Positions 1 through 39,688 of a stretch of DNA of 39,688 nucleotides are shown in pieces. This DNA comes from Cytophagaceae bacterium (GTDB lineage: Bacteria > Bacteroidota > Bacteroidia > Cytophagales > Flexibacteraceae), in assembly GCA_027485575.1 (NCBI GenBank), contig JAIXQU010000182.1, positions 1 through 39,688 of the forward strand, read 5' to 3'. The notes below the pieces were generated by a model that made no database searches, was not told where the DNA came from, and was given only the letters and a program-made list of their open reading frames with translations. The position numbers and the translations under genes were made by a program. How positions within the stretch are numbered: position 1 is the stretch's first letter; the number at the start of each line of letters is the position of its first letter.

Positions 1-2
1 CC

Positions 3-92
3 AGAATACTAAATCATATCACCAACAAAGAAATCAGAATGAGAACCGAAATTTCAGTAAAGGCAGCAAAGTATATCGCAGATTTGAGCTGA
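3..92 (+). CDS. C-terminal tail of an unidentified gene (partial)
   Basis: An open frame enters from the left edge and gives 29 residues ending AKYIADLS before a TGA at 90-92. It is followed 25 bases later by a strong intrinsic terminator, which is what one expects at a gene end. The visible residues carry no recognisable motif, so no product can be named. Another frame stays open longer but runs straight through the terminator, which makes it less likely. Confidence 0.4.
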   Translation, partial: RILNHITNKEIRMRTEISVKAAKYIADLS

Positions 93-116
93 CCGCACTA
101 AAAGGTACAAGTCGGG

Positions 117-147
117 AGGCCGGAGATAAATTTCCGGCCTTTTTTTA
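117..147 (+). terminator. Rho-independent terminator
   Basis: An 8-bp perfect GC-rich stem (AGGCCGGA at 117-124 pairs with TCCGGCCT at 133-140) encloses an 8-base loop and is followed by a run of T. It most likely ends the gene that enters from the left edge. Confidence 0.85.
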
Positions 148-886
148 TTTTCCTGTTTTGAAGAATTATTCCTTTCGGGCACATATGTCTTCAGGACCAA
201 CTGCCTTTTTACCGAACACTATTTTTCAATTCTAAGAAATCGGAGTCAAAGCTGGAACTGATATTTAATTGACCGTAAGTCAATCAATACCCAGCTCTGA
301 AATGTGAAAAAACATTCCGGGCATTTTCAAAATACTGGTTTTTATTTATCATATAGTTTTTTAAGAACTATTCTTTTCATTTCCTTCTCAATACTCCACG
401 CTCCTACCTAAGTTTCAGAGCTCCCTTTCCAATGCATTTATGGACAGTCGGTGGGCTTTCAGGTTAGTAGAATTGGCCTACACGTTTTCACCATATTTCA
501 GCATTGGTTCAAATTTTGATTGTGACTCTCCAGTATGTCACATCAAACTGTCCAGTCATTGCTTTTTCCTTCAAGGGATATTTTTTCCCAGACAAATTCG
601 CCCTTTTGGACAAACACAAACCCTGGTTCATTCTTTTTTTAATTCCCATGGTCAATTGTCTTTTTTCCTGGTTTCCTGGTAATAATTGACCTCTCCAGGC
701 ATGAGGCTGCTTTTGAGCCATAATCCGGGTTTTACTTTTGGGCAAAAACCGAAAAAAATTTCCTGATAATGAGGGGTGTTTAAAATATTTGAGGCGTTGG
801 TGTGCAATAAAGAGCGTAATTTTATTTTAATTTGCACTCCGGTTTTAAAAAAAGAGACTTACAAGTGGTTTTTTAAAATCAGAAGA
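148..886. other. Long AT-rich stretch without a convincing gene
   Basis: About 740 bases between the terminator and the tRNA pair. Short open frames exist on both strands (for example 440-682 plus and 509-745 minus), but their translations look like random low-complexity sequence, with no signal peptide, domain or paired start context. A small inverted repeat (ATTGAC / GTCAAT, 268-284) is visible. A small RNA or a decayed gene remains possible, but nothing here supports either. Confidence 0.5.
797..824 (+). promoter_or_regulatory. Possible promoter of the tRNA pair
   Basis: TTG at 797-799 lies 17 bases before TAATTTTA at 817-824. This resembles the Bacteroidota sigma-A pattern (TTG or TTTG, then TAnnTTTG), with one mismatch at the last base. 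It sits 63 bases before the first tRNA-like sequence. The match is short and the region AT-rich, so it is only suggestive. Confidence 0.3.
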
Positions 887-960
887 GGTCCCGTAGCTCA
901 GCTGGATAGAGCATCCCGATTTTAATCGGGAAGGATTTTGGTTCGAATCCAAAGGGTATC
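887..960 (+). pseudogene. Degenerate tRNA-like copy of tRNA-Arg with altered anticodon arm
   Basis: The first 27 bases are identical to the start of the intact tRNA-Arg 87 bases downstream, and the T arm (TTTGG TTCGAAT CCAAA) is also identical. The acceptor stem has two mismatches (C4 against T, G7 against G). The anticodon region is a perfect palindrome, TCCCGAT-TTTA-ATCGGGA (914-931), which leaves an 8-base loop when the normal 5-bp stem is formed. No standard anticodon can be assigned with confidence. It is either a decayed duplicate or a tRNA-like element; it is transcribed in the same direction as the intact copy. Confidence 0.65.
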
Positions 961-973
961 GCAGAAAAATTTA

Positions 974-1047
974 GGTCCCGTAGCTCAGCTGGATAGAGCA
1001 ACTGCCTTCTAAGCAGTAGGTCTTTGGTTCGAATCCAAACGGGATCA
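974..1047 (+). tRNA. tRNA-Arg (anticodon TCT)
   Basis: A full cloverleaf can be drawn: acceptor GGTCCCG/CGGGATC with one G-T wobble, D arm GCTC...GAGC, anticodon stem ACTGC/GCAGT around loop CTTCTAA, and T arm TTTGG/CCAAA with loop TTCGAAT. The anticodon TCT at 1008-1010 reads AGA (and possibly AGG). The CCA end is not encoded. A terminator follows directly. Confidence 0.95.
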
Positions 1048-1056
1048 CAAAAAAGC

Positions 1057-1081
1057 AAGCCTCCTTCATGGGGCTTTTTTT
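1057..1081 (+). terminator. Rho-independent terminator after tRNA-Arg
   Basis: Stem AAGCCTC (1057-1063) pairs with GGGGCTT (1070-1076, one G-T pair) around a 6-base loop, followed by a T run to 1081. It lies 9 bases after the tRNA and before mutS, so it ends the tRNA transcript. Confidence 0.75.
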
Positions 1082-1138
1082 ATGTCTTTATCTGGCCAAA
1101 TCTGGTTTTCTTTGCCTCCCCAAAAATTTTATTAAAAA

Positions 1139-3751
1139 ATGGCCACAAAAGAGACCCCGTTAATGAAGCAGTATGCGGCTATCAAAGCCAAATATGCTGG
1201 AGCCTTGTTGCTTTTCAGGGTTGGGGATTTTTATGAAACTTTTGGTGAAGATGCTCATACCGCATCTAAGATATTGAATATTACGCTGACCAAAAGGTCC
1301 AATGGCGCAGCTTCTGAGATAGCATTGGCTGGTTTTCCGCATCATGCCCTGGATAACTATTTACCAAAACTGGTTAGAGCTGGGCAGAGGGTAGCCATTT
1401 GCGATCAATTGGAAGATCCTAAAGATGCTGTTGGCATTGTTAAAAGAGGGGTTACCGAATTGGTTACACCCGGCGTTTCTCTTAGTGACAATGTCCTGGA
1501 TACCCGAAAAAACAATTGGCTGGCTTCGGTTTTTAAATACGAGGAGATTGTTGGATTGGCCATGGTTGATATTTCTACCGGAGAATATCTTGTTTTCCAG
1601 GGTTTGGAATCTGAAACCGATAAGGTTCTCCAATCTTACCAGCCCACAGAAATCCTTTTTGCCAAATCTGCTAAACCCTGGGTAGATGGTTTTGTCGGTG
1701 AAAAAGCCTATACCACGGCCTTGGATGATTGGCAGTTTCAGCATGAAACTTGTTACGAATTATTGACCCGGCATTTTGAAACAGCAAATCTGAAAGGTTT
1801 TGGCATCGAAGAATGGCCCGAAGCCATTGTGGCAGCAGGTGTTATATTGTATTATCTGGCAGAAACAGAGCATAGGGAGTTAAGCCATATAAATGCCATT
1901 AGTAGAATAGATGAAGGGGATTTTGCATGGTTAGATAGGTTCACTATCCGCAATCTGGAGTTGGTTCAAGCCCAACATGAAGGGGGAATTCCTTTGGTGG
2001 ATATTTTAGACAAAACCGTTTGTCCGATGGGATCCAGACTTCTTAGAAAGTGGATTTTAATGCCTTTAAAATCCCTTGATCCCATTCTTGAGAGACAGAA
2101 GATGGTTGAGCAAATGATTGAAAATGAAGAATTTGCCAGGGAGTTTCAAATGGTTCTAAAACAAGTTGGAGATGTGGAACGTGTTGTTTCTAAGGCTGCT
2201 GTCAGGCGAATTTCTCCAAGAGAAGTTGGATTTTTGAAAAGAGCGTTACAAATCATTTCTCAAATAAAGGACAAACTAGAACAGTTTTCGGGTACCGGGA
2301 CTGGAAATACTGCCTGGAAGCATCTGGCTTCACAACTCAATCCTTGCCAGGCATTGCTTGAAAAAATTGAAAAGGAGCTGCATGATGAACTTCCGGCTCT
2401 TTCCAATCAGGGTGGAATGATTAAACCGGGTGTGGATGAAGAGTTGGACCGTTTGCATAAAATTGCCTATTCCGGAAAGGACTATCTGCTCAAAATTAAC
2501 CAAGCTGAAATTCAAAGAACGGGTATTAGTTCTCTCAAAATTTCATTCAACAAAGTTTTTGGATATTACCTTGAAGTTACCAATGTGCACAAAGACAAGG
2601 TTCCGACTGATTGGATAAGAAAACAAACTTTGAGCAATGCCGAAAGGTATATTACTGAAGAGCTAAAGGAATATGAGGAACAGATTTTGGGTGCTGAGGA
2701 GAAAATAAACCTGATTGAGTTTAGAATTTTTAATCAATTGGTAGAAACCATAGCCCAATATGTAACGCCCCTTTTGCTCAATGCCCGGTTGTTGGGTAAA
2801 GCCGATTGTCTTATTTCATTTGCCCAGATTGCCGGAGAATTTAAGTATTGCCAACCGGAACTAAATGAAGAAAAAGCAATTACAATCCGGGATGGCAGAC
2901 ATCCGGTCATAGAACGGTTAATGCCTGCAGGTGAAAAATATGTACCCAACGACATTGACCTTAATGATGCGGAACAGCAAATCATCATTATTACGGGTCC
3001 GAATATGGCGGGTAAATCCGCATTGCTGAGGCAAACAGCGCTCATTGTATTGATGGCACAAATGGGTTCTTATGTGCCCGCAACTTCGGCTTCCATCGGT
3101 TTGGTTGATAAGGTTTTTACGAGGGTAGGAGCAAGTGATAACTTAAGCAGAGGAGAATCGACTTTTATGGTGGAAATGACCGAAACGGCTTCCATCCTAA
3201 ACAACCTTAGCGACCGTTCACTGGTTTTAATGGATGAAATAGGTCGTGGAACAAGCACCTATGACGGCATTAGCATAGCCTGGGCGATTGTAGAGCATTT
3301 ACACAATCAACCCAACCGAAGAGCAAAAACCCTGTTTGCTACCCATTACCACGAGTTGAACGAACTTAGTGAGAATCTGGGGGGTATAAAGAATTTTAAT
3401 GTTGCAGTAAAAGAGGCGGGTAATAAGATTTTATTTATCCGAAAGTTAAAACCAGGGGGAAGTGAACATAGTTTTGGTATTCACGTTGCCCAAATGGCGG
3501 GTATGCCAACTGCTGTCGTTTTAAGGGCAATGGAGATAATGGATCAGCTTGAAAAAAGCAGAGACAAGGCCCAGAATAAAGAGGCATTGAAAAAAATGCC
3601 CAAGGCCCAAAGCATTCAATATAGCCTTTTTCAGCCAGTAGATGAAAAAGCAGAAAAGCTGAAAGAGGCACTCCGGTTGCTGGACATTAATACAATGGCT
3701 CCAGTGGAAGCCTTGTTAAAACTGCAGGAGCTGAAGTTGTTGGTGAAGTAG
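1139..3751 (+). CDS. mutS: DNA mismatch repair protein MutS
   Basis: MutS recognises base mismatches and small loops and starts mismatch repair with MutL in the cytoplasm. At 870 residues this is a full-length bacterial MutS. The mismatch-reading Phe-x-Glu motif is present as F31-Y32-E33 in GDFYETFGED. The connector, lever and clamp regions follow. The ATPase has Walker A GPNMAGKS at about 620-627 and Walker B LVLMDEIGRGTS near 695-707, and the C-terminal helix-turn-helix dimerisation region is also present. The ATG at 1139 places the conserved N-terminus TPLMKQYAAIKAKY right at the start. No strong Shine-Dalgarno is seen. The gene ends 5 bases from the convergent nuclease gene, so there is no room for a classical terminator. 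Confidence 0.98.
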   Translation: MATKETPLMKQYAAIKAKYAGALLLFRVGDFYETFGEDAHTASKILNITLTKRSNGAASEIALAGFPHHALDNYLPKLVRAGQRVAICDQLEDPKDAVGIVKRGVTELVTPGVSLSDNVLDTRKNNWLASVFKYEEIVGLAMVDISTGEYLVFQGLESETDKVLQSYQPTEILFAKSAKPWVDGFVGEKAYTTALDDWQFQHETCYELLTRHFETANLKGFGIEEWPEAIVAAGVILYYLAETEHRELSHINAISRIDEGDFAWLDRFTIRNLELVQAQHEGGIPLVDILDKTVCPMGSRLLRKWILMPLKSLDPILERQKMVEQMIENEEFAREFQMVLKQVGDVERVVSKAAVRRISPREVGFLKRALQIISQIKDKLEQFSGTGTGNTAWKHLASQLNPCQALLEKIEKELHDELPALSNQGGMIKPGVDEELDRLHKIAYSGKDYLLKINQAEIQRTGISSLKISFNKVFGYYLEVTNVHKDKVPTDWIRKQTLSNAERYITEELKEYEEQILGAEEKINLIEFRIFNQLVETIAQYVTPLLLNARLLGKADCLISFAQIAGEFKYCQPELNEEKAITIRDGRHPVIERLMPAGEKYVPNDIDLNDAEQQIIIITGPNMAGKSALLRQTALIVLMAQMGSYVPATSASIGLVDKVFTRVGASDNLSRGESTFMVEMTETASILNNLSDRSLVLMDEIGRGTSTYDGISIAWAIVEHLHNQPNRRAKTLFATHYHELNELSENLGGIKNFNVAVKEAGNKILFIRKLKPGGSEHSFGIHVAQMAGMPTAVVLRAMEIMDQLEKSRDKAQNKEALKKMPKAQSIQYSLFQPVDEKAEKLKEALRLLDINTMAPVEALLKLQELKLLVK

Positions 3752-3756
3752 AGTAG

Positions 3757-5067
3757 TTAATTCCCGGGATTCATTGCTCTGGAAAAAAGAACCTTTCCAT
3801 CCTGAAAAACCAACCTCAAATTGTAAATACCGGTTTTTGACCCTGGAAAGTCAACAAGGATTTCTTCTCCGCTTAGTTTTCCTTTTCCATCATACATGAT
3901 TCTTCCATTCATGTCAAAAACCAATATTTTTTCCAGCCGGTTTGATTCTAAGCCACTCAATTTTAAAGAATTGGATTGGAAATAAGAAACAACAGAATGG
4001 TTAATGCTTCTCATTTCAACATTGCTCACAAAAGTTCCTGTTAGTTTTAAGCTTGCAACTACCGGAAGGTGGTCAGAGGCTTTAACCAGTGAATTTATTA
4101 CGGCTGCCGGAGCGGAAGTATTGACTGGACTTGCATTGATACTTTTATTAAAATGTAGGCCATCATTTCCAATCGCTTTGTAGGTTCCTGGCATATAAAC
4201 CAATCTTGCCGAATCAAAAAGCAAATGGCGGTTCATTAAAATGAAATCAAATCTGTCATCCAAACCACCTCCGCTAAAACAAACATTGCCGCTTAAAATC
4301 GGGCATTGGGTGTGGACATCTGCAAAGGTAGAGTTTGCCGTCCAGGTTCCAACCCGGTTGATTGGATCGAGGAATTGATAAGTAGGATTGGTTCCTGCAT
4401 TGGTTAATGTTTGAAAGGCGGCTTCCGAACTTCTGTACACATTGAAATCCCCTAAAATCATGCAGTTTTCCTTCTTTGGAAAAGAATTCAAATAGTTTCT
4501 GACAGCTGTGGCCATGGAGGCTCTTGTTGAAACATCTGTAGAAGCGGTTCCAGCCTTTAAATGACAAGCCAGGATGTTAATCCAAACGGTGTCGCCAGTT
4601 GCCAATGATTCAGTGTTTAAATACAATCGGTAATGGTGAACCAACCGCACGGAAGTGTTGGCGTATGATTGAAATTTGAGCGTTAACTTTTCACTGTTAA
4701 AAAACAAAACAGAAGTAAGCGTACCAGAAGGTTCTGGCTGTGGATTAGATCGTTTAAAATGTGTTACTCCATCCGTATTGAGCACATTGGCCAAAAAATT
4801 AGTCGCAATGGCCGGGTTGGTATTCATTTCACAAACCCCAAGAATGTCTGGATTAATGTGTTTAATAATGGTCTTAAATTCCGGGTTTTTTAAGGTAAGT
4901 CCATTGTTTGCCGATGTGCATTCTGTGGTAATGTTGCCATAATTGGTTAAATTATAACTCATTACCTTTATGGAATCTTCTCCAATGCCAACCTGACTGA
5001 AACAATCGATTCCTACAAAGAAAAAAAACAATACAATTATCAGGGGACCAAAACGGTGAGTTTTCAT
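3757..5067 (-). CDS. Exported endonuclease/exonuclease/phosphatase family protein with T9SS tail
   Basis: 436 residues from the ATG at 5065-5067, chosen because it opens a clean signal peptide (MKTHRFGPLIIVLFFFFVGI, cleavage after FSQ). The frame is open 73 codons further upstream, but that part is not signal-like. Fold motifs of the EEP (DNase I-like) superfamily are visible: SYNL with N39, E80 in GVCE, ACHLKAGT, D207 and N209 in LGDFN, and the terminal SDHLPV with the catalytic His. These enzymes cut DNA, RNA or phosphoesters with a divalent metal. The last ~70 residues (LEKILVFDMNGRIMYDG...) are a type-A T9SS sorting domain, so the enzyme is likely secreted or surface-bound. The substrate cannot be told; nutrient scavenging from extracellular DNA is one option. 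Confidence 0.9.
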   Translation of the reverse strand: MKTHRFGPLIIVLFFFFVGIDCFSQVGIGEDSIKVMSYNLTNYGNITTECTSANNGLTLKNPEFKTIIKHINPDILGVCEMNTNPAIATNFLANVLNTDGVTHFKRSNPQPEPSGTLTSVLFFNSEKLTLKFQSYANTSVRLVHHYRLYLNTESLATGDTVWINILACHLKAGTASTDVSTRASMATAVRNYLNSFPKKENCMILGDFNVYRSSEAAFQTLTNAGTNPTYQFLDPINRVGTWTANSTFADVHTQCPILSGNVCFSGGGLDDRFDFILMNRHLLFDSARLVYMPGTYKAIGNDGLHFNKSINASPVNTSAPAAVINSLVKASDHLPVVASLKLTGTFVSNVEMRSINHSVVSYFQSNSLKLSGLESNRLEKILVFDMNGRIMYDGKGKLSGEEILVDFPGSKTGIYNLRLVFQDGKVLFSRAMNPGN

Positions 5068-5223
5068 GATTGCAAATTGCAGAAAAACTGGCTTCAAACT
5101 TCTATCTAACCGGAAATAATGAAGGGACGTTTTTGGATCCTCAATCCGATTTGATTCTTTCTTAAATATATGAATTCCAAATTCTATTAAATTTCGGTTA
5201 TTTGTTCTCTCAAAATTTGAATT

Positions 5224-6546
5224 ATGAAGTTTATTTTTTCCATTTGGTTGGCTCTCGTTCTTATTGAAAACCAGTCTTTTGCTCAAATTACGATTACCCA
5301 GGCGGATATGCCTTCTGCAAATGACACCATCCGTTTTTCCAATGCCAATGTCACTGCGGGCTTGCCTTTTTTGCAGTCAGGGCCAAACCAAACCTGGGAT
5401 TTTTCATCCTTAGTGGCGACCAATCAAGATATTGAGCCCTATAAATCTTCCCTTCAAACTCCGTATGCTTTTTTCTTTTTAGGAGTGAATAAGTACGGAA
5501 GAAAGGTTGCTGATTCTCTTGGGGTTGCCGCATTTCAGTTTAAGGACATTTATAACTTTTATAAAAAATCAAGTTCTGCGTATGAAGTTGAAGGGATTGG
5601 ATTAAAATATACAGGCATTCCGCTTCCGGCCTATTATTCTTTAACGGATAAGCTCTACCAGTTTCCCCTTCAATACAACGACAGAGACAGTTCAAATTTT
5701 AAATTTACCATAAGTCTGCCAGGTCTTGGGTCTTACTCTCAGGTTGGATACAGAATCAATACCGTAGAAGGTTGGGGATCGGTTACCACTCCATTCGGGA
5801 CATTTAATTGTTTAAAAGTAAAGAGCTTTGTTTTTTCTGCCGATTCTTTAAACCTGAGTGGATTTCCACTTAAGTTTAACAGAAGAACCATTGAATACAA
5901 ATGGCTTGCCAACGGGAAAAAAATCCCGATTCTTGAAATTTCAGGCAACGCAACAGCCGGTGGGGGTTTTACGCCAACAACTGTAAAATACAGGGATATT
6001 CCGAGAACGTTGAATCCGATTACCTTGAATCCGGTAGCACAGTTTTCTACCAGCGCCTTGAATGTTGCCATGTTGGAACCCGTTACTTTTTCCAACACAT
6101 CTTCGGGTGTACAGCTCGATTACCTGTGGACTTTTACTCCACCAGACCAGGTTTTGTTTGAAAACAATTCATCCGATACTTCAAAAAATCCGGTTGTTTC
6201 ATTTTCTGCCCCGGGCCAATATTCTGTAAAACTAAAAGCAACCAATTTTTTTGGGTCAGATGAAGAGATAAAAACCAATTACATCACGGTTTTTGACCCA
6301 ACTTCAGTTCGTGACAAAACAGAAGAAGGCAAAATATATAGCATTGATAACCAAAAGTTTAAAGCGCCATTTTGGTTGGTTGATTCTAGAATATCTTTGT
6401 ATGATGTTACAGGAAAAAAGATAGAAACCACAATGAAAGGAAATGAGATTATACTGGATAATTCATTGAAAAAGAATCATCAATTTCTGATTTTAAAAGC
6501 AATTTTGGGGAAAGAAGTGTTTACCAGAAAAATCATTCTGAACTAA
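5224..6546 (+). CDS. Exported PKD-domain protein, probable T9SS cargo
   Basis: 440 residues with a signal peptide (cleavage near SFAQ, residues 18-21). The N-terminal ~250 residues have no domain I recognise but begin with the common Bacteroidota pattern ITQADMPSANDTIRFS...TWDFSSL. A PKD-like Ig domain lies at about 270-360 (PVAQFSTSALNV...YLWTF...PGQYSVKLKATN). The last ~70 residues (SRISLYDVTGKKIETT...FTRKIILN) resemble a type-A T9SS sorting domain. It is transcribed divergently from the nuclease gene across 156 bases. The role is unknown; surface attachment or scaffold is plausible. Confidence 0.8.
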   Translation: MKFIFSIWLALVLIENQSFAQITITQADMPSANDTIRFSNANVTAGLPFLQSGPNQTWDFSSLVATNQDIEPYKSSLQTPYAFFFLGVNKYGRKVADSLGVAAFQFKDIYNFYKKSSSAYEVEGIGLKYTGIPLPAYYSLTDKLYQFPLQYNDRDSSNFKFTISLPGLGSYSQVGYRINTVEGWGSVTTPFGTFNCLKVKSFVFSADSLNLSGFPLKFNRRTIEYKWLANGKKIPILEISGNATAGGGFTPTTVKYRDIPRTLNPITLNPVAQFSTSALNVAMLEPVTFSNTSSGVQLDYLWTFTPPDQVLFENNSSDTSKNPVVSFSAPGQYSVKLKATNFFGSDEEIKTNYITVFDPTSVRDKTEEGKIYSIDNQKFKAPFWLVDSRISLYDVTGKKIETTMKGNEIILDNSLKKNHQFLILKAILGKEVFTRKIILN

Positions 6547-6637
6547 TTTCAAATCATTTTCCCATAAAAATCAGGCAATAAAATAATAGGGACTAATTCC
6601 AGACCAGTATTTTTTTGGCCTGCAACTCTAAACAAAT

Positions 6638-7723
6638 ATGAAAAACATCAGCAATGAGTCGGTTCTTGAAGCACTTTCAAGAGTCGAAGAGCCAGATTTG
6701 AAAAAGGACATGGTCACTTTGGGCATGATCCGCAATCTGGATGTAAAAGGAAAAGAGATTCGTTTTACAGTTCAATTAACAACTCCCGCCTGTCCGTTGA
6801 AAGAGCTTATCAAAGAACGATGTATGACGGCTTTGCATGAAGATTTCGGGACGGATATTCAGGTTTTTATTGCCATGGATGCCGAAGTGACAAGCCAAAG
6901 AAACATTGGTCCTGTATTGCCAGGGGTAAAGAACATAATAGCCATTGCTTCAGGAAAAGGAGGCGTAGGGAAATCAACCGTAACCAGCAATCTGGCTCTG
7001 GCTCTTTCCCGAAACGGGGCAAAAGTAGGCCTGATTGATGCGGATATCTCAGGCCCCAGCATTCCGACTATGTTTGGTGTTGAAGATGCACAACCCAAAG
7101 TGACGGTTGTAGATGGCAAAAACTACCTGGTGCCTGTTGAAAAACTGGGCATTAAACTTTTATCGATTGGATTTCTGGCCCATGGCGATACAGCCGTAGT
7201 GTGGCGGGGACCAATGATGAGTTCAGCCCTTAAGCAATTTATTATGGATTGTCTTTGGGGTGACCTTGATTATTTGCTTATCGATTTGCCTCCAGGCACA
7301 AGCGACATTCATTTGACTTTAGTCCAAACCGTTCCTTTGACAGGCGCTGTTGTGGTCACAACTCCTCAAAAAGTAGCACTTGCAGATGCTGCTAAGGCCA
7401 TTTCTATGTTTGGTCAAACGCCAATCAAAGTTCCAATTTTGGGCATAGTGGAGAACATGGCATATTTTTCACCTCCAGAATTGCCTCAAAACCGGTATTA
7501 TATTTTTGGAAAAGACGGTGGAAAGAAAATGGCCGAAAAATATGAGCTGCCATTCCTGGGCGAAATACCACTTGTTCAATCCGTCAGAGAAGCAGGTGAT
7601 GGAGGTGTTCCGATTGTGATGCATGAGGATGAACTGGTTTCTCAGGCCTTTTCTTCACTTGCCAGTAATGTTGCACAACAAGTCGCCATCAGGAATGCCG
7701 ATTTGGAATTGGTTCAGGCATGA
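6638..7723 (+). CDS. mrp: Mrp/ApbC-family iron-sulfur cluster carrier ATPase
   Basis: 361 residues with the usual two-part build: an N-terminal MIP18/DUF59 domain (1-85, PACPLKE with Cys52), then a deviant Walker A P-loop GKGGVGKS at 106-113, the ADISGPS switch and LLIDLPPGTSD. These cytoplasmic ATPases carry 4Fe-4S clusters to apo-proteins. The C-terminal CPxC motif that binds the bridging cluster in many Mrp/Nbp35 proteins is not visible: the equivalent stretch reads ENMAYFSPPELPQNRYY. From memory this form occurs in other Bacteroidota, so I do not read it as damage. The gene stands alone after a 91-base gap. Confidence 0.95.
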   Translation: MKNISNESVLEALSRVEEPDLKKDMVTLGMIRNLDVKGKEIRFTVQLTTPACPLKELIKERCMTALHEDFGTDIQVFIAMDAEVTSQRNIGPVLPGVKNIIAIASGKGGVGKSTVTSNLALALSRNGAKVGLIDADISGPSIPTMFGVEDAQPKVTVVDGKNYLVPVEKLGIKLLSIGFLAHGDTAVVWRGPMMSSALKQFIMDCLWGDLDYLLIDLPPGTSDIHLTLVQTVPLTGAVVVTTPQKVALADAAKAISMFGQTPIKVPILGIVENMAYFSPPELPQNRYYIFGKDGGKKMAEKYELPFLGEIPLVQSVREAGDGGVPIVMHEDELVSQAFSSLASNVAQQVAIRNADLELVQA

Positions 7724-7746
7724 AATTTTAAGGCTGGCGGGTCGTT

Positions 7747-9582
7747 TTAGGGCTGGTTTTTATCGATTATGATTTTTCCCTGACCAACCATTTTGCCAGA
7801 ATCATTCCTTATTTTGTAAAAATACAATCCATTAGAAATAGAACTAATGTCAATGCAAAAAGCGTCTTGACCAGAAATTCGTTTTTTAATTTTTATTCTG
7901 CCATTCAAATCCAAAAGCTCAACTGATCCTTCAACGAAAAGGAGCTTTTGTACGTTGAAATGAACCTCATTTCTGGCGGGATTGGGATAAAAATCAGAAG
8001 CTTGAGAACTGGTTATGAGAGATTTAGTCTCTGTTAGGTTTTGAAGGAAGTAAGACCTGAGAAGAAGTTCCCGGTCTGTTTTTGTGGTTGGCAAAACAGG
8101 ATCATAATAGCCGGTTGAATGTTCTACACTCCAGCCATCCCATTCCCGAAAGGCATGAAAACTCCAATCCCACCCGTACTCTTCAAAAATCTCTATGCAA
8201 TCTTTCAAATATTTGAATGTGCTGTTGTTTGGCGTCCATCGAATGGCACTGAATTCTCCAATATAAATTGGCACCCGGTATTTTTGCTGGTAATCCCGTA
8301 AAGGCTTCAATAATTTTTTTAAGGTGTCTTTGTCATAAAACCGCCCATTCACAATCCCTGGATAGGTGTAGGTAGGTGTAGGTCCTGTTATTTGCTGGTG
8401 TGAAAATGGATGCGGCTCATACATGTGCACACTGTAAATGATGTTGGGAATTGAGAAATCTATGGGCTGGATGTCATCCACACTGAGGGAGTAATTTAAA
8501 CTCTCGATGATAATTGCTTTTTCTGCATCAATCATTCTGATGGATTTAACCAATGTATCAGCCAGCTCAGGCCAACGCAGGATTTCATTGTTCAAAGGCC
8601 AAACAAAATCATGGGGATGAATGGCACTGTTAATGGGCTCATTGGCAAGGTCGTACGCCCAAACTGCGGCAACATTCTTATATCGGGTAGCAATCAGTTT
8701 CCAGGCATTCACAAATCGGGTTTGGGCCAGTATACTGCTAAACAATCCTTGCGACAAACCCGCCATTCCAACATTCATCTTCAATCCATTGGAAGTACAC
8801 CATTTTACAAGAGTGTCCATTCTGATCATTTCGGCTTGTAAAATCGAATCGTAATTGGACAACAACAATCCATCTCCAAATTGATTTCCACCAATCTGAC
8901 AACGAATGGTATTGGCTTTCCAGTCGGTACTAAGTTCATCCAGATCGCTTTTCGTGATGGTATTACTCCGTACATTCATGCCTCTGAACATGCCGGGATG
9001 CGTTTTGTCAATCGCAATAGTTGTGTCCCGTGCTGGTGGCAAAGGCTCCGCTATAACCTGAATATGAAGGTCGTCTAACCAGAATTTACCCGTAGCATTG
9101 TAAATTCCAATATTGAGACTTATCGACACCAAATCGTCATCAATCTTTATTGCCTTTCCAACGGTCTTCCAGTCGAAATTTCCTGTAGATGGGGGAATTC
9201 TATAATAGCGGTTTGAGCCGGAACTTGTCAATCCAACCAACTGAATCACCATTCCTGGATTTCCTCCACCTGTGAGGTTTTCTCCTTTTACGCTTGCAGA
9301 AATTCCTATGGTTCTACCCACAAGATTGACCATGGATATTGGGGTTGAAACCGTCAGATTGGTATTTGAGTTGCTGCTGTTGAACAAAAGCCCTGTTCCG
9401 GTTGAACCGTTGGCAACTGAATAATTCACTGCCGGACCCCAAAGCGTAGGGATGTTGGCATGAGTTTCAAAATTTTCCTGAAAAATGATGCGGTTTATTT
9501 GGGCCTTCAGTGATGGCATTAAAAAAATGGAAACCACTTGAAATACAAAAAAGAAAGTGGTTGTTTTTGTGCTATTTTTCAA
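7747..9582 (-). CDS. Secreted glycoside hydrolase family 5 (cellulase-like) with T9SS tail
   Basis: 611 residues. A signal peptide (1-28, ending SLKAQ) leads into a jelly-roll, carbohydrate-binding-like region (about 30-178, FWLDDLHIQ at its end). A GH5-type catalytic barrel follows at about 185-520. The acid/base is E315 in DLANEP and the nucleophile E443 in IYIGEFS; HMYEPH fits the conserved His and Tyr on strand 6. The end (SDFYPNPARNEVHF...GLYFYKIRN) is a classical type-A T9SS sorting domain. The enzyme probably cleaves beta-linked glucan or mannan outside the cell. No PUL-type SusC/SusD genes are nearby. It converges with mrp, 23 bases apart. Confidence 0.92.
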   Translation of the reverse strand: MKNSTKTTTFFFVFQVVSIFLMPSLKAQINRIIFQENFETHANIPTLWGPAVNYSVANGSTGTGLLFNSSNSNTNLTVSTPISMVNLVGRTIGISASVKGENLTGGGNPGMVIQLVGLTSSGSNRYYRIPPSTGNFDWKTVGKAIKIDDDLVSISLNIGIYNATGKFWLDDLHIQVIAEPLPPARDTTIAIDKTHPGMFRGMNVRSNTITKSDLDELSTDWKANTIRCQIGGNQFGDGLLLSNYDSILQAEMIRMDTLVKWCTSNGLKMNVGMAGLSQGLFSSILAQTRFVNAWKLIATRYKNVAAVWAYDLANEPINSAIHPHDFVWPLNNEILRWPELADTLVKSIRMIDAEKAIIIESLNYSLSVDDIQPIDFSIPNIIYSVHMYEPHPFSHQQITGPTPTYTYPGIVNGRFYDKDTLKKLLKPLRDYQQKYRVPIYIGEFSAIRWTPNNSTFKYLKDCIEIFEEYGWDWSFHAFREWDGWSVEHSTGYYDPVLPTTKTDRELLLRSYFLQNLTETKSLITSSQASDFYPNPARNEVHFNVQKLLFVEGSVELLDLNGRIKIKKRISGQDAFCIDISSISNGLYFYKIRNDSGKMVGQGKIIIDKNQP

Positions 9583-9879
9583 AACTATAGGGAATTATTA
9601 AAGCTTGAAGACGAAAGGAACAGGTGCTTAAAAACGAATCAAATTGTCAGTCGAATAATTTTGGGTTCTGGACATTAACAAGCCTACCCAAAAAGGTTTA
9701 AAAGGAAGGATGATCGTTTTTTTCTCTTCACTTCCAGATTCTAAAACGGTTGTTTTTGACTTTTTTCGTCATTGTCCTTAGATCCTATTTTGTACCAGGG
9801 TCAAAAAGAACAATGCAATTGATGGAAGAAAAGCTGTTTAATTCAATCTTTTGGGTAAGATTGCCTTTAACTGTAGGAC
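9583..9879. other. Intergenic region between two surface-protein genes
   Basis: 297 bases between two minus-strand genes. It must hold the promoter of the GH5 gene and the end of the gliding-type gene. A small perfect hairpin (CAATCTT / AAGATTG, 9844-9863) lies 17 bases beyond the stop of the upstream transcript and may be a weak terminator, though no clear T run follows on the minus strand. No clear promoter could be picked. Confidence 0.4.
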
Positions 9880-11775
9880 CTACCTGACCACAGTTAAAAC
9901 TCCTGTCCATTTTTTGTTATCAACCGGATCTTCCAAAAGGAAAAAATACTGGCCAAATTCAGATAAATCTTCTCCTTTGCATAGTAATTCTCCCTGACTG
10001 CTTCCTTTGTACACTTCCTTTCCCCAACGATTGATAATTGTTACTTTCATGCCAGAGGTGCCTCCTGCAATGCTCCAATCCTTATTTTTTTCGGCTCCAT
10101 TCAAGATCAATAAATTAGGGATAAATGGTTCAGGTTTTACCTTGTCCAAAACTATTACCTTTTGCTTTGAAAGGTTACTGCATGAACCCTTTTTTATTGA
10201 ATAGCTTATTTCATACACTCCCGGAGGAAGAACAGATGGAACCCATTGTTTGCTCAACGAAACGACACCATCCCCGGAAAAAATTCCTCCAGGTTCCGTT
10301 GGAATCAAGTCAATGTTTGGGTTTTTAAGGAAAACCGAATCGGGTAAATCCAAAAATCCAGCATCTGGTTTTGCCAAAACCCTGACATTTTTCCGGACAG
10401 TATCTGTTCCACAACCTGAAGTTGGACTTAAAGCATATTCAATGACATAATTTCCAGGGGAAATAGATCCCGGATTAAAGACAGGTCCAGAAATTCCCTC
10501 TCCCCGGAATATCCCACCCAGATTTTGGGGCACAAGTTTAACAGCTGAATCGCCTTGACAATACGATGTATCTAAACCAGTGAATTCTGAAGACAAACTT
10601 GGTACAACCTGAATTGTTACAGATGTGGTTTTCAAACAATTGGAACCAAAACCAGTCATTCCGGTTTCATATGTGATTATTTTAGAACCCAAACCTGCTG
10701 CTTGTGGATTAAATATTCCATTTGGAGAAACGCCTGGTCCAGACCAGGTTTCTGCACCAGGGGCAGTTGAAAGCATTTGAAAAGGAGCAGACTGAAGACA
10801 AACTGAAGCCCCTTGAACAGGATTTGTAATGGCTAAAGGACTGGCCAATGGGTCGCCGGTTCGCTTAATAATAACCTGAAATCTGGATTTTTCTCCTCGT
10901 TCGTAGTAGTCAACCACCACATTTTTTGGGCCTGCCTCCATTAATACTCCACAACCGTTGTTGTTTAATTTTCCTGTAAATTCCTGGTCACGCCAAAGAT
11001 TAATCAGCCATGTGGTTCCACCATCTAAACTAAGGCGAAAACCGTCGTCTCCCCCTCCACCGAAAATATAATACCCAGCTTCGAAGTTGATTTTTCTGCG
11101 CATTCTGATGGAATATAAATTGGCATGACTACCGCAAACTTTGCTGGTGTCAAACTTGGTTCCGGGTGCTGCTTCTGCATCAAATCCCCAATCAAGGTCA
11201 AACGAAAGTGCCGCTTTTGTGACATATCCCAAATAATTATTGTTGCTAAACATAGCTTGGCTATTCGCATCTAATATCATCGTTTGTATCGTAGGCTGCC
11301 AGGTATAAAAAGACCCTCTCCAATAGCCTTCCGGGAAAAAAGTACTGTCGGGCAGCGCCCCGGTTTTTGCAATTTTAAAGGGATATTGATTTGGACTACT
11401 GTATGTTATTGGACTTGATCCTTTAATCCGTAACTGATAATTGGTTTCGATTAATAAACCATTTGGAGCTGCCGGGAAACTCACATCTATATATTGATTC
11501 GTTGAATTCCCAGCTACCGTCCTTTGGCCAATTAAACTAATAATCGGACCATTGATAAAATCTCCATTTGCAGCGATCTCAACGGTAAAAGTATTGTCAA
11601 ATAAAAAATTGGTGTGTTCAAATTTAATCCGAAAGTTGCTCTTTTCACAAATTTCTAAGTTGGGAGCGTTATAGCCAGTTATTACGATATTGGTAATTGT
11701 TGCCGCTTTGCATGGTTTGTAGAAACTGAATAAAGCTAAAATAAGAAAAACGGACTTGCTGAATAGGGTCTTCAT
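9880..11775 (-). CDS. Large exported surface protein with type-B (gliding-motility) T9SS C-terminus
   Basis: 631 residues from the ATG at 11773-11775, chosen because it starts the signal peptide MKTLFSKSVFLILALFSFY; the frame opens 7 codons earlier. A PA14/fibro-slime-like segment lies at about 190-320 (GGGDDGFRLSLDGGTTW...VVVDYYERGEKSRFQV). Three diverged Ig-like repeats of ~75 residues follow (ETWSGPGVSPNGIFNPQ, GGIFRGEGISGPVFNPG, GGIFSGDGV). The tail NLLILNGAEKNKDWSI...VTIINRWGKEVYKG...GQYFFLLE is the gliding-motility-associated, type-B T9SS domain. Such proteins are exported and surface-held; adhesion or sugar binding is likely, but the ligand is unknown. It is apparently a single-gene transcript. 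Confidence 0.88.
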   Translation of the reverse strand: MKTLFSKSVFLILALFSFYKPCKAATITNIVITGYNAPNLEICEKSNFRIKFEHTNFLFDNTFTVEIAANGDFINGPIISLIGQRTVAGNSTNQYIDVSFPAAPNGLLIETNYQLRIKGSSPITYSSPNQYPFKIAKTGALPDSTFFPEGYWRGSFYTWQPTIQTMILDANSQAMFSNNNYLGYVTKAALSFDLDWGFDAEAAPGTKFDTSKVCGSHANLYSIRMRRKINFEAGYYIFGGGGDDGFRLSLDGGTTWLINLWRDQEFTGKLNNNGCGVLMEAGPKNVVVDYYERGEKSRFQVIIKRTGDPLASPLAITNPVQGASVCLQSAPFQMLSTAPGAETWSGPGVSPNGIFNPQAAGLGSKIITYETGMTGFGSNCLKTTSVTIQVVPSLSSEFTGLDTSYCQGDSAVKLVPQNLGGIFRGEGISGPVFNPGSISPGNYVIEYALSPTSGCGTDTVRKNVRVLAKPDAGFLDLPDSVFLKNPNIDLIPTEPGGIFSGDGVVSLSKQWVPSVLPPGVYEISYSIKKGSCSNLSKQKVIVLDKVKPEPFIPNLLILNGAEKNKDWSIAGGTSGMKVTIINRWGKEVYKGSSQGELLCKGEDLSEFGQYFFLLEDPVDNKKWTGVLTVVR

Positions 11776-12008
11776 TTGAAGGCTGGTTTTGTACAATTGT
11801 TATATGGTTAGAATCAAATTTCATTTACCTCTAGCTTCCAGGAAAAGCTTAGGCGCTAAAATATTGGTCGTTATATTGAGTGGTGAAAAAGAGGATTTAC
11901 TAATCAAAAATGATAGATTTTTAATCCTTCAACCCTAAAACTGCCAATTAAAATTTAGACGTAATGTCTTTGCCTGGTCTTTAACAAATCTCAAAACCCT
12001 GACCTTCT

Positions 12009-12881
12009 CTATTTTGGAAAATCGCAATTGATAAATCCATTCCAAATCTCTTGTAAAGAGCTGGTTATAAAAACTAAAACTTCAGAAAAATCCATTGGTG
12101 CCTCGACTTTGGTTTTCTTTAGAAAATTTCCCCAGGCATTTTGAAAAACAGGACTTTGACCAATCTCCCCATTGAACAAAGCATGATTTGCTTGGTAATT
12201 GGTCTTTCGGTTTCTAAAAGTACCCCTTATTGCCTCTCCTAGGGTGTCTGGATTGTAATTGCCTTTCATCAAAATCTGATAAACATCATAAAAATCCTTC
12301 ATTCGGCTGTTTGCAGAAGAAAGTTCAATCATAGCCTGAAACTTTTCTGCGATCACCGTTTCTATGGAATAAGCCTGAACCAATGGGATTTCCAAGGTTG
12401 GCAACAATATGGGATAGGTTATTTCCTGCGGGGCTGGAACCATTACATCGCCAAATCCAATGTCAATTTGCAATTTCTGCCGGATGGTATCAAATCCACA
12501 TTCCAGATAAATGCGAACGCCCTCATATTTATCCTGTTCGGTTATTCTTTCTGATTCAACAGAGCTTGAATCAAACCAAACGGCGTCTTCAGAATATGGC
12601 AAATCACAAATCTTCTCAAAGGCTTTTTTAATCTCAACCAATTCATTTTGAATGGATTGTGCTAGAAAATCAAGGTCTTTTGTCGGTCTTGTTTTGGTTT
12701 CTTCTACGGAATAGAGAAGGGCACCCCCTTTTAGAAAAAACTGATTTTTGTAAGGTGAATTAGAAAGTCGATATAGAAACCGCTCGTGCAAAAACCGAAA
12801 GATGATGACCTGAAATGCGATCCCATCTTTTTTTGCAATCTGCTGAAGTTTAGCCCGGATGGAAGCTGCAGAAATACTCAT
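12009..12881 (-). CDS. abiEii: AbiEii-family nucleotidyltransferase toxin
   Basis: 290 residues. The AbiEii/AbiGii signature is clear: LKGGALL with G52-G53, then RPTKDLDF with D69 and D71 (the metal-binding Asp pair of the nucleotidyltransferase fold), and the later EKFQAMIEL...RMKDFYDVY motif. In characterised AbiE pairs (type IV toxin-antitoxin and phage-abortive systems) this protein is the toxin; relatives such as MenT block translation by adding nucleotides to tRNA ends. The start overlaps the end of the AbiEi gene by 4 bases, so the two are translationally coupled. Length is normal and nothing looks broken. Confidence 0.93.
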   Translation of the reverse strand: MSISAASIRAKLQQIAKKDGIAFQVIIFRFLHERFLYRLSNSPYKNQFFLKGGALLYSVEETKTRPTKDLDFLAQSIQNELVEIKKAFEKICDLPYSEDAVWFDSSSVESERITEQDKYEGVRIYLECGFDTIRQKLQIDIGFGDVMVPAPQEITYPILLPTLEIPLVQAYSIETVIAEKFQAMIELSSANSRMKDFYDVYQILMKGNYNPDTLGEAIRGTFRNRKTNYQANHALFNGEIGQSPVFQNAWGNFLKKTKVEAPMDFSEVLVFITSSLQEIWNGFINCDFPK

Positions 12882-13453
12882 ACCAATACTGTAAGATAGT
12901 TGTTTAGCTGCTTTTCTACCTTCAATTTTTGTGCATATTGAATGAGTTTGTTGAGATTCCGGTCCTTTTGCCTCAAGTAGTTTTTGACTACTTCTGATGT
13001 GATATCCAGTCCTACTTTATTCCGGAAGCGAATGGCATCACACACTGACTTTTCCTTGTCATACAAAAGAAAGTTATTTCTGGTTTCTACTCCGGTTTCC
13101 AGGTAGCGTTCACTCCAATGGTAAAGCTTTATGGGTGGGTAAGTTGGAAGAGCAATCCTGGCTTTATGTGGAATTGCAAGATGAAAAACAGATGAAATAT
13201 GCGTTGTAAGTTCATGTATTTGCCATGCTGAAAAAAGGCAGAAAATACCTTTAGGAACAATCATAGCCACTTCCTCCCATTCTTCCTTTTGGGAATAGGC
13301 TATATCCTTATATAAACCTGGCTTGATTTTTTCAACTTTTCCAGACGCTACCATATCCTTCAAGCGACTGAATAGCTGCCGATTACGGCCAAAGTCTTTG
13401 GTTTGAACATAGCCCTTGTTTTTTCGAAAAAGGTCGGTAAGTGTCTCTTCCAT
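12878..13453 (-). CDS. abiEi: AbiEi-family antitoxin / transcriptional autorepressor
   Basis: 191 residues. The N-terminal winged-helix segment (1-50, LTDLFRKNKGYVQTKDF...RLKDMVASGKVEKIKPGLY) is typical of the AbiEi antitoxin domain. It is followed by the C-terminal half (IPHKARIALPTYPPIKLYHW, then LYDKEKSVCDAIRFRNKVG), which matches the family pattern. AbiEi neutralises AbiEii without tight binding and represses its own promoter by binding inverted repeats. Here an 18-bp perfect inverted repeat starts 4 bases upstream of the ATG at 13451-13453. The gene follows the caspase gene on the same strand after 95 bases. Confidence 0.9.
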   Translation of the reverse strand: MEETLTDLFRKNKGYVQTKDFGRNRQLFSRLKDMVASGKVEKIKPGLYKDIAYSQKEEWEEVAMIVPKGIFCLFSAWQIHELTTHISSVFHLAIPHKARIALPTYPPIKLYHWSERYLETGVETRNNFLLYDKEKSVCDAIRFRNKVGLDITSEVVKNYLRQKDRNLNKLIQYAQKLKVEKQLNNYLTVLV

Positions 13454-13456
13454 GAT

Positions 13457-13502
13457 TGCACAAATCTACGGCAAATATTTTTTATTGCCGTAGATTTGTG
13501 CA
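13457..13502. promoter_or_regulatory. 18-bp perfect inverted repeat, probable AbiEi operator
   Basis: Arms 13457-13474 and 13485-13502 are perfect reverse complements (core AAATCTACGGCAA / TTGCCGTAGATTT) around a 10-base AT loop. The repeat ends 3 bases short of the antitoxin start codon. AbiEi proteins are known to bind inverted repeats in their own promoter. On the minus strand no T run follows, so an intrinsic terminator for the caspase gene is unlikely. If transcribed, the hairpin would bury the antitoxin start region, so transcription may begin inside or after it. Confidence 0.75.
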
Positions 13503-13548
13503 CAGTCCGGGAGTCATTAACTGCAGAGCCCAAGGAGCAAACTCCTAA

Positions 13549-14784
13549 TTATATTCTCTTCCGAACTCTGGCCATCGGCATCTTATCCAGATTCTTTCCA
13601 AAAATGAAAGGAATCTGCTCTCCCTGTGTCTTTTTCAGTACCATAGTCTTGGTAAACAGAAAGGCTTCGGCAGCTGTAATGGTTCGGTCGCCATTCAGGT
13701 CGGCAGCGCCTTGCAAGCCCCGAATCAGGTAATAGGAAAATATGCCCTGTTTAAACACTGGCGTCTCTTGCGACATCTGGTTTTGACGGCTAGACATCAC
13801 CACACCGATTCTGGCATCCTGGAGTTCTGCCATATTGGATGGTAAGGACTGCTGATCTTTGGCTTCATTATCATTTGCAATACTGCCCGAAAAACAGGCA
13901 TCTGCAATGCAGAGGCGGTACTTTGCTTTGCTTGCCTGAAAGATCTCTTTGATGTCCGAATGACGCAGCGCTTTGCCAGGATAATCAACCGGACAGAAAA
14001 GACCTTTGTCACCATGCCCGCTGAAGTAAAACAGGATAAAATCATTTTCACCTGCCTGCGAAAAAGTGGATTTCAGGGCTTCTAAAATCTGATCTCTGCC
14101 GGCTTCCCGGTTGAGGAGGAGAACCACATTGCCTGCCTTGCTTTCTTTTGAAAAGGCCTTGTTGAGGTAGGTGGAAAACCAGCGGGCATCGTCGTCGGAA
14201 TAGCGAAGATTTACCTTTGCATTTCCATAATCGGCGATGCCAACCACTACGGCAAAAACCCTCGGTGCTTTTCCGTTAACAGGTAAACTGCTCATATTTA
14301 CCGAGTCAAGCAATATGGTATCGGACGAACTTACGGAGGTGAAGGCCCCAAACTCCCGTTTTCCTTTGGTCCAGTAGCCTTCCCAGATGCGACCGGAGGC
14401 ATAGGTCATGGAGCCGAAACCGCCGGGGAGATTGTCTTCAAAGAATCCGGTGTAGGCATTTCCGTTTTTGTACCGCAGCAGGCCATGGTACTTTTTATCA
14501 TTGAGATACTCGCCGGTAAAGGTATCGCCTAAGGCATACGAATACCGGGCCATGCCAGAGCGCAGGTTTTTTACAAATCTACCCTCATAGAGGTCTCCAT
14601 TTGGGTAAAGGTATGCCCCCGCCAGTTTCCGGCTATTTTTGAAGTAGCCCGAAAATTTACTACCATCGGGGTAGAGTTTTTCTCCCTGGCCGTATTCACA
14701 GTTACCTGAGAGGCATTGGCCTGATACAGAACCAAAACTCAAAAGTATGCACAGTAAAATATTAAAATGCGAATTCAACATCAA
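13549..14784 (-). CDS. Exported MORN-repeat caspase-like protease (peptidase C14)
   Basis: 411 residues. A signal peptide (1-22, ending SVSG) is followed by about five MORN repeats (31-145; YPDGSKFSGYF, YPNGDLYEGRF and so on), which often contact lipids or act as scaffold. The caspase-type domain spans about 174-400, starting PRVFAVVVGIADY. The catalytic pair is intact: H257 in YFSGHGD and C297 in ADACFSGS. An EF-hand-like DLNGDRTITAAEAF loop lies near the end. It is the last gene of the kinase/phosphatase/FHA operon, 4 bases after the second kinase. Bacterial caspase-like proteases often act as effectors released by a signalling cascade. The predicted export is unusual and suggests a periplasmic or surface target. 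Confidence 0.9.
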   Translation of the reverse strand: MMLNSHFNILLCILLSFGSVSGQCLSGNCEYGQGEKLYPDGSKFSGYFKNSRKLAGAYLYPNGDLYEGRFVKNLRSGMARYSYALGDTFTGEYLNDKKYHGLLRYKNGNAYTGFFEDNLPGGFGSMTYASGRIWEGYWTKGKREFGAFTSVSSSDTILLDSVNMSSLPVNGKAPRVFAVVVGIADYGNAKVNLRYSDDDARWFSTYLNKAFSKESKAGNVVLLLNREAGRDQILEALKSTFSQAGENDFILFYFSGHGDKGLFCPVDYPGKALRHSDIKEIFQASKAKYRLCIADACFSGSIANDNEAKDQQSLPSNMAELQDARIGVVMSSRQNQMSQETPVFKQGIFSYYLIRGLQGAADLNGDRTITAAEAFLFTKTMVLKKTQGEQIPFIFGKNLDKMPMARVRKRI

Positions 14785-14788
14785 ACAA

Positions 14789-15751
14789 TTAAATAAAAAA
14801 CATTAACAAAAGCAATAGAAGAATAACTACAATTATTAGAATCACCGATATTAAACTATTATCACCTCGTTCTTCAGTTATTTTCGGTTCATTGATGATA
14901 GTTTGTAATACCGTTTGCTCTGCTTCAACAACTTTAATTTGCTTTGATTTTATGGTTTTGGATTCAGACAGCTTGATGTTTTGTATTTGTAAAAATCGAT
15001 CCTTCAAATCTTTCTGTGTTGCCTTCCTGATAAGGTCATCCCAGTTGCTATTTGTTTCAGGCAATGGATCATTTACAATTTTGGCTTGAATCTGAAAGGT
15101 AGATAAGGTCGTAGAATTGTAGGGTTTCAAGCCTGTAACCATCTGCCAGAGCACAACACCCAAGCTATAAATATCACTTTGTGTGGTAACTGCTTTTGTA
15201 GATACTATCTGCTCCGGACTCATATACATGGGCGTACCCATCTGCAATCCAGTACCTGTCTGGGTGTATTCGGCTGAGGATGCATCCTGCGACTTGGCTA
15301 TGCCAAAATCCAGGAGCTTAATATTACCCCGGCCATCCAGCATAAAATTGGAGGGTTTGATGTCACGGTGTATCAATCCCTTTTCATGCACATAGCCCAC
15401 GGCATCTAGCATCTGCCCGATAAGATGTTTGATTTCATCATCCGGTAATTTTCCTTTTTCTTCCAGGTAATCCCGAAGGGTGCGCCCTTCGATGTGCTCC
15501 ATCACAAAGGCAGCCGATTCATTCTCCTCAATCAAATCCGTTACCCGCACGATGTTGGGGTGGTTCATTCCCGCCAGGCTTCTTGCTTCTGCCAGAAAGC
15601 GTTTCCGGATATTGTCGGTGTGGAAATACTCCTTGTTCAACACCTTGATGGCGACTTTATGCCCAAGGCTTTTGTGCTCTGCCAGATACACTTTGGCCAT
15701 GCCGCCCTGGCCGAGTAGGAAAGCAACCTGATATTGCGATGTATTCAACAT
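14789..15751 (-). CDS. Membrane-anchored Ser/Thr protein kinase
   Basis: 320 residues, Hanks-type kinase. Visible elements are the glycine loop GQGGMAKV (14-21), catalytic Lys K36, HRDIKPSN with D130, DFG at 148-150 and the activation segment ending GTPMYMSPEQ (172-181). The chain ends in one long hydrophobic helix (about 297-320), so the kinase faces the cytoplasm with almost no outside part. It is closely similar to the kinase domain encoded just upstream, which points to a tandem duplication. It lies between that kinase and the caspase gene. Likely substrates are the FHA and low-complexity proteins of the same operon (inference). Confidence 0.95.
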   Translation of the reverse strand: MLNTSQYQVAFLLGQGGMAKVYLAEHKSLGHKVAIKVLNKEYFHTDNIRKRFLAEARSLAGMNHPNIVRVTDLIEENESAAFVMEHIEGRTLRDYLEEKGKLPDDEIKHLIGQMLDAVGYVHEKGLIHRDIKPSNFMLDGRGNIKLLDFGIAKSQDASSAEYTQTGTGLQMGTPMYMSPEQIVSTKAVTTQSDIYSLGVVLWQMVTGLKPYNSTTLSTFQIQAKIVNDPLPETNSNWDDLIRKATQKDLKDRFLQIQNIKLSESKTIKSKQIKVVEAEQTVLQTIINEPKITEERGDNSLISVILIIVVILLLLLLMFFI

Positions 15752-15798
15752 TGAATCAGTGGTTTTATTTAATGAGCAGAAGCACTGGGCTCAGTATA

Positions 15799-18225
15799 TT
15801 AATAACCCAATTGACGCAATCGTTTTTTGGCGGCATCCACACCAAGGGCTGCCGCTTTTTTATATTCCTGAATCGCGGCATCTTTACTTGAAATCGTGGC
15901 AAGCCCATTTTCCAACAAGATACCTAGATACCAATGGGAATAAGGGTCATCTTGCGCTGCTGCTTTTCTTAACCAAGAATCTGCTTCGGGAAAACTTTTT
16001 GCGACTCCAGTACCATTCCAGTAGCAAAGTGCAAGGTTTCTTTGCCCTTCTGCGTCTCCAAGCTGCGCTGATTTTAAATAGAAATTATAGGTTTCTGAGA
16101 GGTTCTTTTCAACACATCTGCCATTTTCGTACATCCATGCTAAATAATTGAGTGCTGCAGGAAGGTTTTGGTCTGCAGCCAACTTTGCATACCTCAATGC
16201 TTCAATTGAATCAATGTCTGTTCCTTCACCATTAAAGTAACAAATAGCCATATTTATTTGACCAGTTGCATTACCTTGTTCTGCAGATTTTTGATACCAG
16301 TTAAATGCTTCAACTGGGTTTTTAGTTCCGGAAATCAAACCATTATCATACATGTACCCAATCATAGATTGGGCATCAGAATTGCCTTGCTCCGCTGATT
16401 TTTCAAGCCATTTCTTCGCCAAATCTTTATCTTCAGATACGCCAAATCCATAAAAATGCATCATCCCGAGATAATACTGAGCAGTCTTGTCAAAACTAGT
16501 ATTATCTTTTGATAAAAGGGAATATGCAGATGCATACTCAGCCCGATTGTAGGCATCCGTACCCAGTTTCACCTGTTCGGCCGTTTCTGCTATGGACTTC
16601 ATGTAAAAGAAAGAACCAAGGCCAGCAATCAAAAACCCTCCAACAATGAACCATAATGTCTTGCTCTTTCCAAACTTTTCTTCCTGGTTTTTGGAGTATT
16701 TTCGAAAAACCCTGAATTCCATTTCCGAGACTTTTTGAATCATCATGATGGTTAAGACAATGGCAATAAGGTCAAAACAATCAGAAAGAATATTAAATTC
16801 TGAAGTAAGAAGAATATCATCATCCTCAGATGTTTTAATATTTCGGTTGAATACATCCTTACCAAGAATTGACTGAATCAAGAAGAATGTCCACCAAAAT
16901 GAAAGGGCAAGCGTTTTCTCCGCATTTTGCGGAATTCCAAGGCTGGATTTAAATGTCAGCCACATTTCCTTTGCTACCTGATAGGGTTTGTAAAAATTAA
17001 CAAAGGGAATTAGCCAGGCCCATAAACCTTCGCTTTCAGGAAACTTCAACTTTTGTTTTCCTGCAACCTGATGGGCATTTCTGTATCCCCGCCTGAACCA
17101 GCGCAGAAAATACACGATGCAAACCAGATTTAGACCAAGCTGCATGATTCCTATTATTTGTTGCCTTGTAGCGCTGGCATCGGCCAGACGTGTATTTTCT
17201 AAGTTACCACCCTGTATCTCTTTTATCAGATTATACTCGAAGAAGGAAGAAATCAGGCCAATCAGGGTCAATCCAAACAGTGCCCAGAAAATCATTTGCA
17301 CCTGACTTGCCCGCTCACTGTTATCCTTTAGGTCAGGCAACTTGCTGCTTTCAGACTCCTGTGGTTTTTCTTCAACTGCGCCCGTACCTATTACAGTTTT
17401 TTCTGAATCCGCTGATAGTGTCTTTGTCGTTGAAGAATTTTTCTTCAGCATTTCCGAAAGTGAGCCATAGCGCATTTCCGGGTCTTTGGCTGTCGCTTTC
17501 TGGATTACCTCATCCCAGGTGGTGCCGGTGAGCGGAAGGTTCTCATTCACAATTTTGCTTTGTATCTGAAATCCGGAAAGCGTATCGGCATCATAAGGTT
17601 TTCTTCCGGAAACCATTTCCCAGAGTACCACGCCCAGACTGTACTGGTCTGATTTTTCATTCAGATTTTTAGCCCCGTGCACCTGTTCCGGGCTCATGTA
17701 AATGGGTGTTCCCATCTGAACGCCGGTTCCGGTTTGGGTATAATCCGCAGGTGCCTGATCCAGACTTTTGGCAATGCCAAAATCCAGCAGTTTTATCCGG
17801 CCAGCATCTGTTACCATAAAGTTGGATGGTTTAATATCCCTGTGTACAAGGCCTTTTTGATGAACGAAACCCAGAGCATCCACCATTTGCCCTAATAAGG
17901 ATTCAATTTCGACATCACTTAAACGACCCTTTTTTAGATGCAGATAATCCCGGAGGTTTTTACCTTCTATAAATTCCATCACAAAGGCAACCATCTCACC
18001 TTCTTCAATGGAGTCACTTACCTTCACGACGTTGTGGTGGTTCATCCGTGCCAGCCTTCGCGCCTCTTCGAGAAAGCGTTTCCGGATGTTTTCCTGAATC
18101 TGGAATTCCGGATTCAGGACTTTGATGGCTACTTTGTGACCAAGGCTTTTGTGTGTGCCTTCATATACGGCTGCCATTCCACCTTTGCCGACATGTTGGC
18201 CAATTTGATAATTACTGGTTTCCAT
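15799..18225 (-). CDS. Ser/Thr protein kinase fused to membrane domain and Sel1 repeats
   Basis: 808 residues. The kinase domain is complete (glycine loop GKGGMAAV 13-20, K35, HRD with D130, DFG 148-150). A Ser/Thr-rich linker follows (260-305). A membrane region at about 310-500 contains LWAWLIPFVNFYKPYQVAKEMW, typical of DUF4328 proteins, and a last helix sits at about 525-541. The C-terminus (581-808) has six Sel1-like repeats (for example AQYYLGMMHFYGFGVSEDKD), which bind protein partners. With roughly five helices, the Sel1 part would lie outside the inner membrane and could sense an envelope partner; this topology is inferred. It starts 3 bases after the PP2C stop, so it is co-transcribed with it. 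Confidence 0.93.
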   Translation of the reverse strand: METSNYQIGQHVGKGGMAAVYEGTHKSLGHKVAIKVLNPEFQIQENIRKRFLEEARRLARMNHHNVVKVSDSIEEGEMVAFVMEFIEGKNLRDYLHLKKGRLSDVEIESLLGQMVDALGFVHQKGLVHRDIKPSNFMVTDAGRIKLLDFGIAKSLDQAPADYTQTGTGVQMGTPIYMSPEQVHGAKNLNEKSDQYSLGVVLWEMVSGRKPYDADTLSGFQIQSKIVNENLPLTGTTWDEVIQKATAKDPEMRYGSLSEMLKKNSSTTKTLSADSEKTVIGTGAVEEKPQESESSKLPDLKDNSERASQVQMIFWALFGLTLIGLISSFFEYNLIKEIQGGNLENTRLADASATRQQIIGIMQLGLNLVCIVYFLRWFRRGYRNAHQVAGKQKLKFPESEGLWAWLIPFVNFYKPYQVAKEMWLTFKSSLGIPQNAEKTLALSFWWTFFLIQSILGKDVFNRNIKTSEDDDILLTSEFNILSDCFDLIAIVLTIMMIQKVSEMEFRVFRKYSKNQEEKFGKSKTLWFIVGGFLIAGLGSFFYMKSIAETAEQVKLGTDAYNRAEYASAYSLLSKDNTSFDKTAQYYLGMMHFYGFGVSEDKDLAKKWLEKSAEQGNSDAQSMIGYMYDNGLISGTKNPVEAFNWYQKSAEQGNATGQINMAICYFNGEGTDIDSIEALRYAKLAADQNLPAALNYLAWMYENGRCVEKNLSETYNFYLKSAQLGDAEGQRNLALCYWNGTGVAKSFPEADSWLRKAAAQDDPYSHWYLGILLENGLATISSKDAAIQEYKKAAALGVDAAKKRLRQLGY

Positions 18226-18228
18226 TTA

Positions 18229-19428
18229 TTAAATTTCTACTGATTTTAGGTTTTTTTTGATGGTATCCACCTTAGACTTGCTGCCCGGAAGCAAGCGGTT
18301 TTCCTGCCGCTTTGTTGGAATCGGCGTTTTGTGTTTACGGGTCGAATCTTTCAGAAATCTTTTTTCTTTTACAATATTCCTTGAACCACCTTTAATAGAA
18401 TCAATATTCGGTTTGAGCGGTGGACCTAATGAGGTTCTTCCTGGCGATGGCCTTTGAAATGAATTTGAAGATTTTGATTTAATATCTGATGGTTTTTTCT
18501 GTCTTGCCACTTTTGAATTGGCCGAATTGTCCTGCTTTTTGAATAACGGATTAAAATAATAACCGGCAGCAAGAAACAAGGCCAAACCAGTTATAAGCAG
18601 AAGCCACCTGCTGGTTCTCAGCTCCTTTTTTCCATTGTCCTTTAAACCACCATTTCCAGTAATTTGACTGCGTCCTGGTCCAGGAAGATCTTTTCGCCAA
18701 GGACCCTTTGGAACATCTGCAAAGACAACCTCGTAAAGTATGGCAGTGGAATTATCTCTCGAGTTCAGGTCGCATTCCTGTTCCATTCTGGCCATTATCT
18801 CTGCGGCAGAAAAACCCTGTGCAAACAGAATTTCCAGATCCTCGTTGCTCCAGCTTTCCAGAACTCCGTCCGAACATTGAAGCACAAAGTCTCCTTTGCA
18901 AATATCGGTTAACTGCACAATCTCTACCTGCGTAGGTTTATCCTCGCCCTGGATGGCTCTGGTTATGATGTTAGATTTTGGGTGACCAGCTGCTTCTTCT
19001 TTCGTAATTATTCCAGCTTTCAGAGCATCATTTACCCAGCTGTGGTCTTCAGTCTGAAATAGAATTTTTCCATTACGGAACTGATAAATCCGGCTGTCGC
19101 CTACCCAGCCAATCAAAATATTATTTAGTCTTACCTGCGAAAAAGTAAGGGTGGTTGCCATCCCATAGGTTTCAGGATGTTGCTGTATATGAGCGGACAT
19201 CCTTGCTTCCGCCGCTTTCAGTACGGAATCAGCCCCGGAATCCGGATCGTCTTGGAAGGCATTTAAAAAGTGTCTTGCGACAATTGCCGAAGCCACTTCT
19301 CCTTTCTGGTTACCACCAACGCCATCGCAAACCACGAAATGACTGCTGGTTTCAAAACAGGCAAAATCTTCGTTGTTTTCCCGTTTGCCTAAAACCGAAA
19401 ACTGAATCGCAGGACCTAATTTTATCAT
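18229..19428 (-). CDS. Membrane-anchored PP2C-type Ser/Thr protein phosphatase
   Basis: 399 residues. The PP2C motifs are intact: GKRENNEDF with D21, VCDGVGG with D35-G36, IGWVGDSR, LQCSDGV with D187, and RDNSTAI with D225. It removes phosphate from Ser/Thr with two metal ions, opposing the two kinases encoded directly downstream. Unlike the common soluble form, it has a transmembrane helix at about 268-290 (WLLLITGLALFLAAGYYF) and then ~100 residues very rich in Lys, Arg, Ser and Pro. That tail would be outside the inner membrane and might bind peptidoglycan, LPS or an acidic partner. The ATG at 19428 gives the usual short lead-in to the first motif. Confidence 0.93.
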   Translation of the reverse strand: MIKLGPAIQFSVLGKRENNEDFACFETSSHFVVCDGVGGNQKGEVASAIVARHFLNAFQDDPDSGADSVLKAAEARMSAHIQQHPETYGMATTLTFSQVRLNNILIGWVGDSRIYQFRNGKILFQTEDHSWVNDALKAGIITKEEAAGHPKSNIITRAIQGEDKPTQVEIVQLTDICKGDFVLQCSDGVLESWSNEDLEILFAQGFSAAEIMARMEQECDLNSRDNSTAILYEVVFADVPKGPWRKDLPGPGRSQITGNGGLKDNGKKELRTSRWLLLITGLALFLAAGYYFNPLFKKQDNSANSKVARQKKPSDIKSKSSNSFQRPSPGRTSLGPPLKPNIDSIKGGSRNIVKEKRFLKDSTRKHKTPIPTKRQENRLLPGSKSKVDTIKKNLKSVEI

Positions 19429-19437
19429 AATCAGGTT

Positions 19438-20331
19438 TTAGATGAACTGATTGGTTACAAAATCATCATTCCCCTGGAATACATCCTGCTGGTAATTATC
19501 TGGCTGTTCCCAATCCTGAAACTGCACATTTTCCATTTGCTGTTCATAATCTGCAAAATCCTCAGCAGAAGCGGATTCATCTTCCGGAATCTCAGAAATT
19601 TCCGCTTCAGGTATTTCTTCCGAAACAACTTCAGAGCCTGACGCATCGGTTTCTTCTGCAATCACAGGCTCATCCTGCTCCGAAGACCAGTCAATGGGCT
19701 CAAAGCTGTCATCCATTCCTGTAATTTCGCCACTCTCATTCTGATAATCTGACTGCTGGGCATAATTGGCATTCCCCCCCAGAAGAAAATCAGGCAATTG
19801 TTCCGCAGTTCCAGTTACTTCCTGAGTTACTCCTGTAACATCAGTAGCCTGCATGCCCCACTGATCGATGTATCCATCGTGATTCACATCCACAAAAACC
19901 ACTTGCACGGTATTGCCATTACCAGCATCCATTGCAAATCCCATGTAGGCCGGTTGCTGTTCGGCACTTGCTGTTTCCACTACCGGTACTGATGCATCTT
20001 TAGATGTCATTACGGCATCTGAAACATGGTTTTGGTTATCGGCAGCATCTGTGACAGAAACAGAGACTCGGGAATTTAATGGTGCCGGTGCTGGATTATC
20101 AGAAGAAGCCATAACGGGGTTAGACGGTTCGGGCTGGACGCCCTTATCTTGACCTTCTTTGTTCAGGTAATTTTGCGCCGCGGCTCCAAGACCCGCTCCA
20201 GCAACTCCAGCACCTGCGGCCACTGCACCTGAAATTCCGCTGCTTTCGCCATCTTTTTTCTCAGTTGTGGCATTCAGGCCTTCTATTTTGGTGCTGTCCT
20301 GATTAATGTGTTTTTTTTCGTTGTTTTCCAT
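19438..20331 (-). CDS. Acidic low-complexity protein with one calcium-loop-like motif, unknown function
   Basis: 297 residues, no family recognised. It opens with a charged stretch and a glycine/alanine-rich segment (AVAAGAGVAGAGLGAAA, about 36-52). Then comes a Ser/Thr/Asp-rich disordered region, a short ordered block at about 150-185 (GNTVQVVFVDVNHDGYIDQWGM), and a long strongly acidic tail. DVNHDGYIDQWG looks like an EF-hand or dockerin calcium loop. There is no signal peptide. Its place between two FHA proteins and the PP2C/kinases makes it a candidate phosphorylated scaffold read by the FHA domains. That is inference from position and composition only. Confidence 0.75.
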   Translation of the reverse strand: MENNEKKHINQDSTKIEGLNATTEKKDGESSGISGAVAAGAGVAGAGLGAAAQNYLNKEGQDKGVQPEPSNPVMASSDNPAPAPLNSRVSVSVTDAADNQNHVSDAVMTSKDASVPVVETASAEQQPAYMGFAMDAGNGNTVQVVFVDVNHDGYIDQWGMQATDVTGVTQEVTGTAEQLPDFLLGGNANYAQQSDYQNESGEITGMDDSFEPIDWSSEQDEPVIAEETDASGSEVVSEEIPEAEISEIPEDESASAEDFADYEQQMENVQFQDWEQPDNYQQDVFQGNDDFVTNQFI

Positions 20332-20343
20332 AAGTTTCAGCAG

Positions 20344-20790
20344 TTAAGAATTGATTTGAATTGAAATCTTTGTAAGACCTACGATGAAAAAATCTCCGGG
20401 AATAAAAGGATAACGGATACCTTCTTTCAACCTCTGCTTGTTTTTGTTATAAGTTCCGTTTAAACTACCTAGGTCTTCAATGAAGAAAAAAACCTTCTCT
20501 TCCCGAAATTCCATAAACACCTTGGCATGAATCCGGCTCACATATTCATCTGAAATGAGGATATGCCCATTTACATTTGGTTTTTCTGTTTTCCGGCCAA
20601 TTACCTGAACACCATTTTTTAAACCAACCTGGGCAAACTTTCCTTCTTGCTGAATTGAAAGAACAGGACCAAGGGTAAGCACATTTCTTGTACTGCACTT
20701 CGGACAGATAACTTCCAGCTTAGGACTTTTGAATTTAGCCGGGTCAATTTTATACGGTGCCTTGCATTTCCCGCATTTAAAATATCTCAT
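20344..20790 (-). CDS. Zinc-ribbon plus FHA domain protein
   Basis: 148 residues. An N-terminal zinc ribbon (C6-x2-C9 and C29-x2-C32) is followed by an FHA domain (about 58-145) with the binding-site pattern ISDEYVSRIHAKV and EDLGSLNGTYNKN. FHA domains bind phosphothreonine, so this is a likely reader of the kinases in the same operon. It overlaps the preceding double-FHA gene by 4 bases. The zinc-ribbon/FHA pairing recurs in the neighbour with the order reversed, which suggests shared descent or a joint complex. It is cytoplasmic: no membrane segment or signal peptide. Confidence 0.9.
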   Translation of the reverse strand: MRYFKCGKCKAPYKIDPAKFKSPKLEVICPKCSTRNVLTLGPVLSIQQEGKFAQVGLKNGVQVIGRKTEKPNVNGHILISDEYVSRIHAKVFMEFREEKVFFFIEDLGSLNGTYNKNKQRLKEGIRYPFIPGDFFIVGLTKISIQINS

Positions 20791-21860
20791 GTTCTGAATT
20801 TTATTTTACACTTGTTACATTCTCTTATAGTAATCCATGCTTTTTTCTGGAAAGACTCTTTGCACCTGGGGCAGGAATAGGCAATAAGAAACATATCCTC
20901 AAAACTGAGGTCGTTCTGAATTTTGTTGGACTCATGCTGCCCGAGATATCTGCCGATAATTCCCCCTCCAGCCATCAGCAAGAGGCCAAGAGGACCGCCA
21001 GCAGCGGTAACAACTGCAGCACCCACCCCTAAAGCAGATCCGCCAAGACCAAAGCTAATGGCGATGTTTCTGGCTTTCATCATTTTTGTCTGGTACTCTT
21101 TATAGATTTCCTCCAAGGAATTAAAGGAGGCGAGCTCAAAATTATTTGCCATCCTCGGACCAGAAATTTCATCCCTCAGGTTTGGCCTTTGTGCTGGTCT
21201 TGGTGGTATTTTTAGGTTCGGAAATACTCTAGTCAGAGAAAGTTGATAGTCGGCGCCCAAACAAACCTGACTTGCAGCCGACAGAATTTGCCTTTTGTTA
21301 GGAAGCAGTCTCTCACCGTCTACAAAGGTTCCATTGGTCGAGCCAAGGTCCTCGATTTCAACCAGGCTTTCATTTATCATTCTGATCTGGCAGTGTTTTC
21401 GGGAAACCTTAGGATTGTCAACCTTGATCAGACATTCAGGAGCCCTGCCAATAAACACAAACTTGGTCTGGTCAATAGAAGAAATCTCTCCCAAAGAGGT
21501 CTTTTCAGCATCCAGAATTAACACTTTCCCCATCTGGTTGAGAATCCGGGTTGTGTCATGCCTTATTTCCAGAGTTGAGGATAAAATCCGCGTTGAATCT
21601 TCCATTTCCGGAGGAAAAACCTCCATCCAGTTGAAGGAGTAGTCGGAAGACAGCGTTACCTTATTTTCGGTGTTCAGCTGCATCCAGGTTTCTGGTGTTA
21701 GTTTTTTGCCATCGATATAAGTGCCATTCTTCGATCCAAGGTCTTTAATGTAAACACATTTTGTCTCTTTTTTCATTTCGAGGTGTCGCCTGGAAACCCG
21801 TCTCTGTGGGTCAAGAATTACAAAATCGCAGGCAGGGTCGCGTCCTATAATTTTTCTCAT
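20787..21860 (-). CDS. Double-FHA protein with glycine-rich hydrophobic segment and zinc ribbon
   Basis: 357 residues. FHA 1 covers about 1-70 (IIGRDPACDFVI, VSRRHL, LGSKNGTYIDG) and FHA 2 about 115-215 (FIGRAPECLIKV, VSRKHC, LGSTNGTFVDG). Both keep the Arg, Ser-Arg-His and Asn residues needed for phosphothreonine binding. A hydrophobic, glycine-rich stretch (about 268-308, with GVGAAVVTAAGGPLGLLLMAGGG) could insert in membrane as a glycine-zipper hairpin. A zinc ribbon (CPRC...CNKC) closes the chain. Its gene follows the XRE regulator by 2 bases. It likely tethers phosphorylated partners at the membrane. Confidence 0.92.
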   Translation of the reverse strand: MRKIIGRDPACDFVILDPQRRVSRRHLEMKKETKCVYIKDLGSKNGTYIDGKKLTPETWMQLNTENKVTLSSDYSFNWMEVFPPEMEDSTRILSSTLEIRHDTTRILNQMGKVLILDAEKTSLGEISSIDQTKFVFIGRAPECLIKVDNPKVSRKHCQIRMINESLVEIEDLGSTNGTFVDGERLLPNKRQILSAASQVCLGADYQLSLTRVFPNLKIPPRPAQRPNLRDEISGPRMANNFELASFNSLEEIYKEYQTKMMKARNIAISFGLGGSALGVGAAVVTAAGGPLGLLLMAGGGIIGRYLGQHESNKIQNDLSFEDMFLIAYSCPRCKESFQKKAWITIRECNKCKIKFRT

Positions 21861-21862
21861 TG

Positions 21863-22162
21863 CTAAATCTGGACTTCGGCGGCTCCTTCTGCCAGTTTTT
21901 TCTTCACAATGGCCAGCACTTCCCTTGCATAGGGTTCATTCACCAGTACATCGAGTACTCTGTCAGAGAGCCAGATTATTTCAAGTTCTTTCTGGGAGAC
22001 CTCAAAAAGTTCTGCCAGTTTGCTGATATAGCTCCTGCTTACCGGTTTTTCTTCGCTTTCCATTTTACTTATGTAGGCAGAATCAACATCAAGCCGGGCT
22101 GCAACCATTCTCTGGACGATTCCTCTGCTGGTTCTTAATTTTTTTATCTCATTACCTATCAT
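21863..22162 (-). CDS. XRE-family helix-turn-helix regulator
   Basis: 99 residues. The HTH of the Cro/C1 type spans about 5-60, with the pattern QRMVAARLDVDSAYISKMESEEKPVS cut into its helices (recognition helix near AYISKMES). The C-terminal ~40 residues are helical and may dimerise. It is the first gene of the minus-strand phospho-signalling operon and faces the plus-strand operon across 311 bases, so it may control both. Two near-identical direct repeats lie right in front of its start codon. Confidence 0.9.
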   Translation of the reverse strand: MIGNEIKKLRTSRGIVQRMVAARLDVDSAYISKMESEEKPVSRSYISKLAELFEVSQKELEIIWLSDRVLDVLVNEPYAREVLAIVKKKLAEGAAEVQI

Positions 22163-22473
22163 AAAGTCCTTTTTGGCACTTGTCCTTTTTTGGGCAAATT
22201 TGATAAGAAAAATCGAAGTATGAAAATTTCTATAAGTAGTGTTTTATTAATATATTTCCCCAAAAAGAGTGGATTCTTATGTAAGATACTGAAAAAAAGA
22301 GATTGATAATGGTAAATATTTTTTTTACGATAAAGTAAATAAAATATCTGATCGTTGAATATTTATGAATTTTGAGTTTGTGTTTGGTTTATAAAAAAAA
22401 TGGGAATTATTTGCGGCTCTTAAAAAGTAGTTAAAATGATTGTATACAAATTATTTTGTTCGACTAAGTAATT
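22163..22473. promoter_or_regulatory. Shared divergent control region of the two large operons
   Basis: 311 AT-rich bases with no open frame. It must contain the start signals of the minus-strand signalling operon and of the plus-strand envelope operon. I could not place a full TTG-N-TAnnTTTG promoter with confidence; CAAATTTG (minus strand, near 22195) and TTATTTTG (plus, near 22452) each miss the -7 pattern by one base. Confidence 0.5.
22166..22193 (-). promoter_or_regulatory. Two direct repeats at the regulator start, possible operator or ribosome-binding element
   Basis: On the minus strand CCAAAAAAGGAC (22182-22193) is followed by CCAAAAAGGAC (22166-22176), 16 bases start to start. The nearer copy contains AAGGA a few bases before the ATG at 22160-22162 and so would serve as a Shine-Dalgarno, which is rare in this window. 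The duplication could also be a binding site for the XRE protein. This is read only from the sequence pattern. Confidence 0.4.
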
Positions 22474-25400
22474 ATGCTAGTAGGTAGTCAATTGAAATCA
22501 ATTCTCGCTATTTTTCTGGTTTCCTTATTTGGATTTTCTGACCTCTTCGGCCAGCGGGCCTCCCTCCCGGCTTCCGTTCAAATATGTCAGTCAGCGAATA
22601 AATCAATTTTTCCTTCCTTGAGGAAGCCCGTGTATAAATATCAATGGCAGGATAGCATCTCCGGAGGACAATGGAACAATCTGGTCATTGGCCCAAACAT
22701 TCAGGGCGCAATAAAAGACTCCCTAAAAATATTAAATTGCCCAATCGCATTCGATGGTAGGAAAGTAAGATGTCAAATTGATTCCAATGGAAATGGAGTA
22801 TTTGACTACAATACCAATGCATCCAGGCTGATTGTGAATCCGCTTGTTGGTGCTCCGGGCAGCATTACAGGACCAAGCAATATTTGTTCAGGCGCTACTG
22901 GAAACATCTTTACAATAGCTCAGGTTTCACAGGCAACACTATATTCTTGGTCAATTTCACCTGCTGCCACAATTCTGTCAGGCCAAGGATCAAATTCCAT
23001 CAGCGTTAATTTTCCAACACCTGGTAACTACAGTATTTCTGTCAGCGCATCGAATTCCTGCGACTCCAAAACATCAAGTCCAATCATCGTAAATTATCTG
23101 CCAACGGTTACAGCCCCGGTTATTGGCCCATCACAGACGCCTATTTGTTATAATTCAATTCCTTCACCTTTAAATTTAACAACTCTACCAACGGGTGGTG
23201 GAGGTAATTATTCTTACCAGTGGGAATCATCCGCTGATGCATCAGTCTGGACTCCAATTGCTGGTGGCACTCTTAGCAACTATTCGCCACCGGCTCAGAC
23301 TTCATCCCGTTACTATCGGCTTAAAGTAACCTCCCAAATTGGTTGTGGCCCTGTATTTTCAAACCAGATTTTTATTCAAACCTATCCTCAGGTAGTTTCC
23401 GGAACCATCCAAAACAATCAGTCCATTTGCTACAATGCTGTTCCGCAGATTTTAAACTTTTTTACCCCTACCACTGGAGGCAACGGGTCTTTTACCTATC
23501 AATGGCAAAGTTCAGCGAACAACCTGACCTGGTCAGACATCCCGTCGGCCAATTCCGTTTCTTATCAGCCAACGGCATTAACTGATACCACTTGGATTAG
23601 GGTGAAATCAATAACACAGTGCGGCTCCGTCAACTCCTCTCCTATTAAAATCACTGTATTTCCGGATTTTATTTCCGGAACCATTGGCACAGCACAATCC
23701 ATTTGCCACAATACATCGCCTAATCAGCTGGCATTTATTCAAAACCCAATTGGTGGCCTTGGTGGTGGAGGTTATTCATATCAATGGGAATCTACTGCCA
23801 GCTCAAATCTAACAGGTTTTACAGCTATAGCAGGAGCATCAAATGCAACCTATTCATCGACACCCCTTACTGATACCACATGGTTTAGGATTAAAGTACA
23901 GACCCCAACCTGCGGATTTAAAACAACCCAGCCTGTGAAAATTACTGTCCATCCGGCATTGGTAGGCGGGTCAGTTCAAAGCAGTCAAACCATTTGCAAT
24001 GGCACAAGTCCTGGCCAGCTTATTTTGTCTTCTGTGCCTGCCGGAGGCAACGGTGCATTTCAATTCCAATGGCAGTCTTCAATAAATGGGATTACTTTCT
24101 CGATTATTAATGGTGCCACGGTTCCTTCATATACTCCATTAAACCTGACCGATACCACCTGGTTTCTGCTTAAAGCCACAAATACTTGCGGTACCGTCAC
24201 TTACCAAAGCGCAAAAATTACGGTCCGGCCTCCTATGAATGCAGGAGCGCTACAAACTCCAAACCCGGTTTGTTACAATTCATCACCTGGCAGCATTTCA
24301 TTTACAATTCAGGCATCTGGAAGCGCTGCACCCTATGATTACCAATGGCAGCAGTCTGCAAATGGTGTTACATCATGGACAGACATTGCAGGTGCAACAT
24401 TGAACTCCTATTCCCCGGGTCCGCTTACTGATACACTTTGGTTGAGAACCAAGGTCAAATCGAATTCCTGTAATCAATCAGACACAACCCTTCCTATAAA
24501 AATTATTGTTTATGCACCACTTCAGAGCGGATCAATTCAGCCGGTACCAGCTATTTGTTACAACACAATCCCGGGTATTCTTGGTTTAGCGCAAGCAAGT
24601 TCAGGAGGAAATCCTTCAAACTATACATACCAGTGGCAAAGCTCTTCTGACAATTTAAGTTTTACGAACATCCCTGGAGCTACTGCTTTTACATATCAGC
24701 CTGTGGCTCTCTTGGATACAACATATTACCGTGTTTCCATTACTTCCGGTTCTTGCGGAAACGTACAAACTCCTGCAATAAAAGTAATTGTTTTTCCACA
24801 GTTTGCTGCAGGCACTATTCAGGGCAGCCAGAAAATTTGCTATAACTCTATACCATCTTTATTCACAATCAATCAGAATCCTTCAGGCGCCAATGGTTCA
24901 TTCGGTTACCAATGGCAAAGTTCTCCAGATAGCCTTAACTGGCTTAATATTCCAGGAGCCACTACTGTATCGTACCAGTCTACGGCACTTTCTGATACCT
25001 TATTTTTTAGGTTGAAAATAACCTCACCGGAATGCGGCTCAGTTTTTACCAAAACAATAAAAGTTTCTGTTTTTCAACCACTTTCTTCCGGCAGCATTCA
25101 AGGAAATCAATCTATTTGTAATAACGCTACTCCTTCTCTTTTTAATTTCAATCTTCAGCCCTCTGGTGCTGGTGGCCTTTATTCCTACGTGTGGCAGAAG
25201 TCGGTTGACCTACAGATCTGGGCTAGTATTCCCCAATCTGATGCCATTCAATATGCTTCTTCCTCTTTAATTGATACCACATGGTTCAGGGTTTTGGTTC
25301 AATCTAAGGCGGGATGTGATACTCTTCCAACGAATACCATTAAGGTAATTGTATTTCCTTCGTTTCAAGTTGGATCAATTGGCAATCCGGATTCGGTCTG

Positions 25401-26439
25401 CAAAGGAGATTCAGTCCTGATTTCCTCCTTAAACCTTCCAAAAGGTGGACCAGGAACCTTTACCTACGGCTGGGAGAAAAGCCCTAATCAAAATACATGG
25501 AGCTCCATTTCCGGAGCATCTGGACCTTTCCATCAATCCAGTAAACTCTCCGATACTACCTGGTTCAGAGTTCAGTACACAGCAGGCAATGGCTGTGGTT
25601 CAGGCTTCTCCAACCAAGTGAAAATCGTGGTTGATACATTACCGACCTTACCAGTTTTGGAGGGCCCAACTAATATTTGTAACCTGGCCCAGAATGTGAA
25701 CTACTCATTTCCATACAAGAAAACAGGCGACTTCTCCTTTGACTGGAGTTTAACCGCAGGTGAAATTTCCGGCCGGTCGGATACCACCTCTACCCAGATC
25801 AATTGGGATTCGCTGCCTGGAATTGCCAAAATCAAGATTCAGGTTGAAAACCGAAGGACTTCCTGTAAAAGCAGCAAAGAGTTCAACATTGAAAAATCGC
25901 CCTATCCTGCACCCGGCCCAACCGATATCATCAGGAAAATAAATTCCAATATCCTGGTTTGTGCTGACAGTACTCCAAATCTTTCTTACGAATGGGGCTT
26001 CACAAAAAAATCTACCGGTGAGAAAACAGTCCTGAGCAACTGGAATAAAAGGTACTGCCAGCTTCCTCATGATTTTGACAAGACCACGTACGAGTATTGG
26101 GTTCGTAGTTATTTTCCCGATGCAGGTCCTTATTGCGAATACATTTCTATCTATCAGGGAGCGATTGGCAGGCGAGCATTGGAGATTGTTCAAGGCTATC
26201 CAAACCCGGCAAAAGGAGAGTACTTCCTCCAGCTTCCGGATAATGTTCCGAATGCAAAAATTATCATCAGCGATTTGCAAGGGCGAATTTTCTGGCAGAA
26301 TTTGATTACAAATTATGCAGAGCCCATTCTGATTCCATTGCCAATGGTGAATGGAATCTTATTTCTGAATTGCACTTATTTAGATCTGGAAGGGAGTCTG
26401 ATTCAGTCAAACCTTAAAATATTATCAGGCCATGAATAG
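22474..26439 (+). CDS. Giant Ig-like-repeat surface protein, T9SS type-A cargo
   Basis: 1321 residues. A signal peptide (1-26, ending LFG) leads into a unique N-terminal region and a PKD-like domain (about 128-210). Nine tandem Ig-like repeats of ~93 residues follow (about 213-1055), each with the frame SGSIQ..QSICYN..P, GG.GSYTYQWQSS, I.GA, Y.P..LTDTTWFR.K and CG......IKI.VFP. One more PKD-like domain and a type-A T9SS sorting domain (about 1236-1321, YPNPAKGEYFLQLP) close the chain. Each repeat carries two Cys that may form a disulfide. The repeats are diverged at DNA level. It probably forms a long surface fibre or adhesin. It is the first gene of the plus-strand operon and overlaps the next by 8 bases. 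Confidence 0.9.
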   Translation: MLVGSQLKSILAIFLVSLFGFSDLFGQRASLPASVQICQSANKSIFPSLRKPVYKYQWQDSISGGQWNNLVIGPNIQGAIKDSLKILNCPIAFDGRKVRCQIDSNGNGVFDYNTNASRLIVNPLVGAPGSITGPSNICSGATGNIFTIAQVSQATLYSWSISPAATILSGQGSNSISVNFPTPGNYSISVSASNSCDSKTSSPIIVNYLPTVTAPVIGPSQTPICYNSIPSPLNLTTLPTGGGGNYSYQWESSADASVWTPIAGGTLSNYSPPAQTSSRYYRLKVTSQIGCGPVFSNQIFIQTYPQVVSGTIQNNQSICYNAVPQILNFFTPTTGGNGSFTYQWQSSANNLTWSDIPSANSVSYQPTALTDTTWIRVKSITQCGSVNSSPIKITVFPDFISGTIGTAQSICHNTSPNQLAFIQNPIGGLGGGGYSYQWESTASSNLTGFTAIAGASNATYSSTPLTDTTWFRIKVQTPTCGFKTTQPVKITVHPALVGGSVQSSQTICNGTSPGQLILSSVPAGGNGAFQFQWQSSINGITFSIINGATVPSYTPLNLTDTTWFLLKATNTCGTVTYQSAKITVRPPMNAGALQTPNPVCYNSSPGSISFTIQASGSAAPYDYQWQQSANGVTSWTDIAGATLNSYSPGPLTDTLWLRTKVKSNSCNQSDTTLPIKIIVYAPLQSGSIQPVPAICYNTIPGILGLAQASSGGNPSNYTYQWQSSSDNLSFTNIPGATAFTYQPVALLDTTYYRVSITSGSCGNVQTPAIKVIVFPQFAAGTIQGSQKICYNSIPSLFTINQNPSGANGSFGYQWQSSPDSLNWLNIPGATTVSYQSTALSDTLFFRLKITSPECGSVFTKTIKVSVFQPLSSGSIQGNQSICNNATPSLFNFNLQPSGAGGLYSYVWQKSVDLQIWASIPQSDAIQYASSSLIDTTWFRVLVQSKAGCDTLPTNTIKVIVFPSFQVGSIGNPDSVCKGDSVLISSLNLPKGGPGTFTYGWEKSPNQNTWSSISGASGPFHQSSKLSDTTWFRVQYTAGNGCGSGFSNQVKIVVDTLPTLPVLEGPTNICNLAQNVNYSFPYKKTGDFSFDWSLTAGEISGRSDTTSTQINWDSLPGIAKIKIQVENRRTSCKSSKEFNIEKSPYPAPGPTDIIRKINSNILVCADSTPNLSYEWGFTKKSTGEKTVLSNWNKRYCQLPHDFDKTTYEYWVRSYFPDAGPYCEYISIYQGAIGRRALEIVQGYPNPAKGEYFLQLPDNVPNAKIIISDLQGRIFWQNLITNYAEPILIPLPMVNGILFLNCTYLDLEGSLIQSNLKILSGHE

Positions 26440-28048
26440 GCACCGATATTTTACAGTAAGTCTGCTCCTAAGCCTGGTTCTGTGGCGGAATTCGTTTGCA
26501 CAGGATTACACGATGGACCAGTTCCGGCGAATCAATCTGGCTGCAGTGGATTTGATAGAACGCTATGAAACCAATGCCAAATTCCGAAAACCAGAACATA
26601 CCCGAGACTTTCTTGAGCTTTTTTCGGATACAGCCAACATCATCCACAACGACATCATTCCGGATAATCGCCTTGACACCACAATCCGGGTAGGAGAATA
26701 TGTACGCCGGATCAAGCAATACTATAACGGTGTAGGAGTTTCAATGGAAATCCTGAGTCTGGAAATGCCACAGAGAAATCCCAAAAAGGATGGTTTTCTG
26801 ATTGTGGTTCACACATCCAAAATGATTTCCGGTTACACAAAAAACAACAGGGCTTTCTCCGATACTATTCCCCAGGATTTCTACATCGGGTTTCAGAAAA
26901 ATGGACAGAAATTCGGTGATTTTGCCATCGAAACCATTGAATGCAAAAAGTCTCTTGGACGGTACTTCTATCTGAAGGTTTTTGATGATCATAATCGACC
27001 ACTGGAAAATTATCCGGTGTTCATTAATGGGAAGTTTCATTTGGCCCCCACCGATACTCTGGGGAAACCAATTTGGATAAAAGATCTTAAGGCACCACTT
27101 TACATCGTTCCGGATACGGTAAATTCGGATGACGAATCCATGTTTCCACGCTTTAAGAACTTCTGGGAAGCGAAGGCAAGATTAGGAGGCAAAAAAGGCC
27201 TTTCCACAAAAGACGACTTCAATTTCATGGTAAAAAGTCCGGATCTTGTGTTCGGAATTCGCTTAAACCCTGTATCTATTTCAGGTACTCACTTTACTTT
27301 CAGCAAATCGAGTTTGCCGAATTCGAAATTTGAATCTTTGGCTTTGAAAGGAAATTTCAACCGCCATTTTTCGGCTTTCCTGGGAAAAATAATTGCCCGA
27401 AAGCCTGCTTACACAATGTATATAAATACCGGTTTGGGATTTTCCAGTATGGGTTTTAATGCTAGTCTGGAGAATTACGCCAGCCAGGTTGAAAGCACAG
27501 ACCCGGATGGGGCCAGATATTTCAGAAAAGTGCAGCTCGAGTCGGTTTCAGAAGACTTTACCCTCTCATTTTTAAGCTTACCTGTATACCTGAGTGCTGA
27601 AAGACGAATAAGCCAGAAACATAAGTTGGATGTGTTTGCTGATGCCGGAATGATGCTTTGCCTAACAACAGGCCAATCTTATGAAAGCAAAGCCAGTGGG
27701 GTGCGGTATGCGGGTTATTATCCACAATTGTTTAACATAGAAATGGATGACAACCGGATTTACGATTTTGGCTCTTTCAGCGAAGCTAAGGGAAAGAAAG
27801 AAACTCATTTGAAAACAATAGGCCTTGACGCTTTTGTAAGGGCTGGATTCTCTTTGAGGCTTAAACCAAGGATGTATGCATTTTTGAACATTGCGTACCA
27901 GCAATCGCTTACTGACCTTAAGAAAACAGACCTTTCAGTTCCTGCCTTATCTCCGAATTTGGCGAGCCTGTATTCGGTTACCGATCTTATGCAGAACCTG
28001 AAGCGTAACTTTACCCAGGTTGAGACAGGAATTAAATTTAAAATCTGA
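26432..28048 (+). CDS. Outer-membrane barrel-like protein with long periplasmic N-terminal region
   Basis: 538 residues with a signal peptide (1-23, ending NSFAQ). The first ~270 residues form a soluble region of unknown fold. It begins with DQFRRINLAAVDLIERYETN, and a later segment (YFYLKVFDDHNRPLENYPVFING) resembles a carboxypeptidase-like Ig fold. The last ~270 residues show alternating strands with aromatic ends (TMYINTGLGFSSMGF, LDVFADAGMMLCLTTGQ, KPRMYAFLNIAYQQSL) and end in a short strand TQVETGIKFKI, as in outer-membrane barrels. It may hold or export the adhesin encoded just before it, with which it overlaps by 8 bases. No OmpA peptidoglycan domain was seen. Confidence 0.75.
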   Translation: MNRHRYFTVSLLLSLVLWRNSFAQDYTMDQFRRINLAAVDLIERYETNAKFRKPEHTRDFLELFSDTANIIHNDIIPDNRLDTTIRVGEYVRRIKQYYNGVGVSMEILSLEMPQRNPKKDGFLIVVHTSKMISGYTKNNRAFSDTIPQDFYIGFQKNGQKFGDFAIETIECKKSLGRYFYLKVFDDHNRPLENYPVFINGKFHLAPTDTLGKPIWIKDLKAPLYIVPDTVNSDDESMFPRFKNFWEAKARLGGKKGLSTKDDFNFMVKSPDLVFGIRLNPVSISGTHFTFSKSSLPNSKFESLALKGNFNRHFSAFLGKIIARKPAYTMYINTGLGFSSMGFNASLENYASQVESTDPDGARYFRKVQLESVSEDFTLSFLSLPVYLSAERRISQKHKLDVFADAGMMLCLTTGQSYESKASGVRYAGYYPQLFNIEMDDNRIYDFGSFSEAKGKKETHLKTIGLDAFVRAGFSLRLKPRMYAFLNIAYQQSLTDLKKTDLSVPALSPNLASLYSVTDLMQNLKRNFTQVETGIKFKI

Positions 28049-28050
28049 CA

Positions 28051-29115
28051 ATGGAAGAAAAAAAACATCTCAAGAATTTTAAGTGCCAGAACCCCGAATG
28101 CAGGCATGAGTTCGTGGCCGATGAATTTGAGGCACTAGAATGCCCGGTTTGCCACACAGAGGGAATTGGACCGAGTAGGCCGCCATTAACAAATTATATT
28201 CGCATTGCTATAATATTAATTGGCCTTGTTTTAAGCATCTACTATTTGAAAGAATGTAGCAATGGTGATCATAAGATAACGTTTAGATATGATACAATTA
28301 ATTGTGAACTAACGGCTTATGTTGATGATTTGGAGGACCAAAAATATTATTATGTTTTAGGAAACAATCAGGTAATCCAATTTAAAGAGTGCACTTTTAA
28401 AATAAAAAGTATCGGCAACCATACCATCCATATTTTTTCAGAAGAAAACTTCGATCCTAATTCACAAAAAAAACCTATTGCCAGCGGCACCTATAATGTA
28501 CCTAAATTGTGTGAAGGAAACCAGGACAAAATATCAAGTGGTGTAGCAGCCGTCCAGACCCAACTTCAATTTCTGAGAATAAAACCTGGTAAGGTGCTGG
28601 TAATTGTTTTTACCGGTGGCAAAGGTACTGCCTTTGAGTTTTCTATTAATGGTCTGAAAGGGCCTTTTCAGAAAGTTCCTGATTTTCCGAATGCTCCATG
28701 CAAAGAATATAAACCAGGGGAGTTGGTAGTTAAATGTATATCAGATGGTCAAATTGCTCACAATCCATCACCTCTGAGATTTGATGACTGCAAACAGGTT
28801 GCTTCATCAAATCCTCCACCACCAGCAGGCCCAAATCCATCTATTAAATCCCTATTTGATGGTCTAATTAGTGGTTCATCCAAGATTGGAGATTCCTATG
28901 AGATTAATCCTGGAAACATGTCTGACCCTATTCAGATATACCATTCAAGCAATTCAACACCGGAAACTATTCCTTTTTACGACTATATGGTCCGGCTTAC
29001 TGCTGATAACAATATTAGGATCAATAAAGTAACATCTGCTTTCAAATGGGGTCCTGATTCAAAAGGCAAGCAAGTTCCAGTACCAATAAATATTAAAGTT
29101 TATGAGGATAATTAA
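28051..29115 (+). CDS. Zinc-ribbon, single-helix membrane protein of unknown function
   Basis: 354 residues. An N-terminal zinc ribbon (C12-x4-C17 and C31-x2-C34) stands before one transmembrane helix (about 49-66, YIRIAIILIGLVLSIYYLK). About 285 residues follow that would lie in the periplasm. They have a beta-rich look (ITFRYDTINCELTAYVDDL, VLVIVFTGGKGTAFEFSINGL) and a Pro-rich linker near 250-260. Cytoplasmic zinc ribbon plus outside domain suggests a trans-membrane link. I do not recognise the family. It starts 2 bases after the barrel gene and overlaps the next gene by 14 bases. Confidence 0.75.
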   Translation: MEEKKHLKNFKCQNPECRHEFVADEFEALECPVCHTEGIGPSRPPLTNYIRIAIILIGLVLSIYYLKECSNGDHKITFRYDTINCELTAYVDDLEDQKYYYVLGNNQVIQFKECTFKIKSIGNHTIHIFSEENFDPNSQKKPIASGTYNVPKLCEGNQDKISSGVAAVQTQLQFLRIKPGKVLVIVFTGGKGTAFEFSINGLKGPFQKVPDFPNAPCKEYKPGELVVKCISDGQIAHNPSPLRFDDCKQVASSNPPPPAGPNPSIKSLFDGLISGSSKIGDSYEINPGNMSDPIQIYHSSNSTPETIPFYDYMVRLTADNNIRINKVTSAFKWGPDSKGKQVPVPINIKVYEDN

Positions 29116-29710
29116 GTTATTTATCCTTGCCTCTGGACTTACCCTGCTCGCTGTTTTTTCAGTCCGGGCACAGGACGATTCTACATACCACTTTGTTTAT
29201 GTAGACATTAGCTCCATGCCTGGAGGTGCAAAGCTGGTACGCCGTCTGGACTCTCTTCAGAGAGCATTTGTTCAGGAAAATGCACGGTATACATTTTTCC
29301 TTAGCAACCTGAGTAATCCGGAGATTTACAGTGGCAAAGGTGACTTTGAATCCTGGCTCGGTACCGTAAGCTCACTAGAGCCTCCTCCCACAAATTTTAA
29401 TTCGGATTTAAATTTGATTTTGAATCAGCTTTCTAAAAATGAATTTGCTGAGATCAGCCAATCTGAAATAAAAGCGCAGTTCAAATCAGTCAATTTTCAT
29501 TTTTTTATTTCTGCGAGAGATTTCTCTACACAGAACTCAAGGTACTACTTGATAGACAAATTGCTAATGGCGATCAATACAAACAGGATGGATAAGAAGC
29601 TGCAGCTCAATCTGTTTTTTCCTATTAAGGAGACAATCAATATCAAAAAAGAAGAAGTTATATCGTTTTATAAGCGAAGAAATGTTAAGACTCAGTTTCA
29701 GTTTTTATAA
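29102..29710 (+). CDS. Small exported protein, unknown function
   Basis: 202 residues with a signal peptide (1-23, ending SVRAQ). The mature part starts YHFVYVDISSMPGGAKLVRRLDSLQRAFVQE, followed by alternating strands and helices (YTFFLSNLS, VNFHFFISARDF, KLQLNLFFP). This pattern recalls a Rossmann-like or degenerate vWA fold, but the metal-binding DxSxS is missing. The start codon lies inside the end of the previous gene (14-base overlap), and the next gene begins 29 bases before its stop, which implies tight coupling and probably a common periplasmic complex. Confidence 0.7.
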   Translation: MRIIKLFILASGLTLLAVFSVRAQDDSTYHFVYVDISSMPGGAKLVRRLDSLQRAFVQENARYTFFLSNLSNPEIYSGKGDFESWLGTVSSLEPPPTNFNSDLNLILNQLSKNEFAEISQSEIKAQFKSVNFHFFISARDFSTQNSRYYLIDKLLMAINTNRMDKKLQLNLFFPIKETINIKKEEVISFYKRRNVKTQFQFL

Positions 29711-32096
29711 TCGTCTACCCTCGGCGGTCCTTGTGTTTCTACTAGTGTTTTGTGCGCTCCCTGCACTTTGTCAGCGGCTGCCTTCCAGAGCCACCATTTC
29801 CAAGCCCTGGTGGCGGGACGAAAACCGGCCTAGTTCCTTTTATGAAAAAAAGGTGAGGGACGGTGACTTCGGTCAAAACGACAAAACAGACACCTGGTGG
29901 ATAGTTGCCAGTGATCGTGGAGAAAATACATGCTACTCTTCCCCGAGCTCTGGGTCCAAAAAAGGAGAAATGGATTTGATGGAAACTGCGGCCATTATTG
30001 AAATTGAAAATGGCTTTGCCCACCTCATTCAGCAAAACGGATCGGGAAGAATCAGTGCTGGCTGGCCAATGATACCGAGCAATGCAATTGACAAGGGTTG
30101 GATACCAATCAGTAATATCCTTTTGTTTCCTAAGGCGATCACGAATGAAAACCTGATTTATGAAAAAGCAATGGTCCTCACATCCATTGATGATAAAACA
30201 AGCAGGGATAACCTTGAGTATAACAACAGCGTTAATTTCAAAAAAGGGCCAGATCTCAGAACGCCTACGGATAAGCTTTCCAAAACCTTTGAAATTTATT
30301 ATATATTCAAAAAAGTAGGCAATTCAGTATTATTGGGCAGGTCAGACCGTTTAACCCAAAGTGACCAGGATAAAGCAAATGTGCTTGGATGGGTTTCTAA
30401 CTCATCGGTAACTTTCTGGAATCAGCGAAATTGTCTCGAGCCCAATTGGAAACCAGCAGCTGTACAGGAATTTAAAGGAAAAGGAATAGATCCGGTAATT
30501 TTTGATAACGAAGCAAGCGATGTTGCGCACCAGTTTGCTGGTTCCGGTAGAATAAGTGATCTCAGAAGGGTAGTAAAGAAAAGTCCTTTCACTCAGTCAA
30601 GACAGGATGGCTACATAATGCGCAATCCGGTCATTGAGCAAATGGATGCCAATACCTTTAAAGTTGGAACCATAGGTGCCGTAACCGAAGGTGAAAAGTC
30701 TGAAGCAGACATCGCACGCATCAAGCGTAAAATTGCGGACATGAATGACAAGATGTCGAATGTCAACATCATTTTCGTGATTGATGGCACTCAGAGTATG
30801 GGCAGTTTTTACCAACCGGTTGCCAATGCACTCAGCTCTTCCATTCAAAAGCTTCGAAATTCAGGAAACGGAAATGCATTCAAGTTCGGTGCTGTGGTTT
30901 ACAGGGACTATCCGGATGGTGGAAAAGTTGCTGAAGTGAAAAGGTTAACAGCGGATTACTCTGAGGTAACCAGTTTTCTCAATCAGGTTAAACTAAGTGG
31001 CGACAAGGACTATCACGAAGCCATGTTTCAGGGGATTGAAAAAGGCTTAAAGGACTGTGGCATGAAAAAGGGTCAAAGTAATTTTATCTTTCTAATCGGC
31101 GATGCAGGAAACCATTTACAAGACAAAAAAGGCATTACTGAGGCCTCTCTGATAAAGGAAATTGCAGAGTATGAAAGTAACCTCGTTGCCTTTCAGGTTA
31201 ATAACGGGTATGACAGGGCATTTGATGACTTTATTGACCAGACACAGACCATCATCAAAGGGGCCGCCCAGGAAATTGCCAAAGCCTATGGCGGTAATCC
31301 AAAGCTTTGCATATTCAAATCAGACGGAAACAATAAACATGAACTGGACAAACTGGAAGGGGAATTAGTCGACATCCCCTACATGGTAGGCAGCTTTATT
31401 TTTCCGACCAAAGGTTCCAGCATGCCAATCAGAACCCTTGAAAAGGAAATCGAACAAAAAATCATTGAGTTTGATAAAAGAGTCGTTCAGGTAAAAAACA
31501 TTCTGGAGAGCAGTACCAACATAGCCGGATCTGGGTTTACCCCCAACGTGAAGTTTATTCTAAGAAAATCAGGTTTATCGGATAAGGATATAGACCGACT
31601 TATAAAATTTGGGACTCAGCTTAAAATTGAAGGAATAATCTCCACGAAAGCCGGGGGCTGTGACAGTGCGTTGTTTTTGCCTGTTGTTTTTCTCGCCCGA
31701 AGCGAGCTCAACAGAATCGTAAACACACTCGAAAAAATTCATATACCGTCTTCATCTGACGCTGAACGCCGAAATAACTTTAGAGAAGCCATGATTGGTT
31801 TGATTCAGGGACAGCTAGGTGCTTTGAGTGCAGACGAAATATTGTCCAAAACAATGGACGAGATTTACCAGATTCTCATGGGCATTCCATTCAAAAGTTC
31901 TGCATTGAAGAATATTCCACTTAAAGGAATTATTGATCCGAATGTGGTTTCAGCCAGGCAGTTTGCAGAATACATGGACGCCATTGATGACAAATTGAAA
32001 GAGTTGCAAAAAATAAGCAGTGGTTCTACTTATCAATACTCATTCAAGGCCAACGATCAGGACTTTTTCTGGATACCACTCGAGGATATACCTTAG
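29682..32096 (+). CDS. Exported von Willebrand factor A protein, TssR-like architecture
   Basis: 804 residues with a signal peptide (1-31, ending ALCQ; not a good lipobox). An N-terminal beta-rich region at about 60-260 contains two SH3-like stretches (GWIPISNILLF and LGWVSNSSVTFW). The vWA domain spans about 362-560 with the MIDAS site D368-x-T370-x-S372 in FVIDGTQSM and a later FLIGDAGNH. A helical C-terminus follows. From memory, barrel plus vWA in an exported Bacteroidota protein resembles TssR of type VI secretion subtype iii, but no other T6SS part is in the window. It is placed just before the ABC transporter genes. The likely role is a periplasmic metal-dependent scaffold. Confidence 0.82.
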   Translation: MLRLSFSFYNRLPSAVLVFLLVFCALPALCQRLPSRATISKPWWRDENRPSSFYEKKVRDGDFGQNDKTDTWWIVASDRGENTCYSSPSSGSKKGEMDLMETAAIIEIENGFAHLIQQNGSGRISAGWPMIPSNAIDKGWIPISNILLFPKAITNENLIYEKAMVLTSIDDKTSRDNLEYNNSVNFKKGPDLRTPTDKLSKTFEIYYIFKKVGNSVLLGRSDRLTQSDQDKANVLGWVSNSSVTFWNQRNCLEPNWKPAAVQEFKGKGIDPVIFDNEASDVAHQFAGSGRISDLRRVVKKSPFTQSRQDGYIMRNPVIEQMDANTFKVGTIGAVTEGEKSEADIARIKRKIADMNDKMSNVNIIFVIDGTQSMGSFYQPVANALSSSIQKLRNSGNGNAFKFGAVVYRDYPDGGKVAEVKRLTADYSEVTSFLNQVKLSGDKDYHEAMFQGIEKGLKDCGMKKGQSNFIFLIGDAGNHLQDKKGITEASLIKEIAEYESNLVAFQVNNGYDRAFDDFIDQTQTIIKGAAQEIAKAYGGNPKLCIFKSDGNNKHELDKLEGELVDIPYMVGSFIFPTKGSSMPIRTLEKEIEQKIIEFDKRVVQVKNILESSTNIAGSGFTPNVKFILRKSGLSDKDIDRLIKFGTQLKIEGIISTKAGGCDSALFLPVVFLARSELNRIVNTLEKIHIPSSSDAERRNNFREAMIGLIQGQLGALSADEILSKTMDEIYQILMGIPFKSSALKNIPLKGIIDPNVVSARQFAEYMDAIDDKLKELQKISSGSTYQYSFKANDQDFFWIPLEDIP

Positions 32097-32098
32097 TT

Positions 32099-32977
32099 AT
32101 GACAAATCCACTCTTTAAAATTCGAGACTTAAGCTGCCGGTATTCGGAGGCAGGGAACACCGTATTGGAGATTCCCAAACTGGATATTCCTGCAGGCAAG
32201 GTGGTTTTCATTGTTGGGGTTTCAGGTGTTGGCAAGTCGACCATACTTGAAACTTTAGGCATGATGAACAATACACTTGCCGATAATACCAATCTGGTTT
32301 TTGAGTATCAATCACCCAAACAAAAAAATCCAAGGGCTCTGCGCAGTCTTTGGGAAAGGAAGGATGATGAGGCCATATCTAATTTCCGGAGCAGAGAGTT
32401 CAGCTTTATATTTCAGGATACGAACCTGATGAAGAATTTTTCGGCCTGGGAGAATATTTATTTACCAGCATTGCTTCGCGGTCGCACATTGGGGCAGGCC
32501 CGGGATAAGGCAAAAAATATAATTAAAGCAATTTTCAAGGAAGACCTGGACGAATCAAAAATGATTTACCACCTGTCTGGTGGGCAGCGCCAGCGACTAT
32601 CATTTGCAAGAGCAATGGTATCGGAGTTCTCAGTATTGTTTTGTGATGAGCCAACTGGAAATCTCGACCGTTTCAATTCTGTACGCTTGTTTGAAGTTTT
32701 GAAAAACCACATACTTGAAGAGCAAAAATCAGCCATTGTGGTTTCACACGATCTGGAACTCTCTGCGAAATTTGCCGACATCCTGATCCATATTCGCAAA
32801 ATAAAAAAGACCGGTGGTGGGGCAGAGGAGTCGGATTCTATCTCAGGTTTGATTGATGGCGAGAGTGTCTACTTCAATAATGGTCAGCACTGGGATGTTG
32901 GTGGCCAAAAGTTAAATGCCTCCGAATTTCAGGAATATCTTGTTAAACTCCTTAACAAGGATAACAATCTAAACTAA
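32099..32977 (+). CDS. ABC transporter ATP-binding protein (LolD/MacB-like)
   Basis: 292 residues. All ATPase motifs are intact: Walker A GVSGVGKS (40-47), Q-loop FIFQD, signature LSGGQRQR (159-166), Walker B VLFCDEP with D183-E184, and H-loop H217. It looks like the MacB/LolD/FtsE class, whose members pair with FtsX-like permeases and drive mechanical change across the envelope instead of import. Compared with LolD it has a longer stretch between Walker A and Q-loop (about 70-100) and a C-terminal extension of ~60 residues. It is followed after 5 bases by its permease. Confidence 0.95.
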   Translation: MTNPLFKIRDLSCRYSEAGNTVLEIPKLDIPAGKVVFIVGVSGVGKSTILETLGMMNNTLADNTNLVFEYQSPKQKNPRALRSLWERKDDEAISNFRSREFSFIFQDTNLMKNFSAWENIYLPALLRGRTLGQARDKAKNIIKAIFKEDLDESKMIYHLSGGQRQRLSFARAMVSEFSVLFCDEPTGNLDRFNSVRLFEVLKNHILEEQKSAIVVSHDLELSAKFADILIHIRKIKKTGGGAEESDSISGLIDGESVYFNNGQHWDVGGQKLNASEFQEYLVKLLNKDNNLN

Positions 32978-32982
32978 GGAAT

Positions 32983-34518
32983 ATGCGTTTTTACCAATCC
33001 CCCTTTTTTCGTCTTTTTGCTTTCAGGGAAAGCCAGACTCTGGCTGGAAAGAGTTTCAAAAACATTCTGTACTTATTTGGCATTCTCTTCCTCACCTATT
33101 TTGTCATTGGCTTTTCAAGCGGTTGCCTGGAGTATTTATCGGGTAAAATGAACGATCCCTTCATCAACTGGCTGGTAGTGAAATGGCCAAGTACAGGACC
33201 TGAAATGAAAGATGTAATGCAGGACCTTGATGAAAAAAAATCAAAAAGATTTCTGTTTGAGGAGGTCAAAACCGGATACACACCGTATTTATATTTCAGA
33301 GGCAAAAATCAAAAAGATGAGTTGTTTGAAGGACGAACCATTGATCCGGGTAGTCCGGTCATGAATCGGGTCCTCTCAGACGAGTTTCTTCAAAAAGGAA
33401 AAAAGCAGATTGCTCAGGATGAATTAGGGCTTCTGGTCACACGTGAAACACTCAGGAAATTAGGATATTCAGAGGACGAGTTTCCTTCATCCCTGAACTG
33501 GTCCCGGCAGTGTGCAACAGGCAAATATGAAGCTATACCCATCCCGGTAGCAGGTATAGTAAAGGATCTTCCCAATACCGCTTCTTTTTCGGTTTCACCC
33601 ATTTTCTGGGACTACTATTATGGAAATCCAGTATTTGATATCACCGATACAACAAAAAATGACTATCTATCTACCCTAACATTTTACCTGCCAGGTAATT
33701 CCAATCAAAAGGCATTTGAAATATTGGTTCAACAAAGCCTTACTAAAAGTGGAGTAAAATTTGGAGGAAATTTAACTGAGCCTGAGGAGGAAAGTCATGA
33801 GACTGGCAACCGATACACCACCACTTTGTATTCGAAGTTGGGTTTTCTAGAGTACCTTTCTATTGCCAATAAAATTTCAAAAGAGTCTAAAATTCCCGGA
33901 ATTCAGCTTGTCTACGATTTTAAAGGGAATTATCATCCTCAAGATAATCCAGTTCAGCCCCACTTTCTCTCTGTTTATTTTTCAGGGCTGGACAGCATCA
34001 AACCTTTCCAAGCCTACATGCTCGACAGACATAAGCTCAAAATAGACCTCACGCAAATAGACGCCAAGGAGAATTTCAACTTTGTTTCGAAGAGTACTTA
34101 TGTGATTTCATATTTTTTGATTGCCTTCAGCATTGTTTGCATTGCGCTGTTTGTACGCAACCTCATTGCCGGGCATTTGGAGAAAATCCGTAAAAACATA
34201 GGTACCTTCAAGGCCTTTGGCCTCAGCAACCGAAAGTTACTTTGGATTTATTCTTCTATTATGCTTGGGTTTGTTGTGTTAGCATCTTTGGCAGGATTCA
34301 TGGTTGCTTGGATTCTGGGACAATTTGGTTTGGTCCGTCTTCTACTCGGTTTGCTTCAGGTAAATCTGGAAAAGGGGCATGCTTATTTTAATTTGTTTAC
34401 CTATGCTAGCCTGGTTGCATTTTTAATGGCAGCTGGGTTTACCTACCTTTTTACCTATCTTGGCCTCAGGCAATTTCTAAAAAACACACCCGGCGACCTT
34501 ATTTATGAACGAGACTAA
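32983..34518 (+). CDS. FtsX/MacB-type ABC permease
   Basis: 511 residues with four helices in the FtsX-like order: one at about 27-46, a ~320-residue periplasmic domain, then three helices at about 366-386, 420-445 and 465-490. The coupling-helix motif LEKIRKNIGTFKAFGLSNRK after the second helix is typical of the LolC/MacB class. The partner ATPase is encoded directly upstream. Such pairs are mechanotransmitters: lipoprotein release, toxin efflux, or, for TagST, control of a type VI kinase. It overlaps the next gene by 14 bases. Confidence 0.92.
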   Translation: MRFYQSPFFRLFAFRESQTLAGKSFKNILYLFGILFLTYFVIGFSSGCLEYLSGKMNDPFINWLVVKWPSTGPEMKDVMQDLDEKKSKRFLFEEVKTGYTPYLYFRGKNQKDELFEGRTIDPGSPVMNRVLSDEFLQKGKKQIAQDELGLLVTRETLRKLGYSEDEFPSSLNWSRQCATGKYEAIPIPVAGIVKDLPNTASFSVSPIFWDYYYGNPVFDITDTTKNDYLSTLTFYLPGNSNQKAFEILVQQSLTKSGVKFGGNLTEPEEESHETGNRYTTTLYSKLGFLEYLSIANKISKESKIPGIQLVYDFKGNYHPQDNPVQPHFLSVYFSGLDSIKPFQAYMLDRHKLKIDLTQIDAKENFNFVSKSTYVISYFLIAFSIVCIALFVRNLIAGHLEKIRKNIGTFKAFGLSNRKLLWIYSSIMLGFVVLASLAGFMVAWILGQFGLVRLLLGLLQVNLEKGHAYFNLFTYASLVAFLMAAGFTYLFTYLGLRQFLKNTPGDLIYERD

Positions 34519-35776
34519 TATCCTTTCAGGATTTGGAAATGCGCTGACCTCCTATTTCAGAAACAGCCTGGAGCAGCCTGTGTTTTTATTGCTGGTTCCA
34601 GCTTTCTTCATTCTTTGGTTTGCCGTCAGTGCCGGTGGTGTTTATCTGCTGTTCGCAAAAACAACGCCAGTTGGGCTCAGAATTGAGAAATCACTATTTC
34701 TGGGCGGTGTATTGTCTCTGTTTCTACTTGGTTTATTGAATATTATTTTAATTCGCTTTACAGAGTTTTTTCACGAGTACCCGCTCCAATTTCCAATGCT
34801 TTTAGCGGCATTTCTTGGTGGGCTGGTTTTTCTGACTTTAATTTTTACCCAAGGCCAACGGATTCTCAGGGCCGAAAGACATAGGTTAATTGGGGAATAT
34901 TTGAGCGAAATGCAAAAACTGGAATCCAGACTCAAGGTTGTGTCTGAATATAAAAGGATGAAGTGGATGCTCTTAATCTGTGCCTTGCCATTCCTGCTTA
35001 TCCTGATTCAACCGAGAAAAAAATACCTGTTCTCCGTGGTCATGGACAACAGTCCTTCTATGGCTGCACAATTACAGGAACAAATCAGTTCGGTAAATGC
35101 AGCAGTCGATAATCCGGCGTCTCTGTTTTCCGGAGAGACAGACCCTGAGCTCGAAAAAAATAAGGCCACATTTGTACTGACTCATTTCCCATTTTCCGGT
35201 ATGTCAAAAACGGAGGAGAAAATTGATAAAAATGAAGACATTGGTAAATTCTACGATTCAATTTCGGCCATTCAAAATCCGGCCAAGCTGAATACCATTA
35301 CCAACACCTTTGAAGGGTCTGTCAGCTTCAGGTCTTACATCCGGGGAAATATGCAGCCATCCTCCTATGGTACACCCCTGATTGAATCGATCTGGCAGAA
35401 CTATCTTTATTCCAGACAAGAAGCCAAAAGTCAGGATTTCGTTAAGCACAAAATGATCATTATTTCAGACGGTATGGATAGCTTTTATGAAATTAGTCGC
35501 CGGAAAATAGGAAAGTGCATTATCGACAAATTTGACCCATCCTTTTATAAAAATGACATTGCGATCATTAATCTCGGTGGGGCACCCAATGAGTTCTTTT
35601 TTGATGATTGCCGACAGTTTCCGATTTTGGATGGAAGCAGCACAGAGAGTTTTCAGAAAGCTTTTGAGAATTTTTTTCATGAGGCTTTCATTGATACCAC
35701 TTTTCTAAAGATGTTAGGCTTCATTTTCTTTCTCACTATTATTCTTGGCCTGCTGTTTAGACCAGCAATATTTTAA
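34505..35776 (+). CDS. Membrane-anchored vWA-domain protein
   Basis: 423 residues. Helices lie at about 26-50, 63-83, 96-114 and 143-159, with a charged helical segment (116-140, likely coiled) between the last two. The vWA domain follows (about 164-395) with a perfect MIDAS motif D171-x-S173-x-S175 in VVMDNSPSM, a Thr loop near SSYGTPLIES and the Asp in MIIISDGMDS. A last helix at about 403-420 closes the chain. With both ends anchored, the vWA domain is probably outside or firmly at the membrane. It pairs logically with the exported vWA protein of the same operon. Confidence 0.88.
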   Translation: MNETNILSGFGNALTSYFRNSLEQPVFLLLVPAFFILWFAVSAGGVYLLFAKTTPVGLRIEKSLFLGGVLSLFLLGLLNIILIRFTEFFHEYPLQFPMLLAAFLGGLVFLTLIFTQGQRILRAERHRLIGEYLSEMQKLESRLKVVSEYKRMKWMLLICALPFLLILIQPRKKYLFSVVMDNSPSMAAQLQEQISSVNAAVDNPASLFSGETDPELEKNKATFVLTHFPFSGMSKTEEKIDKNEDIGKFYDSISAIQNPAKLNTITNTFEGSVSFRSYIRGNMQPSSYGTPLIESIWQNYLYSRQEAKSQDFVKHKMIIISDGMDSFYEISRRKIGKCIIDKFDPSFYKNDIAIINLGGAPNEFFFDDCRQFPILDGSSTESFQKAFENFFHEAFIDTTFLKMLGFIFFLTIILGLLFRPAIF

Positions 35777-35787
35777 TCGAACAAATT

Positions 35788-36183
35788 ATGCTTGAGTCAT
35801 TTTTAGATTTTTTTCTGGGTATTCAATATACCAATCCTGCTGACTTTTTTTTACGCTTAGTCGTGGTCTATCTCGCTTTGCCGTATGCCATTTTTCACGG
35901 ATTGGCCTTTATCCTGCTACAATTGCGCAGGGACGAAAAAATGCCATTTGCAATTTGGTTTCATATGCAACTATGTAAAGCAGTGTTGCTCCTGATGAGC
36001 CTGTTGTCAATCCATTTCTTTTTTGTCATTCGGAATACCAGCCTTAGTATTCTTCGATGGTCAGAATTTCCCTGGTCCAGGGATAATTGTTACCTTTTGT
36101 TATTCCCTAACCTTGCAGCATTTCTTCTTTGCATTCTCGCATATTGGCTTATTCAGGATCGCTTAAAAAAAATTATCCGATAA
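35788..36183 (+). CDS. Small membrane protein, three predicted helices
   Basis: 131 residues with hydrophobic stretches at about 22-46, 62-83 and 103-123 and a basic end (DRLKKIIR). No family is recognised. It sits 11 bases after the membrane vWA gene and 3 bases before the tubulin-like gene, so it is part of the operon. It may anchor the tubulin-like protein at the membrane (inference from position). Confidence 0.75.
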   Translation: MLESFLDFFLGIQYTNPADFFLRLVVVYLALPYAIFHGLAFILLQLRRDEKMPFAIWFHMQLCKAVLLLMSLLSIHFFFVIRNTSLSILRWSEFPWSRDNCYLLLFPNLAAFLLCILAYWLIQDRLKKIIR

Positions 36184-36186
36184 AAA

Positions 36187-38676
36187 ATGGCATCTAATTT
36201 ATTCATAGGAATTGGCACTACCGGTCTTCAGGTTCTGGAGGAAATCCAACAGAATCACTACGAATTTACTGGTCAGAATTGCCCAGAGAATACCAAATTT
36301 CTATTCTTTGAGACGGATGTCAGCAGAAAGCCCCGGCACACATCCTCAGGAAAGACATCTATTTCAGATCATCCCCTTAGTCTAAAGAATCATGAGGCGA
36401 GCATCCGGGATTTAAAATCCAATAGTCATGTAAATTCTAAATGGGTACCACCTGTTAATGTGGTTCTGAATAATGAAGAAGGTGCAGGTGGCTTGCCCGC
36501 TTACGGTCGACTATCTTTTTGGGGCCATGGAAACTACAACATGGTGAAGTCTGTAATTAAGGATGCATATCATAAAATCAGGGGACAAGAAGACACACAG
36601 ATTTACATTATCGGTTCTCTTTCGGGAGGTACAGGTTCTGGCCTTTGTATAGACATGGCCTACCTGGTAAGGGAAGTAACCAGGTGCTCCAACATAAAAG
36701 GGATTTTTCTTCTTCCCCCAGAGGGTCAGAAAGGAGTAAATAATGTCCTGTTCTTTAATGCCTATTCTGCTTTGCTAGGCATAAACTATTACTCCGATCT
36801 GAACAATAAATATAAGATTGTATGGCCTGATGGAACAGACTTTGAATCAGAGTCACCCCCATTTCAGTATGTCTCTATTTTAACGCCTGATTTCGACGGT
36901 GCCCGGGCATCGCTGAGAAATATTAATGAATTGATTAGAGTTGTTGGAGTACAGCTATTTCAGTTCATTTTGGATTCTGAAATACCCGGAATATCCGGCT
37001 TTCAGAATTTATTAAGCAGGCGGAGAGTCGATTCCACTTCTAACAACCGGATTGACAAGTATATCACTGCAGGTAGTGCCATGATTGAATATCCAAAATC
37101 CAGGATTACGGAAATTATGGCACTGGATATCACAAGGGAAATTCTTAACCTTTGGATAAGCCAAAATGAATTCATTGACCGCAATGGCAACCGCCTTCCT
37201 CCAGTATCCAAAAAAGATGAAATTGAAAGAGAAGAGCGTAAGGAATTTGAAAAAATTCTGATGTCCGCATTGGACTCACTTGATTCGGTCCCAGGGCCAT
37301 CTGGCGTTATAATCTCCCAATCTATTGCATCCGATGTAAACAGTATCCTCCGTAAATCACATGGAAAACCAAGCGACCTTCGGTTTGTGTTTGACCAGTT
37401 TTCTACAACCAATACGAACAATTATTTTCAGGTCATTAAAAGCAATATTGGGTCGGCTCAGGACCGAATTATTGAAGGTATTTATCAGCGAATCAGTGCC
37501 GTATTGGATGAAAAACAGAATCTTATTTTCAATCAGTTTCAGTTAGAAGAAATTGTCCGGCACATCGACAAGCTAAAGATTTTCTGGTCTCGTGAATTTG
37601 GTGTCACTGGAGATGAGCAAAAATGGGACACTTTGATTCAACGAAAATGCAACAATCTTTTTGACAGTACTATCTTATATCAATCACTCGGCCAGTACAG
37701 AGCTTATCTTGAAGATGGTCTTAGCCATATCCTGTTTTTGTGTAAGCTTCATTGCCTCATTGAAAGGCTTGATTTGATTAAAGAGCATTTACTTAATCCG
37801 GAGCTGGTTCTGAAATCAACTTCCAGTGGTACCCGCCTTCCCAGTTTAAAACAAATAGGAGAAATCAGGAGGCAAATTCAAAATGTACTAGATGGGGAGG
37901 ATCAGAATCATAAAAAATGCTTTTCCCAGAGAAGAGCAGAGATTATTAATGACCTCTCAAATGATTCTTTAAATATCTATCGCGTTTACCTTCGTGGTAA
38001 TCTGGATGAAGAACTCCGGGTTCTCAAGGCTGAATATTCAAGACCTTCTGCAAGTGGCAGGAAAATCGAATATAAAACTATTAGTGGCGGCAAATCCCTT
38101 TGGCCATACTTCGAAAGCACACCAGATTTATTCGAAGACTGTGTCTTTCAAGGCATCAGCCAAATCGAAAAAATGGGCCTCATTGGGGATCAAAATGTCC
38201 TCCGGATCATTGAAAAGCTTGAGCCAACCCGAACTGAGAATGAAAGAATTTTGAACTTTTTTCGAAAAGACAAACACATCATTAAATCTCAAGTCCCTGC
38301 AATGGTGAAATTAGGGGCGGGCAGGCAAATATTTTTTGAGGAAGACGGAGCAAAATTGATTTATTCCTATGCAAACATCAACGATCTGAAGCTATTCCTT
38401 CCCCATTACCAGATTGCTCCAAATATGGACAATGCATGCGAGTTGCCGAGCCTGAAAAACGCTATCATTATTTACCAGGAATATGGGTTTATGGGTGATA
38501 ATACAAGGCATTTTCATCCCCTGAGCCACATTTCCTATATGAACTCGATTCGAACATTGATAAAGGCTGAGCTGGAGCGGAACAAGAAAAACAATGATCC
38601 GGATTTCTTTCAGTGCAGAGTTCCATATGTGACAGAAGAGTATTTCCTTCAATCTCTTGAATTAAAAGGCGAATGA
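36187..38676 (+). CDS. Large tubulin/FtsZ-superfamily protein (Tubulin_2-like)
   Basis: 829 residues. The N-terminus MASNLFIGIGTTGLQVLEEI has the nucleotide-site start G-x-G-x-x-G. The tubulin signature appears as S146-GGTGSG-152 in IGSLSGGTGSGLCIDMAYLV, the phosphate-binding loop T4 of tubulin and FtsZ. After ~330 residues the protein continues with a long, mainly helical region not found in FtsZ. The family was described as FtsZl-2-type proteins (Makarova and Koonin 2010), predicted to act in membrane remodelling with vWA proteins, which fits the vWA genes here. It probably binds GTP and polymerises at the membrane; this has not been shown for this protein. It overlaps the protease gene by 4 bases. 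Confidence 0.87.
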   Translation: MASNLFIGIGTTGLQVLEEIQQNHYEFTGQNCPENTKFLFFETDVSRKPRHTSSGKTSISDHPLSLKNHEASIRDLKSNSHVNSKWVPPVNVVLNNEEGAGGLPAYGRLSFWGHGNYNMVKSVIKDAYHKIRGQEDTQIYIIGSLSGGTGSGLCIDMAYLVREVTRCSNIKGIFLLPPEGQKGVNNVLFFNAYSALLGINYYSDLNNKYKIVWPDGTDFESESPPFQYVSILTPDFDGARASLRNINELIRVVGVQLFQFILDSEIPGISGFQNLLSRRRVDSTSNNRIDKYITAGSAMIEYPKSRITEIMALDITREILNLWISQNEFIDRNGNRLPPVSKKDEIEREERKEFEKILMSALDSLDSVPGPSGVIISQSIASDVNSILRKSHGKPSDLRFVFDQFSTTNTNNYFQVIKSNIGSAQDRIIEGIYQRISAVLDEKQNLIFNQFQLEEIVRHIDKLKIFWSREFGVTGDEQKWDTLIQRKCNNLFDSTILYQSLGQYRAYLEDGLSHILFLCKLHCLIERLDLIKEHLLNPELVLKSTSSGTRLPSLKQIGEIRRQIQNVLDGEDQNHKKCFSQRRAEIINDLSNDSLNIYRVYLRGNLDEELRVLKAEYSRPSASGRKIEYKTISGGKSLWPYFESTPDLFEDCVFQGISQIEKMGLIGDQNVLRIIEKLEPTRTENERILNFFRKDKHIIKSQVPAMVKLGAGRQIFFEEDGAKLIYSYANINDLKLFLPHYQIAPNMDNACELPSLKNAIIIYQEYGFMGDNTRHFHPLSHISYMNSIRTLIKAELERNKKNNDPDFFQCRVPYVTEEYFLQSLELKGE

Positions 38677-39482
38677 GTAACAGGTATCTGGGTCCTGTAG
38701 CCAAGCAGGAATATCGAATGCAATGGAATCAAGCCAGGAAGCGCTTGAACCTCTTTTTTTATCTGGCACTTTTCCTTCCTTTTTTAGCCTACCTTCCTTT
38801 TGAATTAAATTTGCTGAAAACCAAAGCTTCAAGCGGTAGTTTTCTTACTAAGCCAGTAGCATTGGTTGTAACCCAAAGTGGGACAGGAACTGCCTTCCTT
38901 ACTGGAAAGACTCGCTTACTTACTGCAGCACATGTTCTATGCGGCATGAGAAAAGGCGAGTATGTGGATCTGATATTTCAGAATCTCGATATGGAAGGTG
39001 GTAATTCCAGAAGGTCCAAAATTATATTTTTACCGGCAAGTATGCCTGCCAACTGCAGCCTTTCTCAGTCTAATTTATCCGCACTCGAAACAGATTTTGC
39101 TGTTTTGGAAATGAGTCCTTCTGATGCACCATCGTCAGACGTTACCCGATTTATCCTTAGTCCATCATCGTCAGCACCAACAATGCAAAATGTAAATGTC
39201 ATAGGATATCCTGGTGGAAGTGGCGTTGGAAGCGATATGCCGAATTGTACGGTTACTGGCGGAATCATTAGCAATGAAACAGTGAGTAGCCTCGATTTAT
39301 TTCAACTTAATGTAACTGCTTTTCCCGGAAATAGCGGTGGACCCTTGGTCATTGAGAAAACAAACCAGGTTGTAGGAATCCTGATTGCGGGAAAGCCCCA
39401 ATTTCCTGGCATTACACTTGCCTGTAAGTCGGATCAAATTCTTAAGAATCTTAAGCGCAATAATATAGATATTGAGAGGTAA
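38673..39482 (+). CDS. Membrane-anchored trypsin-like serine protease
   Basis: 269 residues. One N-terminal transmembrane helix (about 26-44) precedes a chymotrypsin-fold domain with an intact triad: H87 in LLTAAHV, D141 in ETDFAVLEM and S221 in FPGNSGGPL. The ~25 residues before the helix are basic, so the protease domain should lie in the periplasm. It is the last gene of the plus-strand operon and overlaps the tubulin-like gene by 4 bases (ATGA). With the caspase of the divergent operon, it gives this locus two proteases, possible effectors or processing enzymes. It lacks a PDZ domain, so it is not a DegP/HtrA-type chaperone. Confidence 0.92.
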   Translation: MSNRYLGPVAKQEYRMQWNQARKRLNLFFYLALFLPFLAYLPFELNLLKTKASSGSFLTKPVALVVTQSGTGTAFLTGKTRLLTAAHVLCGMRKGEYVDLIFQNLDMEGGNSRRSKIIFLPASMPANCSLSQSNLSALETDFAVLEMSPSDAPSSDVTRFILSPSSSAPTMQNVNVIGYPGGSGVGSDMPNCTVTGGIISNETVSSLDLFQLNVTAFPGNSGGPLVIEKTNQVVGILIAGKPQFPGITLACKSDQILKNLKRNNIDIER

Positions 39483-39688
39483 CACGGTTTATAAGCAAAC
39501 TTTTATTTATGAGAAAAGTTGTCTCTCTACACTTATCGCAATTATTTTAAGTTTATTAAAATGTAAATATAACGTGAGTTCGAGATAAGAAAGGTGTCAA
39601 AAAGGGAAGTTTTTAGAACTGCTTTAAATCAATAAAAATATTTATAAATATTTGGCTTTCAATTTGTTGAATCATAGTCTTTGTGTTA
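39483..39688. other. AT-rich region after the operon, no gene seen
   Basis: About 200 AT-rich bases reach the right edge. No open frame, clear hairpin with T run or promoter stands out. The operon terminator may be here or be rho-dependent. Confidence 0.4.

Follow-up and report, generated by a model that had tools for sequence, protein, structure and literature searches.

Several described systems bear on the locus considered here. In SprB-SprF and other type-B/PorP-like pairs (Flavobacterium johnsoniae; PG1035-PorP), the gene of a T9SS adhesin is followed directly by a barrel gene, the same order as in our locus, and the SprF-type barrel has been shown or proposed to hold or collect its adhesin. 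According to excerpted text of a 2025 study (PMC12618676), PorV is the one shuttle for type-A T9SS cargo, whereas private partners of the PorP/SprF kind serve the type-B adhesins, and PorP/SprF-like shuttles are often encoded beside their type-B substrates. We found no description in the literature of private barrel partners for type-A T9SS adhesins. The second point of reference is the FtsZl1 (Tubulin_2)/vWA membrane-remodelling systems (Makarova and Koonin 2010, PMC2875224); in the sections of that paper drawn on here, OmpA-type outer-membrane proteins are reported in some of the operons, and the function of the system is left open.

The window, that is, the whole stretch of DNA analysed, comprises 39,688 nucleotides from a Cytophagaceae bacterium (contig JAIXQU010000182.1). 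The following features were recognised in it, with signal peptides, membrane segments and membrane proteins assigned by eye:

22163..22473, no strand: 311-base divergent intergenic region, candidate promoter region (gene positions)
22474..26439, + strand: T9SS type-A adhesin, 1321 aa, with signal peptide, PKD_6/Ig-like domains, nine Ig-like repeats and type-A sorting domain (ORF, domain searches)
23098..25638, + strand: the nine repeats, 92-98 aa each, residues 209-1055 (repeat alignment, profiles)
26197..26373, + strand: T9SS type-A sorting domain match, residues 1242-1300 (TIGR04183)
26432..26439, + strand: end of the adhesin gene and start of the barrel gene, overlapping by 8 bases (ORF coordinates)
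26432..28048, + strand: outer-membrane barrel protein, 538 aa, signal peptide, single copy in the genome (ORF, profile of relatives)
26501..27256, + strand: extra N-terminal region of the barrel protein, approximately residues 24-275, presumed periplasmic (comparison with relatives)
27272..28045, + strand: OMP_b-brl_2-type barrel half, residues 281-538 (profile of relatives)
28051..29115, + strand: zinc-ribbon periplasmic protein, single TM (Pfam)
29102..29710, + strand: exported protein, 202 aa, signal peptide, no family found (Pfam, NCBIfam)
29682..32096, + strand: TssR-like vWA protein with all four TssR Pfam domains, signal peptide (Pfam; TssR_VWA 8.5e-27)
32099..32977, + strand: LolD-type ABC ATPase (domain searches)
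32983..34518, + strand: FtsX/LolE-type permease (Pfam)
34505..35776, + strand: membrane protein with a metal-site motif that we take to be vWA-like, no Pfam match at 0.1
35788..36183, + strand: small membrane protein, 131 aa
36187..38676, + strand: Tubulin_2 (FtsZl1) protein with GGTGSG loop (PF13809, 5.1e-43)
38673..39482, + strand: trypsin-like protease with TAAHV and GNSGG motifs, N-terminal membrane segment

The reading that we prefer, and which we regard as evenly poised, is that a cognate adhesin-barrel surface module was recruited, in the window genome, to a Tubulin_2/TssR-like-vWA/LolDE envelope machine, whose operon it now heads, with the barrel N-terminal region as link. Export of the adhesin would be by the T9SS, and the barrel, presumably co-translated, would hold or collect it at the outer membrane as SprF does SprB, here with a type-A signal and an OMP_b-brl_2 barrel. 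The extra N-terminal region would be the likeliest point of physical contact with the periplasmic vWA and zinc-ribbon proteins, and through it the tubulin machine would acquire an adhesive end at the surface. What we infer from the observations below is the anchoring, the connection with the machine and whatever action adhesion may drive; the contact sensing that the initial annotation proposed for adhesin and machine is unproven, and none of the results shows phospho-regulated action.

The adhesin gene is the first in a run of 11 genes with successive gaps of -8, 2, -14, -29, 2, 5, -14, 11, 3 and -4 bases, and judged by this spacing it is the head of a putative operon. The initial annotation had placed an adhesin, overlapping its barrel gene by 8 bases, at the head of an operon that also encodes ABC and tubulin-like parts. 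This arrangement held: both ORFs (22474-26439 and 26432-28048) exist and overlap as described, spacing is tight (gaps of -29 to +11), and the LolD-type ATPase and Tubulin_2 protein lie in the same run. The adhesin-barrel gaps are as tight as those inside the machine genes. Among control T9SS genes of the same genome, 0 of 19 has a codirectional neighbour within 20 bases; these 19 are those with a downstream gene in view (L144 has none) out of 20 taken from the best-scoring matches listed, and not by random draw. T9SS genes abound in this genome, where type-A matches number at least 150, so a neighbouring adhesin is in itself unremarkable. The -7 motif of Bacteroidota is TAnnTTTG, and no match to this box occurs in 22101-22480. 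Our gene calls are longest ORFs above a minimum length, so small genes will have been missed. The run divergent from the adhesin operon contains caspase and AbiEi/AbiEii genes.

The adhesin belongs to the T9SS class that the initial annotation gave it: TIGR04183 scores 24.0 bits on the whole protein and 26.1 bits on the last 150 aa, above its cut-off of 23, while the Pfam model of the sorting domain scores 14.7, well under its own cut-off of 27. TIGR04183 is the only sorting-domain model that matches the adhesin at E 0.1, and no type-B model does. A T9SS translocon is encoded in the same genome (SprA_N PF14349, E 1.5e-151). The nine repeats, also claimed at the outset, are present, and because a profile of any eight recovers the ninth (E ≤1.6e-22, scaled to 1503 proteins) they are not due to chance; the profile of all nine matches none of the other proteins among the 1503 tested. 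They were rightly described as diverged in DNA (identity 47.7%, with 34.3% at third codon positions), but "well kept at protein level" was too strong for a mean pairwise identity of 38.2% (range 27-50%), which is moderate conservation. The last 265 residues of the adhesin have only weak matches in other genomes of the family (best 1.6e-8), and a PDB search with the adhesin found no match.

The annotated barrel is supported, for part of the protein, by way of its relatives. No Pfam or NCBIfam model, PorP/SprF included, matches the window protein itself at E 0.1. It was found at E 6.3e-16 by a profile of 17 relatives from which it and two others were kept out, and since relatives are called OMP_b-brl_2 by Pfam, the supported assignment is that residues ~281-538 probably form a barrel of this type. 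PDB and plasmid searches gave, respectively, one chance-level match (E 0.15) and none, and a single-sequence structure model of the whole barrel (pLDDT 32) was of no use. There are 19 full-length relatives, 17 of them in 395 genomes (18 places) and two from another search (G024, G040); a partial place in G595 (L200), just after a CTD protein, was set aside. All 19 adjoin a type-A T9SS gene, which lies immediately upstream of the barrel in 18 and immediately downstream in 1, with gaps from longest-ORF starts of 2-166 bases in 16 and 35 in 2; a contig end truncates five of the upstream genes (L187, L189, L190, L193, L195). The 17 are not independent, as a single genus, represented by 13 genomes, supplies 16 of them, and the subfamily spans four families, that of the window included. 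Adhesin-type repeats or HYR domains were found in the partner T9SS proteins of 5 scanned, out of 19. In the five barrel relatives scanned the match is to OMP_b-brl_2 and none is to PorP/SprF, and three scanned relatives carry an OmpA domain. What is new here is an OMP_b-brl_2 subfamily in which each of the 19 full relatives found lies next to a type-A T9SS gene; spread, with the window member, over four families, it suggests a second class of private partner, for type-A cargo.

This pairing is also seen where no tubulin gene was detected. The adhesin-barrel pair occurs in 16 other genomes lacking a PF13809 match: the 14 other barrel genomes and the 13 PF13809-positive genomes of the same sampling do not overlap, and neither G024 nor G040 is among the 12 PF13809-positive genomes of their search. 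Because relatives pair in genomes without a detected tubulin gene, we consider adhesin and barrel a separable module, which was apparently recruited to the tubulin operon.

Likewise, much of the machine is found elsewhere. Tubulin, TssR-like vWA, LolD and FtsX genes occur together in five loci of phyla other than Bacteroidota (the LolD gene of L079, missed by the ORF caller, was located by tblastn at 1.4e-25), and in these five no sorting-domain motif or barrel-profile match was found, large proteins such as L076:18491-21451 lying outside the Pfam scan. The adhesin-barrel pair is therefore not core and is an accessory of the machine. The initial annotation held that relatives with the rest of the operon and no adhesin or barrel would speak against it; these five are partly of that kind, but they are not Bacteroidota. 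A cluster (c1) beside FtsX in L071 and L118, first taken for a kinase, is FGE-sulfatase by Pfam, and for this reason a kinase is left out of the shared core that we claim. In the Bacteroidota locus G669, where kinase and trypsin-like genes accompany the tubulin, no sorting-domain motif lies within ~11 kb. The window Tubulin_2 protein is the only one found in its genome. A phylum search with it reached 3 other genomes of 395 (1.8e-13 or weaker) and a family search one weak match, so no close relative of the exact operon was found; a search of the genome collection with the TssR-like protein gave no relatives.

Different adhesins accompany tubulin in another clade. The CTD motif, a short pattern that misses variants, occurs in 3 of 84 readable tubulin gene runs, all of one clade; runs with no clean tubulin call were left out (G500, G567, G669, L067, L072, L077, L094), and two pairs of apparently identical contigs are counted twice (G138/L074, G632/L066). 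A CTD profile, weak even on known cases, gave no clear added case: its matches in L064 and G464 do not share the strand of the tubulin gene, and that in L099 is a 140-aa fragment ~9 kb downstream. In G235, Larkinella (L055) and Spirosoma (L056), a T9SS Ig_7 protein (Por_Secre_tail, 1.1e-10 to 1.3e-11) is encoded directly upstream of a TM259-tubulin. These Spirosoma-type adhesins have no detectable homology to the window adhesin, and no barrel of the window subfamily was found in the Spirosoma/Larkinella-type operons. Runella L075 and uncultured Bacteroidetes L064, which also encode TM259-tubulin, have no adhesin directly upstream of it, and both contigs end at the tubulin. The 28051 zinc-ribbon protein resembles the zinc-ribbon gene beside the Spirosoma-type tubulins (HMM E 0.0014, hhalign probability 68.7%). 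The presence of a different Ig-repeat adhesin in these three related operons favors a real adhesin-tubulin link. The position of the adhesin-barrel pair at the start of the window operon suggests, but does not prove, that the tubulin machine has a sticky surface end.

The window barrel has an N-terminal extension of ~250 aa that is absent from the 19 relatives, and this region is a candidate link between barrel and tubulin machine. It looks NTF2-like by eye, but its similarity to NTF2-like proteins of tubulin operons is not significant: HMM E-values are 7.5-28, and in a glocal test its score was reached by 9 of 500 shuffles and ranked 27 against 3208 slices. An AF2 model with the proposed NTF2-like relatives reached pLDDT 41 and was rejected. 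Homology to exported proteins in Bacteroides and Spirosoma tubulin operons was considered first, and by eye the alignment to them is good. Because pairwise BLAST, hhalign, HMMER and the glocal test fail to establish it, we do not claim N-terminal homology.

The strongest alternative, which we consider possible but on balance unlikely, is that adhesin and barrel work alone, in attachment or biofilm, and sit at the operon head for shared expression only. The pair in 16 genomes without PF13809, and core machines elsewhere without a detected pair, speak for it; spacing no looser than within the machine, the distinct adhesin of a second tubulin clade and an N-terminal region confined to the window barrel argue against it. 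A bolder version of recruitment, which we offer tentatively and think rather doubtful, would make the whole a machine spanning the envelope, with a GTP-driven relative of tubulin inside the cell joined mechanically, through the LolDE-type ABC transporter, the TssR-like vWA protein and a specialised barrel, to the surface adhesin; the barrel would then belong to a private type-A partner class, parallel to PorP/SprF, with an added periplasmic region. We find it improbable that the barrel serves this adhesin only as a secretion shuttle, in place of PorV or PorP, with no part in anchoring or machine: the pairing does resemble that of PorP/SprF-like shuttles with type-B substrates, but type-A signals use PorV (both points from the PMC12618676 excerpt), the five scanned barrels match OMP_b-brl_2 and not PorP/SprF, and the OmpA domain in three of the relatives scanned suggests wall anchoring. 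There is equally little to recommend a conflict or defence system, in which the adhesin would serve as receptor or decoy at the surface and triggering would set off the trypsin-like protease and the divergent-operon caspase, since, although those genes and AbiEi/AbiEii are at hand and excerpts of a 2020 eLife study (PMC7159879) place certain tubulin and vWA genes among conflict systems, no PADLOC model matched the barrel, TssR-like, membrane vWA or tubulin proteins at E 0.01 and AbiE may be an unrelated neighbour.

The locus can be compared with several known systems. PorG, the T9SS outer-membrane barrel connected with the GldK/PorK track (PMC12635249), resembles the window barrel, as proposed here, in being a small barrel of the outer membrane that is coupled to a machine in the periplasm, also in Bacteroidota; PorG relies on C-tail cysteines, whereas the window barrel has only Cys171 and Cys410 and a tail without cysteine. 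All four Pfam domains of the T6SSiii protein TssR (PMC10781749) are also in the 29682 protein, but the genome has no TssC (PF05943) match, the neighbours are tubulin and LolDE-type genes, and TssR of B. fragilis is a lipoprotein, whereas the window protein has no clear lipobox by eye. Unlike SprB-SprF, the window pair has a type-A signal (TIGR04183) and a barrel whose relatives are OMP_b-brl_2-like, with no PorP/SprF match. With a PF13809 protein and a vWA protein in one operon, the locus is an FtsZl1/Tubulin_2 system, and it has Tubulin_2, vWA, membrane proteins and kinases nearby in common with those described in the sections of PMC2875224 used here; the P-loop GTPase named there was not recognised in the window operon by Pfam, and a T9SS adhesin or cognate barrel is not among the parts those sections describe. 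T9SS adhesins in two distant tubulin operons offer a concrete handle on Tubulin_2 function, through the surface or cell that is touched and through any dependence of adhesin display on the tubulin.

The most valuable result of this analysis is the pairing of a T9SS type-A adhesin gene with an outer-membrane barrel gene. Both genes lie where the initial annotation had placed them, with the 8-base overlap it reported, and they open a run of 11 genes ending at a trypsin-like protease, in which no intergenic gap exceeds 11 bases (membrane segments and signal peptides were called by eye):

Gene 1, 22474-26439, + strand: T9SS type-A adhesin, 1321 aa
Gene 2, 26432-28048: outer-membrane barrel, 538 aa
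Gene 3: zinc-ribbon protein with a single TM segment
Gene 4: exported protein, 202 aa
Gene 5, 29682-32096: TssR-like vWA protein with all four TssR domains
Gene 6: LolD-type ATPase
Gene 7: FtsX permease
Gene 8: membrane protein with a vWA-like motif
Gene 9: small membrane protein
Gene 10: Tubulin_2 protein
Gene 11, 38673-39482: trypsin-like protease

The genome has T9SS capacity, as SprA is present. The packing of the adhesin is unusual for the T9SS genes sampled in this genome: we compared 20 other type-A T9SS genes, taken from among the best-scoring, and none of the 19 with a visible downstream gene has a codirectional neighbor within 20 bases (11 have one further downstream, the nearest at 71 bases). 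The 311-base divergent gap upstream of the adhesin showed no recognized promoter motif. Across this gap, a run on the − strand (12009-22162) encodes an HTH protein, two FHA proteins, an acidic protein, PP2C, a kinase-Sel1 protein, a kinase, a MORN-caspase, AbiEi, and AbiEii; these are candidate regulators of the machine and a defense pair, regulation by the kinase/PP2C/FHA run being possible from proximity only. A tRNA of undetermined anticodon is predicted at 887-962, beside a tRNA-Arg.

The adhesin matches PKD_6 (3.5e-25) and Ig_7 (4.7e-12), with SprB repeats below cut-off, and its C-terminus passes the type-A sorting domain narrowly, at 24.0 bits against a cut-off of 23 (26.1 bits for the last 150 residues alone). 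Residues 209-1055 form nine repeats of 92-98 residues, and a profile of any eight recovers the ninth at E 1.6e-22 or better. Tandem Repeats Finder gave no match on the array, and the nine-repeat profile matched nothing else among the 1503 proteins compared. Mean identity among the repeats is 38.2% in protein, 47.7% in DNA, and 34.3% at third positions; given these low values the array looks old and diverged in its DNA, in agreement with the initial annotation.

The full barrel protein is single-copy in its genome and had no match in four other genomes of the genus or six of the family. A profile of the barrel half located 18 additional places, spread over 14 of the other 394 genomes in the phylum sample. 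At 16 of the 17 full-length places the barrel gene directly follows a T9SS gene on its own strand (gaps of 2-166), and at one the T9SS gene lies immediately downstream; the order is swapped at L184:166-3931, where the barrel comes first and the T9SS gene follows 19 bases later. Two further genomes, G024 and G040, weakly match through an OMP_b-brl_2-OmpA protein (E 4e-11), whose gene starts 35 bases after that of an MBG-repeat T9SS protein. TIGR04183 is passed by the 16 upstream T9SS proteins, those of G024 and G040, the window's, and the downstream one (25.0 bits). SprB, MBG_2, or HYR domains occur in the four paired T9SS proteins that were scanned over their full length. All five barrels scanned match OMP_b-brl_2, two of them also OmpA, and none matches PorP/SprF. 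A profile built from the 17 relatives only recovers the window's barrel at E 6.3e-16, at just ~15-20% identity. The pair spans four families including the window's, with 13 of the 16 other genomes in one genus, and none of these 16 is among the PF13809-positive (Tubulin_2) genomes of the order and phylum samples. Since the pair recurs outside that set, it is a separable, recurrent module. At L200 (genome G595), a partial barrel match directly follows a CTD protein, and the two may be what is left of a second pair after decay.

PF13809 is itself sparse: in the order sample it matches 12 of 291 genomes (six above cut-off) and in the phylum sample 13 of 395 (10 above cut-off), own genome counted. 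A scan of the genome collection yielded 169 confirmed tubulin loci, of which the best 80 were added and their genes clustered. Among these 80 and the sampled-genome loci, a CTD motif occurs in only three of 84 readable tubulin runs (the window not being among the 84): G235, Larkinella arboricola L055, and Spirosoma telluris L056. In each, an Ig_7-repeat protein with Por_Secre_tail (1.3e-11, 1.1e-11, and 1.1e-10, respectively) is encoded between exported-protein and TM259-tubulin genes on the same strand. The L055 and L056 tubulins are 84-88% identical to that of G235, so the three represent one lineage; Runella L075 and uncultured L064 have the TM259-tubulin and no adhesin directly upstream. 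Neither the G235 adhesin in pairwise comparison nor a profile of all three showed similarity to the window's adhesin. Two distant tubulin operons may therefore each have acquired a T9SS adhesin, or both arrangements may descend from an ancestor no longer recognizable.

Five of the best 80 loci have a TssR-like vWA protein, LolD-type ATPase, and FtsX permease near the tubulin gene, in one strand and run in Methylococcaceae L071, Akkermansiaceae L089, and Sandarakinorhabdus L118, and divergently in Verrucomicrobia L076 and L079 (ATPase of L079 found by tblastn). Cluster HMMs recover the window's proteins (vWA 5.2e-15, ATPase 4.8e-43, permease 0.002, tubulin 3.1e-23). These five loci, all outside Bacteroidota, showed neither sorting-domain motif nor barrel-profile match (L071 is cut shortly upstream), and Bacteroidota locus G669, with window-like tubulin, kinase, and trypsin-like genes, has no sorting-domain motif in view. 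The pair is thus not part of the machine core. This partly goes against the initial annotation, which had named as its refutation relatives that carry the rest of the operon but no adhesin or barrel gene. An FGE-sulfatase-domain protein directly follows FtsX at L071:9973-11679 and L118:17498-19261. Zinc-ribbon TM proteins, recognized by eye, are of three kinds (gene clusters 2, 10, and 25, around L055-L134 and the sampled-genome loci) that adjoin the tubulin gene in 45, 10, and 3 loci, respectively, among the best 80 of 169 and the sampled-genome loci; they are a shared, unnamed part of tubulin loci.

The best candidate for a link to the machine is the barrel's N-terminal region. The 19 relatives consist of a barrel alone (277-299 aa) or a barrel with a C-terminal extension (448-465 aa), which is OmpA in all three tested, and only the window's protein has ~250 residues before the barrel. 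This region contains one cysteine, Cys171. By eye it looks similar to exported proteins of NTF2-like type from other tubulin operons, a similarity that fell short of significance in all tests. We hypothesize that the adhesin would be exported by the T9SS and held or collected by the barrel, whose N-terminal region would contact the periplasmic vWA and zinc-ribbon proteins, and that GTP- or ATP-driven action would be exerted on the adhesin. The earlier proposal of a surface fiber made in step with a cytoskeletal inner part is half supported: its adhesin-barrel pairing holds, and the link to the tubulin machine is plausible.

In the open-licence listings and texts consulted, nothing came up on a type-A adhesin whose partner is a private OMP_b-brl_2 barrel, nor on any T9SS adhesin associated with a Tubulin_2 machine. 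FtsZl1 systems are already known, with no adhesin mentioned in the text consulted (PMC2875224); in a 2023 study (PMC9871819), Tubulin_2 proteins count as divergent outliers within the family. TssR is described as part of the T6SSiii membrane complex (PMC10781749), whereas the window's genome encodes a TssR-like protein and gave no match to TssC. Here the four TssR domains occur in a protein encoded by a tubulin operon, the genome gave no TssC match, and TssR-like vWA proteins lie near tubulin in five other loci; TssR and the tubulin/vWA systems may share an origin. As described, the closest working analogs of the pair are SprB-SprF and PG1035-PorP (PMC9143113, PMC12618676), which differ in using type B signals and PorP-like barrels, whereas the window's pair is type A and OMP_b-brl_2-type. 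PorV is the stated route for type-A signals (PMC12618676), and PorG (PMC12635249) is an example of an outer-membrane barrel coupled to a periplasmic track that moves.
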